DNA of 64,000 bases, taken from NCBI GenBank assembly GCA_030522415.1, contig CM060131.1:6931203-6995202 (forward strand), in the 5' to 3' direction. The notes beneath the pieces are model-generated. The model saw nothing but the letters and a program-made list of their open reading frames with translations, was not told where the DNA came from and did not search any database. Both the position numbers and the translations under genes were made by a program. Below, piece after piece: positions 1 to 64,000 of the stretch; within the stretch, counting starts at the first letter, position 1; the number at the start of each line of letters is the position of its first letter. The stretch is from Channallabes apus. Lineage: Eukaryota; Chordata; Actinopteri; Siluriformes; Clariidae.

Positions 1-395
1 GTTAACCGAGGCTGGTGTATGTAGCTGTATCCAGGAGAACTAGCTTCATTTAGAGCTACATACTCATCCTGTTTAACCCATGTTTCAGTTAAACAGAGTA
101 TATTAAACGCCTGATCTGTGATAATTTCATTAACAATAACTGCTTTTGATGCGAGAGATCTAATAGTTAACAATCCTATCTTCAGATCAGAGGTGCCGGC
201 TGCGCATTCAGTATGATCGGAGTTTGTGGTCTTTATGTTAATTAAATTATTGAAACAGACTTTCTGAGTCTTTCTACATTTTTGCTTAGATCGGGACACA
301 GTCTCAATAAGGTGAACCCTGAGTGACGACTCTATGCAGCTAGCAGACGGTTGGTTTAGCCTGTCTGTCTGCTCCCTGGCCTGGGCTCTGGATTG
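1..395 (-). CDS. LINE ORF2, endonuclease N-terminus (cut by window edge)
   Basis: Open minus-strand frame of about 131 codons running off the left edge. It contains the opening of an apurinic-type endonuclease of fish CR1/L2-like LINEs: a L-L-T-I-R-S-L segment followed about 25 codons later by C-L-T-E-T-W, where the Glu is the usual metal-binding residue. The Asn normally found in the first motif is Thr here, so this copy may be inactive. It lies in the same frame as the upstream ORF1 and is separated from it by one TGA. Reverse transcriptase would lie outside the window. Family assignment is from motifs only. Confidence 0.75.
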
Positions 396-1262
396 TCACC
401 GATTAACTAGACCTCTACTGAGACTATGAGCTATACTACAGGAAATGAGAGCAGCACCTTCCCGAGTGGGATGGACACCGTTCCGCCCTAACAGGCCAGC
501 TTTGCCCTCAAAGGTCTTCCAATTGTCTATGTAGCCCACATTATTTTTGGAGCACCACCTAGACATCCAGCGGTTCAGCGACCATAACCTGCTGTAAGCT
601 ATGTCGCCACGTCTCATTGGGATGGGACTAGAGCATATTACTTCATCGGACATCGCCTTCGCTAATTTAAATACCTCTGTAAAGTTACTCTTACTAACCT
701 CTGACTGACGAAGGCGTATATCATTAGCTCCAGCATGTACCACTATCTTAGAGAACCTGTGCTGTCCTAGAGCCCTAAGATTACCTTCTATGTCCGGTGC
801 TCTGGCTCCCGGGATACACCTAACCACTGCCGCTGGCGCCCCTAAAGGTCTAGCTAATGTCACGTGCCTCAGTATAGAGTCTCCTATAACCAGAGCTCTT
901 TCAGGATTCTCAGCGGGTGCAGCACTGAGGAGAGCAAACCTGTTGGTCACGTGAAGCGCAGAGGAGGTGTGCTCCGGTGGGCTAGCCTTAGCGTTAGCTT
1001 TGGCTGAACGAGTATGCCGCCGAGTCGTCACCCACTCGCCCCGCTGTGAGGGCTCTAATGCCGGAGTCGGGGGCTGATTATCTCTGCCTGTGGCACCCAG
1101 ACTGTCAGCTACGGGAATAACACTGCTCTCACACTGTCTAACCCTCTCTAAAGTCTGGATGCGCTCCTCTAACGCTGAAATCTTCTCCGTCAGAGTGCTC
1201 ACTAACACACACCTATCACAAATAAAGTTATCACTAATGACGGAGGAAGAATGTCTAAACAT
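396..1262 (-). CDS. LINE ORF1 with SGNH/GDSL esterase-like domain
   Basis: Intact 288-codon minus-strand frame with an ATG start. Residues about 20-45 form a heptad-like coiled coil, followed by a basic low-complexity linker. Residues about 125-280 have the SGNH hydrolase blocks: V-I-G-D-S-I-L (nucleophile Ser), a G-A-N-D-I-R block, and a late G-V-H-P-T block with the catalytic His. Esterase-type ORF1 proteins are known from CR1/L2-clade LINEs of fish and are thought to act as RNA/lipid-associated chaperones in the retrotransposition particle. The upstream end of the LINE lies between 1263 and about 1400, next to the retroviral gag start, so the LINE probably inserted in the leader of ERV-A. 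Confidence 0.8.
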   Translation of the reverse strand: MFRHSSSVISDNFICDRCVLVSTLTEKISALEERIQTLERVRQCESSVIPVADSLGATGRDNQPPTPALEPSQRGEWVTTRRHTRSAKANAKASPPEHTSSALHVTNRFALLSAAPAENPERALVIGDSILRHVTLARPLGAPAAVVRCIPGARAPDIEGNLRALGQHRFSKIVVHAGANDIRLRQSEVSKSNFTEVFKLAKAMSDEVICSSPIPMRRGDIAYSRLWSLNRWMSRWCSKNNVGYIDNWKTFEGKAGLLGRNGVHPTREGAALISCSIAHSLSRGLVNR

Positions 1263-1416
1263 CCTGCACTCTACACACTGAGTGAGTAAGTGGAGGTGGA
1301 TACTTCTGTGATTCTAAAAGAGTGTATATTGTTGTAAGTAAATTTAACCATTAAGTAAGTGCACAGGCGTGAAATAAAAAAATAAATATCTAAGTGATGA
1401 CATAGGATAAAGCATA

Positions 1417-2097
1417 ATGGCAGCCTCTCCGGTGGAGACTTTAGTGCTAAAGCATCCGTTGTGTGCAGACCTCATAAATAAGATCTCAAATAAATGGCAA
1501 AAGAGAACTAAAGATATGATTACAAAATGGCCAAAGGAGGGGACATTTGATCTAGCACTGTGTTCTGAGATGGACACCTTGATAAAAAATTACAAAGCGG
1601 TGGCAAGAGAGAAAAAGCTTGTTCAGAGAGAGTTAAAAAGACAGCAGGAGAGAGAAGTCCTAGCTTTGTTTAAGCAAGAAGGGGAGGAATTGATAAGACA
1701 GAAAAAGCAAGTAAGGAAAAAGTCTAAAAAGTCAGGAAGCGAGGCCCGTAGTAGCGAGATAGAATCTGTATTTACACCACCTCCGTATGTACAAACTGAG
1801 GGTCATTTTCCGATGCTTAAGGGCATGGTGGGAGTTTCTGGTGAGATGAAATTGGAAGGTCCTGTAGAATTAGAAGAAGATTATGAAGAGTCGGGTGTGA
1901 AGTTGAGAAAGAGGCAAGGTAGGAAAATGGATAGAGAGGAAAGCACACCATTAGATTGTTACAAGGAAGTAAGGGCAGATCTACAGAGAGTGAAAAGGGT
2001 GTATGGGAAGGAAGATATGATAGAGGAACAGGAAAAGGTGCAGGCGAGTGGAGGGAAGATAGACAGGAGTGTTAAAATACCAGTAAGAAGTCAGATA
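1417..2097 (+). pseudogene. gag: ERV-A gag, matrix region (5' half of split gag)
   Basis: Frame from an ATG at 1417 in a lysine/glutamate-rich protein. The first about 60 residues look like a helical matrix domain; a charged coiled region follows. A P-P-P-Y late-domain motif occurs near residue 122. There is no N-terminal glycine for myristoylation (the second residue is Ala). The frame runs into a TIR element that starts at 2098 and ends about 35 codons later inside it. The flanking frame at 6908 is compatible, so the insertion cut a once continuous gag. Matrix identity is inferred from position and the PPPY motif. Confidence 0.65.
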
Positions 2098-2659
2098 CAG
2101 TGGGAGCCACGTCAAACAGCCGCCTGGAGCATGACGGCTCCGTGGCAGTTCCATGAAGGGTTAATGCAGGCTTCGTGCATGGAATGTGATCCCCCGCGAT
2201 GACGCAGTTAACGATGCCCCGCCCCATAAACGCCCCCATGCGCTTTCTAAAAAGATGGTTGCAATGCCGTATAATTCCGCCAGATGGAGCATTGACTGGC
2301 ACAGTTAACTGCAGTGTCCAGGAAGCCCAATACCGTATCTTTAATATACAGACAGTTCTTGCATTGTCAACATAGTTTCATAAATAGATGAAAAAACAAC
2401 AACAAACCAATTAATAAAACAGATTTGTTAAATCACTCAATACACAACCCATGATGATTATGCTATTTATTATTTAATAATGAATTAATAAAATTAGTTA
2501 GTGAAATATTTTTTAAGACATCCTGAAATGATCCTTAAAGACACAGTAGCGGCTGTAATTTGTCTATACCGATCATTGTAGGTACGGAATAAAAATGCGG
2601 GCTGTGTACAGTATTTTATATTACTGTGTATTTTACCTCGTTCCATTTAATATACTGAT

Positions 2660-3060
2660 AGATAATATTTTGCTGCAAAGTAAAGCTCAAAATGTAACGT
2701 CTGCTTGGGTTTGTTTTCGTTATATTTTTGATGATGTTTTCGCTGATTTTTTTTTTCACTGATAGTCTACAAGTGGCATAAGAAAGCCAATTAATGGCGC
2801 ATGCAACCTGGAACAAATATGTGCCCATATGGATCAGTATTTCTTTAGTCATTTAATCATGCATAATGCTCCCCCGTCAAAAAATCTGATGGGGCATTAA
2901 TCACTTATCACAACTGTGAATGGATGCGGCAGCAGAGACACATTAAATCCCCATAAACACTTGGAAACAATAGTAAAAAAGTTCCAGAGGGTTAGCGCCT
3001 GTTATACTAATGTATTTTTACTGATTTTTTTTTTACTTCTTATATTTCGTTGGGTTTTAC
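2660..3060 (+). repeat. Internal direct repeat, unit 1 (of family X)
   Basis: The stretch with AAGTAAAGCT..AAAATGTAAC, a CGTTATATTTTTGATG run, ATTAATGGCGCAT and a CATAAACAC..TTGGAAACA segment recurs about 0.58 kb downstream at 3260-3680 in the same orientation with scattered substitutions and small indels. This indicates an old tandem duplication inside the element. Confidence 0.75.
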
Positions 3061-3128
3061 GCAATTTCATGTGTGTGTGTGCGCACGAGAGAGAGAGAGG
3101 ATACTCTGACAAGAGCAAATTCCGTGTG

Positions 3129-3213
3129 GCTCCCGTGGCGCAATCGGTTAGCGCGTGATACTTATAAAGCAGTCCAGGTGAAGCAATGCCGAGTTCGAGC
3201 CTCGCCTAAAGCA
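3129..3213 (+). pseudogene. tRNA-Ile(UAU)-like pseudogene with intron
   Basis: Starts GCTCCCGTGGCGCAATCGG with a good A box and D arm, then an anticodon-loop C-T-TAT-A-A (anticodon UAU), an about 19-nt intron-like insert, then ATGCCGAG and a B-box-like GTTCGAGCC, ending CCTAAAGCA. Eukaryotic tRNA-Ile(UAU) is the classic intron-containing isoleucine tRNA. About 8 nt of the variable region/T stem are missing before GTTCGA and acceptor pairing is imperfect, so it is probably not functional. Confidence 0.7.
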
Positions 3214-3259
3214 CCCAAAGCATTTTACTGCATATCGCGCTGTGTATGTGACAAATCAA

Positions 3260-3680
3260 ATTTTACTTTGAAAGTAAAGCTTAAAATGTAACTTCTGCTT
3301 TGGTTTGTTTTCGTTATATTTTTGATGTTTTCACTGAAAGTCAAATTGGCATAACAAATTGATTAATGGCGCATAATATCTGGAACAAATATCTGTCCAT
3401 ACGGATCAGTGTGTCTTTAGTCATTTAACCAGCATAATGTCCCACATTAAAGATCTGATGGGGCACAAATCACTTATCACAACTGTGTATAGATGCAGCA
3501 GCAGAGACAGGTTTAATCCCCATAAACATTCACACTTGAAAACAAAACTAACAGAAGTAAACAGTTCTAGAGTGTTAGTGTCTGTTATCACAGGACAGGA
3601 ATCACCTACAGGATACTACTGTATTTTACTGCTCATATTTTTTACCCTAATTTCATTTGGTTTTACGCGATTTTATGTAT
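3260..3680 (+). repeat. Internal direct repeat, unit 2 (of family X)
   Basis: Diverged copy of 2660-3060 in the same orientation; it carries the same GATCTGATGGGGCA, AATCACTTATCACAACTGTG and CCCATAAACA landmarks. It is followed by a TG/GA-rich simple-sequence stretch at about 3690-3765. Confidence 0.75.
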
Positions 3681-4089
3681 TATTTGTGTGTGTCTGTCTG
3701 TGTACAGTGTGTGTGTGTGTGTGTGAGTGCGAGAGATAGCGTGAGAGCGCGTGCGCGAGAGAGGGCTTACATGGTGATTTGTCCAAGGTTACTAAAACCT
3801 GGCTTACTACCTATAAAAAATATTTCAATTTAACTCATGGGTCTCAATCACAGATGACACGACAAATTATATACTCTGAAACGTTCATTTGAACATTTAA
3901 AAATATATACAAAAACACGAATACTAATGTTATCATGGTGTAAATTATTAACATTAGGTTAGGTCCTGCCCTTAATTAATTCATATTATAATTACTTTTA
4001 CATAGTATAGTTACTGGACTGACATGACCAAAACTAGCTATTTCATTTAGCCTTTCTAAAATCAACCCATATATCATTTATAATCAGAA

Positions 4090-4390
4090 AACATAAAACA
4101 TATTATGATCTGTTCAATAGCCCATCTGTTTTAATTTAGTTTGTATTTTTTATCATTCATAAGACATCCTTTCAGTTTTGTAAATATTTTAGTTATAGTG
4201 TGTTAAGTCTTACTTTAGGTTAAACGTTTTTGAGAATTTGACCATCCAGCTTAGATAAATGTTATGTCATTGATTGATAAAATCTGGATTAAGGATATTT
4301 TATTATATAATTATATATATATATTTATTTTTTAGTTCCCCCCTGAGGGATTGCCACCTTATTGTGGTCTGGGGGTTTGCGTGCCTCAAA
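4090..4390 (-). repeat. Module shared between family X and family T
   Basis: Reverse complement of 12711-12990 in family-T copy 1 over about 280-300 bp: both contain the block read as GAGGCACGCAAA.CCCC, CACAATAAGGTGGCAATCCC, a TTAATCCAGATTTTATCAA stretch and further AT-rich sequence. Only the first about 40 bp remain in family-T copy 2 (62271-62310). Confidence 0.8.
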
Positions 4391-5955
4391 ACAATTCAGC
4401 AAATACAATACTGTTACTATACAGTAAGGCCAGGTAAAAACAGTGCTCGAACATGATGCCCCCCTCCCCCCACCCCGTGTTGTCTGGTCTAGAACGGCGC
4501 TGCCTCTAACAGTCTTTTGTCTTGTAAATGAGTATTCTCACTCACCTTCCAATCCGTCCAGCGCACACTCTGTTTGTACTGTAAACTGTAACTGTGTTTG
4601 CTAGGGCACTTGGTTATACACAGTACTTTAATGTATGGAACACTTACTTAACTTACTGGTTTGGTTTAAACATCGCTTATTACCTTATTCAGCAAAATAA
4701 ATTCATTATTAACGTATTGAAGTATTTTAGTTAAGGACAAAAACTGTGCTTGTGTTTAGAACTGCTGAACAGCCGAAAACACACACACACACCCATCCCC
4801 CCGCCAAAAACAGACACGCACAGAGCAATTAACACCATGTCCTACTCAGGAGTGGAAGGTGAGAAACCTCAATGGAGAATACCAAGTTTGTCGTTGCTCT
4901 TTTGGAGTTCTTAAAACCCAAAACATTTATTTATACTGAGAAAAAATTATTATGGGTCACATAATCACAAACACAAATACATATAATCAAGTGTTTAACT
5001 GGTTTCATTTGTTTCTATGATCAATAATTATTATTATTATTTTCAGCCCAACTCTTTGACTATTTAAAACAAAGTTGTGTCCCATTTTTTGCCCATTGAA
5101 GTTGTTGGTTCAACTAAACAATTTTTAAATACCCAAACAATCCCCCAAAATTAAAACACGCAAACATGACTTTATCAATTCAATTTATTCTTCCAAAACT
5201 AGTCAAAGTTAAAACAGTAATTTATATAAAACAGACGAATACATGTTGTCTTTTTGCTTAAAGTTCATTCAACTACCCGGATACACCAGCTGCTTACAAG
5301 TCTCTATCTATAGTCCTTTTACATTAAAATATTAATTTTTCAAATATCAAAACTATTAAACATGGAACAGTTCAAGTCTTTGTTTCCCCCAAAGTACTGT
5401 ATCAGACATTTTGCAGTTCTATGTTCAGAATATACAGTAGACCTGATCAAACATCATTCTAAAGCTGTCGGACTGTGACGTCCTCCCTCCTACAGCTCCC
5501 TCAACAGCTTGTTCAGGCTCCTCCAGTCCTGTAGCTCCAAAAGTCCAGCCGTCAGCCGTCTGACCCCCCAATCCTCCACAGCGGAGCTCTGCATAAAGAC
5601 AACAGGAGAGTTTAGTCAAGACAAAGATAAATAAACTTCACAGAACATATAGTTCTAATAAAAATAAAATATATTAATAAACCTATTTACCACAGAGTGT
5701 GTAAAATACTGTTTTGGGGATTCTGTAATGTAAATAAACTGCCTGTGCTAATGTTAACCAGTGAACAGTGTTAGTGTTAACCAGTGAACAGTGTTAGTGT
5801 TAACCAGTGACTGTCTGTATTATCGTCTGCATTAAATTAAGCGAGAATTTACTTAATGCGCTTCTCATACAAATAAGTTAAGCGATATAACACTCGTATA
5901 TGAGCATTAGTACATCCCTGAAGCCAAACTATAACTTACTGAAGCCCCTCACACA

Positions 5956-5990
<35 letters not shown>

Positions 5991-6907
5991 CCCCCCCACA
6001 CACACACACCTACCCCCTCCTCCTCCTTAACTGATAAACACTTCAGTGTTGTTATTCAGCTCTTTAACTAAGCGCTCGCGCTACCGCGGAAAGTCCCGGA
6101 CAAAGTGTATAAAATATAAACCGGGTTATGAGCATTACTAGCTCCTGTACAGCTCCCCTTAGTCTGTGTCCCTCATCAACTGCATCACATTATATTACAG
6201 TCACAGAAATAACCTGCAGATTAACTCTTAACCAGAGAATAAATAAGCGCTGAATTTATCCAGACAACACGCGGTGAGATTCTCTCAGTATTTACAGAGA
6301 ACACAAACACTCTTCATCGGGTAGTGCAGCTCTTGTAATAGGGACATTAATAGTATTGTCGAAGCTTGAGCATGTTTTTGAGTTAAAGTGGAGTGACATT
6401 GTGAGTGTGTGACACTGACAGTAAGCTGTAATATTAACTCCAGACTTGGTAAACAGATCATTAAGTTCTCTAAAGTCACATCTGCTGGTGCTGCCAGTGA
6501 TATTTAAAACAGCCAATAAAAAACTAAACTGGGAAATAAACTGTAAACTACCCCGAACACATTTTATAAAATAAAACATCACTTACCACGAATAGTCCGT
6601 TAAGCCGCCATCTTCATCTCTGTAGTTTGGTAGCGTCAGTTCGGCGGGGGTGGAGGCGGGTTGTTAAAATCACGTGATTGCAACTCAGCGCAGCTGGCTT
6701 GTTTTAACGTGTTATTGAGAACGAAGCGCCATCTAGTGGTGGCACCAGGTAAATGAATAAATAGGGCTTGAATGGGCGTGTTTACTGTGAAATCTTGACA
6801 CGCCTTTCGGCCAGAAAAGGGAGGGGGGATTACGGCGTGCAAAGGCCATTCACACGCCATTCACACTTCAGCCACACTGTCGCGGCTATTTGGCGTGGCT
6901 CCCACTG

Positions 6908-8133
6908 TAGGTACAACATTAAGGACTGGACATAGACCATTGTGCAGTGAAAAGGATGAAGAGGAGGAGGAGGATCTGTCATTTAACATGGGCAGTTGGA
7001 AACAGGGAAGGAACACTGGTAAACTTAGACACCTAGCTCCACAATTCCCAATTTTAATTAAAGGTGCTCGGGGACAATACATTCCATGGGCAACGCAAGA
7101 TCTCGAGGGGCTTGTCAACCGCCTTCCAAGCATCCTGGAAGGTGCTAATAAATGGATAAGATGTCTAGAGGAAGAAACATCTGGCAAATTTTTGTCGGTG
7201 GGAGACATTACAGCTTTATTGGCAAGGATTGTGGGGGTAGGAAAATTGGAAGAAGTCCTCCATTCTTCTGACCTGAGTGAGGCCGTGGATACATACCATA
7301 TGGATGGAACTGTTTTTGATGCTTATCGTCCGTCTGTGTGGCATGCCTTGCGTGCAGAGTATCCAACGAGGGTTGACCCAAAAGCATTAAAAGGTGAACA
7401 GTTAGAAGACACAGAGAATCCAACGCTGTACATTCAGAAGCAGTTAAAGAAATGGAAGCAAGAGACTGAAAGTGATCCTGAGGGAGATGCACTGTTGTCT
7501 ACGCTGTTCAGACAAACCATAGTAAATGCTATGCCTCAACCAGTGAAAAGTAAACTGGAAGATGTGGTCGGCTTAACTTCTAAATCACACAAACAGTTCT
7601 GTGATCACGTCTCACATGCTGTTGAACAGTATAGAAAAAATGATCAGAAGTTGAAAGCCCAAGAAAAAGAGTTGCAAAGGAAATTGACTCAATTACAGCT
7701 TGAAGAACTAACAAGGAGAAACAAGAAAAAAGTCCAAGCTACACTAAGAACAGAGGAAGCAGAGGAATTGTCTGTGAGGGCCCTAAGTAATCCAACACCC
7801 ACAGTCCAGCAGGCTGCATCCACTGCGATGACGTCACCAGCTGCATGTTCTCCAAACTCAAACCAGATGCCTGCGCCTGTCGTTAACGTTTTCACTCAAA
7901 GGCCAGGGCAGAGAGAGTGGAAAGCCAATCAATAGCAACTAAGACAAAGAAATCCGCAGTCTAACTTCCCACCAGGCGTGTGCTGGGGGTGTGGACAAGC
8001 TGGACAGAACCGGTCAAATTGCCTCTCACATCCATGGCGTCAGAACCCAAGGGGTGCGGCGGTGGGCGGGTGGCAGCAGCCTCTTCGAGATAGAGTTGAA
8101 CCCATTAACCCATGGGCCCCGAGTCAGGGGTGT
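6908..8133 (+). pseudogene. gag: ERV-A gag, capsid and nucleocapsid region
   Basis: Resumes at the TA after the TIR element. An acidic E-rich linker is followed by a capsid-like region (P-Q-F-P near residue 50 from the resumption, many W and helical stretches, a Y-I-Q segment) and a long K/E/Q coiled coil near the end. A TAG at 7933-7935 interrupts the frame; downstream in the same frame is a zinc knuckle, C-W-G-C ... N-C at 7981-8022, in which the usual His is Gln. A second in-frame TAG at 8134-8136 lies where a gamma-type gag/pro readthrough stop is expected. Capsid is assigned from position and composition; the knuckle is direct. Confidence 0.75.
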
Positions 8134-8136
8134 TAG

Positions 8137-8560
8137 AGGTGCCCAGAGAATCCTACCGGGGAGAACCAGTTGCCTATTTTGACATGGGTTCTTGTTCTTG
8201 CAGAGCAAGAACCCATGTTACATATTGACGTTGACGGTAAAAGTACACCCATGTTAGTTGATACAAGAGCGGTTTGTACATGCTTAAATTTAAGTCATGC
8301 CTCGCATCTCCCCATGTCTGGAAAATTTGCCAAGACAGTAGGATTCTCGGGTAAAAAGCAGTTGATCCCTATGACCGCTCCAGTCCGTCTACAAAACTAA
8401 CAATAAAAGTGTGACTATACCTGTATTAGTCTCAAGTCAGACACCGGTTAATTTATTAGAAAGAGATGCATTATGTAAATTAGGACTGCAAATATGGTGT
8501 TCTCCAGAAGGGGTGTACGTCGACCTGACAGGTATTAAAAATCAAATGGTAATGTCTGAG
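8137..8560 (+). pseudogene. pol: ERV-A protease
   Basis: Continues in the gag frame after TAG 8134-8136. An aspartic-protease core is visible: M-L-H-I-D-V-D-G then L-V-D-T-R-A, where the catalytic D-T-G-A has become D-T-R-A. The frame stops at 8400 and continues in another frame from about 8405 with the C-terminal protease block N-L-L-E-R-D-A-L-C-K-L-G, normally N-L-L-G-R-D. The frameshift and the loss of the active-site Gly make this inactive. Confidence 0.8.
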
Positions 8561-9060
8561 CCACATGCAAATGTGTATTGGATAGGACAGCTGGAAAAAG
8601 ATGTCAGTCAAATAATTCATAAGTGGGGAGAATTCATTAAAGCACAGATTCCTGAAGCACAGCTACCCTGTTCGGCTTTTCACTGTACAATGATGTATGA
8701 CCAATCTAAGGATACTGAATTAGAACGGAAATGGCAGGAATAGACAAAAGGGAACAAGGTTGAATTAATTACACAACACATCATCATAGGTCGGCAAGGA
8801 GCAGCTATCAGTGTAGATGAGTGTGATTTTGTGAAGACGTGGTTTAATGTAACTGATTCTGTTCCTCATGTGACATTGTATGTAGGACAAAACTGCAGTT
8901 CAAAGGACTTAGGACCAATGATGAAGAAAGCTACAGAAGTCCAGTGGGAGTCAACCATTAACCCGTTGATTTTTCATTCTGCAGATAAGAACTACATCAA
9001 GATCTTGTGTGGTAATAATTTGATTGGTACTCCTCAGGAAGTTGTAGTTAGCAGCAAGTC
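8561..9060 (+). pseudogene. ERV-A extra domain between protease and RT: CNPase/2H-phosphoesterase-like
   Basis: About 165 codons not expected in a standard retroviral pol. Two motifs stand out: F-H-C-T-M-M-Y-D (His codon at 8681) and P-H-V-T-L-Y-V-G (His codon at 8867), 62 codons apart, with G-x-x-G-A-A-I-x-V-D-E-C between them. Paired H-x-[ST]-hydrophobic motifs define the 2H phosphoesterase fold, and the H-C-T / G-A / P-H-V-T-L series is closest to CNPase catalytic domains. An in-frame TAG (8741-8743) breaks this copy. A matching domain occurs at the same place in ERV-B. The domain identity is inference from motifs; a profile search was not possible. Confidence 0.55.
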
Positions 9061-9715
9061 ACAGACACAAATGGCATCAGCATCAGAGGTAGTTGAGACG
9101 GCTGAAGATGAGTTGCATAGGCAAATGGAAAGTCAAGTCCCATCTGAATTATGGTCACAGCATGATACAGATGTAGGCCTAATTAAATCAGCCAGCCCAA
9201 TTCATGTACAGCTTAAACCAAATGTAAAGCTGCCCAGAGTAAGACAATATCCTTTGCGACCTGAGGCAGAAGCTGGAATAAAATACACAATTGAAGGTCT
9301 TGTTAAAGCATCTGTGCTGGAAGAGACAACGAGTTGTGGTAATACTCCAATTTTCCCGGTGATCAAGCCAGGTACAAATAAATGGCGTCTTGTGCATGAT
9401 TTGCGTGCAATTAATAATATAACAGAGGATTATCCAGCAGATGTTCCAAATCCACACACACTGCTAACCAATGTCCCTCCCGAAGCCAGATATTTCACTG
9501 TAATAGATCTTTGTTCAGCCTTTTTCAGTATTCCAGTGGCGGAAGAAAGTAGGTACTTGTTTGCGTTTACATATGCTGGTAAACAATATACATACCGACG
9601 CATGGCACAAGGATATCGTCATGCCCCACATATATTTAATCAGGTTTTGAAAGCTGATTTGGCAGATTTAATGATAGAAAGTAGTCTATTGCAATTTATG
9701 GATGACGTTTTAATA
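9061..9715 (+). pseudogene. pol: ERV-A reverse transcriptase, 5' part up to the catalytic box
   Basis: RT fingers and palm are open: R-Q-Y-P-L-R-P-E-A-E-A-G-I, W-R-L-V-H-D-L-R-A-I-N-N, V-P-N-P-H-T-L-L, F-T-V-I-D-L-C-S-A-F-F-S-I-P (first catalytic Asp) and Q-F-M-D-D-V-L-I (YxDD box with F-M-D-D). Immediately after this box the frame enters a TIR element at 9716. The continuing half begins at 15176 in a compatible frame. Motif style is gamma/epsilon-retroviral. Confidence 0.9.
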
Positions 9716-10213
9716 CAGTGGTTACAAAATCGGAGCGTCGTATGTAACGTCGCCGCTGCATTACGGGATGTGCATTTGCTGTGCATTTGCTGGCTTTTAC
9801 CAGTGAGTGGCGCTATATAACTACAGACTGACGCCTCATGCCTTAGTTCATTCTCTGCCTCAATAATACACGTAATAGCCGATAACATCAAGTGAAACAC
9901 TGTAGTTGACCGAATTCATAATCACAGTACTATAATTACAGTACAAATGTAGAATTCAAATTAAATCAAATCTTATTAAGATCAAATTTAAGCACAATAA
10001 ATATTAACACAGTGAGCCTTTAGATTTTATCACGTGTAATTAGAAAAGAAGTGTGTAGGGTTTTATTTAAATATAAATTTCTAAACCAATAAGATCAAAT
10101 AACACCAAGTTATTATTATAACAGGCTTACTTCGTCACTTATCAAAGACGTACACTTGCTTTCAAAGAAGTCGAGTGGCTTATTAACGTCTCTGGTGTGC
10201 ATTGTCTCTAAGT

Positions 10214-10283
10214 GGCCGCTTGGTGTAGCGGATAGTACACTCGGCCAGTGATCTACAAAGCGCCGGCTCGAATCCCGAGTGAT
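10214..10283 (+). other. tRNA-like Pol III unit in family-T copy 1
   Basis: A box TGGTGTAGCGG (10221-10231) and B box GGCTCGAATCC (10265-10275) at tRNA-like spacing. T-stem pairing is poor, so this is a tRNA-derived module, not a working tRNA gene. Confidence 0.6.
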
Positions 10284-11931
10284 GTTTTAAAATTGTTTTA
10301 TTTTAAAACTAAATAAAATGTTTTAAGTGCGCTTAAGGTAGAGTCTTATAAAGGCTATGTAGACTTATATAGTTTTATTATATATTTTTTGCACATTAAT
10401 CTGAGTCCTCATCTGTTAGATCTGTTTAGTTTTTTTTTTCCTGCCGGGACGAATGCGCGGTTCCATCCCTTTCCCGCCTATTCAGGGAGCCTACGGAGTG
10501 AGCGATTAACCATAGTCGAATCGATTGGTGTGCGTCCAGCTCACGTTACTCGTGTGCTATTAATGCCGGCTGGTGATAATTAACGTTAATATGATCTCGG
10601 GCTTGCTCACGATGCTCAACATCTATAAAAATAGCAAAGTATTGTGTATAGAGTGATAAAAAAAAACTATCTAACGCATGTTAGAAAACATAATTTCCTG
10701 CATTTTTTTCTGCTTCAGGAGTCAGTCTGATCTGAGACAGTGAGAGTAGAGGAAGGGGCAGATTCAGGACCAGGGAGGGAGCCGGAGACAGCAGAACAAA
10801 GAGATGATATTGCCAGCACCAGCACAGGGAGCACAGTTTTTAGTTTAGATCTCATGTTTACATTTTATTGTATGTTGATGGCTTGACTGTAAACAACATA
10901 AACAATGCAATAAATTTATAAAAATATATATTTATTGTCCCCCCTGCTGTTAAATGAAATTTGCGTTATTTTACATTAATGTTACGTTATTACATTATTA
11001 ACGTCGACAGAATAAAGTAAAGTTTTATTTCTGGAATTGATGCACGGGCTTCATCTTAGGCTTTTTTTTCTTTCGGTTCTTTCGTTTCTCAGCGCCGGAC
11101 TGTTGATGTCTCTTTCCAGGACCAGGCATATCGTTCAATTATTATAATTCTTTTGGCCAAATACTGTAGGCAGCCGTAACAGAGGTGAGGGCGCGCGCGT
11201 CATCACGTGTGCTTAGCCGACTCTGCGTTCACCGTAGACTTCAATATAGACGTTTATATTTTTGTTTATTTGTATATGTATGTTATTAATATAAATTTTT
11301 TAGAGATTGTGTGTGTGCGTGCACGGAGAGTTTGTGTTGATAAGTGTATGTCGATAAGTTGATAAGTGTATCAGAAAGCATTAAAATGTTCATTTGAATT
11401 AAAATGACACACACACGTCTGTATATACAGTATATCAATTACATATATATCAATTTCACTAGTTCGTTCATTCTATTTGAAGCTTCGGATGTTTGTTTTT
11501 TTCTTGGTTTGGTTAGATTAGTTCTGAACTCGCTTCCGTGAAACTATCGCTAAAACAATGTGTGTAAAACAAGAGTGTCATAGTCCATTGTTAGTTTTAA
11601 TGATCTGGCTGAAACTAATTATCACTACATAAGTACCCTAACACCATTGATCATGAGTCTCAGCTGAACCTAATTCTATACTTGTAACAGAAAATGTAGA
11701 TGCAGATTCCAAATGTGTATTTATATAATAGATAGATAGATAGATGTGTGTGTGTGTGTGTGTGTGTGTGTAGGCTCTACGCAGGGGCAAGAGAGGGCAG
11801 CGCACCCTTAAATGTCTGCACATGTTAATATATTCCTAAAATGTATATATTACAAGTTGATAAACTGATCTGCGGTAGCGGAAAAATCCGCTGAAAATGA
11901 AAGGCTGCAGCGCACGCGCGCACACACACAT

Positions 11932-11964
<33 letters not shown>

Positions 11965-12710
11965 GACTCCCTGTGTCCGCTCCCTTGAGCCCTGCGTCTG
12001 TCGGATTTCAGCTGTCACGGGGTGGAAAGACTTTGAAGCAGTTTATATATGAATCTAAGCTTGAACTTATCAGCATTGTAAATATATAATACTTTTCAAA
12101 TAAAATCGCTATTACTTTGACCCTGAAGTTTAGTTTAGCACACACAAAAAATAGAAAAGTCATTTCTGGTAAATCAACGGAATGTGTAGTATTTACAGTA
12201 ATTCATTAAAAAATGAATATACATTGTACAGTACACGGTAAACACGGGAAAGATTACAAAATGAAAAAACAAACAGTGTCTACTTTATAAACAGCTTAGT
12301 ATGTGCGTCGAGATGCTGAAATCCCTTGCATGTTTTTGCTTCCAAGTGGAGAGATATTTGACCGATAGCCTAGAACAAAAGATCTATAGGTGTGATCACA
12401 ACCCCCTCCGACCGACCGTGCCATCAATCACTGACCACCTCAGAAGTTCCCTCCAATGTATGGCTGCAATACTTGTTTTGCAAGTATTTTTAACACCATT
12501 CAAAGGCTTACAAGTTCCATTCAACATATAATGATGTCTCCACATGTTAATATATTCCTAAAATTTATATATTACAAGTTGATAAACTGATCTGCGGTAG
12601 CGGAAAAATCCGCTGAAAAAAGCACAGGCTACAGCGCGCGCGCGCGCACACAGACACACACACACACACAGACACACCTCCCTTGAGCCCTCGGTAAACA
12701 TCCAAGCACT

Positions 12711-12990
12711 GAGGCACGCAAATCCCCTGACCACAATAAGGTGGCAATCCCTCAGGGGGGAAGATGAAAAATACAAATTAAATAAATAAAACAAAATAAA
12801 ATATCCTTAATCCAGATTTTATCAATCAACGACATAATATTGATCTTAGCTGGATGGTCTAATTCTCAAAACCGTTTAACCTAAAGAAAAACTTAACACA
12901 CTATAACTAGAATATTTACAAAACTGAAAGGTTGTCTTATGTATAATAAAAAAACCTCATAACTCAAAAAGATCATATTATGTTTTTATA
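12711..12990 (+). repeat. Module shared with family X (inverted relative to 4090-4390)
   Basis: Matches the reverse complement of 4090-4390, including CCACAATAAGGTGGCAATCC. In copy 2 the match stops at 62310, exactly where a rearranged block begins. Confidence 0.8.
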
Positions 12991-14042
12991 TTTTTTTATT
13001 TTTTTTTTTTTTATAGTAACTGAACAGCTCTCTTCTCTCCAATCCACTCCTAAACCACAGTCTCCTATTTCTCTGTGCGTGCTCTGGAGCCTGTGAATGA
13101 ATACACGCAGCGGAGGTTTTGTAAACTGTAGAGATACAATAATTTTACTGCTGGAAAATCAGCATTTTATCTAATTTGAAATATAAACCTAATATTATCT
13201 GTTACTTAATATATTTTCTTTTGATGATGACCATAACAGCCTACTGCATTTCATTATTTATAATAACACAAAAACAATATTACAATATTTGATATTTTAA
13301 TATAAACTCGGTATCATTATCCTCCTTGTGTATGTGTAAAAAACATTTGATTTGTTCTATTTTTTATTCTGATAGTGTGCTCAATTTGTTTCTAGTAATT
13401 TATATATTTAAATTCGGATGCCTTTTACTGTTACAAATTTAACTCTTTGCTGTACAAGCCCTTGTGTTGTTGTTTGTGCTGCTGTTCTTTAATAATACCA
13501 ATAATCAGATACAAACAGTCTGTCTAAACGAAAATTAAGCAATGCTTCTTAACTCATCATTATGTGGATATTTTTCATGTTCGTTGGATAAAGTATGTAC
13601 TGTAATGATTTGGTCTACTCTGTACTGTATGTGCGTGAGAGAGAGGGGTGTCGCGGTCGTGAAACAAAGGCTCATTTCAGCTCATTCAGTTTCTCTGAAT
13701 GGATAGGTGAGAACAGCTGATTCACGGTGAATAATTTGCATTTGAGTGTTGCCAAGTGAAAAGAAGACAAACATCAAGACGAACAACATATAAAACTGAG
13801 ACAATATTTTAAAAAGAATCGCAATCAACCTGAACAGGTAAGCTGGAATAAAATCAGTAGCAGCATTAACTAAAGTAATTAGTAATTATTAGCTGCTACT
13901 GATTTTATGGACTCATCACGGTTAAATACGTTGGTCACATGGGACTCATTACGGTTGTATATCGTGCTCTGAATAATAAAATTTTTTGTTTGCTGTTTGT
14001 TTGCTGAGTAAAATTAAAATAGAACAATTTTTTAAAACAGCA

Positions 14043-14112
14043 TTATCCAGGATTCGAACCAATGCTTTGTACATCCCTGACCGAGTGCTCTAACCGCTAC
14101 ACCAACCAAGCA
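14043..14112 (-). other. tRNA-like Pol III unit in family-T copy 1
   Basis: On the minus strand: A box TGGTGTAGCGGTTAGAGC and B box GGTTCGAATCC. Same family as the unit at 10214 but opposite orientation. Confidence 0.6.
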
Positions 14113-14620
14113 CTAAGAGACAACACACCTCCGTGACGTTAATAAGCCACTCGACTTCTTTGAAAGCAAGCGTTAAATAAGTAACGAAGTAAGCCTGTTA
14201 TACAATTATACTATTTGCACGTGTATTTTATCTGTTTTAAACTTGGTGTCATTTGATCTCATTGGTTTAGAAATGTTTGTAAAAAAACTATTGTTATCAA
14301 AAATGTAACAGATGTAACACCGGACTTCATTACCCACAATGCATCTCCCGCACTGGACTACACTGCCGTAAACAGCTGTCGTAAATCAAAACTCCCGGTA
14401 CTGCAGATGGCCACCACTTTTCATCAGTATAATGACACACACACACACACACACGCAGCAGCAGCAGCAGACCGAGCCGTCACTCCCCTAAATTTAAAGA
14501 ATACAAACTGGTTGCGTGCGAGTTTGCTGTTTTTTCTATAGTATGCTGAAGCAAAATCAAAATACAACAATTTTTTTTATTTTAATTTTGCTATAATTAA
14601 AATAAAAAAATTTAAAATAT

Positions 14621-14694
14621 CATCCCTCGGGATTCGAACCGACGCTTTAAGTATCACTGACCGTGTGCTCTAACCGCTACACCAAGTAAGCACT
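14621..14694 (-). other. tRNA-like Pol III unit in family-T copy 1
   Basis: On the minus strand: TGGTGTAGCGGTTAGAGC then CGGTTCGAATCCC. It lies upstream of the CA-repeat/CAG-repeat module when read on that strand (14434-14470). Confidence 0.6.
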
Positions 14695-15173
14695 TAAAGA
14701 CAATGCACCCAAGTAACGTTAAATAAGGCAAGGTTAATAAAGCAAGCTTTGGATAAGTGACGAAGTAAGCTTGTTATAATAATAACTTGGTGTTATTTGA
14801 TCTCATTGGTTTATAAATTTATATTTAAATAAATAGTAAACTTGGCCGATTTCGTTATAATTTTGTTTGATGAGTGGGGCTTGAAAATTCTCTTGAAAAA
14901 TATGGTCATTTATTTCAGTTAATAAATCTACTATAATTTTTTTTTACTCATTATTGTACAGTACACATTAATAGCTCTGGTTCAGATTTTTCATGTTTGT
15001 TGTGGAAATTACCATCACTGTTGTATTTACTGCGATGAATGAAAATGTCACTTTGCGCCACCTGGCGGCCATTTTACGAATGACTTTGAAATGCAACTGA
15101 TTTATTTTGGCCGCTGTTGCCTTTAAACGGCGGTATACGCGGCGAGATCGCCATTCCAATTTTGTAACCACTG

Positions 15174-15960
15174 TATGCTCATCATCATTAGATGCATGCC
15201 ACAGGGATTCCATTAAGGTACTCAGCAAGCTAGGGCAAGGAGGTCATAAAGTGTCTAAAGCTAAACTGCAATACTGCAAGCCTCAAGTTGAATATTTAGG
15301 CCGGCTAATTTCACATGATACAATAGCCATAGCGCCTACTCAATTAGAAGGCATAAGTAAAGCACCGTTACCACAAACAGTTAAACAGTTGATGACTTTC
15401 CTAGGCCTAACAGGTTTCAGTGCTGACTGGATTGAGGAATATGCTGTAAAAACTGCTCCAATGAGGGAGATAATGACAGAAGAAGGACTGCAAAATTTAA
15501 GTGCTCCATTAAAATGGAACACAGATGCACGGTTAGCATTTGAGTCCATCAAGAAAGAAATGCAAACAGCGCCTACGTTAGGTATACCGGATTATACCAA
15601 ACCGTTCCATCTGTATGTGGCTAACCGAGCTGATGGATATGCCTCAGCTGTGTTGATGCAGGAAACCTGCAGTGGAAGAAGAAAACAGCCCTTAGCTTAC
15701 TACAGCACTAAGCTAGATAATGTAGCACAAGGCTACCCACCTTGCTACCAACAGGGGCTAGCAGCGGTACATTATGCATATGACAAAGCATCCACATTGA
15801 CTATGGGTTACCCGGTAACCATCTACACGCACCATAAAGTGGTAGAATTAATAGAACAGGGAAAATTTGTTCTTACTCAAGCACGTATTCTAGCATATTC
15901 TTCACTGCTCACATATCCCGACATTACCATAAAGAGATGTGACACAGTTATTGTTAAGCC
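15174..15960 (+). pseudogene. pol: ERV-A RT thumb/connection
   Basis: Resumes after the TIR element with a D-S-I-K-V-L-S-K-L segment, G-H-K-V-S-K-A-K-L-Q-Y-C, V-E-Y-L-G-R-L-I-S, then M-T-F-L-G-L-T-G-F and a connection-type region ending T-I-K-R-C-D-T-V. It then joins directly to the tail of integrase: RNase H and the integrase catalytic core are missing, so an internal deletion lies near 15955-15980. Confidence 0.85.
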
Positions 15961-15976
15961 AAGCTTAATAATATTT

Positions 15977-16651
15977 GTGCTAGTACAAAACTTAACTGGG
16001 TTGATGCTTTACAGCTTGCACTAATGAGCTATCGCATGCAAACTAACAAACACTCACTTAACCCCGCATGAAATGCTTACGGGTCGACCCATGCCTGTGC
16101 CATTCTGTAGAGGGACGTATAAAGGGCCACCGCTAGAACAATTACAACTGGAACTCAGATCATATATGAAGAAACTAACTGCCATACATGAAGCAATCTT
16201 TGTGCAGGAAAGGAACAATGAGACGGAGGAAGAGAAAGACGCTCCGTGTCCCATCACTCCAGGAGGCCAGGTCTATCTGCGAGTGTTCAGGAGAAAGTGG
16301 CATGAGCCCAGGAGTGAGGGGCCTTACAAAGTTGTAGCAGCCACTCCTACAGCAGTCCAAGTAGAAGGCAAAACCACCTGGTATCATTTAAACCATTGCA
16401 CAAGAGTCCCTAAAGTAAGTAAGGGAACAGGTGCAGAAGAAGAGGACCCACCCACCGACAGTGAAAACCTACAGGGTCTTGAAATCTGTGTGAAAGGGGT
16501 GGAGGAAATAAAGCAGAGAAATGGGGAAAATAAAGTGGATAGCATACCTAATGATCATTATCTTTCAGGTATTACACCAAGCCGTGGTCAGCTCACCTCT
16601 ACACAGCTCCAATCAGACTTCCCAAGAATTAAGTTTACAGCAGTTGACTAG
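15977..16651 (+). pseudogene. pol: ERV-A integrase C-terminal part
   Basis: After the deletion the sequence reads as the end of a retroviral integrase: an A-L-M-S-Y-R-M-Q region, H-E-M-L-T-G-R-P-M-P, and an SH3-like C-terminal domain with G-G-Q-V-Y-L-R-V-F, W-x-x-P-R-x-E-G-P-Y (GPY/F motif) and W-Y-H-L-N-H-C-T-R-V. Small indels occur near 16050. None of the D,D-35-E core is present. The frame overlaps the env start by about 130 bp, as is usual in gammaretroviruses. Confidence 0.8.
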
Positions 16652-17572
16652 GCATAATGAGATAACAGTATCCCTCCATACACAAAATATAACTTCTCGA
16701 ACGTTCATTAAGAGACAAAATGACCCAAAACTACCACCCATAAAGCCTCAATTAAATGTTGGTCAAAAAGTTCTTAGTAATAAAACTGTTGGCAGGAAAA
16801 TAAAATAAAAACTCTTAAACGTAGCTCAAAGTAATGAGTGATATAAATGGGCTGCCTACACAGCCAAGGAAAACAAAATAACTAGTCTTTAATTTGCACC
16901 CCATCCCCATTAGGAAAGGTTATAGTAGTACCTAATCCATATGACTTTAGACATTGTGCAGAGTTTACTCCGAATTTTTGTCATCTGCATGTCTTCCGAC
17001 GTCCACTGTGTCCAGCAGAATGTTTGGCAATATTAAGTAGTCCAGATTACTTCAATAACTACCATACACCTGAATGGGGACAATGGTGTCAGAAGTTGGA
17101 TATAAGAATTGAAGAACAAAAGATAGAATTCCCCTCTGAGTATGAAATGGATTATACACTTGAGTATGAATGCTTCAATAAAACAGTAGGAAATCATAGT
17201 GTGGGGGAATTTCAAGGTAATTGTATGATAATGTGGCACTTGGACACTGACTCTTTTACACGAATGGACGTTCATAAGAAAACGATACTTCATGCAACAG
17301 TCACAATGCAAGGGAATACAACTATAACACATAGCTGCATGAACCAAACATTATTGTTTCCACTAAAGTTCCGGTATGATGACCAATCAGTACCAGTAGC
17401 TGATTTTTTCTGGCTTTGTGGGGGAACACTATTGAGGGCAACATTACCAAAATGTTGGAAAGGTATCTGTGCTAGAGTCCGGATGATCCAGGAAATGTCA
17501 ATAGCGGATTGGGACATAGAACAGCCGGTGATGGGTAACTCAGAAGCCAATCATAGAGTGAAGAGGGCTTAA
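16521..17572 (+). pseudogene. env: ERV-A env, signal peptide and surface subunit
   Basis: ATG at 16521 within the end of pol, followed by a hydrophobic signal peptide (I-A-Y-L-M-I-I-I-F-Q-V). The frame breaks at 16808 and the surface subunit continues in another frame from about 16915 with many Cys and N-glycosylation sites (N-K-T, N-H-S, N-T-T, N-Q-T) and an F-F-W-L-C-G-G motif. It ends in a furin-type site R-V-K-R followed by Ala and a TAA (17570-17572). Beyond the stop the same frame is open into the transmembrane subunit, so this single stop separates the two subunits in this copy. Confidence 0.8.
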
Positions 17573-18322
17573 CAACCTGATCCCAATTCATTAGGTATAC
17601 CTCTGGGTTGTCCTACTGAGTCTATATACACTATAGACTCAGTAGGACAACCCAGAGGTATACCTAATGAATTTAAAGCCAGAGATGAGGTAAAATCTGG
17701 ATTTGAGTCAATTTTTATATGGATAACAACTAACAAAAATGCTGAATGGATTAATTATATTTACTATAATCAACAGAGATTTATTAATTACACAGAATAT
17801 GCTTTGGCTGCATTAGGAGAGCAATTAGTGGCTACTAGTACAATGACCTGGCAAAATAGACAAGCACTGAACTGGTTATTGGCTGAGAAAGGAGGTGTGT
17901 GCATCCTGTTTGGTGATCAATGTTGTACTTATATTCCTAACAATACAGCGCCTGATGGGACTTTTACCAAAGCCATGAATCAACTTAAAAATCTGAGATG
18001 GGAAGTAACTGAAAATGCTGGGAGGGATAATAAAATATGGGACTGGCTAGATCTGAAACTGGGAGCTTGGGGAGCATGGTTTGCTAAATTTGGTATGTTC
18101 TTGGGATTTGCTATATTAATAGGAGGATTGTTGTTTTGTTGTGTACTTCCTATATTAAAGTCCTTGGTCATAAAAGCTACAGTTCAACAAATGGAGGTAT
18201 TAAAGTGGCAAGATGAGAAAATACCCCTAACCTATGATAAAGACATTTACAGCTCAGACTGTGATTCCCGAGAATCAGGAGGAGATTCAGGCACCTCGGA
18301 TGAGGACGAAGAAGATGATTGA
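17573..18322 (+). pseudogene. env: ERV-A env, transmembrane subunit
   Basis: Same frame as the surface subunit. Features in order: a region replaced in part by an inverted duplication (17585-17673), a helical heptad region with Q-N-R-Q-A-L-N-W-L-L resembling the immunosuppressive-domain position, then C-I-L-F-G-D-Q-C-C (CX6CC, gamma-type covalent subunit linkage), a long hydrophobic anchor (F-G-M-F-L-G-F-A-I-L-I-G-G-L-L-F) and an acidic cytoplasmic tail ending in a run of D/E. Coding is open to the natural-looking stop. Confidence 0.85.
17585..17673. repeat. Perfect inverted repeat (42-bp arms, 5-bp spacer) inside env
   Basis: Left arm 17585-17626, spacer 17627-17631, right arm 17632-17673; the arms are exact reverse complements. 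The right arm reads as the expected continuation of env, so the left arm is probably the inverted copy. The repeat lies directly after the subunit-cleavage site. Confidence 0.95.
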
Positions 18323-18783
18323 TGATGAGCCATGCCTTGGGTGAAAGCACTGGCCTAGCCTCTCCCCAAAGGCGACCCTCTACGATACGCAAAGTATCTG
18401 GGTTGAAGTTCTTATATTATGACCCGGCTGTTCAACATTTTATCTGCTTTTTATCATTGTACTGTATTATGCATGCTTCATTTTGGACTGTATAAGATGT
18501 CCAGGTTATTTAGGTTAGTGTAATCCTAGAAAAATCATTATATTAATTACATATTCATGTTATGTTATTGTGTTATGAAAAGATAATGTCATGGAGGTCA
18601 AGTCTTTTACTCCGTCCGAGTCAAATAAGGGCGGAGAGGTTTGGCTCGATCTTCCCTAGAGTGGAAATGCATAGATTGGTCATTGATAAAGGTCCAGTGA
18701 TTTAATTGAATCACTAGATTATTGTAAGAAGGGCTAGCACATGGATTTATTATGGGACTTGTCAGCCACAGAGGGGGGATATA
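18323..18783 (+). other. ERV-A 3' untranslated region and polypurine tract
   Basis: No coding seen. It ends in AGAGGGGGGA (18770-18779), a polypurine tract directly before the 3' LTR. Confidence 0.6.
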
Positions 18784-19154
18784 TGGGAGAAAATTTGTTT
18801 AGATTTTATGTGATTTTACTTATACTTTACTTACTCTTAAGAAATAGAAGGTATCCCAATTGGAAATAATCAGGGGTATGCGTGCGAAGCTGGACATGTC
18901 TGAAAATATGCTTGCACAAGGAATTTGATATATACGTTGAATCCCCCAAGAACGGATAGGCCTAACAAGGCCCAGATGTTTAGAATGACATCATTGCCTA
19001 TAGAATGTATTACCTTGTCTAGGATGCCTATATAATGGGGGAATGCTAGCGATCGGTGTGACTCTGTCAGCCTCGCCCGGCCAGTATTGCATGATAAATA
19101 AAGGCCGTTATCTTCTGAAACCAAAGCCTGAGTCTTCAATTAATTTCCACGACA
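18784..19154 (+). mobile_element. ERV-A 3' LTR
   Basis: About 371 bp starting TGGGAGAAAA after the polypurine tract and ending TTTCCACGACA. It contains a TATA-like CTATATAATG (about 19028) and AATAAA (19097-19102). Its end resembles that of the ERV-B LTR (TTTCCACCACA). No matching 5' LTR in the window, so the exact edges are inferred. Confidence 0.65.
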
Positions 19155-19560
19155 GATGCCGCAATTTAGCGCGGCGTGCTGCGACTTGCCGGAGGCAACA
19201 TTCGGGAATTTTAAATAAATGTGTTGTGCTTCACTGAATATCCGCCAGATGGCGCATGGAAGGACTTTATCTAAAAGCCGGACCAAGTACAACAATGAAT
19301 GTAACGACGCGGATGAACAGTGCTGAAGCGAACATGAATTTTATTTATTTTTTTGTTTTATAATAGATCTTTCATGATGAATGAGTGTATATGTGCTTCA
19401 CAGGGATTAAAGTGAAAAAAAATCTTCTGACTGAACTTTTTTCAGGCCGAGCCATATTCCTTTAACAAACACTTTATTTAAATAGTCGAGACCAATAGCG
19501 TTAGGGGAGATTAAACCGCTTTAATATTGCCAGTTTGCATATTTTAAAAGCTATTAAAGA
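19155..19560. other. Unassigned stretch after ERV-A
   Basis: AT-rich non-coding sequence. Contains GAATATCCGCCAGATGGCGC at about 19235, a motif style also seen near 2277. No gene recognised. Confidence 0.4.
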
Positions 19561-19572
19561 GTATCAGCGAGA

Positions 19573-20029
19573 ATGAAAGGAAAGGTGTACAGGACAGTGG
19601 TGAGACCAGCAATGCTCTACGGCTTAGAGACAGTGGCACTGAAGAAAAGACAGGAGGCAGAGCTAGAGGTAGCAGAGCTGAAGATGTTGAGGTTCTCTTT
19701 GGGAGTGACAAGGATGGATAGGATCAAGAATGAGTTCATCAGAGGGACAACCCATGTTAGATGTTTTGGAGATAAAGTCAGAGAGGCCAGATTGAGGTGG
19801 TTTGGACATGTTCAGAGGAGAGATGGTGAATATATCGGTAGAAGGATGCTGAGGTTGGAACTGCCAGGCAGGAGGTCTAGAGGAAGACCAAAGAGGAGAT
19901 TTATGGATGCAGTGAGAGAGGACATGAAGTTAGTTGGTGTGAGAGAAGAGGATGCAGAGGATAGGGTTAGATGATTCGCTGTGGCGACCCCTGAAAGGGA
20001 ACAGCCGAAACACAAAGAAGAAGAAACCT
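19573..20029 (+). mobile_element. 5'-truncated RTE-type LINE (RT C-terminus and 3' end)
   Basis: 133-codon open frame with the C-terminal signature of fish RTE-like LINE reverse transcriptases: V-V-R-P-A-M-L-Y-G-L-E-T, L-K-M-L-R-F, V-T-R-M-D-R-I-K-N-E, R-W-F-G-H-V-Q-R-R and G-R-P-K-R-R-F-M-D. After the stop comes GTGGCGACCCCTGAAAGGG and an AAGAAGAAGAAA tail, the usual 3' end of such elements. Only the last part of ORF2 is present, typical 5' truncation. Confidence 0.85.
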
Positions 20030-20268
20030 TCACAAATAATCAACCATCTACCACATATCTTTTCAGTGCATGTTTTTATTTATCTTAACACCAAACAATG
20101 TTTTGTGAAACTCTTAATAATTAACAGAAAAAAGTAATAGCACCACCATTAAATTCCAAAAGTGCTTTTTCAGTGCATGTTTTATGTATCTTCGTTTTCA
20201 GCTTAGATGACAAATCGGATTTCCAGTAAGCAGCAATGCCATGTGTGCAAGTAGTAGGCATGTGCATA

Positions 20269-21008
20269 GGCTACGTTTAAACTGCAGGTCTCGATGCTTA
20301 ATTCTGATTTGTTACCTATATCTGATTTTTCTGACCGTCTGTTTACACGTTCTTTTAACTATGACTCATATCCGATTCACGTGTTTACACTCGCCATACC
20401 ATCTGAAACATCGCGCATACTTAAAGGGAGGTTCTTGCGCTGCACACTGGCCAAGAAAGATGAAGGTGAAATATGCTTAACGCTATCTCTGCTATATATG
20501 CTCGCGCACCATGGTTTTAAAACGGAGGAGGAGAAAAAAAAACGGCATAATTGCAGCCTGCACATATGCTTTATTCACCAAATACTGATTTAATGTTATT
20601 TAGCCCAAATAAGCATTAACACAAGGCGTGTGTGTGTGTTGGAGGGGGGGGGGGGTGTTGTTCTTTTCCTCTTCCACGTCACCTGCGATGTTGTAATTCC
20701 ACACGCGCTTCCACCGGAGAATAACATTACGTCATTAAACCGCGAAGAAGTCGCAGTTTTAATGACGTACAGAACACAATGACTCAGGAAATCCGATCTG
20801 TCTGTTTACACGACAATCACATTAGCACATATCTGATTTATATCCGATTTATTTCCACATATGAAGGAGGCCTGAAACCGATCTCGAAATATCGGAATGC
20901 ATGCGTTTTTTTTCCTGTTTACACGGACATAGAACATATCCGATATGTATCACATATGAGCAACAAATCGGAATTGGGTCACATTTACCTGGCAGTGTAA
21001 ACGTAGTC
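20269..21008. mobile_element. MITE-like element with imperfect TIRs
   Basis: Ends read GGCTACGTTTAAACTGCAGG and, on the other strand, GACTACGTTTACACTGCCAG. About 740 bp, no coding. Several interior copies of CCGATTT/ATATCCGAT and TGTTTACAC. A flanking target duplication was not found. Contains a G-rich run (20641-20655). Confidence 0.5.
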
Positions 21009-22270
21009 ATAGCCATCTTGAAAGTGAACTCTAGTTAATTTAATGCAATCAGTTGTCAAAGACAAGTGGTTGTGAGACTGTGACCGACAGGTCATGCTCC
21101 GCTATGAAAGAACATAGGCGCACTTTTACATCGCGCACACGGTCGGCCACAGATGTGTGAATCTCCGTTGTGGTTCTTGTCGCACCAGACAGGGAGCATG
21201 TGTACTGTTAGAGCACTAACCGCAGCATTGTGACTAGCTGCTGACTGATGGCGAACTCGCACTTTGTTTTGTCATTATTGCCATATTGAAGTTTCCTGTG
21301 GCATACTGTGTAGAGACACCTACCTGGATGTTAGATTTTTTTTTTAGTCCACGAACTAAAGGCTTGCCATTCTCCCCAATTTCGCTAAGCCAAGCCCATC
21401 TCCATTTATTTATTTTACACTTTTATCAATCTCCGAAACATCGGAGCCTTCCTGCATTAAGTGTGTCCATGCTATAGTTATACCTCAGCCTGACATGTAG
21501 CTCTTCAAAACTAAACCAAAACCCGGAGTGGATTCATACCGGAGTGATAACAAAACGCTTAGAGTGGAGAGAGGAACGTGCATTCGCTCCACTCCAGGCT
21601 TTGATCACATCCTCCTCAGCAGGCTGAATACACTGTCTTTCTTTAATTTAACACCCATGTAAGCCTATATATACACAGCATTAAAATTATGAAAAGTGAA
21701 TTTTAAACATTAAGGACAGGCGGAACAGTGTGATTGACGGAAATCCGTCGTAACGACGGAGAACTTTAATCCCTGGCTTCATATTATCAAACACAGGCAA
21801 AGGAGACAGAAATTATTGAGGGATCCACTGAAAAAAGTAAACCTAGCTATCGTTCGTTTAATGTGTTTTTTTTTCTCATTCCATTAGTAAAAAAAATTAT
21901 TTGCTCTTTTAAACTAAAGTGTCTAATTTATGCTTATGGGTGGATCTTTTTTTTTTTTTACTTTAGTATAATGCTATTTACAGCAGGAAACCAAAGTGAA
22001 ATATTTCATTTTGATCAAGGTACTCTTATTAGGTTTAGTGTGATTTGCGCATGCGCAGTCTTTAGACCATAGTTTTGCCGGTATAATTTTATTTCCGCCT
22101 CAAACCGGAGCATGACGTTGAAACAAGTAAGGAAGGATATCAGAACCTGTATTTCAGTTACTGTTAGTTCAAGCCCCTGGTTAAACTTAAATCTAATCCA
22201 TTCACAAAGGACATTTCTGCTTCAAACCCAAAGTTCACCGTGTCACATGACCTCATGACGCAGCATTATC
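21009..22270. other. Unassigned non-coding stretch
   Basis: No convincing gene. Short frames are interrupted and without recognised motifs. Holds T-rich tracts at about 21330 and 21950. Confidence 0.4.
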
Positions 22271-23816
22271 ACGGACTGAATCACGTTCTGCTGGCGGCCC
22301 TAGTTTTTCAAAGAAAACTCCTTTAAACCAGGTAAGAAAGCAAACTCATGTCATTTCTATGTTAAATGTATCTCTTATATGAGCAAATTCATGATTTATG
22401 TCAGGAACAACTACTTTGTAGATTGAGTTTTGTGTCCGTGTTTGCTACTGTAGCTAAAAACACCTATATTACCTACATTAGCATTAGCTAACTAACGTGG
22501 TGATTTTCAAAAACACCGGAGTTTCTACAGTAAGTCAGCGGTGCCGAATAACATGAAAATAATTATATTTAAGTACCGTTGGTTAACGATGTAAAAATTA
22601 ATAGGAAAGTGACGTAAACATAGAACAAGCTAATTTAGAGTGAGTGCTGTTTGTAGTGTATTTATAGTTATTCTTAAAACCTTCTGGACTTGCTAATGTG
22701 TAAGTAATGTAATATCACTAAAACTATATTCCCTCATATGAAACGGGGCTTTAGCACATGTTCCTGACATACTGGTGACACTTTATGACACGTTTTTAAC
22801 CGTATCAGTATATAAATATTGGCATAAATTTGACATGTTGATTTAATGTTACTTCAAGTACATTTTAGCCATTACGATGTCTTGAAATAACTTTAAAAGT
22901 AAACATAATCTTTATGCACTTTTGTGTTTACAGGTCTGTTAGTTTTTCTGAAAGGGCATTATTTTACTCATACTGCTTTCTATACTTTATACATACTGTA
23001 ATTAAGATTTGCTAACATAAGAACTTGAGCCAGACCAAATTTTGTTTTTACCTTTTTTTTTTTTTTAAGATCAGTAATGAATTTCTGAGAATTATATCTG
23101 CTCCACTTCAAGCAAGATTACTGGTTTCCTTGGACAAGCAACACTACAAACTAATTGAGATCATCAGAAACTAGGGAGGAACCCGTCCGAGAGAAGACCA
23201 GAGATATAATCTTCATCTTCAAGTTCTTGATCTGGTATGTACTCGCTCAAAAAAGCAGAAATTAGCTTGGTGTCAAATGTAATCTTGTGAATGGATGTCA
23301 CAGGACCTGAGCAAGGCATCCACATCAAGTTGGCTGCGATGCACTAAATTAAAACATAACTAGCAGAATAAAACTTTAGTTTAACTTGTTCACAGGTTAG
23401 TGTATGCTGTCCGAATACAGGTTTCAATGTCTGCCATGTTCATTTTTTCACGCTTTAAAAGCCTAACATAACCAACAATAATGTTTGTTTTTATGTCCGT
23501 AGAGCCTGGAGGTGATTATCTCCTGAAATTAATACTTAAAATGATAAATTTTATCATTAATACATAATGTGTGTATATGTATGTCAGTTATTTTGGCGTA
23601 TTCATTGAGCTAATTACATTTATCATGATGCACCATAATCCTAGGTGTGTTTTTCACTCATAGGGAGCATTAAGTGATTTTACATGCATACATCAGACAC
23701 TGTTTTGCCAAATAGAGCAACTTGTCTAACAAATGTCCTTTCTTTTATTAGGTTGTTCAGAAAGATGAAGCTCAGGCAGAACTTGTGAGGTGCACGATGG
23801 CCCTGTTTGTCCTCAG
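22271..23816 (+). pseudogene. Degenerate exons of a fish multigene-family protein
   Basis: A 5' exon-like end at CCAG|GTAAG (about 22331), an exon at 23070-23234 after a pyrimidine-rich acceptor and before CTG|GTATGT, and an exon at 23752-23816 (TTAG acceptor, CAG|GTAGG donor). The two inner exons read in one frame: I-I-S-A-P-L-Q-A-R-L-L-V-S-L-D-K-Q then G-G-T-R and, after the splice, V-Q-K-D-E-A-Q-A-E-L-V. This resembles a large family of teleost predicted proteins of unknown function (SAM-domain-3-like neighbours). One TAG lies inside the first exon and flanking exons are missing, so it looks dead. Recognition is from memory of the family pattern. Confidence 0.35.
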
Positions 23817-23974
23817 GTAGGAAGAGGACTGTCTTCAGCCTCCACAGGAAATCGGGATTGTGACTTATTGAGTTTCCATCAGTCGCACATGAATGTTCCA
23901 TGTTTTACCTCTGCTGATTTTGTTTCAGGAACATTTTCTAATTTTCTTTTCAGTCCAATTAATAAATGTATGTT

Positions 23975-24128
23975 GCAAAGTTCATTCATTCATTCATCTT
24001 CTGTACCGCTTTATCCTTCTATTCAGGGTCGCGGGGGGCCTGGAGCCTATCCCAGGAGGCTTAGGGCACGAGGCGGGGTACACCCTGGACAGGGTGCCAA
24101 TCCATCGCAGGGCACACACATACATTTA
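23975..24128 (-). repeat. Dispersed L2-like LINE/SINE tail fragment
   Basis: TTCATTCATTCATTCATC tetranucleotide tail followed by CTGTACCGCTTTATCC, GGGTCGCGGGGGGCCTGGAG and CCTGGACAGGGTGCCAATCC, a very common fish interspersed repeat. Orientation is inferred from the microsatellite tail. Confidence 0.55.
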
Positions 24129-24412
24129 TGGAGTAATTTATTTTAGTCGCAGAGTATTTAGTTTGGTTCTTCTTCAGCAGGTTTGACAAGGACAAAATGT
24201 ACCCATTGCAAAATTTAATTTGTGGATAAATGCAGACATATTTTTTTTCCCTCTCAATTTCAAATTCAGTTAGCAGTGTTGAATGACTGTTGGTGTTTAT
24301 ACATTTTGAAAAAAAAAATCTTATTGTTAACATTTTGGATGAAAATATGTTCATTCCACAATAAATGTGTATATAACGAAATGTGTTTTGAGTGTAAATC
24401 AATATGTAATTA

Positions 24413-26012
24413 CAAACCGGATTCCAAAAAAGTTGGGACACTAAACAAATTGTGAATAAAAACTGAATGCAATGATGTGGAGATGGCAAATGTCAATATT
24501 TTATTCAGAATAGAACATAGATGACAGATCAAAAGTTTAATCCGAGAAAATTTATCATTTTAAAGGAAAAATATGTTGATTCCAAATTTCACGGTGTCAA
24601 CAAATCCCAAAAAAGTTGGAACAAGTAGCAATAAGAGGCTGGAAAAAGTAAATTTGAGCATAACGAAGAGCTGGAAGACCAATTAACAGTAATTAGGTTA
24701 ATTGGCAACATGATTGGGTAAAAAAAATAGCTTCTCAGAGTGGCAGTGTCTCTCAGAAGCCAAGATGGGTAGAGGATCACCAATTCCCACAATGTTGCGC
24801 AGAAAGATAGTGGGGCAATATCAGAAAGGTGTTACCCAGCGAAAAATTGCAAAGACTTTGCAGTTATCATCATCAACTGTGCATAATAGCATCCGAAGAT
24901 TCAGAGAATCTGGAACAATCTCTGTCCGTAAGGGTCAAGGGGGTAAAACCATACTGGATGCCCGTGATCTCCGGGCCCTTAAACGACACTGCACCACAAA
25001 CAGGAATGCTACTGTAAAGGAAATCACAGAATGGGGTCAGAAATACTTCCAGAAACCATCGTCAGTGAACACAATCCGCCGTGCCATCCGCCGTTGCCAG
25101 CTGAAACTCTACGGTGCAAAGAAGAAGCCATTTCTAAGCAAGATCCACAAGCACAGGCGTTTTTATTGGGCCAGGGATCATTTAAAATGGAATGTGGCAA
25201 AATGGAAGATTGTTCTGTGGTCAGACGAGTCACGATTCGAAGTTCTTGTTGGAAATGTGGGACGCCATGTCATCCGGACCAAAGAGGACAAGGACAACCC
25301 AAGTTATTATCAACGCTCAGTTCAGAAGCCTGCATCTCTGATGGTATGGGGTTGCATGAATGTGTGTGGCATGGGCAGCTTGCATGTCTGGAAAGGCACC
25401 ATCAATGCATAAAAATATATTCAGGTTCTAGAACAACATATGCTCCCATCCAGACGTCATCTCTTTCACGGAAGACCCTGAATTTTTCAACAAGATAATG
25501 CCAGACCACCTTCTGCATCAATCACAACATCATGGCTGCGTAGGAGAAGGATCCGGGGACTGAAATGACCAGTCTGCAGTCCAGATCATTCCCCTATAGA
25601 GAACATTTGGCGCATCATAAAGAGGAAGGTGCGACAAAGAAGGCCCAAGACGATTGAACAGTTAGAGGCCTGTATTAGACAAGAATGAGAGAGCATACTG
25701 TACCTATTTCTAAACTTGAGAAACTGGTTTCCTCGGTCCCCAGACGTCTGTTGAGTGTTGTAAGAAGAAGGGGAGATGCCACACAGTGGTGAAAATGGCC
25801 TTGTCCCAACTTTTTTGGGATTTGTTGACACCATGACATTTTGATTCACCATATTTTTCCCTTAAAATTATACATTTTCTCAGTTTAAACTTTTGCTCCG
25901 TGATTTATGTTCTATTCTAAATAAAATATTGACATTTGCCATCTCCACATTATTGCATTCAGTTTTTATTCACAATTTGTTTAGTGTCCCAACTTTTTTG
26001 GAATCCGGTTTG
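24413..26012 (+). mobile_element. Tc1/mariner element with long IR/DR inverted repeats
   Basis: 1600 bp, flanked by TA on both sides (24411-24412 and 26013-26014). Terminal inverted repeats of about 210 bp start CAAACCGGATTCCAAAAAAG at both ends and match with scattered changes. The outer direct-repeat core TCCAAAAAAGTTGGGAC recurs inside each arm as TCCCAAAAAAGTTGG(A/G)AC, the IR/DR arrangement known from Sleeping Beauty-type Tc1 elements, where the repeats bind transposase. Confidence 0.95.
24765..25792 (+). pseudogene. Tc1-like transposase, inactivated
   Basis: Starts at the ATG of M-G-R-G-S; about 342 codons end to end, the usual size. N-terminal paired-like helix-turn-helix (R-R-K-I-V-G-Q-Y-Q-K-G then Q-R-K-I-A-K), second HTH near residue 70-110, then DDE domain: W-S-D-E-S-R-F (first Asp), F-Q-Q-D-N-A (second Asp) and S-P-I-E-N-I-W (Glu). 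The frame is closed by TAA at 25410 and by further stops and shifts downstream, so all catalytic residues remain but the protein cannot be made whole. Confidence 0.92.
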
Positions 26013-28140
26013 TAAGTTTTTTATGCTTTTATATTTAAATTATGAATGCCTTAAATCTTTTTGATGCAACTTAAGAAAAGGTAATTTGCTCAACCATTCA
26101 AAAGTGGTTTATATCAAGTTTATACTTTCAGGTTAGATTTAGAAGAATATTTACATTAAGTAATATAGCCAACTCATTTATTTAGATTTAGAACAACTTT
26201 AAATATTTGGTTTGTTTCACCTTCAGAAATGAGTTTACATGAAATTTTAAGTTAGAGTAAATGGTTTATTTACATTACGTCAATGCTAAAATATTAGGTG
26301 TGACAGGTTACTTCAATTTTTTTAAGTTGAGCCAGTGCTATATTTTTTTCAATGGGGTCAATCAGATGTACTGTGTCGGGTAAGTGTGGTGCTTTTATTG
26401 AAGGGATAATGACAGATTAATTAATTTTTTTTGGGTGAACAATTTCTTTAATGTTTTCGGAGTTGTGGTTTCTCAGCGCCGGACTGTTGATGTCTCTTTC
26501 CAGGACCAGGCATATCGTTCAATTATTATAATTCTTTTGGCCAAATACTGTAGGCAGCCGTAACAGACGTGAGGGCACGCGCGTCATCACGTCTGCTTAG
26601 CCGACTGCGTTCACTGTAAACTTCAATATAGCCGTTTATATTTATGTTTATTTGTATATTTATGTTATTAATATTCATTTTGTAGAGATTGTGTGTGCGT
26701 GCACGGAGCGTTTGTGTTGATAAGTTTATGTGGATAAATTGATAAGTGTATTTTGTCAAAGTATTTGTGGACATATAATTAGGGATTTTTTTTTTTAATT
26801 AAGGATGTCTTGAAACATAATTCAGTAACTCTACAGTATTTATTTGAACACGGTAAAGGTGTTAATGTTTCATACATTCCTTAATTTGTCCTTTCGGTTT
26901 GTGTTTTATGTTTCACTGTTTTCAATATACTGTACATACTGAAAAACGTATGGACAACAATGTTCCGGAAGCATTATTAAATATTCAATAAGGCGCACAC
27001 ATACACAATTTAGTTGCAATAAAGTTTTATTAAATATATAATAAAGCAGGCAGTACTGTATATGGCAAATGGTCACCAAAATCTTTACAAAAGTAAGAGT
27101 ATTCATTAATTTATTTTTTTTAGAAAAGAGGAAAACTCAATCTTTTCTTTCTAAGAAGTTCTTTAATTATGTCTCCTATTTGCTTGTTGTTGTGGGGTGG
27201 AATTTCCTAGCAACAGCATCGGAAAGTGCTTGAAGCAGAATTACCCCATCAGCGAAACCTTTGATTGTTTAAACAGTTTGATAACTTCACACCAAGGATA
27301 GGTGAGAAGGGGTATTACAGTAACGGTTTCTGTGGGTCTTCACCAAGAGGTGATGTGGGTCGCGTTGTATTCAGCGAATAGACTAAAACAAAATCATGTT
27401 TGCTTCAGCATTGGAAACAATATTGTATTAGGCCAACTTTATTTAAGATTAAAATAATAGTGGGTTAGGAACGTTATTCTTCATATAACTTAAATGGCTG
27501 AATGAAGTTAAATATACACAATAAATTAATAATTGCGTTTGCTTTACATTTGAGCACTCGTGTAAATAGCTTTTTCATTGTATATACTACCATATCGTAT
27601 ATCTGTGTCTAATACTGGTTTATTCATATTTTACATTACATTCAGTTTGTAATTTACTTGCGATTGTACTTTTAAAATGTAACCTATATACGTATCTACA
27701 GTATAAGCATATTTAACTACTTCAGCAGTGAATTAGAAACTTGGTCAGTCTGGCTTTTAGTTAAAGTCCTTCAGAGCAAGCATTGTGTAAATATAATATA
27801 TAAAAAATAATGTAAAATAAAATAATACAAAATAAATAAATATATAACATAAATGGTTAATGATAGCAATAAAATCAGACTTAATAGTTGGATTTGATAC
27901 TTTTCTTTTTATTTACTGTATAGACATCTTATTATGCTTTCTGTTATTAATCTCTCTATTCTCTAATTATGACTTGAATAAATCGGCTCACATCGGAGCG
28001 CACACGGAGCGAGTACTGTAGTCTATATATTTGTGTTTGTTGTTTTCCTCGGGGGAGTGGGGGGTGGGGTGGCGTGTTTATGTCTGCATTTTATCTATAA
28101 ATCGTGTGTGTGTGTGTGTGTGCACGGAGAGTTTATGTGT
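26013..28140. other. Non-coding stretch with an isolated family-T module
   Basis: 26460-26760 matches 11088-11345 and 60656-60930 of family-T copies (CAGCGCCGGACTGTTGATG, GGCCAAATACTGTAGGCAGC), same orientation. The rest is AT-rich and without a recognised gene; a TG microsatellite lies at about 28104-28122. Confidence 0.6.
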
Positions 28141-28257
28141 GCCCCTTTGATGTGCTGGGTATGGCGGGGCGTCGATTGCTGATCAGTGTAAAGTAGCGTA
28201 CTTTACACACACTGATCAGCACCTGACGCCCCGCCGTACCCAGGAGATCAAAGGGGC
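28141..28257. repeat. 117-bp imperfect hairpin
   Basis: GCCCCTTTGAT at the start pairs with ATCAAAGGGGC at the end; inner pairings include GGCGGGGCGTC/GACGCCCCGCC, GCTGATCA/TGATCAGC and a perfect GTGTAAAGTA/TACTTTACAC around a 3-nt loop GCG. Bulges of 2-4 nt separate the stems. It could be a small MITE or a structured RNA precursor; nothing in the sequence decides. Confidence 0.85.
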
Positions 28258-28439
28258 AGTTATCGGCTATGACACGTTGAAGGAGAACTTAATAGTTCTC
28301 AAAAATAGTGTAAATGTCTGCAACAATCAGTAACCATTAAAATGTTTTTTTTTTGTAATTAAACACGAAAATATTAATTATATTTCCATTATATATATAT
28401 ACAAGGGCGTAGGTTTGCTCTGGACATTGGTGGGGACCT

Positions 28440-28529
28440 ATGACTCCAAGTAATACCCCACCCCCCAATCCCCTTTTCCACCGACCAACCCCCAACCCCC
28501 TGCCCCACCTACCAACCTTCCACCCCAAC
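28440..28529. repeat. C-rich low-complexity tract
   Basis: CCCCACC/CCAACC-type runs with almost no G, directly before the family-T terminus at 28532. Confidence 0.7.
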
Positions 28530-29009
28530 TACAGTGGTTACTCAATCGGAATAACCATCCCGCCACGCATACCGCCGTTTAACGGCAACAGCAGCCAAAA
28601 TAAATCAGTTGCATTTCAAAGTCATTCGTAAAATGGCCGCCAGGTGGCGCAAAGTGACATTTTCATTCATCGCAGTAAATACAACAGTGATGGTAATTTC
28701 CACAACAAACATGAAAAATCTGAACCAGAGCTATTGATGTGTACTGTACAATAATGAGTAAAAAAAAATTATAGTAGATTTATTAACTGAAATAAATGAC
28801 CATATTTTTCAAGAGAATTTTCAAGCCCCACTCATCAAACAAAATTATAACAAAATCGGCCAAGTTTACTATTTATTTAAATATAAATTTCTAAACCAAT
28901 AAGATCAAATAACACCAAGTTATTATTATAACAGGCTTACTTCGTCACTTATCTAGAGCTTGCTTTATTAACCTTGCCTTATTAACGTCACTTGGGTGCA
29001 TTGTCTCTA

Positions 29010-29090
29010 AGTGCTTGCTTGGTGTAGCGGTTAGAGCCCTCAGTCAGTGATATACAAAGCGCCGGTTCGAATCCCGAGAGATGATGTTTT
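29010..29090 (+). other. tRNA-like Pol III unit in copy 3
   Basis: TGGTGTAGCGGTTAGAGC A box and CGGTTCGAATCCC B box, spacing as in the other units. Confidence 0.6.
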
Positions 29091-29839
29091 AAAATTGTTT
29101 TATTTTAATTATAGCAAAATTAAAATAAAATGTTGTATTTTGATTTTGCTTCAGCATACTATAGAAAAAACAGCAAACAGCAAACCAGTTTGTATTCTTT
29201 AAATTTAGGGGAGTGACGGCTCGGTCTGCTGCTGCTGCTGTGTGTGTGTGTCATTATACTGATGAAAAGTGGTGGCCATCTGGAGTACCGGGAGTTTTGA
29301 TTTACGACAGCTGTTTACGGCAGTGTAGTCCAGTGCGGGAGATGCATTGTGGGTAATGAGGTCCGGTGTGTGTGAAGTTGTATGCGAATGCGAGATGTAA
29401 GCTGGGATATAGAGTCTGAGTTTTGTATTCTTTTCACTCGTTTTTAGTTTGATTTAATAGCAGGATCTACCCGAAAGTTTGTACTATAACCTGACAATGC
29501 AGCAAAATAAAGAACGGACATCGAGCAGTTTGTCCATCTCATGAGTACATGAATTAACGGGCTGTTACGCTGCCGCGAGCAACATTGAAAACAAAGCAGA
29601 GAAGCTAACTGTGTTTGTTACTGCGCATATCAGGGAGAGATATTGATCCTTTTAAAAATAGTTTTATTTTAATTATAGCAAAATTCAAATTAAACAAAAT
29701 GTTTTAAGTGCGCTTAAGGTAGAGTCTTATAAAGGCTATGTAGTCTTATATAGTTTTATTATATATTTTTTGCACATTAATCTGAAGTCCTCATCTGTTA
29801 CATTTTTGATAACGATAGTTTTTTTTTTCAGCCTGTCAC

Positions 29840-30000
29840 GACATGTGCCCAAATCATCTTTTTTTTTATCCTTGGCTGGCAAGCTATCCGGTTTGCACCG
29901 CGTGCTATAAAATACTCGGGGTTTGTTGGGTTACAGGGGATTTTTACTACGCGGTGTGATTGCGACGCTCGCGCAACAACGCGGAAGTGCGGCATTTCTA
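29840..30000 (-). repeat. Module shared with copy 2 (inverted)
   Basis: Reverse complement of about 63570-63740 in copy 2, including CGCGTTGTTGCGCG-like sequence and GCTTGCCAGCCAAGGATG. Copy 1 lacks it at the matching place (near 14270). Confidence 0.7.
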
Positions 30001-30135
30001 AACCAATAAGATCAAATGACACCAAGTTTAAAACAGATAAAATACACGTGCAATTAGTATAATTGTATAACAGGCTTACTTCGTCACTTATCTAGAGCTT
30101 GCTTTCAAAGAAGTCTCTGGGGTGCATTGTCTCTA

Positions 30136-30210
30136 AGTGCCCGCTTGATGTAGCGGTTAGAGCGCTCGCCCAGAGATCTACAAAGCGCCAGTTCGAATCC
30201 CAAGTGATGA
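30136..30210 (+). other. tRNA-like Pol III unit in copy 3
   Basis: TGATGTAGCGGTTAGAGC and CAGTTCGAATCCC; slightly decayed A and B boxes. Confidence 0.55.
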
Positions 30211-31538
30211 TGTTTTAAAAATGTTTTATTTTAAAACTAAATAAAATGTTTTAAGTGCGCTTAAGGTAGAGTCTTATAAAGGCTATTTAGACTTATATAG
30301 TTTTATTATATATTTTTTGCACATTAATCTGAGTCCTCATCTGTTAGATCTGTTTTATTTTTTTTTCCTAGCCGGCCCTTATATGCGGCTCCATCCCTTT
30401 CCCGCCTATTCAGGGAGCCTGCGGAGTGAGCGATTAACCATAGTCGAATCGATTGGGGTGCTCCCAACTCACGTTACTCGTGAGTCGGCCTATTCATAAA
30501 AATAAAACAAAATAAAATGTTTTGATTTTGCTTCAGCATACTATAGGAAAAACAGCAAACTCGCACGCTACCAGTTTGTATTCTTTAAATTTAGGGGAGT
30601 GACGACTCTGTGTGTGTGTGTGTGTGTGTCATTATACTGGTGGATTATTCAGTGAAACGAGGCTCAGCTGAAAGATGTTAGGCACATCAGTCACTTAACC
30701 CCAAATAAAAGGTATTTCTTTTCTATTATGAAATCATAATATTGCATCTCTTTCCTAATCATATGGAGGAGTGCGCGGGCGCCGCCGACAAAGAGCGTGT
30801 TGTTGCAGGAGAGAGAGAGAGGTTGATTTTACGACAGCTGTTTACGGGAGTGTAGTCCAGTGCGGGAGATGCATTGTGGGTAATGTGGTCCGGTGTGTGT
30901 GAAGTTGGACAGGATCTATCCGAAAGTTTGTACTATAACCTGACAATATGCAGCAAAATAAAGAACGGACATCGACAAGTTTGTCCATCTCATCATTACA
31001 TGAATTAACAGGCTGTTACACTGCCGCGAGCAACATCAAAAACAAAGCTGAGAAGCTAACTGTGTTTGTTACTGCGCATGCGCAGGTTTCGCTCCCTCTA
31101 TGCAGCGAAGTTGTTTGAGCAAATTAATAATTTCAATGAATGAAATGGAGGAAGAAGAAAAGGTGGAGCTGAAAAGTACACGAAAATAAGAAAAAGCTTT
31201 AGAGGTAAATGCAGTGAAATGCTTCAAATGAACAGATTCTGCCTTTTAAAAAGAGGAAGAAGAATACACTGGCTCATTAAAGTGGAGATTATTTTTTTAA
31301 AACCACATACTAGTATAGAAATATAACAAAAAAAAATGTAAATATAAAGTATCACTGAACATATATTGGGTCATATTTGTAAAAAATAAAAAAATAATAA
31401 AAAAAAAAAAGAAAGAAAGGAAAGAACAATAAGTTCATTATTCAAAGTTATTCAGATCAGTGTAAAGTTAGTGTGATTTTAAAAGTGCTTTAACTCCACC
31501 TGGCACAGTTTCATCCTAGTGGAACAATCTGACTACAT

Positions 31539-31720
31539 GTGCAGTGCCATGGAAAAGTAGTTGTCCCTTCCTGATTTTTTTCTTTGCATATTTGTCACAC
31601 TTGTATGGGTGGAATTTGACCTAAACACTTTATGAGGAAAAGACAAATTTGCCTTTTTGTTTGTGAGATATCATGAACATTTGGCAGGGGGTATCACCGT
31701 GATGCAGTGTTAGATCTACC
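31539..31720 (+). repeat. Tc1-like terminal relic
   Basis: CAGTGCCATGGAAAAGTAGT, CTTCCTGATTTTTTTC and TTTGTCACACTT match the style of a common fish Tc1-type inverted repeat; no partner end seen. Confidence 0.4.
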
Positions 31721-31824
31721 ACTCATCAGTGTAAACTGTAAGTGCAGCAGGTCAGTGATGATGAACCAGTGCCTGCTGATGATGACCAACACGTCTCCCC
31801 TGATCTACCAGAGCCAAGTGAAAA

Positions 31825-31974
31825 GAATCACAATCAAACTGAACAGGTAAGCTGGAATAAAATTAGTAGCAGCATTACCTCCTGCTAGTAATTATTATGG
31901 TAGACAATATTAATTAAAAAGTAATGCTGCTACTGATTTTATTTCAGCTTACCTGTTCAGTTTTATTGCCATTC
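31825..31974. repeat. Hairpin with about 54-bp arms
   Basis: CTGAACAGGTAAGCTG...GTAGCAGCATTAC (31825-31878) pairs with GTAATGCTGCTAC...CAGCTTACCTGTTCAG (31921-31974), a few mismatches. Copy 1 (13815-13915) and copy 2 (62425-62525) carry only a shorter form of this hairpin. Confidence 0.85.
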
Positions 31975-33826
31975 TTTTTAAAATATTGTCTTTATAGATT
32001 TATATGTAGTTTGTCTTGATGTTTTTTCCTTTGTTTCTTTGTTTCACTAATATGACCCAATATATGTTCAGTGATACTTCAAATAATATGTTTAAATAGC
32101 ATTGCTTTCCGTATTGTGTTATTTTTTTTATACTAGTAACTGGTGTTAAAATATATCTCTACATTAATGAGCCAGTGTATTATGATGTGGGCTGCTGTGT
32201 GCCAGAAAGTCCAGGGCCACTTTTTGGTCCCAGTCCGCTACTGACTGAAAGTCTGAGGCATAAGAACCTCAGATTGGGGAAGTGGTGAGAGGTCCTGAAT
32301 GTATAGGGGGAGGGTGAAAAATTTGCATTTGAATGTTGTCTGGCATTGTAAAGCACACACAGGACACAGCAGTGGAAAACTAACCAATGTTTTTTTTTAT
32401 TTTGCTCAGCATATTATAGAAAAAACAGCAAACAAACAAAAAAAAAAATCATCGTGCCTGGTATAGGTTTAATATTGAGTGCGCACCGTTTGTACATTTG
32501 TTATTTTACAACTATATAAGAACACTCAGAAATACCTTTTATTTGGGGTTAAGTGACTGATGTGCCTAACATCTTTCAGCTGAGCCTCGTTTCACTGAAT
32601 AATCCACCAGTATAATGACACACACACACACACAGAGTCGTCACTCCCCTAAATTTAAAGAATACAAACTGGTTGCGTGCGAGTTTGCTGTTTTTCCTAT
32701 AGGATGCTGAAGCTAAATCAAAATAAAACATTTTATTTTGTTTTATTTTTATTCTGCTATAATTAAAATAAAAAAATTTAAAACAGTATCACGCAGGGAT
32801 CGAACTCGGGTCACCCGCGTGAAACGCCGCGGACTTACGCTCACTCTGTAGGCTCCCTGAATAAGCGGGAAAGGGATGGAGCCATGTATTCGTGCCGGCA
32901 GGAAAACAAAAAAAACTAAACAGATCTAACAGATGAGGACTCAGATTAATGTGCAAAAAATATATAATAAAACTATATAAGTCTACATAGCCTTTATAAG
33001 ACTCTACCTTAAGCGCACTTAAAACATTTAATTTAGTTTTAAAATAAAACAATTGTTTTTTCGCGGCAGCGGCCAAAATAAACCAGGAGCATTTCAAAAT
33101 AATTCGTGAAATGACCGCCAGGTGGCGCAAATTGACATTTTCCGTCGTATCGGTTTTTAAATATATTCAGAGCTTAAGTCATAATAAAGTCAAAACAATA
33201 TGTTGTAGCGAAGTAATACTACAATTATGATAATTTACACATCCAACAAACATGTAAAACTATAAATATAAAAAATATGAGTTAGAAAACATTGGTTTTA
33301 TTTCGTTTAGACAGACTCTCTGTTTTTATCTGTTTAGTGTTATTATTAAAGAAAACAGCGCAAACAACAGCACTAGGGCTTTCAAAAATTTTTTTTTCGA
33401 CAATACTTACAGTTGTTAGAGTTTAAGACATCAAGATTTAAATATAGAAATAACTAAAACAAATAGAGCAAACTTCCAGAATAGATAATAAAAAAATAAA
33501 TCAATAAAAAAGATGTATGCAGTATAATCGGGGCCTCTCATTACATTATATTTTGGTTCAGTGCCAGACGAAGTGCGAGCAAATATTGTCTTACATTTGT
33601 GAATAAAATATCATTGTTTTATTCAGAGATTTACAGTATTTGTGCAAAATAATAGTTATGCAATATAATTACAGGCTCTGGATTCGTTTTTCGTTTGCAG
33701 TATAAAACCAAAATACATCTTACTATTTTTGAGAGATTCGTCGTAAAAAAAACTGTTTTTTTTTCAGATATTTGTCTGTACAAAATAATATTTATGCAAT
33801 ATAATCACGGGCTCTTGATTCGTTAT

Positions 33827-34170
33827 TGTGACGGTTAACCCCTAGAGGGCGCCTAACGCCCGCTTTTGGTTTTAGTTTGTAGTTTGTTTTTGTTTGATAT
33901 TTGACTTCAGTTCCCAGTTTGCACCTCGGTCAGGTGACGTAGAAGCTCACCTGAACCGAGGGAAGTTAATTTGTTTATGTTTGTTATAAATAGCCTGACT
34001 GAACAGCAGTCAGGCGTCTAGCTTTTGTTATAGTTAAGTTCCGTTTGTGTTTGGAGTTTATGTTTGCCTTTAAATGCCAAATAAAAGGACATTGTTAAAC
34101 CGTCAGCTCGCTTCCTCCGCATTCATGCCACGCACACACTCCAGACGCAGACATAGAGGGAATCGTGACA
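33827..34170 (+). repeat. 5' LTR of the non-autonomous LTR element
   Basis: TGTGACGG...CGTGACA ends; TATA-like TTATAAATAG and polyadenylation-type AAATAAAAGG inside. No standard TGG primer-binding site is obvious after it. Confidence 0.9.
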
Positions 34171-34193
34171 GAAAGCTAGACCGTTCAAGTGGC

Positions 34194-36008
34194 ATGGCGG
34201 AGGTTCCCCCCCGGGACGAATTTTGGGGGGGCGTGATTACCATCTCCAACGAGCTGGCGGACTGGCTAGAGGACAGCGAGGAGGACATGTACCACAGCTG
34301 GGAGTACAGCTTGCTGATGGAGCAGGAGGGCTTGCGGGAAGACAGCGAGGAGCACAGCGAGACAGAGTTCTGGCAAAGCTGGTAGAACTGCAGGTACGCC
34401 GAGGAGGCGGAGAGGCAGGAGGAGAAAGCGACACAGAGGGAGAGGATGGCGCAGCAGAGCTGGGAAGGCTGCGGGCTCGCCATCCGGCGCACACCGCCGA
34501 GAGGTGTAGCAGCCGAGGGAGAGACAGAGGAGTTCTACAGGCAGTGGGCAGAGCGCAACGAGGAGTGCATTCGTGACCTGCGCGAGCAGGTGCTGCAGCT
34601 CCAACTGCAGTTCGTCCAGGTTCGGGAGAACCAGCCTGTAGTCCCGGAAGCGATCCCCCTCCCGGATCTGGACGATGCACTCCTCCCCCGGCCACTGCCT
34701 GAACCTGCCACGGAGGACAGTGCGCTAGCGTGTCAGCAGCCGCTGTGCCATGCACCCGTTCTTCCGCCGCCTCCCGGCTTTGAGGATGGAGAGTTAGCGT
34801 GTCAGCAGCCGCTGACCGCCGCACTCATCATGCCGCCGCCTCCCGGCTTTGAGGACAGCGAGCCAGCGTGTCAGCAGCAGCTGACCGACGCTCCCGTTCT
34901 GCCGCCGCCTCCCGGCTTCGAGGACAGCGAGCCAGCGTGTCAGCAGCCGCTGTCCGACACATGCGTTCTTCTGCCGCCTCCCGGCTTTGAGGACGACGTT
35001 GAGCCGTGGAGCACACTGCACGCTCCAACGCCGCTGTCGAGCGCACTGCACGCTCCAACGCCGTCGTCGAGCGTCGTGCACGCTCCAGAGCCGTCGTCGA
35101 GCGTCGTGCACGCTCCAGAGCCGTCGTTGAGCGTCGTGCACGCTCCAGAGCCGTCGTCGAGCGCACTGCACGCTCCAACGCCGCTGTCGAGCGCACTGCA
35201 CGCTCCAACGCCGCTGTCGAGCGCACTGCACGCTCCAACGTCGCTGTCGAGCGCACTGCACGCTCCAACGCCGCTGTCGAGCGCACTGCACGCTCCAACG
35301 CCGCTGTCGAGCGCACTGCACGCTCCAACGCCGCTGTCGAGCGCACTGCACGCTCCAACGCCGCTGTCGAGCGCACTGCACGCTCCAACGCCGTCGTCGA
35401 GCGCACTGCACGCTCCAGAGCCGTCGTCGAGCGTCGTGCACGCTCCAGAGCCGTCGTCGAGCGTCGTGCACGCTCCAGAGCCGTCGTCGAGCGTCGTGCA
35501 CGCTCCAGAGCCGTCGTCGAGCGTCGTGCACGCTCCAGAGCCGTCGTCGAGCGCACTGCACGCTCCAGGGCCGTCGTCGAGCGCACTGCACGCTCCAGGG
35601 CCGTCGTCGAGCGCACTGCATGCTCCAGGGCCGTCGTCGAGCGCAGTGAGCGCTCCAACGCCTCCGTCGAGCGCAGTGAGCGCTCCAACGCCTCCGTCGA
35701 GCACTCCAACGCCTCCGTCGAGCGCAGTGAGCACTCCAACGCCTCCGTCGAGCGCAGTGAGCGCTCCAACGCCTCCGTCGAGCGCAGTGAGCGCTCCAAC
35801 GCCTCCGTCGAGCGCAGTGAGCGCTCCAACGCCTCCGTCGAGCGCAGTGAGCGCTCCAACGCCTCCGTCGAGCACGTCTCCGGGACCGTCACCCAGCCTC
35901 CTGGTCAGGAGGCCGAAGGTAGTACTGTGGGGTGGGTGCCCGGGGCCTCCGGCGATGCTCCGGAGGAGCATTTCTTTGGGGGGGAGTACTGTGACGGTTA
36001 ACCCCTAG
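34194..36008 (+). CDS. Repeat-rich gag-like protein of the LTR element (one in-frame TAG)
   Basis: From ATG 34194 the frame is open to 36008 apart from a TAG at 34383-34385 (about 604 codons in all). N-terminal acidic W-rich part, then a Q/E coiled-coil (residues about 125-150), then four copies of a P-P-P-G-F-E-D / A-C-Q-Q unit, then about 28 copies of a 10-residue unit of the S-S-A-L-H-A-P-T-P type, ending inside the 3' LTR. Position and the coiled coil suggest a remnant gag, but no capsid or zinc knuckle is seen. Function unknown. Confidence 0.5.
35010..35880 (+). repeat. 30-bp coding minisatellite
   Basis: About 28 tandem units built on GAGCGCACTGCACGCTCCAA plus CGCCGCTGTC; blocks of four unit types are clustered (ALHAPTP, VVHAPEP, ALHAPGP, AVSAPTP), one unit is shortened. 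The length is a multiple of three, so the frame is kept. Confidence 0.95.
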
Positions 36009-36333
36009 AGGGCGCCTAACGCCCGCTTTTGGTTTTAGTTTGTAGTTTGTTTTTGTTTGATATTTGACTTCAGTTCCCAGTTTGCACCTCGGTCAGGTGA
36101 CGTAGAAGCTCACCTGAACCGAGGGAAGTTAATTTGTTTATGTTTGTTATAAATAGCCTGACTGAACAGCAGTCAGGCGTCTAGCTTTTGTTATAGTTAA
36201 GTTCCGTTTGTGTTTGGAGTTTATGTTTGCCTTTAAATGCCAAATAAAAGGACATTGTTAAACCGTCAGCTCGCTTCCTCCGCATTCATGCCACGCACAC
36301 ACTCCAGACGCAGACATAGAGGGAATCGTGACA
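35990..36333 (+). repeat. 3' LTR of the non-autonomous LTR element
   Basis: Same length and, as far as read, same sequence as 33827-34170; followed by the GTTAT duplication. Confidence 0.9.
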
Positions 36334-36338
36334 GTTAT

Positions 36339-37340
36339 TCGTTTGCAATATAAACCAAAATGCATTAACCATATAATATAAACCAAAATATAAACCAAAA
36401 TATTTAATTTGCTGTATTACATATTTATGCCGTCTCATCAAACTCGCAACTCACTCCGAAGAGCATCCTTCTCTGCCTTGCAAACTCCCAACTCACTCTG
36501 AAGGGTACCAATCTCTGACTCTGTCTGTTTCCTTCCTTCACAGAATTCTGTTGACCAGGGCTTGCAATTTAATATCGTATATAATATTTAATATTGGCAT
36601 AATATCCCCGCCCCAATTCTCACAGCTGTACAGTATGAATTGAAATAATAACAATAGTGTTTTTCTTTACTGAATAGGCAGAGCCTCTGAATACAGTGCG
36701 CCTTTTTAACAGGGGTGGGGATAAGTAAACAGCAGGGAAACTGACTGACCATTTTAGTAATAACATACGTTATTCAACATACGTTGATGTCTTTGGTTTC
36801 GGCTGTGAGTGGATGCGCTGTAGTAATCCACGTTTTATACAAATTACATAACCTGATTTCCCCCCCATTAATTTATATAAAAGCAGACATTTTGCTTTCT
36901 GTATCTGTATTTCAGTCATGATAAAACTAACATATTTTTGCCGTGTAGTGCGCGCGCAACATCTAACGGGCGTTCACACAGCTGACCAAATCGTCATTAG
37001 CGTGCCCCTCCCCCAAACAGCGCAGCGAGGAGCATTTACATTTAAACAGGTTTTACAGGTGTGCTTTGCAAAGTCAGACACATACAAATGCAAATAATAC
37101 ACCCCCCCAAGTGTGAATAGCTGTTCTCACCTACAGTATACACTCGGAGAAACTAAAATCACCACTGTTCATGGTTTCAGCAAACTGGGGAGGATCTTGG
37201 ATCTTATATCATATCATATTATATTGATAAAATATCAATTTTGGAATCCATAGACGCTCAAACAGCAAAAGAACATGATAATAATAATCAAAAGAGTAAT
37301 ATTATTATTTTTGCTGTTTATGTCCACCATTAAAGTAATT
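36339..37340. other. Non-coding part of copy 3
   Basis: No gene seen. On the minus strand 36425-36530 has a short heptad-like coding look (S-E-L-G-V-C-K-A-E-K-D-A-L) followed by a stop; too short to name. Confidence 0.35.
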
Positions 37341-37733
37341 AAACTGAGTCATTTACATAAATCACTGATCACATTTAAACAATTTATTCATACAGATGTA
37401 CATGTTTTATACACCCTAAAAAATGCTGGGTTAAAAACAACCCAGTCTGGGTTGTTTTTAATCCAGCTGCTAGGTAAATATAGGACTAACTAAATGCTGG
37501 GTTAATTTAACCCAGAAAGATGGGTTATTTGTTTAACCCAACAAGGTGGTTTAAATATTCAATCCAAATGCTACGTCATATTTAACTATAATGCTGGGTT
37601 AATTCTACCACATAAATTGATCAAATGTTCTACCCATATGTTTGGGGTTTGTTGGTTCATTTAACTGGAATGTTGGGTTAATTCTACCTCACAAATAGGT
37701 TGTTATTATTATTTTCATGTTTTACAGTGAATC

Positions 37734-37769
<36 letters not shown>

Positions 37770-39084
37770 ACCCATGTCTATTAAACAATTAAATTATTTT
37801 GATATACTGGTCTATTACAAAAAAAAATACATATATGCAATAAACAACATCCTATTACAGGTTCTTAGAAAAAACATTTATTTTTCAAAAGCACAAGAAC
37901 AGATAATCAACAGTGACATCATTACTATACTATTACTGATAAGGGCAGAATGGAGTAATTGCACAAATAGACTGAGGCAGCTTCTACAGAGCAGGATCTC
38001 TCTTCTGCAGAACAAAACTACAGTATCCAGCCCTGGTCTCATTTTAACATACAAACACTGTCTATGACTTTTCAGGTAGGCCTCGCTATTTCATAGCAAC
38101 ATTACAACATTACTGAGAGCAGCGCTGGTCATTATCTTCCAACATCAGGATGTAGGGGTACGGCCTCGACACTTCAGCCACAATGTTGGTTCCAACCTTA
38201 GAAAGAAAGAAATGAAAAAGTTACAATTTTGCTGAATAGCAAAGATTAAACTGAATAAGACTATTAATTTAGTGTGAAATTGGATTGATACTAAAAAAAT
38301 TACAAAGCTGCCCATTAAGATAGGGTATAGGTAACCTAAAACAAAAACATGAAAATAACAAAAATAAAACAGCAGAATAAGCATGGCTTTTAGGATACAG
38401 CTCTTTATGTCAGACTAGTTGATATTGTAGTCTGCATTGATTTTAAGCTAATTACCGAAAAAATGTCATAGCTGGTGTCATACTGGTACATTACAATCAC
38501 CAAAATATTACCACTTCCATCTAGTATATCTGTACCGCTGTAGTTGGCGCGCTGACTGATAGTTAATTTAACTTTGGTTAAAGAGGGCTACCTGGTTAGC
38601 TTACATGCTATTACTGGTGATACATTTGCATACTTGCCAAAGGGGGAAAGGTGTAAAATATTCCTATAACTCGGGAGAAACGCAGGAGAAATTTGACCGC
38701 AGAGTAAATTACTAGCTGGTGAAAAACGGGAGGGTTAGCAGGTCTGTATATTTGTGAGAGGGTCAGTGTTTTGTAACACCCCAGCATTTTATCTTCTCAA
38801 GCAGTGAGATTAATAAAGTTCTAAAGTGGTTGCTAACGCTAGCAAACTAACTAAATGCCTGCATCATTTAACATGCCTGCTACAGTTAACAGTTTAGCAT
38901 TCATTCATCACTTCACCATCTTCGTAACCCTGCAAACATTCTACAGAGAAAGCTAAAAAGCTCAGACATCTTAGCCGTTTCTTTCATACACAGGTGGGGT
39001 GGCTAGCAGCTATTCTCAGCTACATTATCATCCAGTACCTCAGACCAGCCGGAAAGTTTGTGTGTAACCTTAACACAGTAAATA

Positions 39085-39111
39085 TACATCTCTATATATC
39101 TATCTATATAA

Positions 39112-39178
<67 letters not shown>

Positions 39179-39215
39179 TATATATATATTTATATAAATA
39201 TATAAATATATTTAC
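39085..39215. repeat. (TA)n microsatellite
   Basis: Long TATATA run with occasional TTTATA/AAATA interruptions. Confidence 0.95.
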
Positions 39216-39354
39216 TCTACAGTAAATATACATTCACATTAGACATTGTGACTGTGACCATACCTAATTGCAATCTCTCCTCCTCTTCTCTTCCTCCCCC
39301 TCTTTCTCTTTCCTCTCTCCCCCTGTCTCCCCCTTTCACTCTTTCTCTCTCTCT

Positions 39355-39998
39355 CTCTGTCGAGCTACACATGTGGTTCCTGAGCTGCCAGTGATCCAGA
39401 CTCCCTCTGCCCTCCGGACCTGTCTGATCCATCCTGGTGCCCGGTTTCTGGTTGGAGGTCTCATCGCATGGATGCCCCGTGTGTCTCTTTAGGATGCGTC
39501 TGGTGTCTGGGGATGATTCTCTATACTTAGAAGATGGTTCTGGCCTCGACTGGTGTGGTCAGCTGTTTCTCTGAGGACTTGACAATTCGATAGTTCAGGA
39601 CTGGAACTTTCTACAAGTCTATCTGAGTCTCGAATAACTACTGGACTCCATTTTACATCAAGTATTATAACATCAATTAACATCAACTATTATAGCTGAA
39701 CCTAACACTTAACACTGTATAAATGCAGATCATTTCGTGCTATCTGTTTCACCCAGATGAGGATGGGTTCCCTGTCGAGTCTGGTTCCTCTCAAGGTTTC
39801 TTCCTATTACCGTCTCAGGGAGTATTTCCTTGCCACTGTCGCCCTCGGGCTTGCTCGCCAGGGAATATCTGAACATTTTGATTCATACACATTCACATTC
39901 CATACAAACTTAAATAATTCTTTTGATTGTGTAAAGCTGTTTTGAGACAATGTCAACTGTTAAAAGCGCTATACAAATAAAACTGAACTGAACTGAAC
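39355..39998 (+). repeat. L2-type LINE 3' end
   Basis: CAGATGAGGATGGGTTCCCT, GGTTCCTCTCAAGGTTTCTT, CTTGCCACTGTCGCCCTCGG, TGTAAAGCTGTTTTGAGACA and AAAAGCGCTATACAAATAAA followed by an AACTG pentanucleotide tail: the standard 3' end of an abundant fish L2-like LINE. A pyrimidine-rich tract (39275-39360) precedes it. Confidence 0.75.
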
Positions 39999-41945
39999 AC
40001 GGTAACAGTAATACATGTTACATATAGTAATTATTTTTTCAGGCATATGTGAATTAGGTGAGTGAACATGTGTATACAGACCTTGTATTTAACGCCATTT
40101 TCCCTTAAATGTCCGAGGAGGATGAACCGTCATCAGCGGTGTGAGAGCTCAAGAGACACGAAGCTGAGTGACAGCCGCTGAATCCACCGGTGAACTTTGG
40201 GGGAGGGGCCAAGCAAACTTCAACCCAGCAGCTGGGTTACACAAAAACTACCCAACTCTTTGAAAATAACCCAAAAAAATGACCCAACAACGGCAACCCA
40301 GCGTTTGGGTAGAAAAAACAACCCAGCATTTTTTAGAGTGTAGGATTGTTACTGAAGAACTTTGGCAGCGGGCACACCTAATAATAAATGCCGGATTATT
40401 ATTATTTTTTTATTTATAGTTTTATATAAATAAAAATGCTTTTATAAATGTGGGCTACTGTTATCTACTTCAAATATTTGTTAAAACAGCCAGGAAACTC
40501 ACTCTGACCATTTTAATAATTCATAAGGTAGTGATTCCTTTGGTTACGGCTGTGCTGATCATGTCATCTCGTCGTCAGTGAGCGCGCCTATAATTCACTT
40601 CTCATACGAATTACATAATCTAATATTTTTTTTTCATTAGTTTATATTAAAGCAGATATTTCTCTTTCTATAAGTATATATTTTTCACGTCTGTGAGGCG
40701 AGTATACACGGAGTTTGGGTTCATTTTCTGACGCGCTCAAGTTCACCAAAATCAATACAGAACCCCGTTTACTTTATTTATTTAACAAAATCATAAAGTT
40801 TTTTCGTCATTGTGAGTGCACCTAAATAAAAGTAGAGTCTTATAACTTTGCCGAGTTTTGATCTAAAGTCAGATGAACGCGCGCGCCGATATGAGAGATT
40901 AGATATCTCTTTCAGCAAACACATACTGTATTAATGGTGTTAAATAAGCGCTATGCGGCGCTGGGAGAAACGCACGCCGATGTCAGTCCCTAGCATTTAC
41001 TTACATCTAAACTGAGTCATTTACATAAATCACTGATCACATTTAAACAATTTATTCATACAGATGTACATGTTTTATAGGTTACTGAAGAACTTTGGCA
41101 GCGGGCACACCTAATAATAAATGCCGGATTATTATAATTTTTTTTATTTATAGTTTTATATAAATAAAAATGCTTTTATAAATGTGGGCTACTGTTATCT
41201 ACTTCAAATATTTGTTAAAACAGCCAGGAAACTCACTCTGACCATTTTAATAATTCATTGATAAGGTAGTGATTCCTTTGGTTACGGCTGTGTTGATCAT
41301 GTCATCTCGTCGTCAGTGAGCGCGCCTATAATTCACTTCTCATACGAATTACATAATCTAATTTTTTTTTTCATTAGTTTTTATTAAAGCAGATATTTCT
41401 CTTTCTATAAGTATATATTTTTCACGTCTGTGCGGCAAGTATACACGGAGTTTGGGTTCATTTTCTGATGCACCAAAATCAATACAGAACCCCGTTTACT
41501 TTATTTATTTAACAAAATCATAAAGTTTTTTCGTCATTGTGTGTGCACCTAAATAAAAGTAGAGTCTTATGAGTCTTATGAAAGCTCTAAGATGACACAA
41601 GACCCTACACGTGTAGCCTTTCTACTATAATTACACAGTTTACAACGTTTACGTTGCTTAAATTCGATCCTAAAAAACTGAATTTAATTTTAATTATAAA
41701 TTTGTACTGTAATGTTACTACTGTGATTATGAATTCGTTTATTTACAATGTTTCACTTTATTTTATCTGCAATGACGTGCAGCTGTGGACGACCTGCGCC
41801 TCATTAAGCCTGGAGAGAACGAGCTGATGCCTGAGGCGTCAGTCTATAGTTATATAGCGCCACTCAGTGGTAAAAGCCAGCAAACGCCCAAACGCAAATG
41901 CTGACGCCATACGCTGCGACGGTAGAAGTCGCATACTGCCTGTGC

Positions 41946-43270
41946 ACCCTCTGTATGTATATTACCTTTAGTCTTGTGTTTGTGTTTATGTTCTGTAAAG
42001 AAACGTTTGCAAAAAAAATCGCTAAAGTTTGCTAGCGGATAGCACAGAATGCACGATATTACAAATATATATTTTTATGGCATATACACTTTATTGCATG
42101 CTACAAACAAATATGAAAGTTCAGTAGCACGGCAGTTTGCCGAGCATTTGATAACGCATTGTTTGTTTTTGCTTACGGACATATGTGTACATGTAAATGA
42201 ACGGTGCTTACACTATTCTTACTTATTGCAATGTGACCACAGTTTTGTAATTTATATTCTGTATATGGACGGCTGAGGAAACCCGAAGGCTCATCCGTGT
42301 TCGTGGTGAAAATGAGCAACTTTTTTAAAAATCAAAATACGGCACAAAAAACCTTTGGGAGTGAGTAATCTCTCTCTTATTGGAATGTGTGATAAACATC
42401 GGCGCATGTCCTCTGACGTAACATTAGGAACTAGCGACAACGTATGATGACGTATAACAGTGTTGTAGTGGTGTCCCATTTCTTAGGGGAAATATTTATA
42501 CCCTTCCCCTTTCCACTTCGTTTCAAGGGACAAGGGGAAGGGGTAGAAAATAGAATTGGGATTGAGCCTAAGTAAAACTCACCCGTAATTGTCAGGTAAA
42601 ATCTACTTAATTAAATTAACAATAAAAGAAATCAAGTAAAAGTTACATAATTATATTTAATGCACAAATTAGATTTATTTAAAATAATCAAGTAAAGTTA
42701 ATTCATTGTTGTTTCAGCAGGAACCTTGATTTTATGAAATTATCATTTTGTTTTGTGAGATTTTCCCTTACTTGGTTTTATCAATTTATATTACTCCCTA
42801 TAATAATGTAAACATTGCTAATTTATGTTTTGGAAAGAAACTTAAGTAATTATTTCATCTATATCTTTCATAAATCACAACTAAAATATAATTAAACAGT
42901 TTATTCACCAACATTACCAAATATTTGTGACATTCACAGTCTAGATACAGGTTGTCTTTTTAATAAAAGGGCATTCAGCTATATTTTGCATCCATAGAAA
43001 CAACTGCACGGCACCAGGGCCTGAAATACTTGTTTTAAACAAAATTGTGTAAAATAATAATAATAATAAATAAATAAAATACAGCATTCATTTAGAAATA
43101 AAATACTGCAGAAAATACATTAAACAAACTGTAGAATAAACGTTAAACTAGTGCACTCTGGACTAGTGCACTTAAAAGTATGCCATTGAAACCATAACGC
43201 ATTAAAACATTTTAAGCTGAACATGTAAACACAACATGTAAAGACTTGTAGTCAAGCCAAATCAAATGTT
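41946..43270. other. Non-coding stretch with a short transposon terminus
   Basis: 42470-42575 has the self-complementary CCCTTCCCCTTTCC / GGACAAGGGGAAGGGG with TTGGGATTGAG, typical of a fish TIR-element end. Remaining sequence is AT-rich without a gene. Confidence 0.4.
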
Positions 43271-43513
43271 TTAAGATGATAACTTCATCTTTAAAGCTTG
43301 CACTTTTGGTGATAGCTTAATCCCATCAAGTTCTAGAAGAACTTTCTGAAAATAGCTCAAATGTGTAGCGCAGTGCTCGGAGCTATTGCCACATTCTTGC
43401 AAAATTTCCTCTCCTTCAAGGATTATGGATACACCAACCGGTTCTTCCCCTTCAACAGCACGGACGACAAGGATTTTAAGAATGTGCATACTGGCATCAC
43501 TTCGTCTGTCCCC
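43271..43513 (-). pseudogene. Terminal exon of a fish multigene-family protein
   Basis: Minus-strand exon after a TTTTATGCAG acceptor, open for 80 codons to a stop. It reads G-D-R-R-S-D-A-S-M-H-I-L-K-I, then E-G-E-E-P-V-G-V-S-I-I-L-E-G, then V-L-L-E-L-D-G, K-L-S-P-K-V-Q-A-L-K and ends. This is the C-terminal pattern of a large group of teleost predicted proteins of unknown function, the same group as the exons at 23.1-23.8 kb. The middle of the usual exon is missing and no convincing upstream exons were found, so it is scored as a remnant although the frame itself is intact. Confidence 0.45.
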
Positions 43514-45200
43514 CTGCATAAAATGTACAAGAAAATAAATTATTTATTTTGAGAAACAAAAAAAAAATCTGAATTGCTTCAACCTGTGCTGACTTCATTT
43601 CACAGAGAAAATAATAATAATAAAAATAATTGATAATAAAAAATGACCATCACCATATACTTCAGATTGTTAAACTTGGGTTAAATTGCTTTAGCAATAA
43701 TCTTGCATCAATAAAACATTGTAAAACATGGCATGAGATGGCTACACTCCATAGATTACTCTGCACCTTTACAGTGTCAGGAAATCCTATGATGAATGCT
43801 GAGTTTGTATTTAAAGGGTTAGTCCAAACATGAAAATTCGTTCAATAATTACTCAGATTTATATATTCATTTGCATTTATATGCTTCTGTCCATTGCAAC
43901 AAACACTATATTCAAGGTATTAATAAATTGTATAATTAATAAGAAAACAATGCTTTACCAGGAAATCATCAAAGAGATCCTCTTCAGATTCATGTCTCAT
44001 CTTTACGCTTTGTTTCTGTGAAAATATTTACATTGTATCATTACATAATCTTTTATTCGTACAACTACATTGAGGCATTTCTTCATCTTTTGTAAGTTTG
44101 CCTTTATCCAAAGCAAATTACAAAAGAGGAAGGCATCAAGCATGTCAAGCAGTGTTACTAACACAAAGTTTCGGACACCGTTAGAAAAATACAAGATAGA
44201 TCAGTGAGGGATTAAGGAAAAAGTGAGAAGCAAGAATCATGTGTGGAAAGATTAAGCATGCAAGGTCACAGGATGACTCTACTTCTTTTTATTGTCTGCA
44301 ATGCGATTTAGACAAATTAGAGCTGCTGTCAATACTGTATGAACATATGCACAGGTTCTTTACTCGTAACTCATTAATATAGTTCGGCTTCAGAAAAAAA
44401 AAGTTTATTGCTAGTGCTCTTTTACCATTTAATGCTTTAACACACACGACTCAGTTTGTTCAGAAATGGCATCTCACTGGCGAGCCTTTGTCTGAACACG
44501 CCGTTTTCACGAGGTGTGGGGGTAAGAAACACACATCTCGGTTTATTAATCCGCGTGCTCAGTTCGTTATTATTTTATTTATTTACCACGGGACCCCTGG
44601 GGGGCTCCGTAGGTTCAGGTTTTTACACGAAAACGGTGTTTTGTGAATCTCCACACCATTAAAAACTGAAATATTGCTAATTGTACGTCCTGAGATTAAG
44701 ATGAACATTAATTGGGAGTCATGAAAGCGAGAATCACATCCAAAAAAGAAAGCTAAACTCACCTCGAACACGACAAACTCCAGCTCCAGCCACGCCGTGT
44801 TGTACCTCCATGATGATTCCCAACCGACTGGTCCACAGCGCGGGCACAGCGTCTCCAAACACGCATGCGAGGTTTAATTTGCACACATTTTCGGCTTCAG
44901 TAGACACACAATACTTCAGACTGAAACACGACTGCCCCCTACAGGTAATGAAGGGCATGTTCACAGCTTCCCGCACGCAGCCGCGGAAAGTCGCACCAAG
45001 TCACGGGATCCCTTTTCTCGAAACGTGCGTTTTTAAGGGCGACATCTGTATACAGTGCACAAAGTGTTAAGCACTAAGAAATTGTAAAATTTATATACTA
45101 CCATAGTGTAAGCCTATTTAAAATATTACTCAATATATGTAAGCCTATTTAAAATATTACTCAATGAATGTACCCAAATAAATCAACAAACTGGGGTTTG
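43514..45200. other. Mostly non-coding; possible 5' exon on minus strand
   Basis: A minus-strand ATG at about 44812 leads to a GTGTTCGAG|GTGAGT donor-like end near 44760, upstream of the exon at 43271 on that strand; a link between the two is speculation. 44090-44215 resembles a common fish repeat (TTATCCAAAGCAAATTACAA). Confidence 0.3.
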
Positions 45201-45271
45201 AGCACTGGCTGGGAATCGAACCCGGGCCGTCCGCATGGTAAGCGGAACAGCTACCGCTGAGCCACAAGTTG
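45201..45271 (-). pseudogene. tRNA-Gly-like pseudogene
   Basis: Minus strand: D arm GCTCAGCGGTAGC, anticodon stem TCCGC/GCGGA around loop TTACCAT (anticodon ACC), T arm CGGGTTCGATTCCC. The body resembles eukaryotic tRNA-Gly. Only about 4 of 7 acceptor pairs form and ACC is not a standard glycine anticodon in eukaryotes, so it is probably a tRNA-derived relic. Confidence 0.6.
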
Positions 45272-45788
45272 GTTACACTTGCAAAGTCCCTCCACTTGTT
45301 TCTGATTTCCTCTGGGCTTCTCTCATATCCATTCCCAGAAGAGATTTTTTTTGTGCGATTTCATTCCAATTTTTTTTGTCCGAATTTGTAACTGCAAGCT
45401 CTTTTTATTTTAGTAAATTGTGGTTTTCGTGTCATTTTTTCACGTCAACTCTCATTAAACCATGGCTGTATGTAAAGGGACTTATATAGGAAATAATATT
45501 GAGCAAAATAGGTAACAGGTGTTCACAACACAATCCCAGCATTTTCAAAACCCATAATTTCTTTTTATTTTAATTGTACTGATGTATCAATACCAAAAAA
45601 AAAAAATTAGTTCAAATGAAATATTGAAAAATGAAAAATGTTGCGTTTGTGACATTACTACACCACTTCTACGTTACATCACTGCGAACGCGGATTGAAT
45701 GCGAGCCGAAGAGAGAGAGAGAAAAAAAATAAACACACTATACAGTAGGGGGCGATATGTGCCTAAGCAACTACTTCGCCATTGTATT

Positions 45789-45813
45789 GAAGAAGAAGAA
45801 GAAGAAGAAGAAC
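45789..45813 (+). repeat. (GAA)n microsatellite
   Basis: GAAGAAGAAGAAGAAGAAGA run. Confidence 0.9.
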
Positions 45814-45903
45814 GACAATTTAAACCAACATAGTTCTAACCATGGAAGTGCGACACAAATACTATGGTTTTGGGAAACACTTGTGACTAGTTAGTTAGTT
45901 TCT

Positions 45904-48620
45904 TCAACGTTGCATCGTACTATGGTGGTTAAGCAAAGAACTACATAGTTGTACGGGAAACGCACCCCTGATCTGTCTTTCCCATATTCCACCAAAGTGA
46001 GATCCAGAAGGTGGATTGAATATCCACTGTATGTTCCTGTGAGTGAGGAAGCTTTCAATTCGTAACTGATTCCATTGCTGAATAGCCTCGCGCAGTTCAG
46101 TCTCAGCGCCTATTAAGTTTGTTTCATTGTCACTTCTCATAACTGACACCTGACCTCTCCTGCTTATAAAGCGTTGCATGGCGTTCACACAAGAGTCTGT
46201 GTCAAGCGAGTAAACGATTTCAATGTGCACAGCTCTTGTTGTCAGACAAGTGAAAAGTACGCCATATCTTTTAACGTTACTTCTGCCACGTTTGACCTCG
46301 AAGGGTCCAAAATAGTTTACTCCCACGTTAGTAAAGGGTGGATGATCTGGTGTTATTCCATCACTTGGCAGTTCTGACATTTTTTGCTCACATGTTTTAG
46401 CTCTAGACTTTCTGCATATCACACACCTGGAGAGAAACTGTCTGTTAGCAGACAAGTGAGTTAGCAGTCGGAATCCAGTATTTCTGCCGCAATTCTGAAA
46501 GCATGTAATTTCTGCCACTGTGTCCAATCTTGTCATGAACTTCTCTTAATATTAATGTTACAATATGTGAGTCTTTAGGTACAATGACTGCATGTTTAAC
46601 GTGGTCTGGCATTGCGGACTTGCCGAGACGTCCTCCGACTCTCAGCAATCCATCCTGTAGTACTGGGTCCAGTTTGGACAAGCAACTGTTTCTTTTTACA
46701 GATGCCTTTTGTTTTTGCTGTGTGGGAATTCCCTGTTTGAATTCTGCTGCTGCTTTACCCTTTTGCAACGTGAGAATTTCTTCCTTAAAATTTTGTCTTT
46801 GAGTAAATTTAATGATTTCGTTTTCTGCTCTTGTTAGGTCTTGAACTGTTAGAGACTTGTGATTTTCTGTCTTTGGGTTATCTACTTGTGTTTTGACCCT
46901 TTCTGTTTATTGTTTGAGCATGTCTCTGATGCGAAGGATCCAGGCAACGGATCTTTTTAACGTGCCAATCAGAGTGATAGTTAATCAATTTACTCACTGC
47001 GTCTGTGCTTTCTGTAATGCTCACAATATTCGCTGAAGCTGAGAGCTTATTTTTACTGTCTTTTTCTTTCATCGACATGTCATAAATGTTCTCAGGCCAT
47101 TTGCACTCTGCTTCTTTGAGAAAGGAGGGACCATGGATCCAGTTAACATTTTTCATAAACTTTTCACAGGATGCCCCCCTGGATGCAGAATCAGCTGGGT
47201 TTTTTGAGGTATTGACATACCTCCATTGCTGTGACTTTCTTGAGTCTCTTATAATGTGATTCTGTTGGCCACAAAGGTTTTAAAATGAAGTGTTTTATTG
47301 CCAATGTATCTCAAGACAGTTGTACTGTCAGTCCAAAACATAGAGTCCAGCAATTTCAATTCTAGCTGTTCTTTCAACATTTTGTCATTTTTTACAGCGA
47401 CGATTGGCGCAGTCAGTTCCATTAGTGGAATGGTGGTTTGTTTCAGGGGTGCTACACGGGAGTTCCCCATCATGAATGCACAATGTGTAAGTCCATCAGC
47501 ATTTACTAACCTGAGGTATGAGACAACTCCGTATCCCATTTCACTTGCATCCGAGGAGTGGTGGAGTTGTGCTGTAGCTGTAACTCCGAAGTCGGCTGGT
47601 TTTATGCATCTTGCTATGCTGAACTCGGACAGTTGGTGCAGCTCTTGCAGCCAAGTTTTCCATGCCTCTGCAAACTGCTCGAGAATGTCATCATCCCAGG
47701 CTCGTTTTTCTTTACATAACTGCTGCATTAAAATTTTAGACGGCAGTATGACAGGTGATTGAAAGCCTAAAGGGTCGTATATTGAGCTAGTGATTGACAG
47801 GATTCCTTGTCTTGTCACAGGTCGTTCTTTTAAACCAATCTTAAACTTGAACATGTCTGAATCAATGCACCACAGCACCCCCAAAGCTCTCTCAATGGGC
47901 AGTGCATCTTTACTCCAGTCTAAGTCTCTCATTTCTTTGATCATTTCGCTTTCGGGTATGGAAGTCAGTAGGGTACATCGTTGCTTGCCCACTTAGTGAG
48001 GTTGAACCCTCCGCTTGCACAGAGGCTTGTGAGATCATTGTACAGGGTGACTGCTTGATCATAGGTTGCAACGGACTTCAAGCAGTCGTCGACGTAAAAG
48101 TTTTTAAGTACTGTTTTAACTGCCACAGCAGGTGCTTTGCTGCGGTTTTCTTGCGCTGTCTTTCTAAGGGCGAAGTTAGCAACACTAGGAGATGATTTTG
48201 CACCGAACAAGTGAACTACCATCTTATACTCAACTAAATCTTGGTTCACGTCTCCGTTCGGCCACCATAGGAAGCGCCATGATGCCGTATGTACCACACA
48301 TGACCGTCTTGGAGGTTTACGTGATGTGTAGGGACCCTGACTGCATGACCCTTTTTTAGCATGTCATTCATGAAGTTTGTGTACTCCTCGTGAAAGGAGC
48401 TGTGGCTGCTAAGTTTTCATTTAAGGTTTAATACACGTTGCATAGCTGAAATTTGGTTATTTGGCATTTGAATGACTGCCTTTTTTAGTGGAAGGCCGAT
48501 GTGGTAGTGATTATTTATGAACTGCAATGAGTGATTCACGGAGTCTAAAAACTGATAATCTTCCTGTGAGCACTCGGCCTTATCATCACAATTTCGTATA
48601 TCAAGTAGACTCCACTTTTC
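45904..48620 (-). pseudogene. pol: BEL/Pao retrotransposon pol, decayed
   Basis: Minus-strand pieces in pol order from 48620 downwards: RT N-part (L-P-N-N style block near 48470), RT palm with F-Y-V-D-D-C-L-K-S (near 48095), connection/RNase H-like part with L-G-V-L-W-C-I-D-S-D and Y-D-P-L-G-F-Q-S-P-V (47.25-47.99 kb), integrase zinc region with H-D-K-I-G-H-S-G and C-V-I-C (46.4-46.7 kb), and integrase core with N-Y-F-G-P-F, R-S-D-N-E-T-N and N-P-P-S-G-S-H-F-G-G-I-W-E-R (45.9-46.3 kb). These are BEL/Pao signatures. Several stops and frame changes, no LTRs found on either side; the upstream end stops shortly before the ERV-B LTR. Confidence 0.88.
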
Positions 48621-49250
48621 TGCTCGAATTTACATTAATTTTTGAAGCTTCCTTATTGGGTCTTCTTCCTCGAGCGCCGTCTCACGCTCAGACTCAGCTA
48701 TAACTGTGTCATTCTCGCGTCAGACATAGTGAAGCGCAGAGCACTCAAATCCTGTTTCATTTTCAATTTCAACAGTCACTTACCTTCGCGCTTAAACAAC
48801 GGAAAAGCTTTTGACTTTTGTAGATGCAGACATTTTATTTCACTAGTTTTGACGCGTATCTTTAATTTGAAGGTTCACTCACACAACAGAAGTCCGATGA
48901 TCTCTTTATCTCTTGTAGTTTATTTTGTCAGCATCAAAGAATCAACACTTCATACAGTCGTCTTGAGTAAATCCACTGTGGTTACAGACACCAGTTGCTG
49001 TATCTTGCAAATTTCTGACTTTTACAACAACCTATTTGCTGTATCTTACGCATATAACAACACTTTTGTTGTATATATCTGCTTACGGGTAGCTTACGGT
49101 CAAAAGCTTGTGTTTCCATAGCCTTCCGCATCTAAACTGACTTTTCTATCATGCGATAGTCATATAAATACATGTCATAGTGGAATGACATCATAGACCA
49201 ACTTACGATTGTCAAAATGGATGCTTAACTAACAAATTTAAAGCTTATGG
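48621..49250. other. Unassigned stretch between BEL/Pao and ERV-B
   Basis: No recognised gene. A plus-strand frame at 48642-49121 is open but lacks any known motif and overlaps the expected upstream part of the BEL/Pao element. Confidence 0.35.
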
Positions 49251-49255
49251 CTTAT

Positions 49256-49692
49256 GTAATGTAATGGAAAAATCATATTTTAATTATGTATTAATTCTAT
49301 TTGATCCTTGTAGTAAGTGTGTAACGTAGACGTTAGAAGTTTGAACTTGTTTGTCGAAGCTTAGAGACACAAGGCCAAGAACAGAATAGAAACAACCTGA
49401 TTGTAGTTGTCCCTGAATAAATGATAAGGTATAGACATCTGGTCTGGGGCAGATAAAGAGTCATGAGTTTGAATGTAGGAACTTCACGTACGGGGCGTTG
49501 ATTATGTTAACAGAGATGTTTGTGTATAAAATAGGTCAGCTAGAGAAAGAGATCACCCTTTCTCTATGCTGCAACTGTTTGCTGTATGAGACTGGTCCTT
49601 CTGCAGAAGTTTGAAATAAAACCTTTGTTACATTGCTCTTACCCAGTGTATGATTTACTTGTCTTTATATTGTTTTCAGAATTTCCACCACA
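49256..49692 (+). mobile_element. ERV-B 5' LTR
   Basis: Promoter TATAAAATA at 49526, AATAAA at 49615-49620 and end CCACCACA just before a primer-binding region. The left edge (a TG near 49256-49261) is tentative without the 3' LTR for comparison. Confidence 0.6.
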
Positions 49693-49694
49693 AC

Positions 49695-49712
49695 TTGGCG
49701 AGGTCGGCAGTT
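49695..49712 (+). promoter_or_regulatory. Probable primer-binding site of ERV-B
   Basis: Begins TGGCGAGGTCGG three bases after the LTR end, the place where a tRNA 3' end should pair (TGG pairs with CCA). The tRNA was not identified. Confidence 0.5.
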
Positions 49713-50166
49713 CTCCGTGTTTGAGGAGGGCATTGGAGAATCCCGGGAAGGCGCATGTGCACTGATGCCTTGGAGGCTTTTCACTTCATCTCGAACGCCT
49801 AATTGACATCCTAGCATGAGAGGACCGGGGATTCACCATGTCACCTCAACACCGGAGTTAAAAGAACTAAAATAGTGTGGTAAGGTAATTATTTTCCTTT
49901 AAGTTGTAATTGTCAAAGTCAAAGTAAGTTGTAATTGAGTAAGAAGTGCGTTTTCTCACAGTGGCTGGGATAGATTTAAACTTGGATCTATCACACGAGT
50001 CTGGGATTCGTGACGTACCCAAAAATGTGCAAAGGCGGACAAAAGAGAGAGAGATAGGGTACTGGTTTCGCCTCGTTTACGAAAACTTGGCCCCGCAGCA
50101 GACGTGCTCGGTGTGAGGACCTCCGGAGGTAAATCAAGTCAGAGTGCAGGGTTGCAAGGTGCACAC

Positions 50167-50315
50167 GTAAAAGTCAAGAGGACTTTACGGGAAAAAGGAA
50201 AAACAGTCAAGGGGACTGTTGAGGTAAATTAAGGTAGAGTGTAAAGTGCACCGGTAAAAGTCAAGAGGACTTTACGGCAGAGTGCAAGCTGCACCGGTAG
50301 CAGTCAAGGGGACTG
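50167..50315 (+). promoter_or_regulatory. Four tandem stem-loops in the ERV-B leader
   Basis: AAAGTC-AAGAG-GACTTT (50167-50188), AACAGTC-AAGGG-GACTGTT (50202-50220), AAAGTC-AAGAG-GACTTT again (50254-50275) and CAGTC-AAGGG-GACTG (50301-50315). The loops alternate. Position between primer-binding site and gag is where packaging/dimerisation signals lie in retroviruses; that role is inference. Confidence 0.7.
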
Positions 50316-50363
50316 TGAGAGCACTGTGAGTTAGTGGCACGGGTAAATTGACAAGTAAAAATC

Positions 50364-51795
50364 ATGGGTAACAGCAAAACTAAAACTAAAGAAAAGATTC
50401 CATGGGGTTGTGATAAACCTAACATCCAATTTATGTTTAGAAATTATGGCCCTGTGGCTGTGACCCAAGTAGAAATGTGGATAAGGGAGTGTGGCTTTCC
50501 TGAAGCAGGGAGTTTTAGCCGGCTCCAGATAGAATTATTGAAGGCAAGATTGCAACAAAAAGAGATAGATAATTACAATAACAACAAAAATAAATAAATA
50601 AACATTAATTGGGTAGGATTTAATATGTGGAAGGCAGAAGCAGAACTTAGAGAAAAACGCATACAACCTAAAATGCGAGCACAAAACATTGATTCTTTTC
50701 AGTGTGTTTGTTTCTGATCCCGACCTGGACGGCTGCCCCCCTGCGATCCCCAGTTTTTAGACAGATAGCCCCTTCAGCAGATCCAGTAAGACAGCATGGA
50801 CAAGAGACTTCTCGGCAGGCCCAAGGCCCCAGCACAGCAAGCACGGCTCTGTCTGAAATTTTGTCACATACTCGAACCAAGGCTCAGCTGAAAAGAGAAA
50901 AGGTTGATCGACAACCACCACCTAATGACAGCGAGGACGAGAGAGAGGAACTCTTAGGAGTTACAGGAAGTGTTCATCAAGTAATCACTGCTCCAATGAT
51001 GGAAGTAGCAGGGGCGGATGGCACAGCGATGCTTGTTCACCGACCATGGACAATAAAGGATATTGAAAATGCACATGGACAGCTCCCAGACCCGAGAGAG
51101 GTGGGAGGACAGAAATTCAGTGATGAAATGAGCAGATTTTGCTCAGAGTTTCGCCCGACATCTTATGAAATGCGACGACTTTTGGGGAGAAAACTAGGTG
51201 CGGACTTTGCAAAGATTAAGTATTCCTGGCCAACGGACAATGTTTTCGCACGGCGAGCTCAGGCTGATCATGAAGAAAACCAAGCATTTAACAGTTTTGT
51301 GGTGTGCCTTACAGCAGCGTGTAAAGAAGCGTTCCCAGCAAAAATGGATATGACTAAAATATCAATGTGCAAACAACAACCAGGAGAGAGCGTGTCACAA
51401 TATCTCACCCGTCTCACTGAGGTACATGATGCAAACAGCGGGTTGGAGAGGCCTGCAGACATGTCTGTGGCAGCAATTTCACCGTATGAAGCACATTTGA
51501 GGAACAGTGGTGAAAAACACATGCGTTGGATGGGACACTGGAAAACTTAGTCTCATTGAACAACATGCAATACACGCGGAAAAGCTGGTATCACAAGAAA
51601 AAGAAGCGCAACAAGAAGAGAGAAGACCAGAGTCACAATGCACAGCTGGCAGTGTTGCAGATGGTAAGACAAACTGCGGATGTACAGTACAGGAGACGTG
51701 GAAGAGGACGAGGAGGCCGTGGACGTGGTCGTGGGAGAACAAATGGCTGTTATGCATGCGGAAGTGAAAACCATTGGATTAGAGGAATGGATTAG
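50364..51795 (+). pseudogene. gag: ERV-B gag
   Basis: Starts M-G-N-S-K with an N-terminal Gly suited to myristoylation; matrix-like for 77 codons to a stop at 50597. It continues in another frame (about 50702-51550) with a P-rich linker and a capsid-like region: R-P-W-T-I-K-D-I, P-D-P-R-E-V-G-G, F-x-x-E-F-R-P-T, and Q-Q-P-G-E-S-V-S-Q-Y-L in a place like the major homology region. A third frame gives an R-G repeat and a zinc knuckle C-Y-A-C-x4-H whose last Cys is lost (51730-51795). Three frames in one gag show inactivation. Confidence 0.82.
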
Positions 51796-52470
51796 GAGAG
51801 GTGAGGATCAGGGTGGAAATTGACAGAAAAAGGCCGGGGCCGTGGGGAGCAGACCCGAAGGAGAGGGTGAGTCAAAACCTTTAATGCTTTGCAATGAAGA
51901 TTCGCTAGAGCTAACCTCTTCAACTAACCTTTCTGAATTTATTTCACAAACTATATTAAGATTAGAAAATGTGCAAGAACATCTTGGCACTTAAGCAAAG
52001 TATGCTGAAGAGTCATATAAGCAAATGCCTGTGTATATGCTGAATGTTGCAGGAGAAAAGAAACTCTGTGATAAGATCCAGTCAGTTAAGTGAGCCAGTA
52101 AAAACGAGTGGACGGTACCTGAACTCAGTAGGGGCATCTGGTGTCATGGTAAAAGGAAAATTTTATATACCCCTCAAGTGTGAATCTAATAAAGGAGAAA
52201 AATTTAATTTTTCATTCTTGCTTTCTAGTTGTTGTCCTATTAATCTCCCGGGGCGTGATTTAATAAACAAATTGGGATTGAGTTTGATTAGTAGTACCTC
52301 AGGAGGGCTAAAAGTAATGGAGAAAGATGAAGTAGAAATTCAGGGGGTGAAATATGACACCAGGCCATTGATGTACGTGTATGAGTGGATATGGGCTCAA
52401 TCTATTGTGAGTTCAGTGAACCAGACTATCACGAACTAACCGGGATGATCAGAATGAGGATCATGCTATT
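51796..52470 (+). pseudogene. pol: ERV-B protease region
   Basis: After the nucleocapsid, frames with Y-M-L-N-V-A-G-E-K-K and then F-L-L-S-S-C-C-P-I-N-L-P-G-R-D-L-I-N-K-L-G, the C-terminal protease block (about 52225-52280). The D-T-G active site expected just after G-E-K-K is absent, in a spot where the frame changes (about 52065-52085), so a small deletion probably removed it. Ends in M-Y-V-Y-E-W-I and a stop at 52439. Confidence 0.7.
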
Positions 52471-52832
52471 TGTCACGAACAAACCGGCATGATCAGATAG
52501 CTTTAGCAGTTAGCCCTGTAGCGTGAATGGTAAACCCAAACGCGGATAAACACGAGCGGGCAGGATAATCACACGATTTGCTATAAGGACTCTCACACTC
52601 AATGAGCAAAGGAAAGACACAATCTAACCCTAGTCCTATAAACACACACTCAGTCTGAAAAGATAGCCAAGAAAGTGAGTACTCACATATACGGGAACGA
52701 TTCCGAAAAGACCTGGGCATAACTCAATGACAGAGCGATGTGCGGCGCCATCTTGTTTCCTTTTATGCTTTCAGGTTCGCGACCGTCTTACTTCCGGGTC
52801 CCAATGCCGGTCGCGGCTGAGTGTGCATGACA
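52471..52832 (-). mobile_element. Probable solo LTR (Ty3/gypsy-like) inside ERV-B pol
   Basis: On the minus strand a 362-bp segment starting TGTCATGCAC and ending TTCGTGACA, with a GCATAAAAGG TATA-like site. Terminal TGTCA/TGACA inverted repeat. No coding. The flanks do not show a clear 5-bp duplication; a direct repeat (TCACGAAC.AACCGG) links its edge with flanking 52428-52450. Confidence 0.5.
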
Positions 52833-53290
52833 CAGACACTCGTGGAAGCAGCACATGACCGCATTAACCCTACTAACACAAGTTTTATGTCTGAACATGA
52901 TTTGCACTGCACTGCACACATTCATTTTGAAAAGCCTTATAATGAGTATGAGAGTGAATGGTTTTACAGACCTACAAAATACAGACATGCTATTGTTTCA
53001 AGATCTATATTGGGACCAATATAGATGCGCCGTATCTATAGACCTCTCTAGAGTAAGTGTAAGAGCTGGCATGCCATACCCATTTACCATAGAAGGGTCA
53101 CATCCTCATGTGTCATTATCCAAAAATAACAAAAATGATTGGCAAGAATTGGGAACGTGGGTGTTGAATAACCTCAGAATTAATGATTGGGTTCGTGTGG
53201 GAGACACAGAGACTTGTTATAGCAAAACAAATTACACATACAAGGTCGGTCTGAACTGGTTGGTAGAATCTAAGAGAGCTGTAGAGATAA
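52833..53290 (+). pseudogene. ERV-B extra domain: CNPase/2H-phosphoesterase-like
   Basis: Follows the solo LTR and precedes RT. First motif L-H-C-T-A-H-I-H-F (His codon at 52905) in one frame, then a frame change and C-A-V-S-I-D-L-S, then S-H-P-H-V-S-L (His codon at 53107). Motif order and the hydrophobic stretch between them match the domain in ERV-A, including an aromatic-x-W segment just upstream (52375-52395, V-Y-E-W-I). The two retroviruses differ at most positions here but keep the His and Thr/Ser, suggesting a selected catalytic site before decay. Inference from motifs; this copy is broken. Confidence 0.5.
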
Positions 53291-54594
53291 TTCCGGTGTC
53301 AACATTGAATCATGAGAGAGTGAATTGGAGCTTGCCACAGATAGAGATAAGTGACCCAAGGCTAAAAACAGTGCCAGAGAGTCTTTGGGCAAAGGAAAAA
53401 CATGATGTGGGACTCGTATGTGATGTTGAACCAGTAATAATTACACGGAAGTCAGATTATAGGCCTTGTAAGACACAGTATCCATTGAAAACTGAGGCGA
53501 TAAAAGGCATTACTCCCGTGTTTAATTCTTTATTAAAGGCTGGAGTGATAATTCCATGTGAACAGTTAGAACCAGTTAGAACACCAATCTTTCCAGTGAA
53601 AAAAGCAAAAATTCCAGGTGAACCTGAAGATTGGAGATTTGTGCAGGACCTTCAAGCAATAAATGATGCAATAATACCAAGAACTCCAAGTATCCCGAAT
53701 CCATACACTATCCTAGCACAAATCCCACCGGGCAGTCGGTGGTTTTCAGTTGTAGATTTGGCCAATGCATTTTTTAGCGTTCCTATTCACCCTGACAGCC
53801 AGTACTGGTTTGCATTTTCATTTAAGGGGAAATCATATACTTTCACGAGATTATGTCACAAGGCATGTCTATCTAAATTATAGTTTGTACAACAGCAGGT
53901 AAAATTCTTGGGGCATCTGATATCAGAACAAGGTAAAACTTTAGGTCCAAGCAGAGTAAAAGCAATTCAAGAAATGCCAAAACCAAAAAAAAAGCAACTT
54001 ATGTCATTTTTGGGCATGTGTTCATATTGCAGAACATTCATTCCTAACTATGCAATCCTCGAGGCTCCCTTGAGTGAGATAGCTCATGGGAAGGGTCTAC
54101 AGGCCCACAGTGCACTTAGTTGGACTCAAGAGGCAGAAAAGGCATTCACTAATTTGAAATTGGCACTACAAACCACACCTACTTTGGGGATCCCCAATCC
54201 AAATAAACCTTTTGTGCAGACAGTGGATCAAAAGCGAGGTTGTATGACATCTGTGCTATTGCAAGACCATGGGAGTAAACTCAGGCCGGTGGCCTATTTT
54301 TCAGCAAAACTAGATCCTGTAGCAGCAGGGTTACCAATGTGTTTAAGAGCCATTGCAGCTGCTGAAAAAGCTGTAACAGCTTTTAGGGACATAGTAGGGT
54401 ACAGTGATTTAACTTTATTGGTTCTACATGCAGTTTCACTACTTCTCCTCGAACATAAAAAGGCACACATGTCAATAGCACGATGGTTGAGGTATAACAC
54501 AATTTTATTAGAGATTGTTACAGTAAAAAGATGCACTGTGTTTAATCCTGCTACTTTTCTTCCTACAGAAGGCGATGGTGAACCACATGACTGA
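53291..54594 (+). pseudogene. pol: ERV-B reverse transcriptase and connection, catalytic box deleted
   Basis: RT blocks present: Q-Y-P-L-K-T-E-A-I-K-G-I, T-P-I-F-P-V-K-K, W-R-F-V-Q-D-L-Q-A-I-N, I-P-N-P-Y-T-I-L, F-S-V-V-D-L-A-N-A-F-F-S-V-P, Y-T-F-T-R-L. Directly after this the sequence jumps to L-S-K-L and, past a TAG (53881-53883), V-K-F-L-G-H-L-I-S. The region holding the YxDD box is missing while the frame is kept. The connection domain then runs to 54594. Confidence 0.88.
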
Positions 54595-55226
54595 GTAGCT
54601 GTAACTAATGAAATTTGCAGCCCAAGACCTGATTTACAAGATATTCCTTTGCAGAATGCAGAAATGGAAGTGTTTGTAGATGGATCAGCATTCAGGAACA
54701 AACAAACAGGCCAAAATTGCGTAGGGTATGCCGTGGTAACTGCATATGGTATATTAAAATCAGAGCCACTTCCTAAACATCTATCTGCACAAGCAGCAGA
54801 GCTCATTGCTTTAACAGAGGCATGTAAACTTGCTGAGGGTAAAACAGTCACTATATATACTGACAGTCAGTTCGCTTTTTGGGTAACTCACGATTTTGCA
54901 ACACTGTGGAAGGACAGGGGGTTTCTTACATCATCAGGGAAGCCCATAGCGCATCACGGCCTGATTTCTGACCTCCTGAAGGCAATCCTTTTACCTAAAT
55001 CGATTGCTGTTTGTAAATGCGCAGCTCACACAAAGAAAAATTATCCAATTTCACAGGGAAACTCAAGAGCAGATGCAGCGGCAAAGACAGCGGCATCGAG
55101 ACCACCTAATGACAATGTTAAGATGTGCATGACTAAATTTTCTGTTCCGACAGCTGATTTACAGGATTTGCAGACACAAGCTACCCCAGCAGAAAAGCAA
55201 GACTGGCCAAACCTGGGGGAAAAGTG
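54595..55226 (+). pseudogene. pol: ERV-B RNase H
   Basis: Intact-looking domain with all expected acidic residues: F-V-D-G-S-A, A-E-L-I-A-L-T-E, Y-T-D-S-Q-F and a late G-N-S-R-A-D. A TGA at 54592-54594 separates it from the connection in this copy. Ends with a W-P-N-L-G-E-K region and a stop overlapping the integrase frame. Confidence 0.88.
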
Positions 55227-56322
55227 AGGAATGGGGTATGGTACGGCCCCAATAACAAACCTTGTTTACCAAAAGCTTTATTTCCTCATTATGCAAAATT
55301 GACACATGGTAAGGACCATGTTTCAAAAGGGGGAATGGCTGATAGCATATCTCTGTGTTGGTATACTAGAGGCTTTACAAATTACTGCCAAAAATACTGT
55401 GAAAAATGTGTAATTTGTGCGACTAATAACATAGGGAGAGGAATTAAGGTCAGTCAAAGCGCACACCCACAACCACAAAGGCCTTTTGAACATATACAAA
55501 TGGATTTCATAGAGCTAACACCAAGTGAAGGAAAAAAATATTGTTTGGTATTAGTTGATATGTTTTCTAAATGGGTGGAAGCTTTCCCTACATCCAAACA
55601 AGATGCTAGTGCAGTAGCAAAAGCATTGCTATCTGAGATTATCCCACGCTGGGGAATCCCTGAAAAAATAATTAGCGACAATGGCATGCCCTTTGTAAAC
55701 CAGGCTCTCCACCAAGTAGGAGAACGTCTGGGAATAGATTTAAGACAAACATTGTGCATACCACCCAGCTAGTGGGGGTGCAGTAGAAAGAGAAAATGCC
55801 ACATTAAAGAACAAACTTGCAAAATGCTGTGATGAAACGGGAATATCATGGACCAAAGCACTTCCCATAGTACTAATGTACATGAGAACTAGAGTAAGGG
55901 GGAGAGCAAATTTAAGCCCTTTTGAGATTTTGTTTGGCAGACCACCCAATACTGGAATTGGACCAAAACCCATCGCTAGAAATCTAACAGGTCATTGTGC
56001 AGATGAAATGTCGTGTTATTGTGCAAAACTCTCTGCTGTTTTATCTCAAGTACAGGCCCAAGTGAAAGAGGCCTTGCCACAACCAGCAGAGGGAATCCTG
56101 CATAACCTGAATCCAGGGGACTGGGTAGTGGTCAAAGACTTCAGGAGAAAGAGTTGGAGGGCTAGAATGTGGCTGGGACCGTTCCAGGTGCTCCTTGTGA
56201 CGCAGACAGCAGTTAAGGTAGCGGAAAGAGCAACATGGATACACGCCAGCCACTGTAAGCGCGTCCCAGAACCAGAGAATCTGAAGAGAGAGCACGTAGA
56301 GGTCAACAAGGGTGAACAGTGA
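55224..56322 (+). pseudogene. pol: ERV-B integrase
   Basis: HHCC zinc region (H-Y-A-K-L-T-H..., C-E-K-C-V-I-C), core Asp residues in Q-M-D-F-I-E-L and S-D-N-G-M-P-F; then a frame change near 55760-55772 (I-P-P-S stop), after which the catalytic Glu appears in A-V-E-R-E-N. The C-terminal domain has G-D-W-V-V-V-K-D, W-L-G-P-F-Q-V (GPF motif) and W-I-H-A-S-H-C-K-R-V. All three catalytic acids remain; one frameshift breaks it. Confidence 0.9.
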
Positions 56323-56681
56323 AGTGCTAGTAACCTCTCCTGTAAACCCCAACAGACCTTCATCTGCACGCAAAGTGCATGGGTCAGAAGAACCAACTAG
56401 AGTGACAGGAACAACACGGAATCACAACTCTCCACTCAAGTTCATCACAAGAACAAGTATACAGTTACATCTGTAGCCAACACGTGAGAAAATTGTAGGG
56501 TATCAAGGTGAATTTAAGTAGTAGCATATGGGAACTTTAAGAGTAACCTAAGGTTAAGAGTATATTGTAACTAATGACAGGATAGAAGACTGATTTAAGG
56601 GGTAAAAAAATATCAGTGACTGAGAGTATTCACATTACAGACATTGAATTGACTGGACGGTAAGAAAAAATAAAAATAAAA

Positions 56682-57318
56682 ATGAGAAATCAATTCCAAC
56701 AACACCCCAAAGTAATCTGGGTGGCCTTAGGAATAATAATAGTTATGCTTATCCTGATATGCTTTACTGGAACACTGAGAGAAACGGACATGGTAAAGTC
56801 TATTTAACAAACCCAAGCCACATGCATTTAACTAGAATAAAGAGAAGAGACAGCATGATAAAAAGGCATAACGCTAATCTCAATAGATGTGTTGGGAATT
56901 GGGGATGTGCTCTATCATTAGACATTGCTGATAATATGACAGATATACACAATGGCTCGTGCTGGATATGCCATGCCATGTCCTCGAACTGGGTAGCATT
57001 GCCCCTTAATAATGTCACAGCAGCAGAAGCAAATGCAGACAACTCGTCTTGTATCATACCGATAACCACCATGGCCATCTTACAGATATCTGCATACTAC
57101 AAACAAATAGGGAGGCCAAACTCAGCAGTCCCTGGGTGTAATTATTCCAATAACCTATGTTTTGATGTGCCAGGGAGCTATTGCTCCCCATTGCCTGTTA
57201 AGAAATATATAGACAATTCTACTTATATGGTCCCATGGCAAAAAGGAGACATTTGTGTTGTGCAAGATCAAAGGGAAAATGGGGAACCTGACTTAGGATG
57301 GTCTGAGTACACCACTTA
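56682..57318 (+). pseudogene. env: ERV-B env, leader and start of surface subunit
   Basis: ATG at 56682 with a hydrophobic leader (V-I-W-V-A-L-G-I-I-I-V-M-L-I-L), a stop after about 40 codons, and the surface subunit in the next frame from about 56760. It has C-W-I-C (CXXC, the gamma-type motif involved in subunit linkage), several Cys and N-glycosylation sites (N-M-T, N-G-S, N-V-T, N-S-T). The frame is cut at 57319 by the family-T element. Confidence 0.85.
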
Positions 57319-57833
57319 CAGTTGTTACAAAATCGGAGCATCGTATGTAACGTCGCCGCCGCATTACGGCATGTGCATTTGCTGTGCATTTGCTTGCTTT
57401 TACCACTGAGTGGCGCTATATAACTACAGACTGACGCATCATGCCTTACATTCTCTGTCTCATTAATGAGACGCGTCCCATTAAATAATACACGTAGTAG
57501 CCCATAACATCAAGTGAAACACTGTAGTTGATCGAATTCATAATCACAGTACTATAATTACAGTACAAATGTAGAATTCAAATTAAATCAAATCTTATTA
57601 AGATCAAATTTAAGCACAATAAATATTAACACAGTGAGCCTTTAGATTTTATCACGTGTAATTAGAAAATAAGTGTGTAGGGTTTTATTTAAATATAAAT
57701 TTCTAAACCAATAAGATCAAATAACACCAAGTTATTATTATAACAGGCTTACTTCGTCACTTATCAAAGACGTACACTTGCTTTCAAAGAAGTCGAGTGG
57801 CTTATTAACGTCTCTGGTGTGCATTGTCTCTAA

Positions 57834-57904
57834 GTGGCCGCTTGGTGTAGCGGGTAGAACACTCGACTAGTGATCTACAAAGCGCCAGTTCGAATCCCGA
57901 GTGA
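57834..57904 (+). other. tRNA-like Pol III unit in copy 2
   Basis: TGGTGTAGCGGGTAGAAC and CAGTTCGAATCCC; counterpart of 10214-10283. Confidence 0.6.
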
Positions 57905-58427
57905 TGTTTTAAAATTGTTTTATTTTAAAACTAAATAAAATGTTTTAAGTGCGCTTAAGGTAGAGTCTTATAAAGGCTATGTAGACTTATATAGTTTTAT
58001 TATATATTTTTGCACATTAATCTGAGTCCTCATCTGTTAGATCTGTTTAGTTTTTTTTTCCTGCCGGGACGAATGCGCGGTTCCATCCCTTTCCCGCCTA
58101 TTCAGGGAGCCTACGGAGTGAGCGATTAACCATAGTCGAATCGATTGGTGTGCGTCCAACTCACGTTACTCGTTTGCTATTCATGCCGGCTGGTGATAAT
58201 TAATGTTAATATGATCTCGGGCTTGCTCACGATGCTCAACATCTATAAAAATAGCAAAGTATTGTGTATAGAGTGATAAAAAAAAAAAAAACTATCTAAC
58301 GCATGTTAGAAAACATAATTTCCTGCATTTTTTTCTGCTTCAGGAGTCAGTCTGTTCTGAGACAGTGAGGGTAGAGGAAGGGGCAGATTCAGAACCAGGG
58401 AGGGAGCCGGAGACAGCAGAACAAAGA

Positions 58428-60375
58428 TCAATCAATCAATCAATCAACATTTATTTATATAGCACTTTACAGCAACCAAAGTTGAACCAAAGTGCTTCAC
58501 AGCACTAAAAAATAACAATAAAATCGCAATAAAAAAAAAATTTATAGTTATAAATAAATAAATGAACATTATAAATGGAAGTTATAGTATAACAATAATA
58601 ATAAAAAAATAAATAAAACTAAATTATAAAAAGCATAAAATTATAAAATATTAAAAGCCATTCTAAATAAGTGGGTCTTTAGTTGTGCTTTAAACAAAGG
58701 AAGGTCCTTAATTTTGCGTAACTCTGGTGGAATGGTGTTCCAGAGTTTAGGGCCAGCGACTGCAAAGGAGCGATCACCCCATTGCTTGTATCTTGACCGA
58801 GGGACCACTAGCAGGTTTTGGTTTGCAGAACGTAAGGCTCTACCTTGGTGATAGGAGCTTATTGTCTCACACAAGTAGGACGGTGCCAGACCATTAATCG
58901 CATTAAAAACAAACATCAAAAGTTTAAACTGAATCCGGAACTGTACCGGAAGCCAGTGAAGGGAATACAAAATTGGTGTGATGTGATCATTCTTTCGGTT
59001 ATTGGTCAGCATACGAGCCGCAGCATTCTGCACAAGTTGCAGACGATGTAACCGAGCTTGAGTGATTCCCACATAAAGTGCGTTGCAATAGTCTAGCCGC
59101 GAACTAATAAAAGCATGAATGGCTTTCTCCAGGTCGCTCTGGTTCAAAAAGGGTTTGACCTTTGCAAGGAGGCGAAGATGAAAAAATCCTGCCCTGACAA
59201 CCGAGTCAATGTGAGTCTGAAAGTTTAAACTGCTGTCTAAAGTCACCCCCAAATTTTTGACTGCATGGCTCAAATTAGGAACTGGAAAATCGAGACCAGC
59301 AGTGATAAAACCAGAAACGTTTGGGGACCCAAACATAATACACTCTGTTTTACGCTCATTCACACAGAGATAGTTTTGTGACAGCCAGAGTTTGATGTCA
59401 TACAGACAACTGTGAATTGATTTAAGTGCTTCAGAAGAATTTGGCACAATTGGCAGGTAGATTTGTAAATCATCTGCATATAGATGAAAAGAAACATTGT
59501 GCTTTGAAATGATCGACCCTAATGGCAGCATGTACAAGGAAAATAGAACAGGGCCCAAAATGGAACCCTGTGGAACACCAGAGGTCAAAGGGGCTGAGGA
59601 GGAAGAGAGATCACCAATCATGACTGAGAAAGTCCTATTTGTTAAATATGACCTAAACCATTGTAGTACAGGACCTTGAAGGCCAACTTCTTGTGCCAGA
59701 CGTGTCAGGAGAGTCGAGTGGTCAACAGTATCAAAGGCTGCAGTGAGGTCCAACATCACGAGCAGCACAGGTTTTTTGGAATCAAGGGATAGGAGGATAT
59801 CATTCTGTACCTTCAGGAGAGCGGATTCAGTGCTGTGACGAGTTCTAAAACCGGATTGGAATTTCTCAAGAACATGATTTTTTTCTAGAAAGGACTGCAA
59901 TTGGATACAGACAACTTTTTCTAAGACCTTAGATAGAAAGGGTAAATGAGATACTGGTCTAAAATTAGAAAATACTGTAGGATCAAGATTGGATTTTTTA
60001 AGAAGAGGCCTGACCACAGCGTGCTTGAAGGCATCTGGGACAAACCCTGAACTGAGACAACTGTTTATAAAAGAGAGAAGACATGGACCCACTGTGTTAA
60101 AAACCTGCTTCAGCACCCTAGATGGAATAATGTCCAGAGGACAGTTAGTTGGGGATAACCGCTGGACCAATTCAGAGAGAAAAGATAGGGACACTGGCTC
60201 AAATTTGTTAAACACAGATGAGGGCGTAGAAAAGGAAGAACATGTATCAAGACCATTTGAAGTGACGTTAATATTCTGCCTGACAGAGGCTATCTTATCG
60301 ATAAAATGATTTAGAAATTCATCACAGAATGACCTTGATACCTGTTTCGGAACATTACACAAAGGATTTGTAACT
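58428..60375 (-). mobile_element. 5'-truncated L2-type LINE inside family-T copy 2
   Basis: A (TCAA)n start (LINE 3' tail on the minus strand), ATTTATATAGCACTTTACAG typical of L2 3' ends, and an ORF2 C-terminal half. Flanked by AAGA at 58424-58427 and 60376-60379. The uninterrupted site is at about 10797-10806 in copy 1, so both edges are defined. 1948 bp. Confidence 0.92.
58641..60375 (-). CDS. L2-type LINE reverse transcriptase (ORF2 C-terminal half)
   Basis: Open without stops for about 575 codons up to the 5' truncation; no native start. RT blocks: F-R-P-V-S-H-L-P-F-L-S-K-V-L-E, G-F-R-T-R-H-S-T-E, L-D-L-T-A-A-F-D-T-V-D-H, G-V-P-Q-G-S-I-L-G-P and Y-A-D-D-L-Q (catalytic pair). The C-terminal region (L-H-W-L-P-V-Q-F-R-I, G-P-K-L-W-N-T-I-P) is typical of fish CR1/L2 elements. 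The endonuclease half is missing. The intact frame fits a fairly recent insertion. Confidence 0.93.
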
Positions 60376-61505
60376 AAGAGATGATATTGCCAGCACCAGC
60401 ACAGAGATCACAGTTTTTAGTTTAGATCTCATGTTTACATTTTATTGTATGTTGATGGCTTGACTGTAAACAACATAAACAATGCAATAAATTTATAAAA
60501 ATATATATTTATTGTCCTGCTGTTAAATGAAATTTGCGTTATTTTACGTTAATGTTACGTTATTACATTATTAATGTCGACAGAATAAAGTAAAGTTTTA
60601 TTTCTGGAATTGATGCACGGGCTTCATCTTAGGCTTTTTTTTCTTTCGGTTCTTTCGTTTCTCAGCGCCGGACTGTTGATGTCTCTTTCCAGGACCAGGC
60701 ATATCGTTCAATTATTATAATTCTTTTGGCCAAATACTGTAGGCAGCCGTAACAGAGGTGAGGGCGCGCGCGTCATCACGTGTGCTTAGCCGACTCTGCG
60801 TTCACCGTAGACTTCAATATAGACGTTTATATTTTTGTTTATTTGTATATGTATGTTATTAATATTAATTTTTTAGAGATTGTGTGTGTGCGTGCACGGA
60901 GAGTTTGTGTTGATAAGTGTATGTCGATAAGTTGATAAGTGTATCAGAAAGCATTAAAATGTTCATTTGAATTAAAATGACACACACACGTCTGTATATA
61001 CAGTATATCAATTACATATATATCAATTTCATTAGTTCGTTCATTCTATTTGAAGCTTCGGATGTTTGTTTTTTTCTTGGTTTGGTTAGATTAGTTCTGA
61101 ACTCGCTTCCGTGAAACTATCGCTAAAACAATGTGTGTAAAACAAGAGTGTCATAGTCCATTGTTAGTTTTAATGATTTGGCTGAAACTAATTATCACTA
61201 CATAAGTACCCTAACACCATTGATCATGAGTCTCAGCTGAACCTAATTCTATACTTGTAACAGAAAATGTAGATGCAGATTCCAAATGTGTATTTATATA
61301 ATAGATAGATAGATAGATGTGTGTGTGTGTGTGTGTGTGTGTGTGGGCTCTACGCAGGGGCAAGAGAGGGCAGCGCACCCTTAAATGTCTGCACATGTTA
61401 ATATATTCCTAAAATGTATATATTCCAAGTTGATAAACTGATCTGCGGTAGCGGAAAAATCCGCTGAAAATGACAGGCTGCAGCGCACACACACACACAC
61501 ACGCG

Positions 61506-61536
<31 letters not shown>

Positions 61537-62312
61537 ACCTCCCTTGAGCCCTGCGTCTGTCGGATTTCAGCGGTCACGGGGTGGAAAGACTTTGAAGCAG
61601 TTTATATATGAATCTAAGCTTGAACTTATCAGCATTGTAAATATATAATACTTTTCAAATAAAATCGCTATTACTTTGACCCTGAAGTTTAGTTTAGCAC
61701 ACACAAAAAACAGAAAAGTCATTTCTGGTAAATCAACGGAATGTGTAGTTTATTTACAGTAATTCATTAAAAAATGAATATACATTGTACAGTACGCGGT
61801 AAACACGGGAAAGATTACAAAATGAAAAAAAAAAAAACAGTGTCTACTTTATAAACAGCTTAGTATGTGCGTCGAGATGCTGAAATCCCTTGCATGTTTT
61901 TGCTTCCAAGTGGAGAGATATTTGACCGATAGCCTAGAACAAAAGATCTATAGGTGTGATCACAACCCCCTCCGACCGACCGTGCCATCAATCACTGACC
62001 ACCTCAGAAGTTCCCTCCAATGTATGGCTGCAATACTTGTTTTGCAAGTATTTTTAACACCATTCAAAGGCTTACAAGTTCCATTCAACATATAATGATG
62101 TCTCCACATGTTAATATATTCCTAAAATTTATATATTACAAGTTGATAAACTGATCTGCGGTAGCGGAAAAATCCGCTGAAAAAAGGACAGGCGCACACA
62201 CACAGACACACACACACACAGACACACACAGACACACCTCCCTTGAGCCCTCGGTAAACATCGAAGCACTGAGGCACGCAAATCCCCTGACCACAATAAG
62301 GTGGCAATCCCA

Positions 62313-63307
62313 AACAGCAAACAAAAAAAATTATTATTCAGAGCACGATATACAACCGTAATGAATCCCGTAACCGGCTTATACAGCTGGCATGTGACCA
62401 ACGTATTTAACCGTGAGGAGTCCATAAAATCAGTAGCAGCTAATAATTACTAATTACTTTAGTTAATGCTGCTACTGATTTTATTCCAGTTTACCTGTTC
62501 AGGTTGATTGCGATTCTTTTTAAAATATTGTCTCAGTTTTATACGTATGTTGTTCGTCTTGATGTTTGTCTTCTTTTCACTTGGCAACACTCAAATGCAA
62601 ATTATTCACCGTGAATCAGCTGTTCTCACCTATCCATTCAGAGAAACTGAATGAGCTGAAATGAGCCTTTGTTTCACGACCGCGACACCCCTCTCTCTCA
62701 CGCACATACAGTACAGAGTAGACCAAATCATTACAGTACATACTTTATCCAACGAACATGAAAAATATCCACATAATGATGAGTTAAGAAGCATTGCTTA
62801 ATTCTCGTTTAGACAGACTGTTTGTATCTGATTATTGGTATTATTAAAGAACAGCAGCACAAACAACAACACAAGGGCTTGTACAGCAAGACACATTTTT
62901 ATTATTTTGCAAAGAGTTAAATTTGTAACATTAAAAGGCATCCGAATTTAAATATATAAATTACTAGAAACAAATTGAGCACACTATCAGAATAAAAAAT
63001 ATAACAAATCAAATGTAAACTTTTAGTAGTTTATGATGACCATAACAGCCTACTGCATTTCATTATTTATTTTGTTATTTTATAACACAAAAACAATATT
63101 ACAATATTTGTTATTTTAATATGAACTCGGTATCATTATCCTCCTTGTGTATGTGTAAAAAACATTTGATTTGTTATATTTTTTATTCTGATAGTGTGCT
63201 CAATTTGTTTCTAGTAATTTATATATTTAAATTCGGATGCCTTTTAATGTTACAAATTAGTAAGTATATCGTGCTCTGAATAATAATTTTTTTTGTTTGC
63301 TGTTTGT
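62313..63307. repeat. Rearranged block with nested inverted repeats in copy 2
   Basis: Outer arms AAACAGCAAACAAAAAAAAT... (62311-62353) and their inverse (63264-63307); inner arms about 62940-63019 and 63160-63245. The part 62313-63020 is copy 1's 13340-14010 inverted; 63030-63257 is copy 1's 13223-13445 in direct orientation. Confidence 0.85.
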
Positions 63308-63351
63308 TTGCTGAGCAAAATTAAAATAGAACAATTTTTTAAAAAAAGCAT

Positions 63352-63422
63352 CATCCAGGATTCGAACCGACACTTTGTAAATCCCTGACCGAGCGCTCTA
63401 GCCGCTACGCCAACCAGGCACT
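63352..63422 (-). other. tRNA-like Pol III unit in copy 2
   Basis: Minus strand TGGCGTAGCGGCTAGAGC and CGGTTCGAATCC; counterpart of 14043-14112. Confidence 0.6.
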
Positions 63423-64000
63423 AAGAGACAACACACCTCCGTGATGTTAATAAGCCACTCGACTTCTTTGAAAGCAAGCGTTAAATAAGTAACGAAGTAA
63501 GCCTGTTATACAATTATACTATTTGCACGTGTATTTTATCTGTTTTAAACTTGGTGTCATTTGATCTTGTTTAGAAATGCCGCACTTCCGCGTTGTTGCG
63601 CGGGCATCGCAATCACACCGGGTAGTAAAAATCCCCTGTAAACCAACAAACCCCGAGTATTTTATAGCGCGGGGTGCAAACCGGAGAGCTTGCCAGCCAA
63701 GGATGAAAAAAGATGAATTGGGCACACGCCGTGACAGGCTGAAAAAAAATTATTGTTATCAAAAATGTAACAGATGTAACACCGGACCTCATTACCCACA
63801 ATGCATCTCCCGCACTGGACTACACTGCCGTAAACAGCTGTCGTAAATCAAAATGGCCACCACTTTTCATCAGTATAATGACACACACACACACACACGC
63901 AGCAGCAGCAGACCGAGCCGTCACTCCCCTAAATTTAAAGAATACAAACTGGTTGCGTGCGAGTTTGCTGTTTTTTCTATAGTATACTGAAGCAAAATCA

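What the first reader, a model, noticed from the sequence alone, without database searches (positions are those of the whole stretch)
8561..9060. ERV-A pol carries a CNPase/2H-phosphoesterase-like domain between protease and RT
Seen: F-H-C-T-M-M-Y-D and P-H-V-T-L-Y-V-G, 62 codons apart, with a G-A-A-I-x-V-D segment between, in a stretch that retroviral pol normally lacks. Known: 2H phosphoesterases (CNPase, AKAP7, LigT, and viral 2',5'-phosphodiesterases) carry two H-x-[ST]-hydrophobic motifs. Inference: the retrovirus captured a host-like phosphodiesterase, possibly acting on cyclic phosphates, 2-5A-like nucleotides or tRNA ends. The spacing is somewhat shorter than in cellular CNPases.
Basis: partly seen in the sequence, partly recalled or inferred. 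Interest (0 to 1): 0.88.

Follow-up and report, generated by a model that had tools for sequence, protein, structure and literature searches.

The report
CNPase-like enzyme in fish retrovirus pol
A broken fish endogenous retrovirus carries, between its protease and reverse transcriptase, the remains of a two-histidine phosphodiesterase shaped like the host enzyme CNPase; such domains in fish retroviruses were reported before, but I saw no test of what they do there.

The parts
8137..8400 (+). ERV-A protease, N-terminal piece (frame 1)
   Evidence: Pfam RVP E 0.0038, 17.9 bits, below its 20.7-bit cut-off; aligns with the protease of intact relative P0006 at 8200-8391
8375..8566 (+). ERV-A protease C-terminal piece and linker (other frame)
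   Evidence: RVP 14.4 bits, sub-threshold; the same relative continues here from 8399 in frame 2, so the frame changes inside the protease
8567..9031 (+). CNPase-like 2H phosphoesterase domain (broken by a stop)
   Evidence: profile of 13 intact relatives: 8375-8740 piece matches profile 1-58 (E 3.5e-18), 8744-9817 piece matches 61-156 (E 3.7e-34); fold from relatives' models
8678..8701 (+). catalytic motif 1, F-H-C-T-M-M-Y-D
   Evidence: H 37/38 and T 37/38 in relatives; pairs with CNPase L-H-C-T-T-K-F in the sub-threshold profile alignment
8741..8743 (+). in-frame TAG inside the domain
8798..8818 (+). G-A-A-I-S-V-D stretch; its first G is invariant in relatives
   Evidence: profile position G78 38/38
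8864..8887 (+). catalytic motif 2, P-H-V-T-L-Y-V-G
   Evidence: H 37/38, T/S 35/38 in relatives
9152..9718 (+). ERV-A reverse transcriptase, N-terminal part
   Evidence: RVT_1 E 4.9e-18 for the 8744-9820 piece, residues 208-325; relatives align to about 9715
9714..15172 (.). repeat-rich insertion that interrupts ERV-A RT
   Evidence: DNA shared with 57317-64000 at 91-97% over several pieces; pol homology resumes at 15173
15173..18193 (+). rest of ERV-A: RNase H, integrase C-terminus, Env remains
   Evidence: RT_RNaseH_2 E 6.4e-16; MLVIN_C E 4.1e-11, TLV_coat E 3.2e-06
52905..53118 (+). ERV-B: degraded remains of the same domain (H-C-T at 52905, P-H-V-S-L at 53104, in different frames)
   Evidence: 52831-53880 piece E 1.2e-06 (profile 93-149); 52821-53021 piece only E 0.014 (profile 33-70); translations

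Best explanation
The stretch 8567-9031 is the remnant of a CNPase-type 2H phosphoesterase domain fused in frame between protease and reverse transcriptase of a fish epsilon-like (class I) endogenous retrovirus. SHOWN: both catalytic motifs, their conservation in relatives, single database proteins of relatives that hold protease, domain and RT, and a predicted fold that matches CNPase. INFERRED: in a working virus the domain is made as part of the pol polyprotein, flanked by flexible linkers where the protease could free it, and is packaged with RT. As in CNPase the two His-x-Thr/Ser pairs would face one cleft and open, without metal, a 2',3'-cyclic phosphate or a 2'-linked phosphodiester. My most likely substrate class is RNA ends or nucleotides with a 2',3'-cyclic phosphate (about 0.5); an immune messenger such as cGAMP about 0.2; linear 2-5A about 0.1; a non-enzymatic role about 0.1. 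The copy in this window cannot make the enzyme.
Confidence: 0.88

Rival explanations
1. Immune evasion: the packaged domain destroys cGAMP (or another cyclic dinucleotide) made when the host senses reverse-transcribed DNA, like avipox LigT-like PDE and phage Acb1.
Confidence: 0.2
2. 2-5A antagonist: the domain cleaves 2',5'-oligoadenylate as coronavirus NS2 and rotavirus VP3 do.
For: Same superfamily as the known viral 2',5'-phosphodiesterases (PMC8406329, passages); coronavirus ORF2 and ORF4b proteins appear in the BFVD list (E 0.071 and 0.28).
Against: Only weak structural similarity to those viral proteins. I recall that teleosts largely lack OAS/RNase L, but did not verify it (PMC6307210, passages, did not settle it).
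Confidence: 0.1
3. Non-enzymatic role: a CNPase-like RNA- or Gag-binding module (for example a decoy for host CNP), with the active site kept for binding only.
For: Host CNP is listed as interacting with HIV-1 Gag (MA) and inhibiting particle formation (PMC7471995, table passage).
Against: Both His-x-Thr/Ser pairs are among the most conserved positions, which binding alone would hardly demand.
Confidence: 0.1
4. Chance motifs in a linker, no domain.
For: Profile scores to known 2H families are sub-threshold; 0.26% of residue shuffles carry such a motif pair.
Confidence: 0.02

Closest known systems
2H domains of fish retroviruses / WDSV (Mazumder et al. 2002, as cited in PMC9503650)
   Same: 2H phosphoesterase domain in a fish retrovirus (passages)
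   Different: The 2002 paper is not held, so the place of its domain is unknown to me. In BFVD the walleye viruses' domain-sized matches bear the name Env polyprotein (Q9WHI8, A4GTG3); the WDSV Gag-Pol entry is high only with the model that contains PR and RT and is not among the 50 of 202 matches listed for the domain-dominated model
CNPase-bearing fish epsilon-like ERVs (Basta et al. 2009, as cited in PMC4977317)
   Same: Epsilon-like fish ERVs with a CNPase (passages)
   Different: The review speaks of additional open reading frames; here the domain is fused between PR and RT. Basta 2009 is not held, so its placement was not seen
Vertebrate CNPase catalytic domain and goldfish RICH
   Different: 13-14% identity to CNPase, 12% to RICH; shorter (62 residues between the His against 79 by the H230/H309 names in PDB titles); no PF05881 match; no R307 counterpart
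Viral LigT-like PDEs (coronavirus NS2/NS4b, rotavirus VP3, avipox PDE, phage Acb1)
   Same: 2H fold, viral

Membership tests
2H phosphoesterase superfamily | two H-x-[ST]-hydrophobic motifs, one per half | tested here: met
   present in the window; 37/38, 37/38, 37/38, 35/38 in relatives
2H phosphoesterase superfamily | 2H fold | tested here: met
   AlphaFold2 models of intact relatives; all 50 listed VIA rows of the domain-dominated model are 2H, two of them by recall. The window's own broken copy was not folded
2H phosphoesterase superfamily | sequence-profile match above a curated cut-off | tested here: not met
   best 19.0 bits against 27 for 2_5_RNA_ligase2 (10 relatives scanned with cut-offs shown); other 2H families weaker
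2H phosphoesterase superfamily | metal-independent phosphodiesterase activity | not testable with these tools
   no assay
CNPase family (PF05881) | match to the Pfam CNPase profile | tested here: not met
   no PF05881 row at E<=10 for 13 relatives nor at E<=1 for 21; HMMER's filters drop most matches above about 0.1
CNPase family (PF05881) | CNPase-type catalytic domain as closest fold | tested here: met
CNPase family (PF05881) | 2',3'-cyclic nucleotide 3'-phosphodiesterase activity | not testable with these tools
   no assay
Epsilon-like / class I fish retrovirus | class I pol with MLV-type integrase C-terminus | tested here: met
   MLVIN_C in ERV-A (E 4.1e-11) and ERV-B (E 1.1e-12); best named hits are teleost proteins. 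Epsilon against gamma was not resolved by a tree

The most novel reading that the evidence does not exclude
The CNPase-like domain is not an occasional passenger but an old, retained pol enzyme of a broad group of fish retroviruses (teleosts and rays), lost in some lineages and carried in Env in walleye viruses; entering the cell inside the particle, it clears a 2',3'-cyclic or cyclic-dinucleotide signal raised against reverse transcription.
Probability: 0.15. Interest if true: 0.75.

Novelty: new member of a known kind. Interest (0 to 1): 0.42.

Why it matters
Retroviruses carry a short list of enzymes. One more pol enzyme with a conserved active site, somewhat as some retroviruses carry dUTPase (recalled), would show which host chemistry fish retroviruses must overcome. 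The kind was noted by 2002 and 2009 papers (as cited in reviews), yet none of the titles and abstract starts listed by the searches made here reports a functional test in a retrovirus; the substrate question is directly testable with one purified domain.

Tried and rejected
Direct Pfam and PDB sequence searches of the window pieces found no 2H family. Chance motif pair: rejected. Sub-threshold alternatives in the profile scans (Integrin_b_cyt, AAA_lid_PRS2_C, OsWRKY45) were rejected as scattered and without structural support. PHROG 755 'RNA ligase' matched 4 of 13 relatives, best E 0.0029; suggestive only. The viral-contig scan with P0002 confirmed no relative; with alignment A3 the tool found no stretch conserved enough to search with. 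A domain-only protein search with P0007 found only itself among 45 candidates, which says nothing on absence. The profile search with A3 found 20 proteins of 86-286 residues; 7 were read and whether any is a stand-alone gene was not pursued; no cellular CNPase was among the named ones. Direct-repeat searches gave no LTR-like pair. RT tree: 57 rows (46 with the domain, 11 without; 47 of 102 rows of unknown state were dropped) needs 5 changes of the label, starred branches force at least 4, so gain and loss recur or some gene models have skipped the domain; no clear history. The 50 rows listed by whole-model Foldseek against PDB were RT and protease, so it did not speak on the domain. The search of the window's own genome did not complete, so the host is called a fish only from its closest relatives.

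Full report
WHAT IS THERE. In frame 1 of 8561-9060 the motifs F-H-C-T-M-M-Y-D and P-H-V-T-L-Y-V-G stand 62 codons apart (His at 8681 and 8867), with G-A-A-I-S-V-D between them. An in-frame TAG at 8741-8743 cuts the domain. Upstream lies a protease in two frames (8137-8400 and 8375-8743; RVP matches sub-threshold; borne out by alignment to relative P0006), downstream a reverse transcriptase (RVT_1 E 4.9e-18) that is interrupted at about 9714 by a repeat-rich insertion; pol homology resumes at 15173 and the last Env-like match ends at 18193. So this element has a frame change in PR, a stop in the domain and an insertion in RT.

IS IT MORE THAN CHANCE. A search with the RT-side piece P0002 gave 161 proteins with E<=0.001 among 3685 candidates, 120 listed; those with names are mostly teleost proteins, with two rays (Hypanus, Narcine), a turtle and a few odd labels among them. 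A profile of 13 intact relatives (A3) finds the domain in 54 of these 120 and over both motifs in 38; the 13 profile members are among the 120. At the four catalytic positions the 38 rows keep H 37, T 37, H 37 and T/S 35; two glycines are kept 38/38 and a tryptophan in the first strand 34/35. Exceptions are real: in the 52-row alignment A2, which was picked with an eye to the motifs, 36 of 42 rows with residues at both His columns have the full set and 6 do not. Each half of the window's copy matches the profile on its own (E 3.5e-18 and 3.7e-34). Residue shuffles of the stretch give such a motif pair in 512 of 200,000.

A MODULE BETWEEN PR AND RT. Of the 120 listed hits, 33 hold both the protease G-R-D and the RT start W-x-D-[VI]-G. 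Among them 19 of 21 domain-bearing rows have the two 223-290 residues apart; the other two are P0103 (21; its G-R-D lies downstream of the domain match) and P0114 (179; partial domain match). The 11 rows without the domain have 35-66. P0013 gave no distance. On an RT tree of 57 rows the label needs 5 changes (at least 4 forced by starred branches); 47 of 102 rows were dropped because their state was unknown, and spliced gene models may hide a domain. The history is therefore open.

WHAT SEQUENCE PROFILES SAY. They point the same way but weakly. PDB search with A3: 17 sequences with E<=10, of which 16 are 2H (Arabidopsis CPDase E 0.32; 15 CNPase rows 0.57-1.8) and one a plant WRKY domain. A larger profile, A5 with 21 rows, did not help: WRKY on top (0.4), CPDase 0.61, 14 CNPase rows 1.0-2.1. 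Pfam with 13 rows: 2_5_RNA_ligase2 in 3 (best E 0.0016), LigT_PEase 2, Acb1 1, tRNA_lig_CPD 1, 2H-SAK 1, beside seven unrelated families with one row each; no CNPase profile. With 21 rows the same five 2H families have 5, 2, 1, 1 and 2. Ten relatives scanned with cut-offs shown: 2_5_RNA_ligase2 in 4 of 10, best 19.0 bits against a cut-off of 27. So membership in 2H rests on fold plus motifs, and 'CNPase-type' on fold.

ACTIVE-SITE DETAIL. By the alignment the relatives' H-x-T pairs with CNPase L-H-C-T-T-K-F; the aromatic five residues after the His (Y 34, F 3 of 38) stands where CNPase has F235. CNPase R307, two residues before the second His, has no counterpart: V 19, A 11, T 4, C, I and S one each of 37. 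The CNPase residue names come from PDB titles.

RELATIVES IN VIRUSES. With the domain-dominated model three BFVD entries have E<=0.001: an unnamed 1072-residue piece Q2VF30_1 (3.1e-16, 26% identity; [quoted passage not shown] The WDSV Gag-Pol entry is high with the model that contains PR and RT but is not among the 50 of 202 matches listed. Aligned target ranges are not given, so 'in Env' rests on record names and on the length of the alignments.

SECOND COPY IN THE WINDOW. ERV-B (about 50.7-57.4 kb; integrase core and MLVIN_C) shows H-C-T at 52905 and P-H-V-S-L at 53104 in different frames. The downstream piece matches the profile (E 1.2e-06), the upstream one only weakly (0.014).

WHAT IS IN PRINT. 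[quoted passage not shown] 2002 (not held). [quoted passage not shown] 2009 (not held). So the kind is known. In a shark ERV paper (PMC4422223, term search) and a zebrafish ERV paper (PMC8672886, term search) the words phosphodiesterase, phosphoesterase and CNPase do not occur. The literature searches listed, by title and abstract start, no functional test of such a domain in a retrovirus; subscription papers are mostly not held.

HOW IT MAY WORK. Inference from the fold: two His-x-Thr/Ser pairs in one cleft and metal-free cleavage of a 2',3'-cyclic or 2'-linked phosphodiester, as in CNPase and its kin. Fused in pol, it would be packaged with RT and act early after entry or inside the core, on RNA ends with cyclic phosphates (my first choice), on cGAMP (pigeonpox and phage T4 enzymes of this fold do so, PMC11410667, passages; the coronavirus, rotavirus and AKAP7 ones tested did not, PMC8406329, passages) or on 2-5A. 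Host CNP itself is listed as an inhibitor of HIV-1 particle formation (PMC7471995, table passage), so a decoy role is possible. None of this was tested.

VERDICT. Real, correctly read by the first stage, and a good fold call; but a dead copy of a kind that reviews credit to 2002 and 2009 papers. What is added here: the place between PR and RT within single proteins of relatives, motif conservation counts, the CNPase-level structural match, a second copy in the window, and a hint that walleye viruses carry the module in Env.

Noticed in passing
9714-15172 and 57317-64000: The same family of repeat DNA (pieces 91-97% identical) interrupts ERV-A in RT and follows the Env region of ERV-B from 57317.
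   Followed up: partly
58641-60407 (-): 588-aa ORF with a reverse transcriptase (RVT_1 E 2.1e-30), by its look a non-LTR element.
   Followed up: partly
34386-36008 (+): 540-aa open frame that spans a 30-base tandem array (29 copies, 35003-35873) and a 69-base array; long open frames on both strands; no Pfam match at E<=0.001.
   Followed up: partly
47249-47992 (-) and 45904-46545 (-): Pao/BEL-type retrotransposon: Peptidase_A17 E 1.4e-41 and a sub-threshold integrase core.
   Followed up: partly
24714-25412 (+): Tc1/mariner-type transposase piece (HTH_Tnp_Tc3_2 E 7.2e-13).
   Followed up: no
396-1313 (-): GDSL-like lipase domain (E 4.4e-13) in a 305-aa frame.
   Followed up: no
BFVD Q9WHI8 and A4GTG3 (not in the window): Walleye retrovirus Env polyproteins give domain-sized matches to the CNPase-like model, hinting that the module sits in Env there.
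   Followed up: partly
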